Source: Clostridiaceae bacterium (lineage in GTDB: Bacteria; Bacillota; Clostridia; Saccharofermentanales; UBA5734). From it: a DNA stretch of 38,802 nucleotides. This document shows positions 1 through 38,802 of the stretch, piece after piece. The position numbers were made by a program, and so were the translations under genes. Positions within the stretch are counted from its first letter, which is position 1; each line of letters starts with the position of its first letter. Location of the stretch: positions 1 to 38,802 of the forward strand of contig JAAYNF010000062.1 in assembly GCA_012520975.1 (NCBI GenBank). The letters are read 5' to 3'. A model generated the notes under the pieces. That model was not told the DNA's origin, did no database searches, and saw nothing but the letters and a program-made list of their open reading frames with translations.

Positions 1-53
1 AGTCATAAAATCGACTAAAATATAACGTATATACTCAAAATTCTAAACATTAA

Positions 54-94
54 AAACGCCCGAAAGCCTTACATTTCAAGGACATTGGGCGTTT
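54..94 (-). terminator. Stem-loop with T-tail, possible terminator or leader hairpin
   Basis: The arms AAACGCCC (54-61) and GGGCGTTT (87-94) are perfectly complementary, and an inner CCTT/AAGG stem extends the structure. Read on the minus strand the hairpin is followed by GTTTTTA, which resembles an intrinsic terminator. On the plus strand the tail is poorer (TTTCTCTT), but it could also terminate a gene entering from the left. It lies only about 25 to 60 bases after the second minus-strand promoter, so it may instead be an attenuator or part of an rRNA leader. Confidence 0.4.
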
Positions 95-121
95 CTCTTC
101 CTCTAAACTGTCAAAGACGGG

Positions 122-150
122 ATCTTATCATCGCTTCCAATCCTTGTCAA
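122..150 (-). promoter_or_regulatory. Strong sigma-A promoter P2 (leftward)
   Basis: On the minus strand there is TTGACA (145-150), a 17-base spacer, and TAAGAT (122-127), with a TG one base upstream of the -10 (extended -10). The predicted start is near 115. It is followed by GTCTTTGACAGTTTAG (118 down to 103), which resembles the boxA antitermination element of Bacillota rRNA leaders. Together with P1 it forms the tandem arrangement typical of rRNA operons; the downstream gene itself is not in the window. Confidence 0.6.
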
Positions 151-270
151 CTCTCTTTTATTTCTTGTTTTTGACCTGTTTTTGATCTGATCAAAGTGCT
201 GATTAGAAGGAAGAAATGACCTGCCGGCCAGACAACAACCCACCGCTTTTCCAAAGCAGAGCGGATTACT

Positions 271-299
271 ATTATATAGGAAAAAGCCTGAATTGTCAA
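271..299 (-). promoter_or_regulatory. Consensus sigma-A promoter P1 (leftward)
   Basis: The minus strand reads TTGACA (294-299), exactly 17 bases, then TATAAT (271-276), a perfect match to the sigma-A consensus. The predicted start is near 264. It lies immediately after the gyrA terminator hairpin and drives transcription leftward, in the same direction as gyrA. No open reading frame in the window follows it, which suits a stable-RNA promoter. Confidence 0.7.
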
Positions 300-304
300 A
301 TTAA

Positions 305-333
305 CAGCCTGTCTCAAGAACGAGGACAGGCTG
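305..333 (-). terminator. Probable gyrA transcription terminator
   Basis: A 9-bp inverted repeat, CAGCCTGTC (305-313) and GACAGGCTG (325-333), lies about 75 bases past the gyrA stop codon. On the minus strand it is followed by TTAATTT, a moderate T-rich tail that runs into the -35 of promoter P1. Confidence 0.5.
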
Positions 334-406
334 CTGCGCAGACGCCGGTTTATTGCGTATAATCAATGTTGTCCGGTGTTTGATCCGGCATCGCGGGATG
401 TTTTGC

Positions 407-3040
407 TCATTGATCTTCCGGCGTGTCGCGATCGGGCTGCTCGGTTTCGGGCGAATCAAAGGTCTCCATGTCATCGTCCTGATCTTCCGCATCACTATCG
501 GTTTCATCTTCATGGAAAACGACAGCAATATCGACAACCTTGTCATCGCGGGTTCGCATCAAGGTAACTCCCTGTGTTATACGGGACAAAATCGGTATTT
601 CAGCCGCGGGCAGGCGAATGATCACACCGGCATCATTGATCATGATCACATCACATTCATCATCGACCAGCGCGATTCCGGCCAACAATCCGGTTTTTTC
701 CGATGGTCTGTAGGTAATCAGACCTTTGCCGCCACGGGATTGAACACGATATTCATCCAGTTCCGTCCGCTTGCCGAATCCCTTTTCCGATACAACCAAC
801 AAGGTCTTGCTGGTATCGATTGGCGCCATGCCAATGACCTCATCACCCTCGTCAAGGCGAATACCGCGAACACCCTGTGTGTTGCGTCCGGTGGCCCGAA
901 TATCATCGTCGGCAAAACGTATGGACATGCCGTAGCGTGTGACCAGCACGATGTCGTCATGGCTTTCGGTCAGCCGGACACCGACCAGCTCATCGCCTTC
1001 ACGGAGGTTGACAGCAATCAGGCCGCCTCTGTTGATGTTGGCGTAATCGGACAATGCGGTTTTTTTGACCAAGCCGTTTCTGGTGGCCATCATCAAGCTT
1101 CCTCCCTGATCGAAGGCATGAATCGGAATAACCGCACGAATTTTTTCGTTGCTGTCCAAATGGAGCAGGTTGACGATGGCCATGCCTTTGGCTTGACGGC
1201 CGGCTTCCGGAATCTGGTAGCCCTTCAGACGATAAACCCGTCCTTTATTGGTGAAAAACAGCAAAATATCATGGGTCGAGGTCGTCAGAATGTTTTCGAC
1301 AAAATCCTCCTCGCGGGTTTGCATACCCGTAACGCCGCGGCCGCCCCGATGCTGAATGTTACAAGTATCGATCGGCATACGTTTGACATAGCCGAAATGG
1401 GTCAGGGTGATAAAAACTTCTTCTTCCTGGATCAGGGATTCGTCATCGATGTCAACATACCCACCCAGCTCTATCGTGGTTCTGCGATCCTCCCCATACC
1501 GGTTCCGAACCTGATTTAGCTCGTCCTTGATCACCTGCATCAGCAATACTTCTTCGGCCAGAACGCGATTGTAGTAATCGATTTTTTCGCAAAGGTCATC
1601 ATACTCCTTTTCCAACCGTTCTTGCTCCAGTCCGGTCAACCGACCCAGCCGCATATCAACAATGTGCTGAGCCTGGCGGTCACTAAAGCCAAAAGCTTCG
1701 CTTAGCCTTGCTTTGGCTTCATCCTCGGTCCTAGATGAACGAATCGTAGCGATGACTTCATCAATGTGCAAAATTGCCAACCGCAGGCCCTCAACGATGT
1801 GTCTGCGCGCCTCGGCCTTTTCCAGTTCAAACTGGGTTCTGCGGCGGACAACATCCTTTTGGTGGACAATATAATATCGCAACGTTTCCAGCAGGTTGAC
1901 GATTTTGGGTTCAAAACGACCCTGATCATCCGGAATCAAGGCCAACATATTGGCGTTGAAATTGTCCTGCATTTGTGAGTTTTTGTAAAGCTGGTTCAGC
2001 ACAACCTCGGCGTTGGCGTCTCTTTTCAATTCAATGACGATCCGGACAGGTTCATTGCGGTCCGACTCATCGCGGATATCCGAAATGCCATCGACTTTTT
2101 TATCTTTAACCAACTCCGCCATCCGTTCAATCAAGCGTGCCTTGTTGACCATATACGGCAGATCGTGCACGACGATGCGTTGTCGGTTGTTGCGCATCGG
2201 CTCAATATCGGCGTTGGCACGAACAACGATCCTGCCTTTGCCGGTCCGATAGGCATTGCGAACACCCGCTTGACCGATGATGGTCGCGCCCGTAGGGAAG
2301 TCCGGCCCCTTGATTACGGTCATCAGCTGATCGACCGTGGCTTTGGGATTGTCGATCAGCATACAGACGCCGTCGATGACTTCGCGCAGGTTATGCGGCG
2401 GAATGTTGGTCGCCATACCGACAGCGATACCGGTTGAGCCATTGACCAACAGGCAGGGAAAGCGGGCGGGCAGCACAACCGGTTCCATTTCGTGCTCATC
2501 GAAGTTCGGCTTGAAATCCACCGTGTTTTTGTTAATATCGCTCATCATCTCCAAAGAGATTTTGGAGAGTCTGGCTTCGGTATAACGGTAGGCAGCCGCC
2601 GGATCACCATCACGAGAACCAAAATTACCGTGACCGTCAACCAGAATATGGCGCATGGAAAAATCCTGGGCCATGCGAACCAGCGAATCATACACCGCCG
2701 CATCGCCGTGGGGATGGAAGCGACCCAAAACATCACCGACGGTTGTGGCGCATTTTCGATAGGGCTTGTCCGGCGTAAAGCCCTGCGTAAACATGGAATA
2801 AAGAATGCGCCGATGAACCGGCTTTAAACCGTCCCGAACATCCGGCAACGCTCGATCGGTGATCACACTCATCGCATAATCGATGAATGATTTTTTCATT
2901 TCCTCCTCGAGATCGATGGGAATAATGGTGTTGTTCGGATTGCGGAATGCAGCGTCAACAGCCTCTTCCTTCAATGCTTGCAGCTCTCTTTTATCGGTTT
3001 TGTCCAAGATCTTATCCTCTTTGTCCGGCGGCTCAGTCAT
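407..3040 (-). CDS. gyrA: DNA gyrase subunit A
   Basis: This is the breakage-reunion subunit of the type II topoisomerase that negatively supercoils DNA with GyrB. The 877-residue product has the catalytic tyrosine in [10 protein letters not shown] (about residue 133), the quinolone-region motif [17 protein letters not shown], and a C-terminal beta-pinwheel with the GyrA-box QSRGGKG (consensus QRRGGKG), which favours GyrA over ParC. The extreme C-terminus is strongly acidic. The position equivalent to E. coli Ser83 is alanine and that equivalent to Asp87 is aspartate. The N-terminus carries about 35 extra residues before the usual start of homology. The ATG is preceded by GGAGGG at 9 to 10 bases. 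gyrB is not adjacent; upstream lies a TRAP operon, so gyrA has its own promoter. The identification is firm. Confidence 0.97.
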
Positions 3041-3081
3041 CCCAGTTGTCCCTCCGTCATGTCCTGTACTATATCCTTATT

Positions 3082-3109
3082 ATTATACCATATTACCGAA
3101 ACGATCCGA
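3082..3109 (-). promoter_or_regulatory. Putative gyrA promoter
   Basis: The minus strand carries TATAAT (plus ATTATA, 3082-3087) with a TG one base upstream (extended -10) and a weak -35, TTCGGA, 17 bases away. The predicted start is near 3075, giving a leader of about 35 bases that contains the GGAGGG ribosome binding site of gyrA. Confidence 0.5.
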
Positions 3110-3144
3110 ACCTCTCGGCCCGGAAAATTATCCTATCCGATTGC

Positions 3145-3176
3145 AAAACCAAGAGCCGACCGGAGTCGGCTCTTGG
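3145..3176 (-). terminator. Intrinsic terminator of the TRAP operon
   Basis: A 12-bp perfect stem, CCAAGAGCCGAC (3149-3160) and GTCGGCTCTTGG (3165-3176), with a 4-base loop lies about 35 bases past the dctP stop. On the minus strand it is followed by TTTTGC. It separates the transporter operon from gyrA. Confidence 0.8.
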
Positions 3177-3211
3177 AGGAAATTATGTCGGCAGATTTTG
3201 AGAAAATCGGA

Positions 3212-4252
3212 TCAGCCGGCAAGTTTGGCTTGCAGAACGTCGTAGACCTTTCTTGCCTCGGTATGACCATCGGCGATCAGCTGATCAATATAGGCCTCAC
3301 GTTGTACTGCAAAAGCATCCGCCCAGACCTTGATTTCGGCTTCGGTCAGACGTGTAACGGTTCCGCCTTTTTCTTCGATAAGATTAATATTCCTTTCGTT
3401 AGCATCCCGGTCCCAACCGCCCTGACCGTGACTAAGATTTTTGGCCTCATCATTAAAAAGTTTCTGTAGGTCGGGCGACAGCTGCGACCAAACTTTTTCT
3501 GAAATGGCCATGACCATCGGAGCCGTAGCCGTACCGGAATCACCGAACACGGTAGCAGCCTGGATGAAATCCATACAGCCGAAAGCCGCCAGCACATTGA
3601 TATGGTTAATGATGCCGTCGACAACATTGGTGTTCAGACTGGTGGCATATTCCGTGACCGGCGCGGTTACAGCGGCACCCTGATGGTCGGTGATGTACGC
3701 CTGCATGAGGGCTGAACTGGAGATCAGCTTCAGACCTTTCAGATCTTCGGGCGTTCTGATCTCATTTTTCTTGTTGGTGGTATAAATATTGTAGCCAGGC
3801 ATGGGGTAGTTGGTCCAGTAGTGCAGACCGGCATTGGTGTACTCTTTGCTGATGGCTTCCTGTTCATTGTGCATTTCGGTAAACAGGTCGGCTGTTTCGA
3901 GCATGCCGGGCAGGCCCAGGAACGGCGTGTAGGTGATCAGGTTGGAATACGGGAAGAGATTCAGGTGCTCATTGATAGGCACTGCGGCAATGTCGCAAAC
4001 ACCACTATTCAGATCATCCACCACCGTCGGCACAGAAGTGATCGTCCAAGCATAGTAGTATACGAATTTAATCCGTCCTTTGCTGGCTTCCTGAATCCGG
4101 TCCAGCGCTGCCGTGATCTCCGTGGTCGAGAACTCCGGAGCAGCAAAGGAGACCTTAAGCTCGTGGACCTTCGTGTCTGCGCCCTGGCAAGCTGTTGCTG
4201 CCAGAATCAAACAGACAATCATGACTAGTGCAAGAATTCTTTTCATCTTCAT
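3212..4252 (-). CDS. dctP: TRAP transporter solute-binding lipoprotein (DctP family)
   Basis: This is the extracytoplasmic substrate-binding subunit of a tripartite ATP-independent (TRAP) transporter. The 346-residue product starts with a lipoprotein signal peptide (basic MKMKR, hydrophobic stretch, then LAATAC with the lipid-modified Cys near residue 22), as expected for a monoderm host that tethers the binding protein to the membrane. The body matches DctP-type proteins, including EDLKGLKL and a later QEAY-like helix. In most DctP proteins a conserved arginine follows GLK (GLKxR) and pairs with the ligand carboxylate; here the stretch reads GLKLISSSA, without it. The substrate therefore cannot be inferred and may not be a simple organic acid. 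The ATG has GGAGG 8 bases upstream. It is last in the dctQ-dctM-dctP operon and is followed by a strong terminator. Confidence 0.9.
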   Translation of the reverse strand: MKMKRILALVMIVCLILAATACQGADTKVHELKVSFAAPEFSTTEITAALDRIQEASKGRIKFVYYYAWTITSVPTVVDDLNSGVCDIAAVPINEHLNLFPYSNLITYTPFLGLPGMLETADLFTEMHNEQEAISKEYTNAGLHYWTNYPMPGYNIYTTNKKNEIRTPEDLKGLKLISSSALMQAYITDHQGAAVTAPVTEYATSLNTNVVDGIINHINVLAAFGCMDFIQAATVFGDSGTATAPMVMAISEKVWSQLSPDLQKLFNDEAKNLSHGQGGWDRDANERNINLIEEKGGTVTRLTEAEIKVWADAFAVQREAYIDQLIADGHTEARKVYDVLQAKLAG

Positions 4253-4324
4253 TAATTTTTCCTCCTATATAGTCGAAAATGATTATATTGAATGCCGATT
4301 GCCGGCATTAATATCGGAATACGT

Positions 4325-5620
4325 TTACATGATGCCGGGCAACCACGTAACAATCACCGGGAAAATTGCCACCAAAATAATGACAATAATGTCGGCTATG
4401 ATGAAGGGCCATAAGCCTTTGTAGATGGTCGTAACCGGCACACCGGACAATCCGGAAACAATAAAGGCATCCATGCCAATGGGTGGGGAAATCGCACCCA
4501 GAGCCATCATCAAGACCACGAAAACACCGAACCAGATGGGATCAAAGCCAAGAGCCAGGATCGACGGATAGAGAAGCGGCACGGTCAGAATCATCATGGG
4601 GATCTGCGGCATCAGCATACCTAAAACCACATACATGATGCCGATCGCAATGATGATGATAGCCGAAGGTGCACTGAGGTTGGTAATCAGAGCGGTAATG
4701 GCGAAAGGCAATTGAGACAGAGCGATGAATTTGATAAACACGAAGGTGCCGACCAGCATAAAGACAACAAATCCCACGGCCAGCACGGTTTCGACCAAGA
4801 TGTTGACTATTTTTTTGCCATCGATTTCCCGGCCGATCAGGGCAATGACCAAGGCACCGGCGGATCCTAAGGCACCGGCTTCGGTAGCCGTACAAATACC
4901 GGCATAAATGCTGCCCAGAACGATGAGAAAGAGGATGATTACCGGAACGACGCCCTTCAGAGAGATCAGTTTCTCTCTGCGGGTAAACTTCTCACCTTTC
5001 GGTCCCAAGGCCGGGTTGAGCGTGCAGGTAATCGTAATGGCGATGACAAAGGCGATAATCATCACGATTCCGGGTATGATACCGGCCATAAACAGGCTTC
5101 CGACCGAATTTTCGGTCAGCATGGCATACATAATGAAAGCCATGGACGGCGGAATGAGAATGGCCAGCGGCGCGCCGGCGGCCACCGATGCCGTCGCCAA
5201 CGAGTCGGCATAGTTGAGTCTCTTAAGTTCGGGGAGCGCCATTTTGCTCATGATGACGCAGGAAACATTATCGGAACCGGTTACCGCGCCCATCAGACCG
5301 GCGGCCACCACTGTTGCAGAAGCCACACCGCCTCGGCGGCGACCAAGAAACTTGTTGGCAAAATCAAACAGATTCCGGCCGATGCTGGTTTCGGCGATGA
5401 TCATGCCCATCAGGGTAAACATTGGAATGGCGGTTGTCGTGTAGTTATCCATTTGTGTGAACGGTGCGGTCACGATGACACCGAGCGCCGTATCCCAACC
5501 GTTCATGATCACGATGCCGAAAAATCCGACGATGGCCAAAGCCGCGCCGATCCAGACACGAGCGCAGATCATAGCGATCAGGACAACGACACCCAAAAGA
5601 CCAATTAGTTCGGGACTCAC
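4325..5620 (-). CDS. dctM: TRAP transporter large permease subunit
   Basis: This is the large integral membrane subunit that forms the transport path of the TRAP system, driven by an ion gradient. The 431-residue product is hydrophobic throughout, with about 11 to 12 predicted membrane segments. It carries family motifs such as the SGSDNVSC-like loop (TGSDNVSCVIMSKMALPEL) and an IPPSMAFIMYAMLTE segment, and it ends with a final helix before PVIVTWLPGIM. The start overlaps the dctQ stop by 4 bases (ATGA arrangement), so translation is coupled. About 70 bases separate it from dctP. Its length is normal for the family, and the identification is firm at family level; substrate unknown. Confidence 0.93.
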   Translation of the reverse strand: MSPELIGLLGVVVLIAMICARVWIGAALAIVGFFGIVIMNGWDTALGVIVTAPFTQMDNYTTTAIPMFTLMGMIIAETSIGRNLFDFANKFLGRRRGGVASATVVAAGLMGAVTGSDNVSCVIMSKMALPELKRLNYADSLATASVAAGAPLAILIPPSMAFIMYAMLTENSVGSLFMAGIIPGIVMIIAFVIAITITCTLNPALGPKGEKFTRREKLISLKGVVPVIILFLIVLGSIYAGICTATEAGALGSAGALVIALIGREIDGKKIVNILVETVLAVGFVVFMLVGTFVFIKFIALSQLPFAITALITNLSAPSAIIIIAIGIMYVVLGMLMPQIPMMILTVPLLYPSILALGFDPIWFGVFVVLMMALGAISPPIGMDAFIVSGLSGVPVTTIYKGLWPFIIADIIVIILVAIFPVIVTWLPGIM

Positions 5621-6147
5621 TGTTCATCACCTCCTACCGGAACGCTAGCTTCAGATTGGGGCAGATACCGGGATTTGTCTTTGAAGTTGGCCACCAGCTG
5701 AATAACGACGGCAATACTCATCAATCCCATGGAAACGGCAAACAAGAGATAAAAGGGCCAAGTGGGAATTTTCAGTATTGTGTACGTTTGCCTTTGAGCC
5801 ATCCTTTTGAGCATGTCGATGATTCCCTGGCCGGCCATTACCGCACAAAGAATCGCGGACAAACCGTATCCAAAGACATCAAAGGCCAGCTGACCTTTAC
5901 GGCTGAGGCGATCGACAAACAGGCCGACACTGACATGGCGATTCAAGAACAGGGCCGAAATGAAGGCCGGCGACATGCAAATCATCATCATGCGAACAAT
6001 TTCCACCGAGCCGGTGATCGGATTACGAAATACTTCACGCATAAAAATATCTGCGATCGTAATCACGATCATAACCACCAACGCCAGAATGGAAATCCAG
6101 ATGATGACATTGCCAACCTTCTTGCTGATATGCAAGACCTTCTCCAT
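5617..6147 (-). CDS. dctQ: TRAP transporter small permease subunit
   Basis: This is the small four-helix membrane subunit that supports DctM. The 176-residue product has four hydrophobic segments (about residues 14-36, 47-68, 88-110 and 130-152) and the DctQ-like motif ADIFMREVFRNPITGSVE, in which the conserved R-x-x-F/N-x-P-I/x-x-x-x-E pattern is visible. The ribosome binding site AAGGAGGAAGC precedes the ATG. It is the first gene of the operon and has a promoter at 6185-6213. The C-terminal tail is polar. Confidence 0.9.
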   Translation of the reverse strand: MEKVLHISKKVGNVIIWISILALVVMIVITIADIFMREVFRNPITGSVEIVRMMMICMSPAFISALFLNRHVSVGLFVDRLSRKGQLAFDVFGYGLSAILCAVMAGQGIIDMLKRMAQRQTYTILKIPTWPFYLLFAVSMGLMSIAVVIQLVANFKDKSRYLPQSEASVPVGGDEQ

Positions 6148-6184
6148 TTTTTTGCTTCCTCCTTACAGCATTTTGCTAACATTG

Positions 6185-6213
6185 ATTTTAACAGTTGAAA
6201 GGAAAAATAACAA
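6185..6213 (-). promoter_or_regulatory. Putative promoter of the TRAP operon
   Basis: The minus strand has TTGTTA (6208-6213), a 17-base spacer and TAAAAT (6185-6190). The predicted start is near 6178, about 30 bases ahead of dctQ. A TTAACA sequence overlaps the -10, the same hexamer repeated at the deoR control region; a single copy in AT-rich DNA may be chance. Confidence 0.5.
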
Positions 6214-6298
6214 ACTATACACTGTAAATAATACAAAAATAATAATACAAAAATGTTGCGCAGCGGCGGATATTCCTATTTCTCATCCGGGATTTTGA

Positions 6299-7075
6299 TC
6301 ATCCGGAATGGATCAGTCCCGTATTTTTGATCGGCTCCCGTTTCGGTTTCCCGGCCTTGCGCGGATAAACAGCCGGTGTATCCGTAATCTTCTCAATAGT
6401 GACGATCGTGCGTTTCATGTCGGTTCCGGGCAGGTTGAACCGACTGGTTTCCGCCAAGCGACCGCCAAGCGCCTGAATGGCATGATCGGCGGCAGCGATC
6501 TCTTCTTCGTCCTGACCCTTCATTGCCAGAAAAACTCCGCCGACGCGCACAAAAGGCAGGCAGTATTCACAAAGGACCGGCAAGGATGCTACCGCCCGGG
6601 CGGTGGCAACATCAAACCGCTCCCGAAGGGCCGGCTGACGGGCGGCATCCTCGGCCCGGGCATGCCGAGTGGCAATTCCGGCAAGACCCAGCGCCTCGAT
6701 AACGGCATCAAGAAACTTGATGCGTTTGTTCAGCGAATCCAGTAGCAGTACCTGTGTGCGCGAACGGACAATTTTGATCGGAAGGCCGGGAAATCCCGCA
6801 CCGCTGCCCACATCAATCAGTTTGAGCGGTCGTTTGTGGGCGGCGGTCAGTTGATCCAAGATGGGAACCAAGGTAAGAGAATCAAGAAAATGCCGGATCG
6901 CCATTCCCTTATCATCCGCAACCGCCGTCAAATTGATCCGCCGGTTCCAGTCTTGCAGCATTTGCCCATAAAGTACAAAGCCATTTATCTGCTGCTGGTT
7001 CATGTTCAAGCACAGACGCTCATCAACAATCCGGATCCAATCCATTAATGTGGCCTTGGGTTGATTATCCGTCAT
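6299..7075 (-). CDS. rsmG: 16S rRNA (guanine-527-N7)-methyltransferase RsmG
   Basis: RsmG (GidB) uses S-adenosylmethionine to methylate N7 of G527 in 16S rRNA; loss gives low-level streptomycin resistance in other bacteria. The 258-residue product has the N-terminal WNRRINLTA motif, the SAM-binding loop DVGSGAGFPGLPIKI, a downstream LLLDSLNKRIKFL segment and the ATARAVASLPVLCEY block, all characteristic. The C-terminus is longer than usual, with a basic YPRKAGKPKREPIKN extension. The ATG overlaps the end of mnmG by 11 bases and has GGAGG 11 bases upstream, the usual mnmG-rsmG coupling. It is the last gene of this operon. Confidence 0.96.
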   Translation of the reverse strand: MTDNQPKATLMDWIRIVDERLCLNMNQQQINGFVLYGQMLQDWNRRINLTAVADDKGMAIRHFLDSLTLVPILDQLTAAHKRPLKLIDVGSGAGFPGLPIKIVRSRTQVLLLDSLNKRIKFLDAVIEALGLAGIATRHARAEDAARQPALRERFDVATARAVASLPVLCEYCLPFVRVGGVFLAMKGQDEEEIAAADHAIQALGGRLAETSRFNLPGTDMKRTIVTIEKITDTPAVYPRKAGKPKREPIKNTGLIHSG

Positions 7076-9026
7076 TGCGCTCGCCGCCTCCGATCGTTTT
7101 TTTGTCCAAGGTCTGAAGATAGATCAGCAATACCGAAATATCCGCCGGAGAAACACCGGAAATCCGGCTGGCCTGCCCGACCGATATCGGTTGGATGTGT
7201 TGCAGTTTTTGTTGCGCTTCGATGCGCAGACCACGAATCGCCATGTAATCAAGATCCGGCGGCAACATCTTTTTCTCCATTTTACGGAAGCCGGCCATCC
7301 GCTCGGCTTCCAAGCGGATGTATCCTTCGTATTTCAGTTCAACCTCAACAGCAAACTGCTCGCTTTCACACAATGCCGGTCGTGCCGGGTCCAATGGCGC
7401 CAACACAGCATAGTTCAATTCCGGTCGCTTGATGAGCTCGGCCAGCGAGCAGCCGCGTTTCAGCGGCGAACTGCCTTTTTGCATCAACAGGTCATTCACC
7501 TGTTTTCCGGGCTTGACACGTGTTTTATGAAAACGATCGATTTCGGCTTTAATGCGACTCTGTCTGGCCACAAAGACCGCCCAGCGTTCATCATCAATCA
7601 ATCCGACCTCCCGCCCGATCGGCGTCAGCCGGGCATCGGCATTGTCTTGGCGCAAAAGCAGACGGTATTCGGCCAGCGAGGTCATCATCCGATACGGCTC
7701 CCGGGTCCCCTTGGTGACCAAGTCGTCAATCAGAACACCGATGTAGCCCTGTGAACGGTCAATGATGACGGCCTCTTGTCCCCGCAGTAGGCGGACGGCA
7801 TTGATTCCGGCGATCAGACCCTGCGCCGCAGCCTCCTCATAGCCGGAAGAGCCGTTGATTTGACCGGCACCGAACAGTCCGGACACGGCTCGGGTTTCCA
7901 GCGAGGGCTTGAGGCAGGTCGGATCCAGACAATCATATTCAATGGCATAGGCACTGCGCTGGATGACGGCGTGCTCACACCCGGGAAGGGATCGAACCAT
8001 ACGGACTTGAACATCTTCCGGCATGCTGGTGGACATACCTTGCAAATAAAGCTCCTCGGTATCCCATCCCATCGGTTCGAAAAAAACCTGATGCCGTTCC
8101 TTGTCGGGGAATTTCACAAATTTGTCTTCAACGGAGGGACAATAGCGAGGACCGATGCCTTCAATGACACCGCTGTATAATGGCGAGCGGTGCAGATTTT
8201 CCCGGATGATTCGGCCGGTTTCAAGGGAGGTCCAGGTCACGTAGCAGGGCCGTTGCTCGTCGCTTTTCAGATCAACGCCATCTTCATTGGAAAAGGAAAA
8301 CGGCACGATTCTTTTGTCCCCGTCCTGTCGCTCCAACTGATCGAAATCAATCGAATGGGCATTGACCCGAACCGGGGTTCCGGTTTTAAACCGTTGCAAC
8401 GGCAGGCCGAGGCGCCGCAGGGATTCCGCCAATCCAATCGACGGAAAAAGATTGTCCGGTCCGCCGTCATACTGTCGCTCGCCGATAATGATCCGTCCCT
8501 CCATGTAGGTTCCGGTGGCCGCGATGACCGCACGACCCAGATAGACCGCCCCTGTTTTGGTCTGTACTCCGACCACCCGGAGCTTGCCGTCTTCGGATTC
8601 TACGAGAATATCGACGATCTCGCCTTGACGAAGCAACAGACGTGGCTGATTTTCGACGACATGCTTCATGGCCTCCTGATAGCGGCGCCGGTCGATCTGC
8701 GCTCTGGGAGACAGAACCGCCGGTCCTCGCGAGGTATTGAGCATACGGAATTGGATCATGGTCCGGTCGGCCAGTTTTCCCATTTCACCCCCGAGAGCAT
8801 CGATTTCCCGCACCAGTTGCCCCTTGGCCGTGCCGCCGATATTGGGATTGCAGGGCAGATTTGCCAGAACATCAAGGTTCATGCCGAACAAAATCGTCCG
8901 GCATCCAAGACGAGCCGTGGCCAGCGCCGCTTCACAACCGGCATGACCGGCACCGACAACAATGATGTCCACCTCATCGGCCAGCCAGGCATTCGGACGA
9001 TTCAATGCTTGTTCGATGTTGGTCAT
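7065..9026 (-). CDS. mnmG: tRNA uridine-5-carboxymethylaminomethyl modification enzyme MnmG
   Basis: MnmG (GidA) is an FAD enzyme that, with MnmE, installs the carboxymethylaminomethyl group at U34 of certain tRNAs. The 653-residue product begins with the dinucleotide-binding motif VVGAGHAGCEAALATARLG, followed by CNPNIGGTAKGQLVREIDALGG (split here to its parts CNPNIGGTAKG and LVREIDALGG), and has the C-terminal FAD motif GLFGAGQINGSSGYEEAAAQ. The start was placed at 9026 because AAAGGATCC lies just upstream of that ATG; an in-frame start at 9065 would overlap mnmE and has no better ribosome binding site. It follows mnmE and precedes rsmG in one operon. Confidence 0.97.
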   Translation of the reverse strand: MTNIEQALNRPNAWLADEVDIIVVGAGHAGCEAALATARLGCRTILFGMNLDVLANLPCNPNIGGTAKGQLVREIDALGGEMGKLADRTMIQFRMLNTSRGPAVLSPRAQIDRRRYQEAMKHVVENQPRLLLRQGEIVDILVESEDGKLRVVGVQTKTGAVYLGRAVIAATGTYMEGRIIIGERQYDGGPDNLFPSIGLAESLRRLGLPLQRFKTGTPVRVNAHSIDFDQLERQDGDKRIVPFSFSNEDGVDLKSDEQRPCYVTWTSLETGRIIRENLHRSPLYSGVIEGIGPRYCPSVEDKFVKFPDKERHQVFFEPMGWDTEELYLQGMSTSMPEDVQVRMVRSLPGCEHAVIQRSAYAIEYDCLDPTCLKPSLETRAVSGLFGAGQINGSSGYEEAAAQGLIAGINAVRLLRGQEAVIIDRSQGYIGVLIDDLVTKGTREPYRMMTSLAEYRLLLRQDNADARLTPIGREVGLIDDERWAVFVARQSRIKAEIDRFHKTRVKPGKQVNDLLMQKGSSPLKRGCSLAELIKRPELNYAVLAPLDPARPALCESEQFAVEVELKYEGYIRLEAERMAGFRKMEKKMLPPDLDYMAIRGLRIEAQQKLQHIQPISVGQASRISGVSPADISVLLIYLQTLDKKTIGGGERNDG

Positions 9027-9051
9027 AGGATCCTTTCCTGCACCACCCTTG

Positions 9052-10488
9052 TTATTTACCGACACAGAAGCGGGAAAAAATCGTATTGATCAATTCCTCA
9101 CTCACTTGGTCGCCGGTAATCGCAGCCAAGGCAACGGCGCTGCTGTGCAGCAAGGAAGCCGCCAGATCCAGCGGGATGCCGGATCGGATGGTGCGAATGG
9201 TCTCAGCGATCCTCGCGGCGGCTTGGTCAAGACAGGCTTTATGGCGACTGTTCGTGATCAGAACCTCCTGACCGGACGGGCTGCCGATTCTTTCATATTG
9301 ATCAAGAATCAGTCGGCGAAGAACCGGCAGACCCTCTCCGCTGACAGCAGAGAAGGCAACCACATCTCCTTGGCTTAAGTTTTGGTCTAGATAACGGCGG
9401 ATGATCCGGCTTTCGGCAAGATCGTCCTTGCCGGCAATCGCGATGACGGGAATGCCGGAAGCAAGCACTTGGCGAATTTCTCTCAACTCATCGTTCAGTT
9501 CCGGCAACGGTGGTGACGCCAGCCAAAAAACAAGGTCCGCCTCAAGCAAAGCTGAGCGTGCCCGGTCAACACCGATTTTTTCCACTAGGTTGTCGGTCGT
9601 CCGCAGGCCCGCCGTATCAATCAGCCGAACAGGGATACCGTTGATATCAACCAGCTCTTCAATCGTATCCCTCGTTGTTCCGGGAACCGATGTGACGATG
9701 GCACGATCGTAGCCGGCCAGCGCATTGAGCAGCGAGGACTTGCCGGCATTGGGCCGACCGGCGATGACCACCGTCATGCCCTCTCTTAAGATCCTGCCCT
9801 GACCGAAGCTTGCTTGGAGAGCAGCCATCGAATCGGCAAGAGATTCTAAACCCGAGATCAGGGTGCTCAGGGACTCGTCGGTTTCTTCATGCTCCGGATA
9901 CTCAAGAATGAGCTCAACTTGAGCCAGAAGTCGATAAACATCATCGGATAATTGGCGGATCCGCTTGGACAACGCCCCGTGGAGCTGAGCAGCTGCGACC
10001 TTGGTGCTTTTGCGAGCCTCAGCCTGAATCAGATCCATGACCGCTTCGGCCTGGGTCAGATCCATTTTGCCATTCATAAAGGCTCGTTTGCTGAATTCAC
10101 CGGGTTCGGCGGGTCGCACCCCCAATTTAAACAAACAATCCAAAATGGTTTGTTTAACCGAAACGCCGCCGTGACAACTGATTTCAACAACGTCTTCGCC
10201 GGTAAAAGAATGAGGAGCCACAAATCGCGTGATCACAACCCGATCGATCAGCCCGGCATCATCCGGGTCGATCAGATCACCAACGGCGCAGGTGTAGCCG
10301 GCCATTGCGGCGACAGAGCCGAAACGCGGGCTGTTCGGGCGAAAGAGGAGATCCACGGCTTGGGCGCTGCCGGGGCCGGACAAACGAATAACCGCCAAAC
10401 CGCTTTGGCCGGGCGGCGTCGCCGGTGCCGCGCAAACACCGTAAAAAGAATTTCGGCCAAGATCAAGATGCTGATTTTGTCCGTTCAT
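9052..10488 (-). CDS. mnmE: tRNA modification GTPase MnmE
   Basis: MnmE (TrmE) is the GTPase partner of MnmG in U34 tRNA modification and binds the formyl-tetrahydrofolate one-carbon donor. The 478-residue product has the N-terminal tetrahydrofolate-binding domain ([14 protein letters not shown]), a helical domain, and an inserted G domain with G1 [10 protein letters not shown]2 PGTTRDT and G3 DTAG. It ends with FCVGK, equivalent to the invariant FCIGK. The usual G4 motif NKxD appears as AGKDD, so the base-specifying asparagine is glycine. The ribosome binding site is weak; it lies 9 bases after the jag stop, so translation probably follows from jag. Confidence 0.96.
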
Positions 10489-10497
10489 GACAAAGGA

Positions 10498-11199
10498 CTA
10501 TTCCACCGATTCGGGCGCAATGACAACATACCGTTGGGCGTTCTCACCCTCGCTGTACGTGGTGACTCCGGGGAAGTCTTGGAGCGTTGCATGGATAATC
10601 CGGCGTTCCGCAGGATTCATCGGCTCAAGATTGAAGGGCTCCCCGCTCCGAGCCACCTTTTTCGCGGTCCGCTGGGCTATGCCGATCAAGGTATCCTGAC
10701 GGCGGCGGCGGTAACCGGCGATATCCACAATGACACGGATGCGTGTTTCGCTGACTTTGTTGGCCACCAACGAGGCCAGATATTGAATGGCATCCAGTGT
10801 TTCACCGCGACGCCCGATGGCGGAACCACAATCCTGACCGGTTACATCAATGTGCAGCGTGTCATCCTCCCGATAAGAACTGATGCGGCCGTGAATGCCG
10901 ATTCCGGAAAGAATCGACGCGACATAGTCTATCGTTTCGGTTTCTTCCGGCATTTCCGGATCGCCGGCGTAATCTTCATCGTCACCATAATACTCGGTTG
11001 CTTCCGAATCTTGGTCCTGATCGGGTCCTTCAACCGTTATCCGAACCGTCGCCGGACGACGACCCAGCCCAAGCAGGCCGATTTCGCCTTCATCAAGAAC
11101 CTCAATCACCACATCGTCAGCCGACAATCCCAGTTCATCAAGGGCTTCGTTGATCGCGCGCTGAACAGTTTTTCCGGATTTTTCTATGGACAAAGCCAT
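10498..11199 (-). CDS. jag: RNA-binding protein Jag/KhpB
   Basis: Jag (KhpB, EloR) binds RNA and in Bacillota works with KhpA in cell elongation and division. The 233-residue product has a Jag-N domain (about 1-50, with EGEIGLLGLGRRPATVRI), an acidic linker rich in Asp, Glu and Gln (about 57-87), a KH domain with the loop IGRRGETLDAIQYL (about 127-140) and a C-terminal R3H domain (MNPAERRIIHATL and R-YVVI). The ATG has AAGGAGGTAACAC upstream. It sits between yidC and mnmE, its normal place. Confidence 0.95.
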   Translation of the reverse strand: MALSIEKSGKTVQRAINEALDELGLSADDVVIEVLDEGEIGLLGLGRRPATVRITVEGPDQDQDSEATEYYGDDEDYAGDPEMPEETETIDYVASILSGIGIHGRISSYREDDTLHIDVTGQDCGSAIGRRGETLDAIQYLASLVANKVSETRIRVIVDIAGYRRRRQDTLIGIAQRTAKKVARSGEPFNLEPMNPAERRIIHATLQDFPGVTTYSEGENAQRYVVIAPESVE

Positions 11200-11225
11200 G
11201 TGTTACCTCCTTGAACAGAGTCGGT

Positions 11226-12251
11226 TCAAGACTTGACGGTCACGGACTCTGTTGATTTTAATTGAACCGGCGGTGAGACCGGGTGCTCCAATTTGCGGGT
11301 AAAGAGAAAATAAATGAGCAGCGACTGCAGGATGGCCATAATATTACCGATGGTCCAGTACAAACCTAGAGCAGCCGGCATGGAAAATGTCGTCCAGAGC
11401 ATAAAAATCGGCATGATGATGTTCATGGTTTTCATCATGGATTCCGTTTTGTCCTCCGGCGCTTGGCCGGCGCGAGCCGGATTGATCTTCTCCCGCGCCT
11501 TGTCTTCGGCTCTTTTCTTGCGGTTGGGAATTGTCATCCGCGTGATCTTCATCTGGGCGATGGTTGTGCCCAAAACAATAACCGGAATAATCAGCAAGGG
11601 AACGTAGGTTCGCCAAGTATCAGCGCCAAAGAGCAGCGCCGGCCGCCAAGTCGGAATCAAGCCCAGATTCATACCCATAAAATCCAGATCCAGCAACTGA
11701 TTGACCCGCATCAAACCCTGATTGACGGTCTCGGAAAAAGCCGATGCATGCTCGCTCAGCGCGTTGATCAGCGGTATGTTTTGAGTCGCCGCTACTTTGG
11801 CTTCGTTTTCGGTTATGAGGGAGGCCCCGTAGAGCAGTTGACCGATTTTGTCCAGGTTCTCGGCCGAAACCCGCATGATGTATTGAAGCGGCGCGCGAAT
11901 AATCTGAAAAATCGGCAAAATGATAATGAGCTGAATAATGGACGGTAAGCATCCGGAAAGCGGCGAGGCGCCATGTTTCTTGTACAGCTCCATTTGAAGC
12001 TGGCTTTGCGTGGCCTTGTCGTTGGGATGATTGCGCTGAATCTCAGCGATTTCACCCTGAAGGGCCTGCTGCTTGATGCTGCTTTTTTGTTGGTTAATGC
12101 CCAAAGGAATCATCAGGGCACGTAAAATGATGGTGAAAACAATAATGACCAATCCATAATTACCCAAGCCATCATAAAGCAGTTTCATAAACCAACCGAA
12201 AGCAACGTAAAAAGGGTCGAAAATTCCTAGTAAAACGACTGTAAGTCCCAT
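11226..12251 (-). CDS. yidC: Membrane protein insertase YidC/OxaA/SpoIIIJ family
   Basis: YidC inserts membrane proteins, alone or with SecYEG. The 341-residue product has hydrophobic segments near residues 2-25, 30-50, 105-122, 214-232 and 262-305, and the conserved hydrophilic-groove arginine in the second segment (IILRALMIPLGINQQKS). The cytoplasmic hairpin EIAEIQRNHPNDKATQ is present. Unlike B. subtilis SpoIIIJ it has no lipobox, which is common in Clostridia. The C-terminal tail is short and neutral rather than the long basic tail of some homologues. The ribosome binding site AAGGAGC lies upstream. It is flanked by yidD and jag as usual. Confidence 0.95.
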   Translation of the reverse strand: MGLTVVLLGIFDPFYVAFGWFMKLLYDGLGNYGLVIIVFTIILRALMIPLGINQQKSSIKQQALQGEIAEIQRNHPNDKATQSQLQMELYKKHGASPLSGCLPSIIQLIIILPIFQIIRAPLQYIMRVSAENLDKIGQLLYGASLITENEAKVAATQNIPLINALSEHASAFSETVNQGLMRVNQLLDLDFMGMNLGLIPTWRPALLFGADTWRTYVPLLIIPVIVLGTTIAQMKITRMTIPNRKKRAEDKAREKINPARAGQAPEDKTESMMKTMNIIMPIFMLWTTFSMPAALGLYWTIGNIMAILQSLLIYFLFTRKLEHPVSPPVQLKSTESVTVKS

Positions 12252-12286
12252 TATTCATGCTCCTTCATGTATATAGATTGCTCAAA

Positions 12287-12499
12287 TCAACCAACCGGGT
12301 CATAGCCACCCTTGCTGAACGGATTGCAACGCAGGATCCGCCAAGCGGATTTCAGACCGCCGCGCAGCGGGCCGTAACGCTCTATTGCCTCTATTGCATA
12401 CTGGGAGCAACTTGGCAAATATTTGCAACGACTGCCCAGTTGAGGAGATATATGGCGCTGATACCAGCCAATAACGCGAATCATCAGTCTGCCAATCAT
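12287..12499 (-). CDS. yidD: Membrane protein insertion efficiency factor YidD
   Basis: YidD is a small membrane-associated protein that assists YidC-dependent insertion. The 70-residue product contains the complete family signature: WYQRHISP, then [19 protein letters not shown], then [22 protein letters not shown]. The start overlaps the end of rnpA by 4 bases, the normal rnpA-yidD coupling. Confidence 0.96.
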
Positions 12500-12894
12500 C
12501 TTTCGGCCATCCTGTCTTCCTCAGGCGATATCGCGCCCACCGACTCAGGAGAGGAATCCGACCGGTCGATGCCTGCTTTGCGCAGGAGTCGCCGGACCTC
12601 CTGGAGGATAAGGAAATAATCGGGCCGTTCCTGACTTTCGCGACCCACCAAGATGATATCATAGCCCGGCTGCAAATGCATTTCCAACCGCCGAAAACTT
12701 TCACGAAGCAAGCGTTTCATGCGATTACGGCGGACACTGCCTTTGATTTTCCGACTGGCGGTTACGCCGAGCCGATTGATTTTCCCGGGGCGGCGAAAAT
12801 AATGCAACACCACATACCGGCCGACAAGAAAGCGGCCCTTGTTGTATACCCGGGAAAATTCATAATTTAAACGCAAGCGGTTTGTCTTTTTCAC
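12496..12894 (-). CDS. rnpA: Ribonuclease P protein component
   Basis: RnpA is the protein subunit of RNase P and helps the catalytic RNA remove 5' leaders from precursor tRNAs. The 132-residue product has the N-terminal [20 protein letters not shown] region and the signature [20 protein letters not shown] (the RNR motif). An acidic tail of about 20 residues follows the conserved domain, overlapping yidD coding DNA. It lies 90 bases after rpmH, with structured intergenic DNA between. Confidence 0.96.
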
Positions 12895-12921
12895 AATACA
12901 TCTGTTTTCTGCATTATCGGC

Positions 12922-12986
12922 CCCGGTTGCGCCGTCCGCGGCGACCGGGAGAAAAAAGAAGAAAGACCACAGGGTGTGCGGTCTTT
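12922..12986 (-). terminator. Attenuator-like hairpins between rpmH and rnpA
   Basis: Starting at the rpmH stop codon, the minus strand can form AAAGAC...GTCTTT with an inner CACA/TGTG stem (plus 12962-12986), followed by CTTCTTTTTTCTCC, a T-rich tail. A second stem, CCCGGT...ACCGGG with inner GCCG/CGGC, lies at 12922-12949. The first looks like a leaky terminator that would let ribosomal protein L34 be made in excess over RNase P protein; the second could structure the rnpA leader. Confidence 0.55.
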
Positions 12987-13119
12987 AAGCGCTAAGCTGC
13001 TTTCTTCCCTTCAACCGGCGTCTCTTTATAATCTTGCGTCCGGATGCCGTAGCCATCCTCTTGCGAAAACCGTGTTCTCGAGCCCGTTGTTTCTTTTTGG
13101 GCTGAAATGTCATCTTCAT
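12985..13119 (-). CDS. rpmH: 50S ribosomal protein L34
   Basis: L34 is a small basic protein of the large ribosomal subunit. The 44-residue product [20 protein letters not shown]... matches the family along its full length, including HGFRKRM and [18 protein letters not shown]. The start at 13119 has GGGAGGTG 10 bases upstream; a longer in-frame reading extending to 13179 would cross the promoter and is rejected. It is the first gene of the operon that continues to rsmG. In most Bacillota dnaA lies divergently next to rpmH; here tldE is there instead. Confidence 0.97.
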
Positions 13120-13162
13120 TCTATATACACCTCCCAAGGCAGCAAAAACCAACAGCGTTAAG

Positions 13163-13192
13163 ATTATACAGGCCGCCATCGCGTTCTGTCAA
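13163..13192 (-). promoter_or_regulatory. Strong rpmH operon promoter
   Basis: The minus strand shows consensus TTGACA (13187-13192) and TATAAT (13163-13168) separated by 18 bases, with a predicted start near 13156. This probably drives rpmH, rnpA, yidD, yidC, jag, mnmE, mnmG and rsmG. Confidence 0.8.
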
Positions 13193-13241
13193 ACGCGCAT
13201 CGTTTTGGAAAACAACTCTGGAAAACAACTCCTTCTTCCGA

Positions 13242-14456
13242 TCAACCGTCGACGGTCATCCGGACCACAAGCGCCCGGTTCCCGGACAAAGGTTTATCAC
13301 TGCTGACACCGACAAAATCAGACCCGAACAAGGAAAACAGGTTGCCACGGACATTGCATTCTGGCAGACGTCCCAATGTTTTTTCCCCATTGGTCAGCAA
13401 TGCCATCTGGACCGGCGACGCGTAGTCGCCCGGACCGGTATAATCGCCGCCGCTGGCGATGACAATAAGCATGGCCTCCTCTCCGGCCAGCAATTCCCGC
13501 AAGGTTCGATTGCTTGGCGCTATGGTCAGCGGCGCGCCGCCCAGTGACGGCACATCATCGTAAGCGCCGGTAGCGGCGCCGGTGCTGGGAGTTTCCAGCA
13601 GGGCGGCGTTTCTTTTATCGGTAAAAGCTCGTAGAATCACACCGTTTTCAATCAAGGAACAAATATCCTGTTTCGTCCGGATGCCTTCTGTATCGAAAAA
13701 AGGCACGTGCATCTGTTCCTTCGAGCGATCCTGCCACAGACTGAATGTTGGAGAAAAGACCTCTGTCCCTATTTTCCCACAAAAGAGCGATGCCGCACGT
13801 GCGATGGCCTCACCGTTCAGGGATTCCTGCATTTTTCCAAGCAGGAGGTCGGGTTCCGTAACCACCAGCATTGTTTTCCGCGCAGGCAGCGGTTTGGCGA
13901 CGGTAAACGCACCCAGCATTGCCTCGGCATCACGCAACAAGGCCGCCCGGTCAAAGACACGATCCTGGCGCATAACACCCGTGTCAAAGACATTGAGGGA
14001 ATCTTTGTGCTTAGCCAGAAGGCCGATGTTGAATGTGCGGTCCAGATTCAAAAAATCCAATCCCTTGTCATTGCACAGACGAACTTCGGTTTCGGTCATG
14101 GAAATCTTGTTGCTGAAAATAAAATCGGGATAACCGGATCGAAGCTCATCAAGGACGGCTTCGGCCAGGCGGATAAACTCAGGATCGGTCAGCGAAACCT
14201 CCCGGAGATCCCGTGTTCTGGTCTGATCTTTTTCCGGATCAAAGGGATAGGGTACCTTGAGGGCCAAATTGGCTTCGGCCTCGGCCCAGGTTTCATCGGT
14301 CGGTTCTCCGAGCCGGCCGCTGATACCGATCAATCCATCGGTATAAACGCGACAGCCGCTTTTGGTGATTTCTTTGTGCCGGACGGCATCAATGCGATTC
14401 ATGCTGACGTTTAACGCGGTTTCCCGTATCTTGGTCTGGTACAGTTCCTTGATCAT
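13242..14456 (-). CDS. tldE: TldE/PmbA-family metalloprotease partner
   Basis: TldE (PmbA) forms a heterodimeric zinc protease with TldD that degrades or trims unfolded peptides and matures some modified peptides in other bacteria. The 404-residue product lacks the HExxxH zinc motif, as TldE proteins do, and has the C-terminal pattern GVSSDKPLSGNR-like block and the GNLFSLFGSDFVGVS segment. Homology is recognisable but the sequence is more divergent than TldD. It follows tldD by 19 bases. The ATG has GGGAG about 12 bases upstream. The substrate is unknown; no peptide precursor gene is visible nearby. Confidence 0.8.
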   Translation of the reverse strand: MIKELYQTKIRETALNVSMNRIDAVRHKEITKSGCRVYTDGLIGISGRLGEPTDETWAEAEANLALKVPYPFDPEKDQTRTRDLREVSLTDPEFIRLAEAVLDELRSGYPDFIFSNKISMTETEVRLCNDKGLDFLNLDRTFNIGLLAKHKDSLNVFDTGVMRQDRVFDRAALLRDAEAMLGAFTVAKPLPARKTMLVVTEPDLLLGKMQESLNGEAIARAASLFCGKIGTEVFSPTFSLWQDRSKEQMHVPFFDTEGIRTKQDICSLIENGVILRAFTDKRNAALLETPSTGAATGAYDDVPSLGGAPLTIAPSNRTLRELLAGEEAMLIVIASGGDYTGPGDYASPVQMALLTNGEKTLGRLPECNVRGNLFSLFGSDFVGVSSDKPLSGNRALVVRMTVDG

Positions 14457-14475
14457 CGTCGTTCATCGCTCCCTC

Positions 14476-15813
14476 TTATTGAACCCGCATGCCGTGAGCC
14501 CGGATATACGGTCCGCCAAAGCCGACCGGCAACGGGTACTGTTCCATTTTGCCGCAACCGCCCATGGCAAAGGAAAATAACTGAACTTCGTCGCTGGCGC
14601 CATCGATTTCTTCAAGCGTTTTCATGACATTGCCGGTGATGACCGAAACCAGAACCGGTTCGGCCAATTGACCGTTGCGAATCATGTAGGCTCGCTTCGG
14701 CGCGATGGTAAAGGTGGACATGCCGGATCCGTGGTAGAGATCATCGATGTAAATGCCTTCCTCTATCGGTGCCAGCAGGCTGGCAAAGGTGTCTTGCCCG
14801 GCACCGATATAGGTCGTGGTCATGCGCACAATCGGTTCAAACTCAAAACTGGTCGCCCGGGCATTTCCGGTCGGCTGTTCCCCTAGGATAGCTGCGGTGT
14901 AGCTGCTGTGCAATCTTCCGGTCAGAATACCGTCCTTAATAATATTGTTGACCCGGGCTTTGCATCCCTCATCGTCAAAAGGAACATAACCGGCACCGGG
15001 CAGCGTGCCGGTATCAATGATGTTCAAGACGGGCGCGCCGACCCGTTTGCCGATCGCCCACTCTTTTATCATTGTTTCGTCGCCAACCATGAAATCTGCC
15101 TCACTTTTGTGCCCGAAGCTTTCATGGGCAAAAACGCCAGTGACAACCGGTGATAACACGCAGGTGTACACGCCGGGAACAACCGGCTCGGCCCGGCGGC
15201 AGTAATCAAGATCCCGGGCCAGCGCCGCTTCAATCCGCTCTTTGCCCTCGGCCAGCAAGGCAAAATCGGTCTCATAAACATCTTCACCACCGTTAAAGGG
15301 TGAACGGCTTCCCTGCAGGGTGTAACGAACCGACAGGCTGCAGCTCTGGCTATCAAAGGAAACATCGGCGCCTTTGCTGGACAGAATATGCTTGGTTGTA
15401 TATTTATCCAGATAATAGATCCGGGATTTTTGTACGGCTTCCGCCTGTCGCACAATCGGCACATAGCTCTTCGCGAGGTCGATCTTGTTTTGATTGGAAA
15501 CATCCGAAACCCGTTTGTCGGCAAAGGAAAAGTGGCGGCCGGTATGGACCTCCAGCCAGCCTACCACCGGATTTTGTCGGATATCGGGCGATTCCGTCGC
15601 CATGGCGGCCAATTGATCAATGGCATCTTGGATGCGGTCGATTTCGGTCGTGGCGTGGTAATACCAGCGATTGCCGTCATAAATCCGGATCATGGCTCCG
15701 GTATCTGTTTTGGTTTTATTTTGTTTTAGTTCGAGATTTTCCAGTAGAATTTGGGTCGAATAAACCGATTCGATCCGAACATCCGTAAAAAGGTGGTCAG
15801 GAAAACGGTACAT
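14476..15813 (-). CDS. tldD: TldD-family zinc metalloprotease
   Basis: TldD is the catalytic subunit of the TldD/TldE protease. The 445-residue product carries the zinc motif in GVFAHESFGHKSEADF (HExxxH, about residue 237 region) and C-terminal blocks typical of TldD: DDLYHGSGMSTFTIAPKRAY and FAMGGCGKMEQYPLPVGFGG. The start at 15813 was chosen because GGGAGG lies 9 bases upstream; an alternative at 15843 has none. It overlaps the end of ispE by 17 bases and is followed by tldE, so ispE, tldD and tldE are probably one transcript. Confidence 0.88.
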   Translation of the reverse strand: MYRFPDHLFTDVRIESVYSTQILLENLELKQNKTKTDTGAMIRIYDGNRWYYHATTEIDRIQDAIDQLAAMATESPDIRQNPVVGWLEVHTGRHFSFADKRVSDVSNQNKIDLAKSYVPIVRQAEAVQKSRIYYLDKYTTKHILSSKGADVSFDSQSCSLSVRYTLQGSRSPFNGGEDVYETDFALLAEGKERIEAALARDLDYCRRAEPVVPGVYTCVLSPVVTGVFAHESFGHKSEADFMVGDETMIKEWAIGKRVGAPVLNIIDTGTLPGAGYVPFDDEGCKARVNNIIKDGILTGRLHSSYTAAILGEQPTGNARATSFEFEPIVRMTTTYIGAGQDTFASLLAPIEEGIYIDDLYHGSGMSTFTIAPKRAYMIRNGQLAEPVLVSVITGNVMKTLEEIDGASDEVQLFSFAMGGCGKMEQYPLPVGFGGPYIRAHGMRVQ

Positions 15814-16708
15814 ATGGCGTGTCCTCCCGTGGTCCGTCGGCAATTGTTTTGCTGCGCAGGATAATTGTATCTTCCGGCAGTTTCTTCGTCAAATAAACTT
15901 GGGCGGCGGCGCTGGCATGCTCGTCGCGAAATACGCCGAAAATCGTCGGTCCGCTGCCGCTCATCACGGCCAAGGCGGCATCGGCTTCGGTCAGCAGGTT
16001 TTTAATCCGCCTCAATTCCGGATACGCTTTGAGCGAAACCGATTCCAGCACATTGCCGGAGGCCTCGGCAAGCGCGCCTAAATCACGTCGTTGCACCGCC
16101 TCCAACACGGCCCGGTGATCGGGACGCGAGCCCGCATCAGACAGGCGAAACCGCTTGAAGACCCAGGATGTATGAATGTCGAAATTCGGTTTGCAAAGCA
16201 GGATCGGAAGCTGCTCCCATGCAGGCAGCGGAGTCAGAATTTCTCCGACCCCCTCCCCCAAAGCCGTTCCTCCCAGCAGACAAAAGGACACATCGGCGCC
16301 GATCCGAGCGGCAAGCTCAAACAGCAGCTCTCGAGAAACGTGTTGCGGATAAAGTTGATCCAACGCCGCAAGAACAGCGGCGGCATCGCTGCTGCCGCCG
16401 GCCAGACCCGCGGCAACCGGAATGTTTTTTTCCAAGGTGATGTGTACACCGTCTTGGATTTTGGCCGCATCCATAAACAACCGTGCGGCTCGCCAGGCCG
16501 TGTTTCTCTCGTCCGAAGGAATCCCGGCGGCGCCACAGGTTATTTTAATGCCCTCCTGATCGGGGCCGACCTCAACCATAACCCGATCAGCCAACGCAAT
16601 GCTTTGCATCACCGTCCAGAGCAAATGATACCCGTCTTCCCGACGCCCAACAACATCCAACGCCAGATTGATTTTGGCCGGGGCTATCAAGGTTTGGCTC
16701 TTCATCAT
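15797..16708 (-). CDS. ispE: 4-diphosphocytidyl-2-C-methyl-D-erythritol kinase
   Basis: IspE is the GHMP-family kinase that phosphorylates CDP-methylerythritol in the MEP pathway of isoprenoid synthesis. The 303-residue product has the N-terminal APAKINLALDVVGRREDGYH motif, the ATP-binding loop PVAAGLAGGSSDAAAVL and the C-terminal MSGSGPTIFGVF motif. The ATG at 16708 (or the next codon) follows GGAG by 6 to 9 bases; a TTG at 16723 is in frame but lies in the terminator tail. An intrinsic terminator of veg ends directly upstream, which leaves no room for a conventional promoter between them. Confidence 0.95.
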   Translation of the reverse strand: MMKSQTLIAPAKINLALDVVGRREDGYHLLWTVMQSIALADRVMVEVGPDQEGIKITCGAAGIPSDERNTAWRAARLFMDAAKIQDGVHITLEKNIPVAAGLAGGSSDAAAVLAALDQLYPQHVSRELLFELAARIGADVSFCLLGGTALGEGVGEILTPLPAWEQLPILLCKPNFDIHTSWVFKRFRLSDAGSRPDHRAVLEAVQRRDLGALAEASGNVLESVSLKAYPELRRIKNLLTEADAALAVMSGSGPTIFGVFRDEHASAAAQVYLTKKLPEDTIILRSKTIADGPREDTPYVPFS

Positions 16709-16721
16709 CCGGATCTCCAGC

Positions 16722-16748
16722 AAAAAAGGCCCGCGGTTACCGCGGGCC
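16722..16748 (-). terminator. Intrinsic terminator after veg
   Basis: A 9-bp perfect GC-rich stem, GGCCCGCGG and CCGCGGGCC, with a 3-base loop (16728-16748) is followed on the minus strand by six T residues (16727 down to 16722). It lies 14 bases past the veg stop and about 15 bases before the ispE start codon. Confidence 0.9.
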
Positions 16749-16762
16749 AGTCGTTAGACACA

Positions 16763-17023
16763 TTAGTTTTTTAATTCATCAAGAGGTTCAACGACGATCT
16801 CTACGTTTCTGGTCAACACATCGACATAACTATAGGTAACCATTCCTTGGTACGAATTGAGTTTTGAACACCGCACGGTAAAAACATTGGGATAACAGTT
16901 TTCGAGGACGCCCTCCTGAATGATTGTCCGCTTCCGGCCACCATTCGAACGAAGTCGGACACGCTTGCCGACATGGGCCTGTATACCTTTCCTGCAGATG
17001 TCGAGATCCGCTTTGACTATCAT
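16763..17023 (-). CDS. veg: Veg family protein
   Basis: Veg is a small conserved protein of Bacillota; in B. subtilis it stimulates biofilm formation and has an Sm-like barrel fold. The 86-residue product equals the length of the B. subtilis protein and shares GKRVRLRSNGGRKRTI, the G-LE-CYPNVF segment and YSYVDVLTRNVEI. The ATG at 17023 is preceded by GGAGG at 10 bases; a GTG at 17047 in frame lies upstream of that site and is rejected. It has its own strong promoter and terminator, as in B. subtilis, where the veg promoter is known as very strong. Confidence 0.93.
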   Translation of the reverse strand: MIVKADLDICRKGIQAHVGKRVRLRSNGGRKRTIIQEGVLENCYPNVFTVRCSKLNSYQGMVTYSYVDVLTRNVEIVVEPLDELKN

Positions 17024-17094
17024 CTGGACAACACCTCCGACGCTCACTTCTCACGGTTCACGGTTCAAAATCCATAATCCGAAGACTTGGGCGT

Positions 17095-17123
17095 ATTTTA
17101 TCACTTTCGTGGACTAAAGTCAA
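17095..17123 (-). promoter_or_regulatory. Strong veg promoter
   Basis: The minus strand has TTGACT (17118-17123), a 17-base spacer and TAAAAT (17095-17100) with TG one base upstream of the -10. The predicted start is near 17088, giving a leader of about 65 bases. Confidence 0.75.
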
Positions 17124-17202
17124 ATTTAACACAATCGGTTGTGGTGCCCAAAAACAGATGCCCTAAATGTTGGGGATATAAGCCATGCGGCGCGATGGTC
17201 GG

Positions 17203-18156
17203 TCAGATCTCCGGATTGCTGCCAAACCCCTCACCCAGCACTTCTCTGGCCTCGATAACGATAACAAACGCCGCCGGATCGATTTCGGACACAACGGATT
17301 TGAGATCCGGAACCTGTTTGTTGGATAAGGCGCACATGAGGATATCTCGATCCTGCCCTGTAAACATGCCTTTGCCCTTCAACAACGTGACCCCGCGCTG
17401 CATTTCTTGTAAAATCCGCTCGGCAATGGCCGGACCTTGATCCGAGATGATATACGCCGTACGAATAAAATCAAATCCCTCCAGCAGAACATCGATGCTT
17501 TTGGAGGTCAGATACATGGCAATAAATGAATACATGGCCAGCAAAACCGCCGGTCCGCCATCATCGTGATACGCAACAACCGACGCCAGAATAATGACAG
17601 CATCAAGAATCAGCAAAAACTGGCCCATGCTTAGGGTTTTGCGGTGCCTTTTGATGACCGCTGCCAGAATGTCGGTGCCTCCGGTTGTGAAACCGCCGCG
17701 GAAAATAATTCCCAAGCCGATGCCATAAAGGACGCCGCCAAAAAGGCAGTATATCAGTGGATCCGGCGCGCCGCCCGCTAGGGGCCGATTGATGTAGGTG
17801 CTAAACCAATCCTGCAGAACCGGTGCCAACAGGTCAACCATGGCCGAATAGAAAATCGAACCGACCAGACTGCGCCAGATAAAGGTTATGCTGATCATTC
17901 GCCAACCAATCAACATGACCGGTATGTTTAACAACAAGTACAGCAGACCGAAGGAAAGGAATTCCCCCTGTCCCGTAAGCTGAAAAATAATCGAAGCCAC
18001 GCCGGAAAGGCCGCCCATTGTCAAACGGATGGGAATGAAAAAAACATTGACCGCAACGGCCGCAATAAAGCCACCGATCAGAAGACAAAGACCGTTGAGC
18101 ACAAGCTTGCGGCCGTTCATGGCGGAGAACCTGCGTCGAAAGGGTGAAGATGACAT
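17203..18156 (-). CDS. yitT: YitT family membrane protein (DUF161/DUF2179)
   Basis: This is a membrane protein of the YitT family; the cellular role of the family is largely undefined. The 317-residue product has about five to six hydrophobic segments in residues 20-210, including the family motif NPIRLTMGGLSGV-like stretch (FFIPIRLTMGGLSGVASII) and GGFTTGGTDILAAVIKR. A soluble C-terminal DUF2179 domain (about 220-305: TAYIISDQGPAIAERIL, RGVTLLKGKGMFTGQ) follows. The start at 18156 has AGGAGGAG upstream; an in-frame start at 18207 is not supported. It is divergent from the VOC gene. Confidence 0.9.
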   Translation of the reverse strand: MSSSPFRRRFSAMNGRKLVLNGLCLLIGGFIAAVAVNVFFIPIRLTMGGLSGVASIIFQLTGQGEFLSFGLLYLLLNIPVMLIGWRMISITFIWRSLVGSIFYSAMVDLLAPVLQDWFSTYINRPLAGGAPDPLIYCLFGGVLYGIGLGIIFRGGFTTGGTDILAAVIKRHRKTLSMGQFLLILDAVIILASVVAYHDDGGPAVLLAMYSFIAMYLTSKSIDVLLEGFDFIRTAYIISDQGPAIAERILQEMQRGVTLLKGKGMFTGQDRDILMCALSNKQVPDLKSVVSEIDPAAFVIVIEAREVLGEGFGSNPEI

Positions 18157-18208
18157 GATAATCTCCTCCTGCCTGCATTTTAACATAAAAAATCGGCAAT
18201 AAACCAAG

Positions 18209-18237
18209 CTGACGGTGTTTGATGGCCATGCTATAAT
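18209..18237 (+). promoter_or_regulatory. Putative promoter of the VOC gene
   Basis: TATAAT (18232-18237) preceded by TGC (extended -10), with CTGACG 17 bases upstream (four of six matches to TTGACA). The predicted start is near 18244, about 30 bases before the ATG. Confidence 0.5.
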
Positions 18238-18274
18238 CAGGATAGCTTTGCTGATAGAGACAAGGAGTTAATCC

Positions 18275-18814
18275 ATGGAAAAGATCAGCCGCAACTGTAT
18301 GCACCTTGGCTTGCGGGTTAAGGACTATGAAGCCACCATGGCATTCTACCGTGATGCCCTCGGTTTTGAGGAGATTTTCACCCTGTTGATGCGCGATTTT
18401 TACGAAACAATGGAACTGTCGGCTGACGGTACCGTGCCGGAACGAACGGTGGATGACGATGAGGTCTGGTTGACCTATCTTCGTATTCAGGACGGCCAAT
18501 ATCTGGAGATTTTTCCCGATCGTGGCATCGAATCGGCTCCGGACTATAACCGACAGAGTTTTTTTCACTTTTCGTTGGAAGTTGATGATATCGATGTCGC
18601 GGTCGCCAAGTTGCGTCAACGAGGGATAACCGTTTACAATCTCCATATTGACGCCATTAACGGGAGCCCTTCGCCGGCTGCTTTCCAGGCTGTTCAGGGG
18701 CGGTGCGGATCCCGTCTGGCCTGGATCAAAGATCCGGACGGAAATCTGATCGAGGTCATGCAGCTGATGCCGGAAAGCATGCAACGACTGCGGGATTCGA
18801 CGACAAAAAACTGA
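18275..18814 (+). CDS. VOC-family (glyoxalase/dioxygenase fold) protein
   Basis: This is a vicinal-oxygen-chelate fold protein with two paired beta-alpha-beta-beta-beta modules. The 179-residue product shows the expected metal-ligand pattern: His in CMHLGLRV, Glu in QYLEIFPD, His in FFHFSLEVDD and Glu in NLIEVMQL. That is the H/E/H/E arrangement of glyoxalase I-like enzymes, so a divalent-metal enzyme is likely. The reaction is not known: lactoylglutathione lyase-like activity is one option, but many VOC proteins act on other substrates. It has its own promoter and an AAGGAG ribosome binding site and lies just upstream of the SRP RNA. A role in methylglyoxal handling would be speculative. Confidence 0.75.
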   Translation: MEKISRNCMHLGLRVKDYEATMAFYRDALGFEEIFTLLMRDFYETMELSADGTVPERTVDDDEVWLTYLRIQDGQYLEIFPDRGIESAPDYNRQSFFHFSLEVDDIDVAVAKLRQRGITVYNLHIDAINGSPSPAAFQAVQGRCGSRLAWIKDPDGNLIEVMQLMPESMQRLRDSTTKN

Positions 18815-18860
18815 TTGTTGGCACGGCACGATCCCGCTACACGTTTGAGACGCCATATGC

Positions 18861-18866
18861 TATAAT
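18861..18866 (+). promoter_or_regulatory. Extended -10 promoter of the SRP RNA
   Basis: TGCTATAAT lies with TATAAT at 18861-18866 and no good -35. The extended TGn motif compensates in many sigma-A promoters. The predicted start is near 18873, just ahead of the folded SRP RNA. Confidence 0.6.
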
Positions 18867-18883
18867 GGCTCAGCATCAAATAA

Positions 18884-19024
18884 CGCCGTGCCCGGCCTGC
18901 AGTCGATCGTTGGTCCTGTGCGATACGGCCCGTGAACCCCGTCAGGTCCGGAAGGAAGCAGCGGTAAGCGGTCAACCGTATGCGCCGCAGACAAGCCTGC
19001 GTCGGCTGCAGACCGGATATGGCG
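18884..19024 (+). ncRNA. ffs: Signal recognition particle RNA
   Basis: This RNA is the scaffold of the signal recognition particle, with the Ffh protein. The conserved domain IV core is clear: GTCAGGTCCGGAAGGAAGCA with the GGAA tetraloop and the following GCGGTAAGCG. The flanks pair over a long stem: CGCCGTGCCCGGCCTGCAG near 18884 with the complement CTGCAGACCGGATATGGCG ending at 19024, using G-U wobbles; an inner stem pairs GCGATACGG with CCGTATGCGC. Pairing sets a length of about 141 bases, between the 114-base E. coli 4.5S RNA and the ~270-base B. subtilis form with an Alu domain. Position upstream of dnaX matches B. subtilis. Ends are uncertain by about 10 bases. Confidence 0.92.
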
Positions 19025-19062
19025 TTTTATGCTTAGTGTTGACCGTAAAAGGAGGCTGTGAC

Positions 19063-20628
19063 ATGACACATCAAGCATTGTATCGCGAGTGGCGACCCCG
19101 GATATTCGACGAGGTCGTTGAGCAGCGGCATGTTGTCTATGCTTTACGCCAATCCGTAATCAGTGGTCAGATCGTACACGCCTATTTGTTCAGCGGCACA
19201 AGAGGAACCGGCAAAACAACCTTGGCAAAAATATTTGCCCGCGCCATCAATTGTGAAAATCCACAAAACGGCAATCCTTGCAACCAATGTGTCATTTGCG
19301 AAGGCATGCTAAACGGCAGCTTGCTCGACATTGTCGAGATGGATGCCGCCTCCAACAACAGTGTCGAGAATATTCGCCGGATCTGTGATGAGGTAATCTT
19401 CATGCCGTCACAGGCACGATTTAAGGTTTATATCATTGACGAGGTTCATATGCTGTCCACCGGCGCCTTCAATGCCCTGCTGAAAACATTGGAAGAACCT
19501 CCCTCCCACGCGGTTTTTATTTTGGCAACGACCGAACCGCATCGGATCCCGGCAACCATTCTCTCGCGTTGTCAACGATACGAGTTTCGCCGAATACCCA
19601 TTGACAGCCTGATCGGTCGGTTGGCCGAGATCGCCGCCAAGGACGATCTCGATGTTGACCAAGAAGCCCTTCGAACCATTGCTATTTTGGCGGATGGCGC
19701 CCTTCGTGACGCGATCAGCCTGCTTGACCAAGCCAACTCCAGTTTCCCGGGGAAAATCGGTCGTGATCAGGTCCTCGACCTGACCGGTGTCGTTCAGGAT
19801 GAGTTTTTGCAACAGGTTTCCGAGGCCTTGTTCGAGGCCGACGCCGCGGCTTTGCTGACCCTCATTGACGAGCTGGTCATGACCGGCCGCGATCTGGCCA
19901 GATTTGTCTCGGATCTGGCCCAGCACTTTCGCAATATTCTTGTTTGTCAAATAGCCGCAGATCCGCAACAGCTGGTTCGCGCCACAGCCAAAACCCTTGA
20001 CGACATGAAAAAATTGTCGAAGCGAGTCTCAACCGACCGGTTGATCGCAATGATTAAAGGACTTTCCGCCCTGCTCAGTGATCTGCGCTGGACCGCCGAT
20101 ATGCGGACCGCCTTGGAGATTGGGCTTATTCGTCTGATGAATGAACAGATCGTCGGCGGTAAACCTGACCGCCAAGCCGAATCGGTAATCGCACAAACAG
20201 AACCGAAACCGGAACCGGTGACCGTCCGGACCGAGGCGGAACAGACACCAAAAATCGTCGCAACCGACCCGGACGCTTCAGAAATTTGGCAGCGGTCACT
20301 GGATCGGCTTGTGGCAGATGGCCATATGACGTTGTATCTTTTTTGCCGGTCGGCGGTACCGGCCATAACCGACGGTCGGCTGCATCTGGTTTTCGATCCG
20401 GCGGATCGGATAAATTATCAAGAAGCCTGCCAAGAGAACAGTTTGCGAATCCTCAAACAAGCCGCTTCGGCCGCGGCCGGCCGGGAAATCACGGTGCGCC
20501 CGGCCCTGAACGATCAAGCCGGATCGGCTTCACCCGATGGTCAGCCGGAGACAAGCCAACCCGATTGGGTACAAAAAATAAAAGAAGCCGCGGACACCTT
20601 GGGGGTCCCGGTTGAAATGGAGGAATGA
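19063..20628 (+). CDS. dnaX: DNA polymerase III subunits gamma and tau
   Basis: DnaX is the ATPase of the clamp loader that loads the sliding clamp and ties together the replisome. The 521-residue product begins QALYREWRPRIFDEVVEQ and has Walker A GTRGTGKTT (about 45), a zinc-binding cysteine set (C-x8-C-x2-C-x2-C around NPCNQCVIC), Walker B VYIIDEVHML and the sensor LSRCQRYEFR. Residues about 370-521 are a less conserved tau-like region with a Pro/Glu/Thr-rich linker. The ATG at 19063 follows AAAAGGAGGCTGTGAC. The frame is open upstream through the SRP RNA, which is not coding. It starts the dnaX-ybaB-recR operon. Confidence 0.96.
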   Translation: MTHQALYREWRPRIFDEVVEQRHVVYALRQSVISGQIVHAYLFSGTRGTGKTTLAKIFARAINCENPQNGNPCNQCVICEGMLNGSLLDIVEMDAASNNSVENIRRICDEVIFMPSQARFKVYIIDEVHMLSTGAFNALLKTLEEPPSHAVFILATTEPHRIPATILSRCQRYEFRRIPIDSLIGRLAEIAAKDDLDVDQEALRTIAILADGALRDAISLLDQANSSFPGKIGRDQVLDLTGVVQDEFLQQVSEALFEADAAALLTLIDELVMTGRDLARFVSDLAQHFRNILVCQIAADPQQLVRATAKTLDDMKKLSKRVSTDRLIAMIKGLSALLSDLRWTADMRTALEIGLIRLMNEQIVGGKPDRQAESVIAQTEPKPEPVTVRTEAEQTPKIVATDPDASEIWQRSLDRLVADGHMTLYLFCRSAVPAITDGRLHLVFDPADRINYQEACQENSLRILKQAASAAAGREITVRPALNDQAGSASPDGQPETSQPDWVQKIKEAADTLGVPVEMEE

Positions 20629-20633
20629 GAACC

Positions 20634-20996
20634 ATGAGCAGAGGACCACGCGGAGGATTTCCCGGCGGTCGGGGCGGCATGGGCGGCGGCAACATGAATC
20701 AGTTGCTCCAGCAGGCCCAGCGCATGCAGCGGGAAATGGCGAAAGCTCAAGAAGAAATCGCAGCCATGACCGTCGAAGCCACAGCGGGAGGAGGCGCGGT
20801 CAAGGTCATTGTCGGCGGCGACAAACAGATCCGAGAATTGAAAATTTTACCGGCCGTGGTCGATCCTGATGATGTTGAGATGCTGGAAGATTTGATTCTG
20901 GTTGCGGTCAATGACGCGTTCTCTCAATTGATGGAACAGTCCGAGGCCCGTATGGCGGCAGTTTCAGGCGGAGCCGGTCTGCCTTTTAGCTTCTGA
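20634..20996 (+). CDS. ybaB: YbaB/EbfC nucleoid-associated protein
   Basis: This is a small DNA-binding, nucleoid-associated protein of the YbaB/EbfC family. The 120-residue product has a Gly/Arg-rich N-terminus ([19 protein letters not shown]), then the conserved [20 protein letters not shown] helix, the [16 protein letters not shown] strand pair and a C-terminal [17 protein letters not shown] helix. The ATG at 20634 has GGAGG 10 bases upstream; an ATG at 20625 overlaps the dnaX stop but sits only a couple of bases from that site. Gene order dnaX-ybaB-recR is the normal one. Confidence 0.94.
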
Positions 20997-21598
20997 TGGC
21001 CCGCTATTCGCCGTCGATCGCCAAATTGGTCGCCGAACTGGGGAAGTTGCCCGGTATCGGTGGCAAATCGGCGCAACGGCTGGCTTTTTATCTGTTAGGG
21101 CAACCCGAGGACAAGGTGGCCGCACTGGCTCAGGCCATGCTTGATGCCAAACGAAATACCCGTATTTGCTCCCAATGCTGCAACCTGACCGATCAGGATC
21201 CTTGTGAAATCTGTTCGTCGGCCTCCCGAGACCGCAGCCAGATCTGTGTTGTGGAAAATCCCAAGGACGTGGCCGCCATGGAGCGAATCCATGAGTATCG
21301 TGGACTTTACCACGTTTTGCATGGCGCCATCTCCCCCATGCAGAATATCGGACCGGACCAGATTCGCTTACGGGAGTTGTTGGCCCGCCTTCGTGACGAT
21401 TCGGCCATCAGCGAGGTTATTCTGGCAACCAATCCTACGGTGGAGGGCGAGGCCACGGCGCTGTATATAGCCAGACTGCTGAAGCCCGCCGGCATCCGAA
21501 CCACGCGCATCGCCCATGGAATTCCGATGGGCGGCGATCTGGAATACGCCGATGAAGTTACATTGGCCAAGGCCATGGAAGGTCGTCGGGAAATTTGA
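20996..21598 (+). CDS. recR: Recombination protein RecR
   Basis: RecR works with RecO and RecF to load RecA on gapped DNA. The 200-residue product has the N-terminal helix-hairpin-helix ([18 protein letters not shown]), a C4 zinc finger (C-x2-C-x8-C-x2-C: ICSQCC and DPCEICSS) and a Toprim domain with [13 protein letters not shown] and [16 protein letters not shown]. The start codon overlaps the ybaB stop (TGATG), so translation is probably coupled; no good ribosome binding site is seen. It ends 34 bases before the convergent divIC-like gene. Confidence 0.97.
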
Positions 21599-21632
21599 CG
21601 TCAGGGGCGGATATCAGGTTTGAAGAATTGGG

Positions 21633-21938
21633 CTACTGCTCAAAAATGATTTCGTCCGAACGCACCATGCCCAGTTGATCTCGGGCAATACGCTCGATAT
21701 ATTCGTCGGTATCAACGATGCTTTTCAATTCCAAAAGCTCATCTCGGGCCGCCTGCGCGTTTTCGAGCCGGCGCTCCAGACCTGCTTTGCGTTCCAGCAT
21801 ACGGGCGATCTGTGTCTCCTGTTCGAAATAAATAGCAACCGCCGAAGCAACAGCCAAAATAAGGGCCATCCCGAGGGCAATGCGGATGAAAACCCGATTG
21901 TGGCTGCTTTTTTTAATTTTATTTTTCTGTCCGGCCAC
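21633..21938 (-). CDS. divIC: Septum formation initiator (DivIC/FtsB family)
   Basis: Members of this family are bitopic proteins of the cell division core complex with FtsL and DivIB. The product has a basic cytoplasmic N-terminus (KNKIKKSSHNR), one membrane segment (FIRIALGMALILAVASAVAIYF) and an outer coiled coil (RMLERKAGLERRLENAQAARD) ending in the family motif YIERIARDQLGMVRSDEIIF. The GTG at 21938, giving 101 residues, is preferred because AGAGGG lies just upstream; a TTG at 21962 is possible. It follows rqcP by about 160 bases and has its own promoter. Confidence 0.85.
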   Translation of the reverse strand: MAGQKNKIKKSSHNRVFIRIALGMALILAVASAVAIYFEQETQIARMLERKAGLERRLENAQAARDELLELKSIVDTDEYIERIARDQLGMVRSDEIIFEQ

Positions 21939-21990
21939 GAATTTCCCTCTCAACAGTTCCAAATCAACAAGGTTTTTGTGCTTCGCCTAC

Positions 21991-22019
21991 ATTGTAAGGC
22001 TCTTTGAAAATCAACTCAA
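21991..22019 (-). promoter_or_regulatory. Putative divIC promoter
   Basis: The minus strand has TTGAGT (22014-22019), 17 bases, and TACAAT (21991-21996). The predicted start is near 21984, about 45 bases ahead of the GTG start. It means the divIC-like gene need not depend on the mazG-rqcP transcript. Confidence 0.55.
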
Positions 22020-22098
22020 CGCCGCAGTGGCCTATTATTGCGGTTTTTGCCTTCAACTTAATCGCAGTGTAACCTCTCTGCAACAAGATTTGCCCAAT

Positions 22099-22362
22099 TC
22101 AAGGCTGATCGCCGGTATCGCCGGCTAAAATTTCAAAAAGTCCGGCCGCCTCCTCTTTGCGTACGGTTTCCTTTACACTCAGAATTCTGATCCGAGAGCG
22201 TCCGGAGCCAAAAGCTATTTCCAGAATATCCCCCGGTTTCACCGTCGTGCCCGGTTTGGCCGGTCTGCCATTTATGCTGACCCGGCCGGCGCGACAAACT
22301 TCACTCGCAACGGTGCGCCGTTTGATGACACGAGATACTTTAAGAAATTTATCCAGTCTCAT
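22099..22362 (-). CDS. rqcP: RqcP/YabO-like S4-domain RNA-binding protein
   Basis: RqcP (YabO, HslR-like) is a small S4-domain protein that, with RqcH, adds alanine tails to nascent chains on stalled 50S subunits. The 87-residue product is a single S4 domain: MRLDKFLKVSRVIKRRTVA, CRAGRVSINGRPAKPGTTVK, GDILEIAFG. The start overlaps the end of mazG by 4 bases. Order mazG-rqcP matches B. subtilis yabN-yabO; the following sporulation genes yabP and yabQ are absent. Confidence 0.92.
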   Translation of the reverse strand: MRLDKFLKVSRVIKRRTVASEVCRAGRVSINGRPAKPGTTVKPGDILEIAFGSGRSRIRILSVKETVRKEEAAGLFEILAGDTGDQP

Positions 22363-23249
22363 TGTTCCTCATCCGCCTGTTCCTCTTCTTTGACCTGTTC
22401 CCACAACTGATCCATGGTGGCAAGGCTCATCTCGTTCCAAACAAAACCCCGCTGACCTGCCAGCTCCTCCACGCGGGAGAATCGGCGAATAAACTTTTCG
22501 GTCGATTGATTCAAGGCCATTTCCGGTTGCACATTCAAATGACGGGCATAATTGACCGCAGCAAACAAGAAATCCCCTACTTCACCGGCCACCTGCCGGT
22601 CAGCGATCTCCGGCTGCATTTCACCTTCTGCAACGGCTTGTTGCGTGCCGGTCCAAACCTTCCTGATCTCTTCCAGCTCCTCGTTGATTTTAGCCAACGG
22701 TCCGCCGGCATCATCCCAGTCAAAGCCGACTCGAGCCGCCTTTTGCTGAACTTTAAAGCTACGGTGCAGCGCCGGCAACACTCGAGGAACATCCTGCAAT
22801 ACCTGGGCTTGGCTGGTGTGCCCTTTCTCGACCAGCTTGTTTTTTTCCCATGTATCGATTGCTTCTCCCGAAGAGGCGGCCCGATCCTGACCAAAAATAT
22901 GCGTGTGGCGGGAAATCATCTTGCGGCAGATACCCTGCACAACATCATTGAAATCAAACTGTTCCGCCTCCGTTGCCAGTTGGGCGTGCAGAACCACCTG
23001 CAGCAAAACATCGCCAAGCTCTTCGCAAAGTTTGTCGGGGATGCCGCTGTCGATGGCATCAATGGCTTCGTAAGCTTCTTCCAGCAAATTCTTTCTCAAG
23101 GAAGCGTGTGTCTGCTCCCGATCCCAAGGACAACCACGATCACTGCGCAGAAAAGCCATGATCTCGATCAGGTCATCGATGGTGTATCGATCTTGATTTA
23201 TAAAAGAATCGGTGAGGGGCAACGGCTCTTGCCGGGAGTTGTTGAACAT
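22359..23249 (-). CDS. mazG: Nucleoside triphosphate pyrophosphohydrolase MazG
   Basis: MazG hydrolyses nucleoside triphosphates to monophosphates and is thought to clear aberrant nucleotides. The 296-residue product has two MazG domains; the first shows CPWDREQTHASLRKNLLEEA (residues about 47-66) with the metal-binding E-x2-E and later EELGDVLLQVVLHA, the second KINEELEEIRK and EVGDFLFAAVNYARHL. It lacks the N-terminal methylase-like (YabN) domain of B. subtilis. The start at 23249 has GGAGG 6 bases upstream; longer in-frame readings overlap the preceding gene. It lies 16 bases after a small unknown gene. Confidence 0.94.
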   Translation of the reverse strand: MFNNSRQEPLPLTDSFINQDRYTIDDLIEIMAFLRSDRGCPWDREQTHASLRKNLLEEAYEAIDAIDSGIPDKLCEELGDVLLQVVLHAQLATEAEQFDFNDVVQGICRKMISRHTHIFGQDRAASSGEAIDTWEKNKLVEKGHTSQAQVLQDVPRVLPALHRSFKVQQKAARVGFDWDDAGGPLAKINEELEEIRKVWTGTQQAVAEGEMQPEIADRQVAGEVGDFLFAAVNYARHLNVQPEMALNQSTEKFIRRFSRVEELAGQRGFVWNEMSLATMDQLWEQVKEEEQADEEQ

Positions 23250-23265
23250 CTTGTGCCTCCGGGGT

Positions 23266-23526
23266 TCATGCAAACCAGTGAATCTGGAAACGGTCAAATC
23301 GCACTTTTTCGTTGAACTGATCGGCAAAAAACAAGGTCTGATGAAATCGGGCAAACTCACGTGTATTCTTGGACAACCAGAGCGGAATCGGCACATCCAG
23401 TTCGTGGCACAATTCAATCAGGCATTTTTCCAGTTGCGACACGAAGGATGCGTTGCTATCCGGTCTTTCGACAGTGGCTTGACGCAACAAAAGGTTGGCA
23501 CGAAAGACACGCCCTTCCAGTTTCAT
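23266..23526 (-). CDS. Small conserved-looking protein upstream of mazG
   Basis: I do not assign a function. The 86-residue product begins MKLEGRVFRANLLLRQATVE and ends FFADQFNEKVRFDRFQIHWF, with a central helix and IPLWLSKNTREFARFH. The ATG has an excellent AAAAGGAGG ribosome binding site and the gene ends 16 bases before mazG, so it is almost certainly translated and co-transcribed with mazG and rqcP. No signal peptide or membrane segment is seen. I recall similar short proteins in Clostridia with a W/L-x-K-x-x-x-E-F pattern, but that is memory, not a search. A candidate -10 (TATAAT, plus 23604-23609) lies about 80 bases upstream. Confidence 0.7.
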   Translation of the reverse strand: MKLEGRVFRANLLLRQATVERPDSNASFVSQLEKCLIELCHELDVPIPLWLSKNTREFARFHQTLFFADQFNEKVRFDRFQIHWFA

Positions 23527-23654
23527 CGTCCTTGCCTCCTTTTCGGGCCGACCGCATTTAACATTTTATTAACGGAACAACCAAATTTGTTATACATTTA
23601 TTCATTATACTAAAATTGCTTGAGAAAGCACGATTTTTCATAACCCCCCTGATC

Positions 23655-23690
23655 AAGGATGCCGGCTGGTGACCGGCATCCTTATTTTTG
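23655..23690 (+). terminator. Intrinsic terminator hairpin between rhaB and the mazG operon
   Basis: An 11-bp perfect stem, AAGGATGCCGG (23655-23665) and CCGGCATCCTT (23673-23683), is followed on the plus strand by ATTTTTG. The T-tail faces the plus strand although both neighbouring genes are on the minus strand. On the minus strand the hairpin lies about 45 bases after rhaB but is followed by GATCAGG, so it would be a weak terminator for rhaB. Confidence 0.6.
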
Positions 23691-23725
23691 AGCATGGATT
23701 CTTGGAAATAACAGCAAGAGAGCAA

Positions 23726-23738
23726 CTTGTCAGACAAG
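23726..23738. repeat. Short perfect palindrome across the rhaB stop codon
   Basis: CTTGTCAGACAAG is a 6-bp inverted repeat with a single central base. It includes the rhaB stop codon. It has no T-tail and no clear role. Confidence 0.3.
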
Positions 23739-25211
23739 ATCCGGAAAGAGTTGGCGATAGCGGATCAAAGCCGCCTCCCAGAGCTCAGTATCTTCCGGTT
23801 GGTAGTGCTGCAGATCGGTGGATGCGGCGATGATCTGCCGGGCATCCCGGAGCGATGCAATGGCGCCGGAGGCGATCAGCTGAACCGCAATATTACCCAG
23901 CGCCGTTCCCTCGGCCGGGCCGGCGATAACCTTGATGCCGGTGGCATTGGCGGTAAACTGAGAAAGAAGATCGTCTTTGGTGCCGCCGCCGACAACATGA
24001 ATGACCGGATAGCAACAACCGCTTATTTTTTCGATCTGCTCCGCAACCACCCGATACTTAAGGGCAAGACTTTCGTAGATGCAACGGACAATTTCGCCGC
24101 GGCTCCCGGGAACGACCTGACCGGTCCGGCGACAGATTTCCCGGATGCGTTCGGGAATATCGCCGGGAGCTGCCAAAGCAGGATCATCGGGATCGATCAA
24201 GCTGACAAAAGGCCTGCTGGCCAGCGCCTCCTGCTCCATTTCGGCAAAAGTCACATGTTCGCCCCGACGCAGCCACTGCCGGCGCGATTCCTGAATCAGC
24301 CAAAGACCTGTGATGTTTTTCAGGACTCGTGTCGAATTGTTGAATCCACCCTCATTGGTGAAATTAAACCGAAAGGCCGGATCGTTGATGATCGGCTTTT
24401 TTCGCTCAATTCCCATCAAAGACCAGGTACCGCTGCTCAGATATATAAAGTCGGCATCGGCGGCCGGAACGGCAACCACGGCCGAAGCTGTGTCATGGGC
24501 GGCGACCGTGATGACCGGGATGGGATCGATATGAAGTTCGCGACAGATATCCGGTGACAAAACACCGGCCTTGGTTCCGGAATCAACCAATCGGCAGAGC
24601 AACCGGCCGGGCAACCTCAATCGACGCAGCAACTCCAAATCCCATTCGTTGTCGGAAGAGCGAAGCAGCTGCCCTGTTGAGGCCATAGTTCTTTCCGCCT
24701 GCATCACACCGGTCAGGAAAAAAACAAAAAGATCCGGCATCAGGAGCAGGCGATCGGCCAATTGAACCAATTCCGGTTGTCGGTTTTGCAGGGCTTGCAG
24801 CTGAAAAATCGTGTTGAAGGGCTGGAACTGGATGCCGGTCCGCGCATACAGCTCTTTCTGGGGTATCACCTTGAAGATCTGGTCCATCACACCCTCTGTG
24901 CGCCGGTCGCGATAATGAACCGGATTTTGCAGCAATTGTCCCTGCTTGTCCAGCAAGGCAAAATCGACCCCCCAGGTATCGATTCCCAAACTGTCGATCG
25001 GCCCCTTGGCTTTGGCCTTGATCAGGCCCTGCTTGATCTCATGAAACAAACGGAGTACATCCCAGTACAGTGTGCCGCCAATTCTAACCGGATCATTGGG
25101 GAATCGATGAATTTCCTCCAGTTCGATCCGCACACCGTCAAAGCGGCCGAGCATGGCACGTCCGCTTGAAGCACCAAAATCAAAGGCCAGAACTTGCCGG
25201 TTAGCGCTCAT
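23730..25211 (-). CDS. rhaB: Rhamnulokinase
   Basis: RhaB is the FGGY-family kinase that phosphorylates L-rhamnulose at C1. The 493-residue product has the N-terminal AFDFGASSGRAMLGRFDG, LYWDVLRLFHEIKQGL, GIDTWGVDFALLDKQG and VHYRDRRTEGVMDQ, a pattern specific to rhamnulokinases among FGGY kinases, and the C-terminal HVVGGGTKDDLLSQFTANA. The start at 25211 follows AGGAGGTGG by 5 bases; an in-frame start at 25268 lies inside the aldolase gene. It is the last gene of the long array that begins at 36655, 16 bases after the aldolase. Confidence 0.95.
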   Translation of the reverse strand: MSANRQVLAFDFGASSGRAMLGRFDGVRIELEEIHRFPNDPVRIGGTLYWDVLRLFHEIKQGLIKAKAKGPIDSLGIDTWGVDFALLDKQGQLLQNPVHYRDRRTEGVMDQIFKVIPQKELYARTGIQFQPFNTIFQLQALQNRQPELVQLADRLLLMPDLFVFFLTGVMQAERTMASTGQLLRSSDNEWDLELLRRLRLPGRLLCRLVDSGTKAGVLSPDICRELHIDPIPVITVAAHDTASAVVAVPAADADFIYLSSGTWSLMGIERKKPIINDPAFRFNFTNEGGFNNSTRVLKNITGLWLIQESRRQWLRRGEHVTFAEMEQEALASRPFVSLIDPDDPALAAPGDIPERIREICRRTGQVVPGSRGEIVRCIYESLALKYRVVAEQIEKISGCCYPVIHVVGGGTKDDLLSQFTANATGIKVIAGPAEGTALGNIAVQLIASGAIASLRDARQIIAASTDLQHYQPEDTELWEAALIRYRQLFPDLV

Positions 25212-25227
25212 GGAATCCACCTCCTGA

Positions 25228-26352
25228 TTACTGTTCTTGAGCCGCGATGCTTTTTCTGAATTTCTCACTTTCCCAGCTGTTGATAAAGTCCTTGCCGGCC
25301 TCGTCCATAACGCTGACCGTCCGGCCGGTCCGGCGGATCGTATCGGTTATAAACAGGACGGCGCAAAGGGTTTCCTCGATGGTTCTGGCTTCGGTCTCGG
25401 AGCATTGATAATAAACCTCGCCGCTGGCACGAAAAACCGTGCACTTAGCGGTCGGCAGCCCGCCCGAAGCCAGGTGATCGGCCAAATCACCGGTTGATTG
25501 TTCAACCATTTGACCGTTCAAAAAAACCGTTTGATCCGGATAAATCGCCCTGGTTGTGAAGGTCTTCAGCTCCCACGGTTGGGTCAAAAGCCTTTGCCGG
25601 AGCCACGGCGTCGCCGAAACCCAGCCGGCCTGATCCTGACCTGCGGCCAGCATGATCTGCGGCCAGTCCTGCGCACCGACACCAAAGGCCGCGGCAATTC
25701 TTTGGTTGACCTGGTCATGAAGCCGGAGACAGGTGTCGGCATCCGGTCCGGTCACAATCAATCCGTGATTTTGCATGAAAATAATGGACGGCGGCTTATG
25801 ATTGTCTGCTGTGGCCCGGCGGCAGGCAGCATTAATGGCAAACGCCAGCTGCACGCCGGGATTGATATAGGGAACAAAGACATAGTCCGCATCCAGACCT
25901 TCCAGTGCTCTGCGCGCGATTTCGGCCCCTTCGTTGCTGCAGGTTGCCAGATTGGCATAAACCGGATGGGTGTGGAGAACATACGTATCCAGCAACGAAT
26001 GGAACCCGGCTTCGACGGACGGTCGCAGGGACGGCAGGCCGCCAATGACCTGGATTGCGGCTTTGGCCATGTCGGAACCGATTTTCTCCACATCGGCAAA
26101 AGCGGCCGGGTCGTTTCCGTAATAAAAATCCCGCAGCATCGCATAATCCAGAACAGCATAAGCCTGATCCGGCGCGATCTGCTCCAAGCGATATCCGGAG
26201 GCTTTGATGGCCATCAACCGGTCGTCAAGCTTGACCGACGTATTGCCGCCACCCCCTTGCACATAATCCGAGCGGGCTCCGGCGATTCCGGACATGCGCA
26301 CGTATTCGTTCAGTTTTTCTTGATTTCGGTCGACAAATAAGGGATTGGCCAT
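25228..26352 (-). CDS. Class II aldolase, probable L-rhamnulose-1-phosphate aldolase
   Basis: Class II aldolases of the RhaD/FucA/RhaEW group use a zinc ion to cleave ketose-1-phosphates to DHAP and an aldehyde. The 374-residue product has DYVQGGGGNTSVKLDDRLMA near the N-terminus, the zinc ligands in VLHTHPVYANL (HTH) and a third His in FMQNHGLIVTG. It is about 100 residues longer than E. coli RhaD and resembles the aldolase half of the fused RhaEW proteins, where the other half is an SDR. Its position between rhaA and rhaB supports action on L-rhamnulose-1-phosphate; a different 6-deoxyketose phosphate is possible. The ribosome binding site AGAGGTGA overlaps the rhaA stop. Confidence 0.8.
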   Translation of the reverse strand: MANPLFVDRNQEKLNEYVRMSGIAGARSDYVQGGGGNTSVKLDDRLMAIKASGYRLEQIAPDQAYAVLDYAMLRDFYYGNDPAAFADVEKIGSDMAKAAIQVIGGLPSLRPSVEAGFHSLLDTYVLHTHPVYANLATCSNEGAEIARRALEGLDADYVFVPYINPGVQLAFAINAACRRATADNHKPPSIIFMQNHGLIVTGPDADTCLRLHDQVNQRIAAAFGVGAQDWPQIMLAAGQDQAGWVSATPWLRQRLLTQPWELKTFTTRAIYPDQTVFLNGQMVEQSTGDLADHLASGGLPTAKCTVFRASGEVYYQCSETEARTIEETLCAVLFITDTIRRTGRTVSVMDEAGKDFINSWESEKFRKSIAAQEQ

Positions 26353-26355
26353 GGT

Positions 26356-27639
26356 TCACCTCTTAGACAAGACATCCTTTTCGTATTGGGCAATCGGAGC
26401 CAGATAATCGCTGCCTGCCGGAACACCTTCATTGAGACAGTACTGGTTCCAGACCGCAGCATAAGGCAGGGTGCGCGCCTCGTCCATCAGAGCCAGACGA
26501 TCGGCGAAACGTCCTTGCTGTTCGGCCTCACGAATTCGTTCGGTGGGTTCAAGCAAAGCCGCCAGAATGGCTTTTTGTGTAGCACGGACGCCGATCACCC
26601 AAGCGGCGATCCGATTGATGCTGCCATCAAAAAAGTCGGTGGCCAGATAAACACGATCAAAGGCCGCCGCGCGCTTGATTTCGCGCATGACATCCTGCAG
26701 ATTCTCGTCGGATATCACCACGTGGTCGCTGTCCCATTTGACCGCCCGGCTGACATGGATAAGAAGATGAGAGTTAAACAGCAGCAAAGAGGAAATTTTG
26801 TCGGCAATGGTTTCGGTCGGATGAAAATGTCCCATGTCCAATGTCAGCATCAGGCTGTCGTTACCATCGGCACGGGCATGCGCCAAATAACCCATGTAAA
26901 ATTCGTGGGAACCAACGGTGAAGCTTTCCAATCCGATGCCGAACAATTTGCATTCCACGGCGTCGACCACCAATTCAGCCGGATACCTCACGGCAAAAAT
27001 TTCATCCAAGGAATCGCGAAGCAAACGGCGGTAAAGGGTGCGATCCGCCGGCATATCCTTCATGCCGTCCGGAACCCAGATGTTATTGACCACGGTCTGA
27101 CCCAGTTCACCGGCTATGTCGGCGGCGATTCTGCGGCTGGCCTTGCAGTGGTCGATCCAGAAACGGCGTATTCTTTCATCCGGATGGGCCAGCGTCAGGT
27201 TGTCGGCGGCCATCGGATGGCCAAAACATGTGGGGTTGAAGTCCAGCGCGATCCCGCGGGCTTTCGCCCAATCGATCCATCGACGGAAATGACGTGTTTC
27301 GTAACGGTCCCGATCGACGTTCTCGCTGAATCGTTCCGCATAGCTGGCATGCAGATTCAGGCGCTGTTTACCGGGCAACAACTTCATCGCTTGGTCAATG
27401 TCGGCACGGAGTTCCTCCCCATTGCGAGCCTTGCCGGGATGGTTTCCGGTTGACATGATACCGCCCGACGCTCCGCCCCCCTGCTCTTCCAGGCCCGTGA
27501 CGTCATCTCCCTGCCAGCAATTCATGGAAATCGGGATTTTTTTCATTTGCTCCAGCACGGCTTCTGTATCGATGCCATAGGCAGCGTAGGTTTCGGCGGC
27601 GGCCGCATAGGCTTGGCGAATGGTATCAGGTTTAAGCAT
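26356..27639 (-). CDS. rhaA: L-rhamnose isomerase
   Basis: RhaA converts L-rhamnose to L-rhamnulose with manganese or zinc. The 427-residue product matches the family throughout: ISMNCWQGDDVTGLEE, GGIMSTGNHPGKARNGEELR, KQRLNLHASYAE, LDFNPTCFGHPMA and the DSDHVVISDENLQDVMRE block that carries metal ligands. The start at 27639 follows AAAGGAGGAGG; a longer in-frame reading to 27693 would extend into the PHP gene without a better site. The start overlaps the end of the PHP gene by 8 bases. Confidence 0.96.
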   Translation of the reverse strand: MLKPDTIRQAYAAAAETYAAYGIDTEAVLEQMKKIPISMNCWQGDDVTGLEEQGGGASGGIMSTGNHPGKARNGEELRADIDQAMKLLPGKQRLNLHASYAERFSENVDRDRYETRHFRRWIDWAKARGIALDFNPTCFGHPMAADNLTLAHPDERIRRFWIDHCKASRRIAADIAGELGQTVVNNIWVPDGMKDMPADRTLYRRLLRDSLDEIFAVRYPAELVVDAVECKLFGIGLESFTVGSHEFYMGYLAHARADGNDSLMLTLDMGHFHPTETIADKISSLLLFNSHLLIHVSRAVKWDSDHVVISDENLQDVMREIKRAAAFDRVYLATDFFDGSINRIAAWVIGVRATQKAILAALLEPTERIREAEQQGRFADRLALMDEARTLPYAAVWNQYCLNEGVPAGSDYLAPIAQYEKDVLSKR

Positions 27640-28972
27640 CGGGATTTCCTCCTCCTTTGGTCTTATCGTGCCGAACCGGATCATGGTTTCCAAAAATTTC
27701 CCGCGCGGCGTCGCGATAATATCGGATGCGGTGGTTCAAATCAGGCTGCCTGCGTTGGGTTTTCGCAGAAAACATGCCGTTGTCCAAGGACTTGCCGGCC
27801 AACTGCTCATGACCGATCAACGCCCAAGCCGCGTCATACAGGTTGGCAAAAAGCGGATCACGCATGGCTTGGCAAACAAAGGGCTGACGCGGCTGGTTGA
27901 TATCTTCGCCGCTGATCTGGAAAAACGCATGACGTTCACAGTTTTCCCGCAATCTGATCAGCTGTTCGCGGGTATTGCGGGATGGCATATAGGTCACAGC
28001 GGCAAACCCGATTTCCCGCAGCACGTCAAACAGTTCATCCAGATAGCGGTCCTCAAAGGTTTGGGCTTTCTTGTCCCCGGTTACCGAGGCCGTGACATCC
28101 CCCAGATAAGCATAAGCCAAAATGATGCCGTTTCCCCGGGCAAAATCCGCTACTTCAGCGATCGGCAGACATTCCTCCGTGGCCTCCAAATAAAATTTTT
28201 CGACCAAATGACGCTTCAGCACCCCCAGCAGGTCAAAGGCTCGAAAAGGATTATGGCCATCGATTAATCGCTCTTCATCTTGGTCGGAAACCGGAACAGC
28301 AAGTTTGTGCCGGAGCAGAACCGGCAGATCCGACTTATCATCACAACGGGCATCCAGTTTGAGGGCCAACGCGTAGAGCAGGTGTCGCTCGGTGATGGCC
28401 CCGCCGTTTTCCCATTCAGACAAGGGAATCACGTCTCCCTCGTAATCGATCGCCATGTTCAAGGGTGACAACAGGCCATTTAATCTTTCAACCATCAGCC
28501 GGTTGCGACGGTCTCTGGCTCTTCGGACCGGTTGAAAAAATGCCGTCAGGGCATCGATCCGGGAATGGGGAACACCATGCAGCGCAACGTAGGCCACACC
28601 GTCCTGATCCGGATTGTTGATCCGCCGGCCGGCCAGCTGCGTGTCGGCAAAAGAGGCCCGGCACTCGGCACCGATCGTGGTCGGCAGGCCGAGAACGGCT
28701 CCGGCCTCGATAAATTCCCTGGCGCCGCTGATGGAGTCATGGTCCATGATGCCGGCGGTGACCAGGCCGGCCCGGTCGGCCATCCACACGGCTTTGGTCG
28801 GTGAATAGGGTGAAAAGGAATACGTCGTATGAATATGATTGTTGACATCGCGCCCGCGAACCGACACCGGCAGATCGCCGGCATCCCGCAGGCTTTTTAA
28901 TCGGCGCAGAGCCGCCAAGCGCTGCTCCGCGCCGGATGCATTAAGCTGATCTATCAGGTTCTGTTCAGGCAT
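27632..28972 (-). CDS. PHP-domain metal-dependent phosphoesterase-like protein
   Basis: PHP-domain proteins use a cluster of metal ions to hydrolyse phosphate esters. The 446-residue product has the first PHP motif HIHTTYSFSPYSPT (HxH at about 46-48), the second motif GIMDHDS (about 75-80), IGAECRAS, and an ISGEDINQPRQPF segment near the C-terminus. Its specific substrate is unknown. It overlaps the rhaA start by 8 bases and follows the E1 gene by 36 bases, so it belongs to the catabolic operon. Possible roles are dephosphorylation of a sugar phosphate intermediate or of a toxic by-product. The ATG has AAAGGATCC upstream. Confidence 0.75.
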   Translation of the reverse strand: MPEQNLIDQLNASGAEQRLAALRRLKSLRDAGDLPVSVRGRDVNNHIHTTYSFSPYSPTKAVWMADRAGLVTAGIMDHDSISGAREFIEAGAVLGLPTTIGAECRASFADTQLAGRRINNPDQDGVAYVALHGVPHSRIDALTAFFQPVRRARDRRNRLMVERLNGLLSPLNMAIDYEGDVIPLSEWENGGAITERHLLYALALKLDARCDDKSDLPVLLRHKLAVPVSDQDEERLIDGHNPFRAFDLLGVLKRHLVEKFYLEATEECLPIAEVADFARGNGIILAYAYLGDVTASVTGDKKAQTFEDRYLDELFDVLREIGFAAVTYMPSRNTREQLIRLRENCERHAFFQISGEDINQPRQPFVCQAMRDPLFANLYDAAWALIGHEQLAGKSLDNGMFSAKTQRRQPDLNHRIRYYRDAAREIFGNHDPVRHDKTKGGGNPDA

Positions 28973-29008
28973 AGTCGTGGATCCTTTCGGGTCTGCGACC
29001 GGATGTCA

Positions 29009-31486
29009 TCAGACGCCTTGGCGATTGCGGCGAAGGATCTCGACATCGGTAAAGCTTTTCCGGGCGACATATCCGGGAATGGGCCGGATCCGCTCATGGA
29101 AAATGTCAATAAACCAATCCGGCTGCGGGAAGAAATGCTCTTCCAGTTCATAGGCCGGCGTAATCCAGTTGCGCGAACCAAGAACCACCGCCGGCGCGTC
29201 AAGATAATCAAAACACAGGTCGCCAATGGTGCGGGCCAGTTCACTGAGATACGAACCACGCTCACAGGCATCGCCGGCGATAATGATCCGGCCGGTCTTT
29301 TTGACCGATTCGATGACCAAATCATAATTAAAGGGTACCATGGAACGGGCATCGATGATCTCGGCGCTGATGCCATATTTTTCCTGAAGGATCTTTGCCG
29401 CATCCAGCGCCCGGTAAAGGGTCGCGCCGATGGTCAGGATGGTCAGATCCGATCCGGCTCGTTTGATGTCGGGTTCACCGATCGGGATTTCATAACTTTC
29501 AACCGGTACGCCTCCTGTCCGGAATTGTTCTCCAACATCGTACAGCCGCTGGCTTTCAAAGAAAATAACCGGATCCGTACCATTAAGCGCGCTGGCCATC
29601 AAGCCTTTGGCGTCATACGGTGTCGCCGGAAAAACAACCTTGAGACCCGGGATATGCGAAACCAAAGAAGTCCAGTCTTGGGAATGCTGCGCGCCGTATT
29701 TTGAACCTACCGAGACACGAACAACCACAGGCATCTTGAGAATACCGGCGGACATCGCCTGCCATTTGGGCAGCTGGTTGAAGACCTCGTCACCCGCCCG
29801 GCCGAGAAAATCACAATACATCAGCTCCACCAATGCGCGTCCTCCGCACATGGCGTAGCCGACCGCCGAACCGACGATGGCGCCCTCCGATATTGGCGAG
29901 TTGAAAAGCCGATGATAGGGTACCGCCTCGGTCAAACCACGATAAACAGCAAAGGCACCGCCCCAATCTCGATTTTCTTCACCGTAGGCTACCAGAGTAG
30001 GATCCTCATAAAATTTATCCAAAATGGCCTCAAACAGCGCGTCACGCAGTTGGAAAACTCTGTTTTTGGAAATCGGGTCGCCCTTCTCATCGTAGGCAAA
30101 GCGGCTCTTTCTGGCGATTTGCTGGACGCGGGGATTTTCTTCCCTCGGCTGCAGCATATCAACCGGACGATCTTCCATCCGAACGATCCGTTGGTTGGAC
30201 AGCATGATTTTTTCAATGGCATCCGGCTGCTTGTTGAGGTCCATACGCGGCGACACAACAGGATCGATGGCCAGGCGCACCGCATCGGTAACGGTACGAA
30301 TGACGGCTTCGTCCGCGGCTTCGAAATCAACTTCGTCAAGCAGGCCGGCAGACAGCAGCTGCAAACGGAAATTGGCGATCGAATCGGCCTGCTGCCAGAG
30401 TTCTTTTTCCTCATTGGTTCGATACGAATCGGCATCCGAGGGAGAATGTCCGGAGTGACGGTAGGTCACGACGTCCAGCAGAACAGGGCCGCGTTTTTCG
30501 GCAAGAATTTTCAATTTTCTGGACATTGCGTCGATGACCGCCAGCGGATTATAGCCGTCGATGCGTTCGGCGTGCATTTGTTCCGGATTGACACCGGCGC
30601 CGATCCGAGCCACAAAATCATACCCCATGGTTTCGCCGCGGGTCTGGCCGCCCATGGCGTACTGGTTATTCATAATATTAAAGATCAGGGGCAATCCGCC
30701 CTTCATGTCGTCATCCCACAGGGTGCGGAACTGATCCATTGCCGACAGCATCATGCCTTCCCAGACCGGGCCGCAACCCAGCGAACCATCGCCGATGTTG
30801 CAGATCACGACGCCGGGTTTGCGATTGATTTTCTTATAGAGCGCCGCACCCACCGAGATGTCACCGGAACCGCCCACGATGGCATTGTTGGGATAAATGC
30901 CGAACGGCAGGAAAAAAGCGTGCATGGACCCTCCCAAGCCTTTATGAAAGCCGGTCTCTTTGGCGAATATTTCCGCCAAAACACCGTAGACCAAAAACTC
31001 GACCGCCAGCTGCCGAACCGACAGGTCGCGGCCTTGGTTGGCTTTTTCCACCACTTTGTAGGCGGCGCCATCGAGGAAGTTTTCCATCACGGCCAGCAGA
31101 TCCTCTTCCTTCATCTGATGTATGGCCGAAAGGCCTTTGGCAAGAATTTCGCCATGACTCCGATGTGAGCCGAAGATATAGTCGTCGGGCGTCAACAGAT
31201 ACGCCTGACCGACCGCGGCGGCCTCCTGTCCGAGGGAAAGATGAGCCGGGCCGGGATTGTTGTATTCCAACCCGTTGTACGTATTGGTTGTTTTGATTGA
31301 ATAAAGCATGGTTTCAAACTCACGGATCAAACGCATATAGCGATAAATCCGAAGGAAATCTTCTTTGCTGTATCGGTCTTTTTCGTCCTCAACCGATTTT
31401 TGGTATTGATTGACCGGAATATCCTGAAATTTGATCCAGCCCGGCTGCCGGACATCCTCCGGACTGACAAGCAAGTGTTTGGTCAT
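29009..31486 (-). CDS. Fused alpha-beta E1 component of a 2-oxoacid/acetoin-type dehydrogenase
   Basis: This thiamine-diphosphate enzyme would transfer an acyl group to the lipoyl E2. The 825-residue product fuses the normally separate subunits. The alpha half has GPAHLSLGQEAAAVG (79-93), GSHRSHGEILAKG, KGLGGSMHAF and the ThDP motif GDGSLGCG...MNN (232-274). The beta half (about 480-825) has SPISEGAIVGSAVGYAM, AQHSQDWTSLVSHIPGL and PATPYDAKGLMASAL, closest in style to acetoin and branched-chain oxoacid dehydrogenases. About 45 extra residues (about 123-172) interrupt the alpha half between HGEILAKG and TGFHKGLGG. The ribosome binding site AGGAGG is strong. E2 and E3 are immediately upstream. 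The substrate is not known; a pyruvate or acetoin role is possible. Confidence 0.85.
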   Translation of the reverse strand: MTKHLLVSPEDVRQPGWIKFQDIPVNQYQKSVEDEKDRYSKEDFLRIYRYMRLIREFETMLYSIKTTNTYNGLEYNNPGPAHLSLGQEAAAVGQAYLLTPDDYIFGSHRSHGEILAKGLSAIHQMKEEDLLAVMENFLDGAAYKVVEKANQGRDLSVRQLAVEFLVYGVLAEIFAKETGFHKGLGGSMHAFFLPFGIYPNNAIVGGSGDISVGAALYKKINRKPGVVICNIGDGSLGCGPVWEGMMLSAMDQFRTLWDDDMKGGLPLIFNIMNNQYAMGGQTRGETMGYDFVARIGAGVNPEQMHAERIDGYNPLAVIDAMSRKLKILAEKRGPVLLDVVTYRHSGHSPSDADSYRTNEEKELWQQADSIANFRLQLLSAGLLDEVDFEAADEAVIRTVTDAVRLAIDPVVSPRMDLNKQPDAIEKIMLSNQRIVRMEDRPVDMLQPREENPRVQQIARKSRFAYDEKGDPISKNRVFQLRDALFEAILDKFYEDPTLVAYGEENRDWGGAFAVYRGLTEAVPYHRLFNSPISEGAIVGSAVGYAMCGGRALVELMYCDFLGRAGDEVFNQLPKWQAMSAGILKMPVVVRVSVGSKYGAQHSQDWTSLVSHIPGLKVVFPATPYDAKGLMASALNGTDPVIFFESQRLYDVGEQFRTGGVPVESYEIPIGEPDIKRAGSDLTILTIGATLYRALDAAKILQEKYGISAEIIDARSMVPFNYDLVIESVKKTGRIIIAGDACERGSYLSELARTIGDLCFDYLDAPAVVLGSRNWITPAYELEEHFFPQPDWFIDIFHERIRPIPGYVARKSFTDVEILRRNRQGV

Positions 31487-31500
31487 GGTTTTTATCCTCC

Positions 31501-32862
31501 TCAGACTTGAAAAACGGCTTCGCGGATGATTTCAGCGACGGTGGGATGAGGGAAAATCAATTCCTTGATGTCGGCGATCCGCATCTGCGTTTCGATCAGA
31601 ATGCCGGCGGACATGATGATTTCGGAAGCATAGCTGCCAATGACATGACAGCCAAGCAGATATTCCCGATCGGAATCGATCAAAAGCTTGATCCGGCCCT
31701 GACCTCGATCGTTCTCGGCCAGATAACGGCCGCTGTAGTTCATGGGCAGCGTCACCTTCTTGTATTTGATGCCCTTGTCTTGGCAGGTCTGCTCGGTTTC
31801 GCCGACAAAAGCCATTTCCGGATTTGTATAAATAACAGACGGCATGGCTTGGTAGCGCATGAAATCTTTCTTGCCCAAAATAGTGTTAACCGCCACCTCG
31901 GCTTCGCGATATGCCGCATGGGCCAGCATCCAGACACCGTTGACATCGCCGACCGCAAACACTCCGGAAACATTGGTTCTGCCCTGAGCATCCGTGACAA
32001 TTCGTCCGCCTTCAACCAGCACTCCGAGATTTTCCAACCCGAAACCACGGACTACCGGCCGACGGCCGACGCTAAGCAGGGTGTAATCGGCGTCCACGGA
32101 TTTGGTTTCACCCGAATCGGTAAATTCAACCGAGCCGGGTTTGATATTGGTCACCTGACAATTCAAGTGAAACTCGATGCCTTTCCTCTCGTAGTCTTTT
32201 TGTAAAAGATCCGCCATTTCACGGTCGGCCGCACCGGCGATATGATCCAGCATCTCGACAACCGTGACTTGAGAGCCACAGGTCCGGAAATAGCCGGCCA
32301 TTTCCAATCCGATGACGCCGCCGCCGATGACAACCAAATGTTCCGGAATAACTTGAAGATCCAAGATCTCTCGGTTGGTCAGCACGCTTTTGCTTTCCAA
32401 GCCTTCTTTCACACCGTCAATGGGAGGGATCACCGCTTCGGATCCGGTCGCGATAATCAGGTGCCGGCTTGTGAAAACCTCCTCGCCGCATTGCACTCGG
32501 ATCTGGCGGTTTTCACGACCCAGAATGATACCGGTACCGTTCTTGACCGTGACCTTGCTGCTTTTCAACGTTTGACCGACACCGGCAACCAAGGTTCGGA
32601 CCACTTTGTTTTTCCGGGCCACGACCGCAGCCTGATCCAGACGGGGATTTTCGGTAAATACGCCGAAAACCTCGCCTCGCGCGGCATGATCAAAAACCTT
32701 GGCGCTGTGCAGGAATGTCTTCGAGGGAATGCACCCTTCGTTCAGACAAACACCGCCCAGTTTGTTTTTTTCGATCAGCAGCACCGACAAGCCGGCGCTT
32801 CCTGCCCGGTCAGCGGCCAGATAACCTCCGGGTCCTCCGCCAAGTACAATCAGATCAAACAT
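31501..32862 (-). CDS. lpdA: Dihydrolipoyl dehydrogenase (E3)
   Basis: E3 reoxidises the dihydrolipoyl group of E2 with FAD and passes electrons to NAD. The 453-residue product has the FAD motif GGGPGGYLAA (8-17), the redox-active disulfide GVCLNEGCIPSK (Cys39 and Cys44), the NAD motif VVIGGGVIGLEMAGYF, the second FAD motif GVFAVGDVNG and the C-terminal active-site FPHPTVAEIIRE. Length is normal. The start overlaps the end of E2 by 8 bases with GGAGGG 7 bases upstream. It lies between E2 and E1 in the same operon. Confidence 0.95.
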   Translation of the reverse strand: MFDLIVLGGGPGGYLAADRAGSAGLSVLLIEKNKLGGVCLNEGCIPSKTFLHSAKVFDHAARGEVFGVFTENPRLDQAAVVARKNKVVRTLVAGVGQTLKSSKVTVKNGTGIILGRENRQIRVQCGEEVFTSRHLIIATGSEAVIPPIDGVKEGLESKSVLTNREILDLQVIPEHLVVIGGGVIGLEMAGYFRTCGSQVTVVEMLDHIAGAADREMADLLQKDYERKGIEFHLNCQVTNIKPGSVEFTDSGETKSVDADYTLLSVGRRPVVRGFGLENLGVLVEGGRIVTDAQGRTNVSGVFAVGDVNGVWMLAHAAYREAEVAVNTILGKKDFMRYQAMPSVIYTNPEMAFVGETEQTCQDKGIKYKKVTLPMNYSGRYLAENDRGQGRIKLLIDSDREYLLGCHVIGSYASEIIMSAGILIETQMRIADIKELIFPHPTVAEIIREAVFQV

Positions 32863-34237
32863 GGGTAAGCCCTCCCTGCATCAGTAAAACAGGAAAATTT
32901 TCCAGAGTACGAACCAGATCCTGCAACAAGCGTGAAGCCGGCGCGCCATCAATGGCCCGATGATCGTAGGTAAGCGAAAGGGTCATCGCCGGATAGCTCT
33001 GCAGCCGGCCATCCTTTTCCCGGACGCGGGTAGTGACGGTATTGACGCCGAGAATGCAGGTTTGAGGGGGATTAATAATCGGAGTGAACGATTCAATCCC
33101 AAAAGATCCCAGATTGCTAACCGTAAATGTACCGCCCTTGAGCTTGTCCGGATTGATGGTTCCGGTCCGGCATTCTTCGGCCAGCGCCTTGACCTGCGCG
33201 GAAAGCTGGCTTAAAGATAGCTGATCGGCATAGAACACCGTCGGCACCATCAGGCCCCGGGGCGTGTCCACGGCTACGCCGAGATGGACATGCCGGAAAT
33301 AGGTCATCTTCTCATCATCATAATGGGCATTGCTGGCCGGATGACAGAGAAGCACCCGAGAAACGGCATAAAAGATAAGGTCCCCAATGGTCGGCACATT
33401 GTCCACCAGAGGATATCCCTGCCCGGTCAGTCCATCGGCGGCGGCGGCCTTGAGTTGGCGACGCAAATCCAAGATGGCCGTGGCGTCGAAACTCATATGG
33501 TTTGTCAGTTGCGCCATACTGGACAAAGAGTAATGCATCTGACGGGCAATGACCTTGCGGATGGTGCTGTGTTTTTCGGTCCAGGTTTCCGATTCATGCA
33601 GTTGGATCGCAACGGGACCCTCAACGCCGCCGACAATTGCCGCAGCCGCCCCCGCCGAAGCAACATCTTCAACACGGACGCGTCCGCCAAGGCCGGTTCC
33701 GGTCAAGCCCGACGGATAGGTTCCGACCGCACCGGTGGCCATCCTGCCCTGCTCCATCAACTGTCGTACATCCCGTTCGATGATTCGTCCTGCAGGACCG
33801 GTGCCGTCGGCCCGGCGTAAATCGACGTTGTGCTGCTCGGCCAAGTGACGGGCCCGGGGACTGATTCCTTGCTTGTCCGAATCCGTCGATTGAACCGGAA
33901 TCGACACGGGGATCGTGGTTTTTTCCGGCAAAACCTGAGATTTTTCACTTTCCTGATCCTTGGAAGCAGAATCGGGATGATAGACCGAGACATCCTCTCC
34001 CGGCTGACCGATAACACAAACATTGGTCAGACAGGGCACATCATCGCCCTCTTCAAAAAAGACCGCCAGCAATATGCCTGCAACGGTGGCGGCCTCATCA
34101 AAAATTGCCTTATCGGTCTCGTAGGTAAAAAGCAGATCTCCGACCGCAACGGAGTCGCCTTGCTTCTTGTGCCACTTGCCAATGATACAGCTCTCAACAG
34201 ATTGACCTTGGCGCGGCATGATGACAGGTGTTGCCAT
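32855..34237 (-). CDS. Dihydrolipoamide acyltransferase (E2)
   Basis: E2 is the core of the dehydrogenase complex: its lipoyl arm carries the acyl group from E1 to CoA. The 460-residue product has one lipoyl domain (1-80) with the lipoylated lysine in YETDKAIF (Lys43), a Ser/Pro/Gln-rich linker, a peripheral-subunit-binding domain (about 122-162, ISPRARHLAEQHNVDLRRAD), a second glycine/alanine-rich linker, and the catalytic domain with DHRAIDG (His426). The acyl specificity (acetyl or other) cannot be read. AGGAGGAATTAAT precedes the ATG. The SDR gene ends 27 bases upstream. Confidence 0.92.
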   Translation of the reverse strand: MATPVIMPRQGQSVESCIIGKWHKKQGDSVAVGDLLFTYETDKAIFDEAATVAGILLAVFFEEGDDVPCLTNVCVIGQPGEDVSVYHPDSASKDQESEKSQVLPEKTTIPVSIPVQSTDSDKQGISPRARHLAEQHNVDLRRADGTGPAGRIIERDVRQLMEQGRMATGAVGTYPSGLTGTGLGGRVRVEDVASAGAAAAIVGGVEGPVAIQLHESETWTEKHSTIRKVIARQMHYSLSSMAQLTNHMSFDATAILDLRRQLKAAAADGLTGQGYPLVDNVPTIGDLIFYAVSRVLLCHPASNAHYDDEKMTYFRHVHLGVAVDTPRGLMVPTVFYADQLSLSQLSAQVKALAEECRTGTINPDKLKGGTFTVSNLGSFGIESFTPIINPPQTCILGVNTVTTRVREKDGRLQSYPAMTLSLTYDHRAIDGAPASRLLQDLVRTLENFPVLLMQGGLTHV

Positions 34238-34264
34238 ATTAATTCCTCCTGTTATATAACCATA

Positions 34265-35383
34265 CTACTTTAGCATATTTTGGCCGCCGGTTACGGGTAT
34301 GGCCTGGCCGGTTTCATATTGTTGTTCGACACAGTACAGGATCGCCCGGGTCACATCAACCGGAGAACAGCCGCGGCGCATAGGTACTTTGTCGACGTAA
34401 AAATCATAAACTTCCTGAATGCTTGTGGCGCCCGGCACCTTGCCGGTGTTGAGGTACTGAACGAAAAGTCCTTTCTCCGGGTCGCTCCAAAGCGGCCCTT
34501 CGTAATAATTCCCCGGACAGATCGCATTGACCTTGATTCGATGTTCGACCAGCTCTTTGGCAAAGCTTTGCACCAGACCGATGCCGCCAAATTTTCCTCC
34601 CGCGTAAGCGAAATTCCTGTTTGAGCCCTCCAGCCCGGACTTGGAATTGATCTGAACAATATCGCCGGTGTAGTTCGGGTCAAAACGAGCCTGGATCTTC
34701 ATCGACCGGGAACCGTATTTGGCAACCAGGAAAAAAGCCGTATAGTTGATGCGGGTCACAAACTCAAAGGTCTCAAGGGTCATCTCTTCAAGGCCTCCCG
34801 CGCGCAAGACACCGGCGTTGCTGACCAAAAGATCAAGGCCGCCGAACATCCGGACGATCTGCTCAAACATGGAGCGCACCGATTCTTCATCGCCCACATC
34901 GACGCCGATCGCAACCGCTGTCCCTTGGCCATAATCCTTGTTCAAAAATCCGGCAACCTCTTGCGCCAAAGGAAAATTGAGATCGGCGATGACAATGGTT
35001 CCTCCGGCTGCGGCCAGCTCACGGGCGATTCCTTCGCCAAAGCCCTGCGCGCCGCCGGTAACCAGGCAAACCCTGCCTGCCAAGCGACCGCCCTTCTTTT
35101 TCACAGGATTTGACAGATAAAAATCTCCCAGGCCCTGTATGCGGATCGTGGCAATCGATTGACCGATCCTTCCGGCCGGTTGTTCCAGGCGATGGTAAAC
35201 CTCCTCCAGGTCGGCACAGGATTTCGTATCCACGATCAGGTCGGCGGCCTTTTGGCTTTCGGGCTCATAGCGAACATGGCAGAATCGGCCACCCACTAAA
35301 AGACCACGTAAAGCCGGGGCGATGGCGGCGATCGCCGCCTTTTCCCCGCCTGACTTTTCAATCCAATTCGCCATATGCGTCAT
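34265..35383 (-). CDS. SDR, sorbitol-6-phosphate 2-dehydrogenase-like
   Basis: This short-chain dehydrogenase resembles SrlD/SorD, which oxidise hexitol 6-phosphates to 2-ketose 6-phosphates. The 372-residue product has a Rossmann motif VTGGAQGFGEGIA (108-120), SNAG (188-191), Ser in QINSKSG and the YAGGK catalytic pair (Tyr260, Lys264). The C-terminus, VDKVPMRRGCSPVDV then TGQAIPVTGGQNML, closely follows the SrlD pattern YIDKVPLKRGC...TGQSINVTGGQ as I remember it. An extra N-terminal region of about 100 residues, rich in Ala and Gly, has no obvious homology to me. An alternative role, by analogy with the SDR half of RhaEW, is L-lactaldehyde dehydrogenase. It lies 6 bases after the alcohol dehydrogenase gene. 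Confidence 0.8.
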   Translation of the reverse strand: MTHMANWIEKSGGEKAAIAAIAPALRGLLVGGRFCHVRYEPESQKAADLIVDTKSCADLEEVYHRLEQPAGRIGQSIATIRIQGLGDFYLSNPVKKKGGRLAGRVCLVTGGAQGFGEGIARELAAAGGTIVIADLNFPLAQEVAGFLNKDYGQGTAVAIGVDVGDEESVRSMFEQIVRMFGGLDLLVSNAGVLRAGGLEEMTLETFEFVTRINYTAFFLVAKYGSRSMKIQARFDPNYTGDIVQINSKSGLEGSNRNFAYAGGKFGGIGLVQSFAKELVEHRIKVNAICPGNYYEGPLWSDPEKGLFVQYLNTGKVPGATSIQEVYDFYVDKVPMRRGCSPVDVTRAILYCVEQQYETGQAIPVTGGQNMLK

Positions 35384-35389
35384 CCGTCC

Positions 35390-36655
35390 TCATATCGGTT
35401 TGGCATGGGCCAGCAAATAGTCTTCGGCGGCCTTGCACCAAAGTCCGTTATTGGCCTCGACCAGGTCCGCCAGCTTTCGGAAAATCTCATCGGTCTCGCC
35501 CAGAGTCCGGAAATCGTTGATGGCGGTCAGCGGCAGGCTGATTTGGGTGTAGACCAGCTTTTTGCCGCCGGGTATTTTCGGCAAATTCAGCGTGGTGTCG
35601 ACGACGCTGTCCAGACCGCCGATATGGGTGACCATCGCCGAAGGATCCAGTTTGCCTCTTGCCATCAAGTCCAGGGACTCGATCAGATCACCGGTCGTGC
35701 CGCCACTGTTGCCGGCCAGGTGCGTCGCATTATAGTGAACATTGTAAAAATTAAACCGTGCGGTGAACGCCGGATCGGTGGGACCGGCGAAAAAGTTGAG
35801 ACAGCCGTCGTAGCCCAGGATCCGGTCGGCCTGCTCAATAACCGCGGCAACCGGAGCATAGACAAAAACGTCATCGTATCCTTCGCCGCCGGCGATGGCC
35901 CGAAGATGCGCCGGGACATCTTTGATGTCGGCGGTATTGACGTAGACCAGCTTCACCCCGCAGCGTTCGGCCTCTTCCACGGTATAAATCGTTTCGGCCC
36001 GGGCTAGGCGAGAAGCATCGATGTCGGTGACCACCAACAGTCCCGGCTGGCGCGGGCCATGCAGGGCGTAGTCAATGGCGCCGAGACCCATGGGGCCGAC
36101 TCCTGCCAGCAACGCCATTTTCCCACCTTCGACGATCCCCATCAGATGCTCATAGCTGCCCGGACGCGTGTGGTAATTGACGTTAAATCCGCCGACAATA
36201 CAGGAGACCGGTTCGCCCAGTGAGCCAAAATAGTATGCATCCCCGTCGTAGGGCAGCAGGCAGCCGAGCTCCATCACAATGGACGGAATGACGATATGTG
36301 TCGCCGCTCCGCCGATATAAGGAAAAGAGTACCCCGGTGCGGCATAAACATTAGAAGGATCATTAAGGGCCGGTTGAATGACAAATCGATCGCCCGGCTT
36401 GAATTGATCCGCCCAGCGGCTGCCAACTTCAAGAATTTCTCCGCAGAACTCGTGGCCGATGATGACCGGATTGGTAGCGATATCTTCCGGAACCCGTTTG
36501 TGTTCATTCCCCTGAATTGCTGCTTTGTAACTGGACATACAAATACTGTCCGAAACGATTTTCGCTAGGATTTCATCCGAGCCGATCGCCGGCAGCTCGA
36601 AAGTATCAAGCCGTAAATCGCACTTGTCGTAGAGCCTGACCGCCTTGGTTTTCAT
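35390..36655 (-). CDS. Medium-chain alcohol dehydrogenase, L-sorbose-1-phosphate reductase-like
   Basis: This is a zinc-type medium-chain dehydrogenase resembling SorE, which reduces L-sorbose-1-phosphate to glucitol-6-phosphate. The 421-residue product has a putative zinc-site Cys in SICMSSYKAAIQG, the GHEFCGEILEVG motif, a cofactor-binding loop LLAGVGPMGLGAIDYAL, and GGEGYDDVFVYAP. The four-cysteine structural zinc lobe of classical alcohol dehydrogenases is not seen. It is longer than usual (about 350) and its substrate is not certain. It is the first gene of the array; AAGGAGGTAACC precedes the ATG, and a promoter with operator-like repeats lies upstream. Confidence 0.78.
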   Translation of the reverse strand: MKTKAVRLYDKCDLRLDTFELPAIGSDEILAKIVSDSICMSSYKAAIQGNEHKRVPEDIATNPVIIGHEFCGEILEVGSRWADQFKPGDRFVIQPALNDPSNVYAAPGYSFPYIGGAATHIVIPSIVMELGCLLPYDGDAYYFGSLGEPVSCIVGGFNVNYHTRPGSYEHLMGIVEGGKMALLAGVGPMGLGAIDYALHGPRQPGLLVVTDIDASRLARAETIYTVEEAERCGVKLVYVNTADIKDVPAHLRAIAGGEGYDDVFVYAPVAAVIEQADRILGYDGCLNFFAGPTDPAFTARFNFYNVHYNATHLAGNSGGTTGDLIESLDLMARGKLDPSAMVTHIGGLDSVVDTTLNLPKIPGGKKLVYTQISLPLTAINDFRTLGETDEIFRKLADLVEANNGLWCKAAEDYLLAHAKPI

Positions 36656-36724
36656 CGTAGGGTTACCTCCTTATAAAAAACGTCTTAACATGAACTAAGC
36701 AAAGACAAAAAGTACTACGCCCTA

Positions 36725-36753
36725 AGTATAGCATAGTTTTTGTTATTTTTTAA
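36725..36753 (-). promoter_or_regulatory. Promoter of the catabolic array
   Basis: The minus strand has TATACT (plus AGTATA, 36725-36730) preceded by TGC (extended -10) and TTAAAA 17 bases upstream (36748-36753). The predicted start is near 36718, about 60 bases ahead of the alcohol dehydrogenase. The operator repeats at 36741-36767 cover the -35 and spacer, as expected for repression. Confidence 0.55.
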
Positions 36754-36767
36754 CACAAATTTGTTAA
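36741..36767. repeat. Operator-like overlapping inverted repeats
   Basis: TGTTA-N5-TAACA (36741-36755) overlaps TTAACA-N6-TGTTAA (36750-36767). Both overlap the -35 element and spacer of the minus-strand promoter. They are candidate binding sites for the adjacent DeoR-type regulator. Confidence 0.6.
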
Positions 36768-36792
36768 TTATTTTCATTAAATATTCGCTAAT

Positions 36793-36807
36793 TGTTAATA
36801 ATTAACA
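36793..36807. repeat. Operator-like perfect palindrome TGTTAAT-N-ATTAACA
   Basis: TGTTAATAATTAACA is a perfect 7-bp inverted repeat with one central base, made of the same half-site as the flanking repeats. It lies upstream of the minus-strand promoter and could allow looping or cooperative binding by the DeoR-type regulator. Confidence 0.6.
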
Positions 36808-36831
36808 CAGACTTCTCAAGCCGACAAAACC

Positions 36832-36851
36832 CGTAAACACTTGATTTTACG
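36832..36851. repeat. Distinct palindrome CGTAAA-N8-TTTACG
   Basis: The arms CGTAAA (36832-36837) and TTTACG (36846-36851) are perfectly complementary with an 8-base spacer. The sequence differs from the TTAACA repeats, so it may bind another regulator, for example one for carbon control. It does not match the standard cre consensus well. Confidence 0.35.
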
Positions 36852-36891
36852 CAGTTTCCTCTGTTTTTGCAAAAAATAAAGCGAATAAAGG

Positions 36892-36920
36892 TTGTTATTT
36901 AACATCAATTATGTTAAAAT
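36892..36920 (+). promoter_or_regulatory. deoR-lplA promoter with embedded operator
   Basis: TTGTTA (36892-36897), 17 bases, TAAAAT (36915-36920). The 21-base palindrome TTTAACAT-N5-ATGTTAAA (36898-36918) fills the spacer and runs into the -10, so a bound repressor would block the polymerase. A further half-site TTAACA lies at 36933-36938. This predicts autoregulation of the DeoR-type regulator. Confidence 0.65.
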
Positions 36921-36967
36921 TTAATCCAGCAATTAACATGAAAAAATAAAATATCCGGAGGCCAATC

Positions 36968-37726
36968 ATGCCCAGCCAACGTCGTGATGCCATCAACCAA
37001 TATATTCAATCCAAAGGCGAAGTGCGTCTTGCCGAGCTTGAAGTGCAATATCCCTACGTCTCCAGTATGACCTTGCGTCGCGATCTCGAGCATCTGGAAC
37101 GAATGGGCCGGATCATCCGCATTCGCGGCGGCGCAAAATCACTGGCTCACCTTTCCATGCTCAAAGAAGCCGCCTACACGCAACGGCAAGCCGAAAACAC
37201 ACAAGGCAAACTGGCCATCGCCGACAAAGCCGTTCAGCTGGTCGCCCCGGGCCGTTCCATCTACATTGATTCGGGAACCACCTGCATGTGCTTTGCGCAA
37301 CGGTTGCAAGATCAAAATCTTTTTGTTCTGACGCCGGCGCCCAACATTGCGCTGGAATTGGTCAGAAATCCCGGCATCAGGATTAATCTGACGGGAGGCC
37401 AGCTTAATCGTGAAACCTTGACACTGTCCGGCTTTAACGCCGTTGACTATGTCAAATCCCTTAATATCGATCAAGCCTTCATGGCGGCCAGTGCTTTTTC
37501 TGCCGGTGGCGGCTTTTCCTGCGGTGATTACTACGAAGCCGAGCTCAAGCGCCTGATCATCCGCAAAGCGCAGCAGGTTTTTCTTCTGATGGATCACAGC
37601 AAGATTAATTTCAGCATGCCCTACACTTTTGCCCGACTGCAAAACATCCACACCTTGGTCGTCGACCGGCCGCTACCGGAAGATCTGCTCAAGGAAGCCC
37701 GGCGGGCCCGGGTACGCGTGGTGTGA
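36968..37726 (+). CDS. DeoR/GlpR-family transcriptional regulator
   Basis: DeoR-family regulators usually repress sugar catabolic genes and respond to a phosphorylated sugar. The 252-residue product has an N-terminal winged helix-turn-helix (about 5-57: LAELEVQYPYVSSMTLRRDL, LERMGRIIRIRGGAK) and a DeoRC sensor domain with YIDSGTTCMCFAQRL, NLTGGQLNRETLTLSG, YYEAELKRLIIRKAQ and LLMDHSKI. CGGAGG precedes the ATG. It is divergent from the rhamnose array and its promoter and that of the array share repeated half-sites, so it most likely controls both. The effector could be L-rhamnulose-1-phosphate or a deoxyhexitol phosphate; this is inference. Confidence 0.9.
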   Translation: MPSQRRDAINQYIQSKGEVRLAELEVQYPYVSSMTLRRDLEHLERMGRIIRIRGGAKSLAHLSMLKEAAYTQRQAENTQGKLAIADKAVQLVAPGRSIYIDSGTTCMCFAQRLQDQNLFVLTPAPNIALELVRNPGIRINLTGGQLNRETLTLSGFNAVDYVKSLNIDQAFMAASAFSAGGGFSCGDYYEAELKRLIIRKAQQVFLLMDHSKINFSMPYTFARLQNIHTLVVDRPLPEDLLKEARRARVRVV

Positions 37727-38802
37727 TGATGACGATTCCACAACCGGAACCGGACCATGATCTGCTTCTCGTGCGATCAAGGAGTTTTGATCCCTGGCAC
37801 AACCTGGCTCTGGAGGATCTCCTGCTCGACCGAATGAACGAATCGGTCAAGGAAAACCGGCGACTTTCGGGGATTTTGTACCTGTGGCAAAACCAGGACA
37901 CGGTGGTCATCGGACGCAATCAAAATGCCTGGGCCGAATGCAATACCGCATTGCTGGAAAGGGAAAACGGCCGGTTGGCCAGACGAACGACCGGCGGCGG
38001 CGCGGTCTTTCATGATCTTGGCAATCTGAATTTTTCCTTGATTTTTCCCCGTAAGAGGTTCAGTCTGACCGATAATTTTGATTTGATCGTCGATACCGTC
38101 GCCAGCCAGGGAATCGACGCCGATCGCTCCGGGCGAAATGACGTGCTGGCAAAGGGACGCAAGTTTTCGGGCAATGCTTTCACCCATCGAGGTCAAGCCG
38201 CCCTTCACCACGGAACATTGCTGATCCACTCTGACTACGGACGCGTGTCGCGCTACCTGACCGTAAACCCACAAAAACTCCAAGCCAAGGGCATTGCTTC
38301 GGTGCGTTCCAGAATCATTAATTTACAGGAACTGGCGCCCGGCGTCACGGTAGACAACCTGTCCGAAGCCATGGCCGAATTATTTTGCGAACGGTTCGGT
38401 GGCCATTTGCCCAAACCGGCCAAGATCGGACACTTGGATGTTCAGGCTTTCACGGAAACAGGGGAATTCGCCCGGCGTCGGGAGTTTTTTGCCTCCTGGG
38501 ACTGGCGATACGGGCGGACTTTTCGTTTCGATGCCACCCTTGCCGGAAGACTGGATTGGGGACTGGTTGATATCGGCCTGACCGTCCAAGACGGAAAGGT
38601 CCGCAAGGCCGTCATCTATTCCGACGCGCTGGACGGTGATTTTATCAACCGGATGGAACATAACATCACGGGCTGTCGTTTTCTTTCTCAGGAACTGGCA
38701 ACGGCTCTGCTTGACACGCCCGGCCAAAACCATGACTTTGGCCCTTCCCGCCGCCAAATGGCCCGTGACCTGGCTGATCTCTTTCTGGAACAGAATTGGT
38801 AG
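37726..38802 (+). CDS. lplA: Lipoate-protein ligase
   Basis: LplA activates free lipoate with ATP and attaches it to lysine in lipoyl domains such as that of the E2 at 32855-34237. The 358-residue product has LWQNQDTVVIGRNQN, the RRTTGGGAVFHDLGNLNFS motif, GRNDVLAKGRKFSGNAF with the catalytic-type lysine, HHGTLLIHSDYGRVSRYL, and a C-terminal accessory domain, so it resembles full-length bacterial LplA. The ATG overlaps the deoR stop (TGATG) with no strong ribosome binding site, implying coupling; a GTG at 37723 is the alternative. The stop codon is the last codon of the window. No lipoyl synthase or octanoyltransferase is seen, so the cluster may depend on scavenged lipoate. Confidence 0.93.
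   Translation: MMTIPQPEPDHDLLLVRSRSFDPWHNLALEDLLLDRMNESVKENRRLSGILYLWQNQDTVVIGRNQNAWAECNTALLERENGRLARRTTGGGAVFHDLGNLNFSLIFPRKRFSLTDNFDLIVDTVASQGIDADRSGRNDVLAKGRKFSGNAFTHRGQAALHHGTLLIHSDYGRVSRYLTVNPQKLQAKGIASVRSRIINLQELAPGVTVDNLSEAMAELFCERFGGHLPKPAKIGHLDVQAFTETGEFARRREFFASWDWRYGRTFRFDATLAGRLDWGLVDIGLTVQDGKVRKAVIYSDALDGDFINRMEHNITGCRFLSQELATALLDTPGQNHDFGPSRRQMARDLADLFLEQNW

Follow-up and report, generated by a model that had tools for sequence, protein, structure and literature searches.

The deoxy-sugars of plant pectin and host mucus are food for many anaerobes. Known phosphorylating routes for deoxy-sugars go via lactaldehyde. RhaEW, as described in the available part of PMC3870299, generates lactate and DHAP from rhamnulose-1-phosphate. 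The operon studied here resembles that rhamnose pathway in RhaA, RhaB, a RhaE-like class II aldolase and a RhaW-like short-chain dehydrogenase (SDR). By term count, the main text of that paper contains neither 'PHP' nor 'dehydrogenase complex', and no open-licence paper was found that links the PHP domain to rhamnulokinase, or to rhamnose together with a dehydrogenase E1.

The SorE and SrlD types are ketose-phosphate and hexitol-phosphate dehydrogenases, and both have relatives in the operon. Unlike in SorE/SrlD systems, the operon's dehydrogenases are tied to a fused E1, to E2 and E3, as well as to the kinases and isomerases for rhamnose or fucose.

Solved members of the PHP fold include BAD_1165 (3o0f/3e0f), Cv1693 (2yb1) and RNase AM (9etk, 7ug9). 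The 2yb1 entry is presumably the Cv1693 3',5'-nucleoside bisphosphate phosphatase. For RNase AM, the proposal is that two metals hold the water, and the substitution D20A disrupted activity (PMC9410882, in the part available). The PHP domain of E. coli Pol III alpha has lost five of the nine metal ligands, and its role is regarded as structural (PMC3666897, likewise in part).

Operon layout and the PHP gene

The window is the whole 38,802-nucleotide stretch of DNA that was analysed. Its operon encodes a PHP-fold protein together with dehydrogenases, a fused E1, E2, E3 and rhamnose enzymes (Table 1). The PHP open reading frame starts with ATG, 36 bp beyond the end of the upstream E1 gene. It is a real gene, because 80 distinct sequences (the window's included) align with its product, down to 38% pairwise identity. 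No plasmid copies of the protein were found among plasmid records.

Table 1. Genes of the rhamnose operon and its flank in the window.
Feature	Position	Strand	Basis or remark
Rhamnulokinase RhaB	23730..25268	-	ORF limits, true start may be inside; TIGR02627 515 vs cut-off 528 bits
Class II aldolase-family protein, distantly RhaE-like	25228..26352	-	Profile matches
L-rhamnose isomerase RhaA	26356..27639	-	Likely ATG at 27639
Divergent PHP-fold protein, 446 aa, probable one-metal site	27632..28972	-	ORF, fold, invariant residues
Fused alpha-beta E1, thiamine-diphosphate-dependent type	29009..31486	-	Profile matches; main genomic partner of PHP
E3, dihydrolipoyl dehydrogenase	31501..32862	-	TIGR01350 above cut-off
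E2, lipoyl acyltransferase	32855..34237	-	Profile matches
Short-chain dehydrogenase, sorbitol-6-phosphate-dehydrogenase-like, ~100-residue N-terminal extension	34265..35383	-	PRK12384 match, 5o3z
Zinc-type dehydrogenase, SorE/YggP family (L-sorbose-1-phosphate reductase-like)	35390..36655	-	Full-length identity
Divergent DeoR-family regulator	36968..37726	+	Often accompanies module
Probable lipoate-protein ligase	37723..38802	+	Runs to window end

The original prediction described a 446-residue reading frame close behind E1 that overlaps rhaA by 8 bases, and the limits and spacing found here agree with it. It also proposed translational coupling to rhaA. The overlap with the likely rhaA start stands, and the PHP stop codon lies inside ATGCTTAA. 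However, rhaA has its own Shine-Dalgarno-like AAAGGAGGAGG, located within the end of the PHP gene, so strict coupling is not established. Conserved coupling is ruled out by the distinct loci of the window's family in which rhaA lies directly downstream of PHP (12 relatives; L079 is a repeat of L050). Gaps of 10-78 bases separate the genes in 11 of the 12, and in the remaining one (L049) they overlap by 14 bases. An overlap of 8 bases is thus specific to the window's genome.

The zinc-type dehydrogenase (ADH) is assigned to the SorE family by its full-length similarity to L-sorbose-1-phosphate reductase, with 51% identity to annotated SorE over 419 residues and 55% to YggP. Relatives at 61-63% identity lie after a PTS EIIA_2-family gene (L195) and near a PRD regulator (L194). 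The SDR comes closest to sorbitol-6-phosphate dehydrogenases: its best NCBIfam model is PRK12384 (230 bits, under its cut-off of 307), and 5o3z is a further match. Among plasmid records it has 13 matches at 35-39% identity, 10 of which are annotated srlD or sorbitol-6-phosphate dehydrogenase. It differs from the SDR of the Klebsiella sor cluster, with only 26% identity.

The best matches of E1 are PDH-type models, and one of its relatives is annotated acoB. In the three plasmid clusters inspected (Rhizobium, Agrobacterium, Pleomorphomonas), E1 relatives at 53-55% identity lie beside sugar or polyol transporters and sugar kinases. The last gene of the window, whose product we take from its sequence to be a lipoate-protein ligase, has homologues that adjoin E1 in L018, L030 and L040.

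Fold and metal site of the PHP protein

The AF2 model of the protein has a pLDDT of 91.8. It compares with 3o0f at Z 25.9 (274 residues, rmsd 2.6) and with 2yb1 at Z 23.3, and profile-profile comparison (hhalign) of the family with canonical PHP proteins gives a probability of 98%. The single-sequence match to Pfam PF02811, over residues 46-107, is below the gathering cut-off (22.8 vs 26.4 bits; 24 bits in the genome search). Despite this score, the predicted structure places the protein in the PHP fold, which bears out the domain originally named for it. It has the same barrel as BAD_1165, Cv1693 and RNase AM (Z 18-26), with common HxH, DHD-type, Glu and C-terminal Asp motifs. It is about 150 residues longer than these, and N-terminal helices precede the barrel.

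Canonical PHP relatives possess all nine metal ligands (5/5). In contrast to BAD_1165, Cv1693 and RNase AM, the window protein and its family keep five of the nine positions and replace four, and both sets are invariant across the 80 distinct sequences wherever the alignment column holds a residue. The kept ligands are H46, H48, E103 and D357, which mark the one-metal site, together with H78. The replaced positions are now Phe, Tyr, Tyr and Asn (F53, Y128, Y289 and N359). H46, H48 and F53 are present in 77/77 sequences with that column filled, and the other six residues in 80/80. The placing of Y128 at the sixth ligand position rests on strand register; hhalign gaps the canonical His there. 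H132 as a shifted sixth ligand is unlikely, being Gln in 6/80 sequences. Seven basic residues (R105, R153, R156, R196, K253, K301 and R332) are invariant in 80/80, and more than 20 tabulated polar residues are invariant across the family.

From this alignment, one complete metal site very probably persists in the classical pocket, which would make it a remodelled site. The original prediction held that loss of the metal ligands would tell against it; four of nine are lost family-wide, and the residues for one metal are invariant. With four ligands lost and one metal site complete, the protein is unlikely to work as a phosphatase by the usual three-metal mechanism. No open-licence paper was found that joins the PHP domain, RNase AM and the term trinuclear. 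Loss of metal ligands in such a protein could also mean that catalysis is lost.

A sugar-phosphate phosphatase, clearing a dead-end or toxic ester such as a tetrose phosphate or excess rhamnulose-1-phosphate, is near the original idea and is unlikely. The nearest folds are phosphoesterases, the operon is rich in sugar-phosphate enzymes and the invariant basic residues are many, but the four ligand replacements extend through the whole family. F53 occupies the position of RNase AM D20, where D20A is disruptive, and one of the two metal sites proposed to hold the water is absent (PMC9410882, in the part available).

It is very improbable that the protein, like RNase AM or Cv1693, is a phosphatase of nucleotides or RNA 5' ends, unconnected with sugar breakdown. 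These are the closest solved folds, and some PHP copies lie among housekeeping genes, such as those we take from their sequence to encode topoisomerase subunits. However, the NCBIfam model NF041577 (3',5'-nucleoside bisphosphate phosphatase) gives 21.5 bits against a cut-off of 400, and the metal ligands are lost. The genome from which the window comes also encodes a canonical PHP protein (L002 in G000) that retains the full set of nine ligands.

Genomic partners of the PHP protein

Co-occurrence was measured in a sample of 341 genomes of the window's class, of which 58 carry the PHP protein. Fused E1 is present in 53/58 carriers (phi 0.83, odds ratio 239), the SorE-like dehydrogenase in 55/58 (phi 0.76), and all three together in 52/58. 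RhaA is found in 39/58 carriers vs 107/341 genomes overall (phi 0.35). E1 and the SorE-like dehydrogenase are therefore stronger partners than RhaA, and a rhamnose-specific phosphatase is set aside as the main reading. By family labels (about 80 families in total), E1 is also present in 23 of 24 PHP-bearing families.

Each partner also occurs alone. E1 was not detected in five carriers: G115 and G164 (each 96% complete), G266 (92%), G361 (90%) and G354 (71%). PHP is missing from 12 of 65 E1 genomes. Six of these 12 (G111, G129, G231, G302, G319, G399) encode the SorE-like dehydrogenase, and 26 of the 341 genomes have that dehydrogenase without PHP. Six near relatives have E1 and no PHP: G001, G011, G015, G020, G041 and G047. 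In the first four, the contig stops 13-232 bases past E1, so these four say little as counter-examples.

E1 is found in 33/39 genomes of named PHP loci. In 11 of these 39, the PHP locus shows no other module gene in the stretch covered (some stretches, e.g., L007 and L013, are short), and E1 lies elsewhere in 10 of the 11. The PHP gene is often away from E1. In a partly hand-chosen set of 42 distinct PHP loci with 5-kb flanks, a module, kinase or aldolase gene lies within 5 kb in 29, and RhaA in three. L025 and L036 are PHP clusters with L-fucose isomerase, so that both isomerases occur with the module. In L023, the gene after the module encodes a transketolase.

With high confidence, the PHP protein is a member of a conserved catabolic module made up of the SorE-like dehydrogenase, the sorbitol-6-phosphate-dehydrogenase-like SDR, fused E1, E2 and E3. 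The module forms part of operons for L-rhamnose and L-fucose. A PHP-fold protein does sit in a rhamnose operon, as originally claimed, with rhaA and rhaB in the same cluster. The claim that rhamnose isomerase is its defining partner does not hold, given the low phi and the fucose isomerase clusters. The proposed search for PHP beside rhaA elsewhere was answered both ways, by the 12 relatives on one side and the three of 42 loci on the other.

A catalytically dead PHP barrel that scaffolds or regulates the E1/E2/E3 complex is improbable. E1 is the strongest genomic tie, and E. coli Pol III alpha is a precedent with an incomplete ligand set and a structural role. In that domain, however, no metal is seen (PMC3666897, in the part available), whereas the one-metal ligands of the window's family are all invariant, as are the tabulated polar residues. 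The frequent distance between the PHP gene and E1 also counts against it.

A candidate route from deoxy-sugars to acetyl-CoA

The best overall explanation, held tentatively, is that the window protein is a module enzyme acting on a tetrose phosphate downstream of E1/E2/E3 cleavage. We infer every reaction, substrate and stereochemistry of this route; fold, invariant ligands, co-occurrence, co-localisation and partner families are as observed above. The ADH and SDR would reduce C2 and oxidize C5 of rhamnulose-1-phosphate or fuculose-1-phosphate to a 1-deoxyketohexose-6-phosphate, an acetoin-like acyloin. Hypothetically, E1 performs an acyloin cleavage of the acetoin dehydrogenase type, giving acyl-CoA and an aldehyde. 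In this way the E1/E2/E3 complex would split the 1-deoxyketohexose-6-phosphate, like acetoin, into acetyl-CoA and an aldotetrose-4-phosphate.

If the stereochemistry follows that of SorE, as derived by hand, both sugars would give D-threose-4-phosphate. To our knowledge, this is not a normal metabolite, and 'threose 4-phosphate' has no occurrence in a small set of open-licence papers. The PHP protein would isomerize or epimerize it towards D-erythrose-4-phosphate, or dephosphorylate it. On balance, the substrate is probably a sugar phosphate. That the protein carries out the tetrose-phosphate step itself is a possible but doubtful assignment.

A one-metal site with Tyr, Asn and Phe replacements and many invariant Arg and Lys residues probably points to sugar-phosphate chemistry other than three-metal hydrolysis. 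The earlier suggestion that the protein hydrolyzes a phosphorylated intermediate, e.g., a tetrose phosphate, is reasonable as to substrate; the loss of four of nine ligands speaks against three-metal hydrolysis.

The known route could also account for the operon, a reading that is possible though not likely. Here, the aldolase would generate DHAP and L-lactaldehyde, the SDR would form lactate, which then becomes pyruvate, E1/E2/E3 would be a pyruvate dehydrogenase yielding acetyl-CoA, and PHP would have a side function. Against the C-terminal (RhaW) part of TIGR02632, the SDR reaches 159 bits, the nearest models of E1 are of PDH type and RhaEW activity is on record (PMC3870299, in the part available). 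A class II aldolase gene lies in the operon, aldolase-SDR fusions resembling RhaEW lie beside PHP in L011, L019 and L041, and one or more class II aldolase domains occur in all 65 carrier genomes examined, out of 82 carriers known. These cells may therefore run the ordinary aldolase route. No aldolase-free carrier was found among the 65; the best matches are weak in G264, G141, G192 and G107.

However, the known route leaves the SorE-like ketose-phosphate reductase and its PHP partner without a role. In nine module loci (L006, L018, L020, L080, L145, L146, L147, L158, L200), neither of the aldolase types of these operons gave a match in the stretch covered, and in six of the nine (L006, L020, L080, L145, L146, L147) RhaB is beside PHP.

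Taken as a whole, the tetrose-phosphate proposal amounts to an undescribed L-rhamnose/L-fucose route. It would pass through a deoxyketose-6-phosphate and acetoin-like cleavage, and a single-metal, Tyr-bearing PHP enzyme would feed the pentose phosphate pathway with no lactaldehyde or propanediol. In this complete form it is rather unlikely. The PHP family, in which the metal site is remodelled throughout, tracks fused E1 and SorE-like enzymes over about two dozen bacterial families. This association hints that anaerobic bacteria may burn deoxy-sugars of plants by an undescribed route. If the proposal is true, acetyl-CoA would be reached by a new, testable path, and the PHP fold would gain a new reaction.

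Gene layout in the window

The open reading frame of the PHP-fold protein is real and as originally described. The gene is one of nine same-strand genes in a single run, ordered zinc dehydrogenase, SDR, E2, E3, fused E1, PHP, RhaA, class II aldolase-family protein, and RhaB, with a DeoR regulator gene divergent from the run. The original prediction coupled the PHP gene to rhaA and proposed a phosphatase acting on a dead-end or toxic phosphorylated intermediate; the observation is confirmed and the interpretation has partial support. The PHP gene and rhaA do overlap by 8 bases, but rhaA has a Shine-Dalgarno-like sequence of its own and the overlap is not a conserved feature. Of the 12 distinct relatives in which rhaA comes directly after the PHP gene, 11 show a gap of 10-78 bases and one a 14-base overlap. 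Downstream of the rhamnose operon in the window is a MazG-like ORF; similar ORFs, also recognized by eye, follow the rhamnose operon in locus L003 and the PHP gene in L164.

Coordinates of features in the window and in compared loci (L-numbers)
Feature	Location	Positions	Strand	Length	Recognized by
PHP-fold protein	window	27632-28972	minus	446 aa	
MazG-like ORF	window	22359-23417			by eye
Two-aldolase-domain protein	L079	3905-5194			by eye
Two-aldolase-domain protein	L162	10686-11969			Pfam
Two-aldolase-domain protein	L031	5027-6313			Pfam
Protein upstream of PHP	L167	8644-9954			
Protein upstream of PHP	L004	2900-4210			
Protein upstream of PHP	L172	8402-9694			

Fold and metal site of the PHP protein

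The target family forms a new PHP variant whose metal site is remodelled. Pfam gives only a below-threshold PHP match. The AF2 model, made from an alignment of 35 sequences, has a mean pLDDT of 91.8 and matches the folds of BAD_1165 (Z 25.9), RNase AM (Z 23.9), and Cv1693 (Z 23.3). Profile-profile comparison (hhalign) gives a probability of 98% (E 1.5e-13) against five canonical PHP proteins, of which the window's own genome supplies one and relatives the other four.

All nine metal ligands tabulated for PHP domains (table in PMC3666897) are kept in 5/5 canonical relatives. The target family retains positions 1, 2, 4, 5, and 8 as H46, H48, H78, E103, and D357. Positions 3, 6, 7, and 9 are F53, Y128 (placed by strand register; hhalign puts the canonical His in a gap), Y289 (aligned by hhalign; Y287 is invariant too), and N359 (placed from the GxDxH motif, the canonical His again falling in a gap). 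None of the nine varies among 80 distinct sequences (from 120 loci with a match, 101 of them usable; minimum pairwise identity 38%), counting the sequences in which the column is filled. H132, close to Y128, is Gln in 6/80.

By the RNase AM ligand scheme of PMC9410882, the target family has one complete metal site and two broken ones. Two sites of RNase AM are proposed there to hold the attacking water, and one of these is broken in the target family. The protein may be a phosphatase, but ordinary PHP phosphate hydrolysis is unlikely because two sites are broken, including one proposed to hold the attacking water. The broken sites also point to a changed reaction. A phosphorylated ligand would fit the many invariant Arg and Lys residues. 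The protein may instead have a structural role.

Genomic association with the fused E1

The tie of the PHP family to the fused E1 complex is unexpectedly tight. Among 58 relatives, 25 carry a full-type PHP protein, with E1 (E <= 1e-100) in 24 and RhaA in 19; in the 25th carrier, G017, a partial E1 lies next to PHP (L049). The class sample (341 genomes) has 58 carriers, with E1 in 53, the zinc dehydrogenase in 55, both in 52, and RhaA in 39; E1 was not detected in five. E1 also occurs in 23/24 PHP-bearing families, a count that assumes about 80 families from labels and in which related genomes are not independent. It is present in 33/39 genomes behind named loci, and elsewhere in the genome for 10 of 11 PHP loci with no other module gene (zinc dehydrogenase, SDR, E1, E2, E3) in the stretch examined. 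Both flanks span 5 kb or more at 42 distinct PHP loci: a module, kinase, or aldolase gene lies within 5 kb of PHP in 29 and none in 13, and RhaA does so in 3. L-fucose isomerase shares the PHP cluster in L025 and L036.

Conversely, PHP is absent from 12/65 E1 genomes of the class sample, six of which have the zinc dehydrogenase. The contig ends right after E1, where PHP would follow, in four near relatives (G001, G011, G015, G020). Genomes not explained by contig ends are 99% (G111), 95% (G129), 96% (G302), and 100% (G399) complete. E1 without PHP is seen in other settings too, and 26 class-sample genomes have the zinc dehydrogenase without PHP.

Near PHP in L170, L174, L177, and L178 are genes (clusters c14, c15) resembling topoisomerase IV subunits; the first three loci also have an SDR of 61-62% nearby. 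Some PHP copies stand apart from the module, and the protein directly upstream in L167, L004, and L172 has its own PHP-like motif, HxH...SDG (3/3). That of L167 matched no Pfam family at 1e-5.

Partner enzymes and proposed pathway

Over its length, the zinc dehydrogenase shares 51% identity with SorE, annotated as L-sorbose-1-phosphate reductase, and 55% with YggP. Sorbitol-6-phosphate dehydrogenases are the closest match of the SDR, yet its score falls below the model cut-off, and it shares only 26% identity with the Klebsiella sor-cluster SDR. The L-sorbose pathway uses SorE and SorD to turn a ketose-1-phosphate into a ketose-6-phosphate.

SorE/YggP-family dehydrogenases (61-63%) also occur in L194, L195, and L196 near PTS EIIA-type genes (by eye in L194 and L196). 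The L195 gene is beside a PTS_EIIA_2-family gene by Pfam, and L194 is near a PRD regulator; both settings are presumably mannitol systems. The fused E1 was not detected in these three genomes. Their dehydrogenases are possibly zinc-type mannitol-1-phosphate dehydrogenases replacing MtlD.

Plasmid relatives of E1 (53-55%), one annotated as acetoin:DCPIP oxidoreductase, occur in Rhizobium, Agrobacterium, and Pleomorphomonas. The three clusters examined (L202, L203, L204) have a free lipoyl-domain gene, sugar kinases, and sugar/polyol transporters, and perhaps serve breakdown of 1-deoxyketoses, e.g., 1-deoxyxylulose.

The classical aldolase route may run in these cells. A class II aldolase domain is present in 65/65 PHP-carrier genomes examined (82 carriers are known), and some loci have an aldolase-family protein fused to an SDR as in RhaEW, whose conversion of rhamnulose-1-P to lactate and DHAP was shown in PMC3870299. 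Against this route, nine hand-chosen module loci (L006, L018, L020, L080, L145-L147, L158, L200) matched neither aldolase type. A protein of ~430 aa that bears two class II aldolase domains is found repeatedly close to PHP and rhamnose genes.

The open-licence literature gave no paper on a PHP domain with rhamnulokinase, or with rhamnose and dehydrogenase E1, and likewise none for part of the deoxyketose and acetoin topics. The pathway hypothesized here is acyloin cleavage with a tetrose phosphate step. A sorbose-type flip of rhamnulose-1-P or fuculose-1-P would turn the methyl end into CH3-CO-CHOH-, giving a 1-deoxyketohexose-6-phosphate, an acyloin resembling acetoin. Thiamine-dependent E1 with E2 and E3 could convert this to acetyl-CoA and a tetrose-4-phosphate. 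A transketolase gene follows the module in L023, as expected if erythrose-4-phosphate were made. With SorE stereochemistry, hand derivation leads from both sugars to D-threose-4-phosphate, which would explain one module for both and the need for an extra enzyme. The PHP protein, a frequent member without another role, is a candidate for the tetrose phosphate step.

Follow-up and report, generated by a model that had tools for sequence, protein, structure and literature searches.

A predicted multi-operator array of phased 15-bp inverted repeats beside a RhaR-like DeoR-family gene in Clostridia

The operator of Escherichia coli DeoR is a 16-bp palindrome, TGTTA-N6-TAACA, and E. coli GlpR, a DeoR-family repressor of glycerol-phosphate genes, acts at several promoter-proximal operators with half-sites of the TGTTC type. 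E. coli DeoR acts via several operators and loops DNA (PMC8053113). RhaR of Chloroflexus aurantiacus, a DeoR-family rhamnose repressor, has four tandem TCGAAA sites; its binding was shown by EMSA, and it is released by L-rhamnulose, not L-rhamnose (PMC3870299). Lambda CI at OR and OL binds pairs of neighbouring dimer operators cooperatively, their spacing being about two turns of DNA (PMC8053113). Here we analysed a 38,802-nucleotide stretch of DNA from a Clostridiaceae bacterium (contig JAAYNF010000062.1, assembly GCA_012520975.1; hereafter the window), in which TTAACA/TGTTAA half-sites are arrayed between a deoR gene and a divergent sugar operon. A literature search for published descriptions of this operator gave Chloroflexus-type RhaR work only. 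C. aurantiacus RhaR is the nearest published case, sharing with the window the role of a DeoR-family rhamnose-operon repressor (predicted for the window) and several repeated half-sites at a periodicity of roughly one turn; its operator consists of direct TCGAAA repeats with a 10-11 bp periodicity, whereas the window has TGTTM 15-bp inverted repeats at 21-22 bp steps. E. coli DeoR is similar in its family, in a TGTTA half-site set in an inverted repeat over promoters, in having several operators and, as may hold for the window, in multimeric action, but the deo operators are 16 bp long (N6) and hundreds of bp apart, whereas those of the window are 15 bp long (N5) and in close tandem. Relatives of the window locus carry TGTTC half-sites like those of GlpR, although the GlpR palindrome spacing is one bp longer than that of the window unit. 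Lambda CI, an unrelated protein, offers a mechanistic analogy only, in its operators about two turns apart.

Between the first start codon (ATG) of the catabolic operon, at 36655 on the minus strand, and that of deoR, at 36968, lies a gap of 312 bp with a GC content of 29%. On the basis of domain matches and homologues, deoR (36968..37726, plus strand) encodes a DeoR-family regulator of 252 aa, the proposed binder of the array, with HTH_DeoR (PF08220, 44.6 bits; cut-off 21) and DeoRC (PF00455, 151.7 bits; cut-off 31.8) domains above the Pfam cut-offs, and its 3' end is overlapped by a gene for a lipoate-protein ligase (37723..38802, plus strand). The gene adjoins and diverges from its predicted target, the minus-strand sugar operon (23730..36655) encoding ADH, SDR, E2, E3, E1, a PHP-domain protein, RhaA, a class II aldolase domain protein and RhaB. 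Since RhaA (637 bits) exceeds its NCBIfam cut-off of 572 and is accompanied by a RhaB-like kinase (TIGR02627, 515 bits, under the cut-off of 528), the predicted rhamnose role of this operon is well based. In the aldolase-like protein (25228-26352), the class II aldolase domain is restricted to the first ~215 residues, and the other ~160 residues have no Pfam match. The ADH-SDR-E2-E3-E1-PHP cluster recurs, whole or partial, across Clostridia beside this DeoR clade (window 23730-36655; loci L041-L066, L074, L102 and L114), the window version adding rhaA and rhaB, with lipoate ligase after deoR. Genomes of genus g2 have a second ADH copy, 61-63% identical (G019:C51:44009-45265, locus L150; G021:C188; G016:C140), which in G019 and G016 shares its contig with a DeoR paralogue. 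A literature search for rhamnose operons that include lipoyl complexes returned no title or abstract pointing to this cluster.

An earlier note on this DNA had counted at least nine half-sites in fewer than 200 bases, and nine TGTTA/TAACA pentamers do lie within 36741-36938, with every motif it claimed found in its place. Compared with 5000 dinucleotide-preserving shuffles of the AT-rich gap itself, the 312 bp hold 8 TTAACA/TGTTAA hexamers (mean expected 0.75), 10 TGTTA/TAACA pentamers (mean 1.6) and two TGTTA-N5-TAACA inverted repeats, each of these counts being reached by 0/5000 shuffles. No 6-mer is commoner in the gap than TGTTAA, and 8 of the 16 TTAACA matches across the 38.8-kb window fall there. 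Half-sites beyond the earlier list are a compact TGTTA-N2-TAACA (36893-36904) and an eighth hexamer, TTAACA (36685..36690, plus strand), which lies in the catabolic operon's 5' leader, ~30 bp before the first ATG, and for which conservation was not seen. Exact TGTTA-N5-TAACA occurs only twice in the organism's own 1.99-Mb genome, at 36741-36755 and 36793-36807, and eight relaxed matches elsewhere in it are all inside ORFs or a ribosomal-protein gap. No second target was found in this genome, where 22 matches with one mismatch were counted against 62 for a reversed-pattern control; in a count across relatives, relaxed matches were near background.

On the catabolic side, the 15-bp operator O1 (36741..36755; TGTTAAAAAATAACA on the minus strand) is a perfect TGTTA-N5-TAACA and covers the -35. 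It was recognized from the shuffles, the genome scan and a placement with respect to the -10 that 15 genomes share. At 21 bp from O1, O2 (36762..36776; TGAAAATAATTAACA on the minus strand) is an imperfect 15-bp operator with one good half-site, recognized from a conserved everted N6. O3 (36793..36807; TGTTAATAATTAACA, that is, TGTTAAT-N-ATTAACA), again perfect, is 31 bp beyond O2 and so 52 bp beyond O1, and its exact position was not conserved in the relatives compared. The O1-O2 and O2-O3 steps are near two and three helical turns. The variable gaps listed in the earlier note arose mostly because half-sites of neighbouring 15-bp units had been paired: TTAACA-N6-TGTTAA (36750-36767) is the O1/O2 junction, and within TTTAACAT-N5-ATGTTAAA (36898-36918) the N7 between pentamers at 36900-36916 is the junction of two deoR-side units.

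We compared twenty loci encoding the regulator, the window's included, the others being 57-77% identical and from related genomes; ADH orthologues were collected separately from the regulator loci. Four whole upstream regions were also put through a multiple alignment, which was left out because the tandem units were misaligned in it. All spacings were scanned in 17 promoters with a degenerate half-site, TGTKM, derived from these same 17. Inverted N5 was present in 14/17 promoters against 0.1 expected (maximum 2 in 100 shuffles), and other inverted spacings in 0 or 1. Everted N6 and N7, the spacings that 15-bp units stepping by 21 or 22 bp produce, occurred in 9/17 and 4/17 promoters, respectively; among the other everted spacings, N14 was found in 4, N13 in 3 and N0 and N5 in two each, the remainder being single matches. 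An exact-dyad scan with no assumed half-site placed TGTTA-N5-TAACA, the overlapping GTTAA-N3-TTAAC and everted TAACA-N6-TGTTA at the top, each in 5 promoters against a shuffle maximum of 3. In promoter orientation, the common 15-bp inverted repeat reads TGTTAACATTTAACA in G011, TGTTCACAATGAACA in G019, G021 and G010, TGTTAACAATGAACA in G022 and TGTTCAAAACTCACA in G038. As judged from this comparison, the array is made up of one unit, the 15-bp inverted repeat TGTKM-N5-KMACA, which recurs in tandem at intervals of 21-22 bp, or two helical turns, with the units on the same DNA face. The conservation that the earlier note had asked about in related genomes was therefore seen, whereas its irregular spacing was not borne out, both the unit and the step being fixed across genera. 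Sites further upstream do vary between genera, with half-sites at -12, -32 or -42 from O1.

A direct-repeat catabolic operator was rejected, since direct spacings were at or near chance except for N2 (8/17) and, more weakly, N8, N9 and N15; the N2 excess is probably a by-product of TGTTAACA-type units, in which two overlapping half-sites both match. The catabolic operator thus departs from the C. aurantiacus type, being built of inverted N5 and everted N6/N7 with a half-site other than TCGAAA, and also from the 16-bp E. coli operator, inverted N6 occurring in 0/17 promoters.

The catabolic promoter (36725..36753, minus strand) comprises a -35, TTAAAA (36753-36748), a 17-bp spacer and an extended -10, TGCTATACT, with the core TATACT (36730-36725). 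That a palindrome covers this -35 was confirmed, in that the consensus match holds and the promoter is backed by conservation. In a search permitting offsets of 20-29, O1 started 24-26 bp ahead of a TATAAT-like -10 in 15 genomes, and its bases 3-8 (TTAACA or TTCACA; TTAAAA in the window) lie about where the -35 belongs. The left half of O1 thus doubles as the -35 hexamer, about 17 bp ahead of an extended -10. The unit after O1 is TGTTATAATCTAACA in G004 and G011, where the -10 lies inside it, and near matches to this unit were found in G022, G018, G020, G015 and G005. Where deoR and ADH are co-directional (G007, G003 and G014), two units 21 bp apart are found upstream of deoR; the operator thus stays with the promoter, which is what a repressor would require. 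We rejected a terminator-like stem at 36737-36714, which shares bases with the -10 and, at one stem against 0.4 expected, is no clear departure from chance. In the distant homologues L048, L050 and L051, a palindrome contains the -10 box (TGTTATATAATAACA, TGTGATATAATCACA), which is another form of operator-promoter overlap. A palindrome resembling a catabolite-repression (cre) box, AAGCGTAAACGCTT, is placed just downstream of the catabolic -10 and before the first gene at loci L007, L008, L009 and L020, in genomes of genus g2.

On the deoR side, a candidate promoter (36892..36920, plus strand) is formed by TTGTTA (36892-36897), 17 bp and TAAAAT (36915-36920) with a TG extension, as a consensus match only. 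This promoter, whose spacer the earlier note had filled by a palindrome, is weaker than the catabolic one. The degenerate unit GGTTGTTATTTAACA (36890..36904) has a good right half, TAACA, and includes the 12-bp TGTTATTTAACA already noted at 36893-36904; 22 bp further, the degenerate unit TGTTAAAATTTAATC (36912..36926) lies over the deoR -10. A single TTAACA (36933..36938, plus strand) follows at about -34 from the deoR start, and L002, L003 and L004 have TAACA/TCACA in the same orientation at -32/-33. TTAACA/TGTTAA hexamers were found within 90 bp of deoR in 5/7 relatives (0.6 expected; reached by 0/3000 shuffles), no hexamer half-site was seen near deoR in several genus g2 genomes, and the deoR-side copies in some relatives are 10-bp direct repeats of TAACA/TCACA/TGTGA. 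Autoregulation of deoR is likely, in a form less fixed than catabolic repression. The part of the earlier interpretation that is supported is that the sites are conserved operators tied to the regulator, placed over the catabolic promoter and, with less regularity, over that of deoR.

We further scanned a held-out set of 76 homologues (33-50% identity) that lay outside the motif definition. Inverted N5 was found in 24/76 (0.2 expected) and everted N6 in 7/76 (0.3 expected), both counts ignoring kinship, and inverted N5 was present upstream of 0/10 DeoR paralogues (28-33% identity). Many held-out homologues adjoin ADH-SDR-E2-E3-E1-PHP genes; the motif occurred in 9/20 loci with the cluster detected within ~5 kb and in 17/58 without it, and thus belongs to the regulator clade, beyond the rhamnose operon alone. 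Eight homologues in which the cluster was not detected (L068, L077, L078, L088, L093, L097, L100 and L101) have a 15-bp palindrome directly before the regulator RBS, which suggests autoregulation.

The array is conserved and looks functional. We consider it highly probable that its several operators serve the neighbouring RhaR-like DeoR-family protein as a repressor site, with TGTKM-N5-KMACA as the unit, and DeoR dimers or tetramers bound in phase would repress cooperatively; multimeric binding by this protein, as the earlier note had supposed, is plausible. In the absence of rhamnose, DeoR dimers would occupy O1, O2 and O3 side by side, aided by dimer-dimer contacts within a tetramer, and the bound protein would exclude RNA polymerase from the catabolic promoter, while binding at the deoR-side half-sites would give weaker autorepression. 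The protein would be released once its DeoRC domain binds an intermediate of rhamnose breakdown, either L-rhamnulose or the phosphate of this sugar. L-rhamnulose-1-phosphate as the effector is an assumption, and an uncertain one because C. aurantiacus RhaR responds to L-rhamnulose (PMC3870299).

The cooperative part of this proposal has a competitor, which leaves the identity of the sites unaffected: each 15-bp unit may be bound independently by a DeoR dimer, the extra units being redundant or decaying and O1 alone repressing. Only O1 is indeed constant in position; from one genus to another, O2 and O3 differ or are decayed. We nevertheless regard independent binding as unlikely, since everted N6 and N7 are strongly enriched when other spacings are not, N6 recurs among the held-out homologues, and the helical phase so kept counts against independent sites, which would have no reason to keep it. 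More doubtful still is an additional DNA loop that would join O1-O3 to the deoR-side units, some 100 bp distant; E. coli DeoR forms loops across longer stretches. Both promoters carry operators and E. coli DeoR loops separated ones (PMC8053113), but on the deoR side the units are degenerate, some relatives lack them, and a single cluster suffices in co-directional operons. It is very improbable that the sites belong to Rex (TTGTTAA-N4-TTAACAA) or a Crp/Fnr protein. Although half-sites of the forms TGTTAA/TTAACA and TGTGA/TCACA are similar to Rex and Crp boxes, the pentamers are spaced by N5, unlike Rex or Crp spacing, and the motif tracks this DeoR clade, not its paralogues. No match to the Rex N-terminal family was found in the organism's own genome (96% complete, which keeps this absence short of absolute; controls matched in 7/14 known genomes), and no Rex-spaced site (TTGTKAA-N4-TTMACAA, up to 2 mismatches) in the gap, so that gene content and spacing exclude Rex. 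A chance build-up of TTAACA in AT-rich intergenic DNA, for which the low GC content of the gap might speak, is excluded by the shuffles and by conservation across genera, including relatives with visibly GC-rich flanks (G014 and G038), and its likelihood is negligible.

Returning to cooperative, in-phase repression, we tentatively put forward a wider reading, as a possibility rather than an expectation. A previously undescribed DeoR clade of mostly uncultured Clostridia may use a phased tandem operator whose half-sites serve as the -35 box and, for several of the genera, as the -10 box too, so that dimers stacked every two turns would replace RNA polymerase contact by contact, and it may do so at an undescribed, lipoyl-complex-linked rhamnose pathway. 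Seemingly irregular half-site arrays can conceal a regular unit that is revealed only by comparison. The clade is linked to an unusual rhamnose operon with a complete 2-oxoacid dehydrogenase complex and a lipoate ligase, and the predicted operator code, TGTKM-N5-KMACA at 21-22 bp steps, is testable and may allow regulon prediction for this DeoR clade of mostly uncultured Clostridia.
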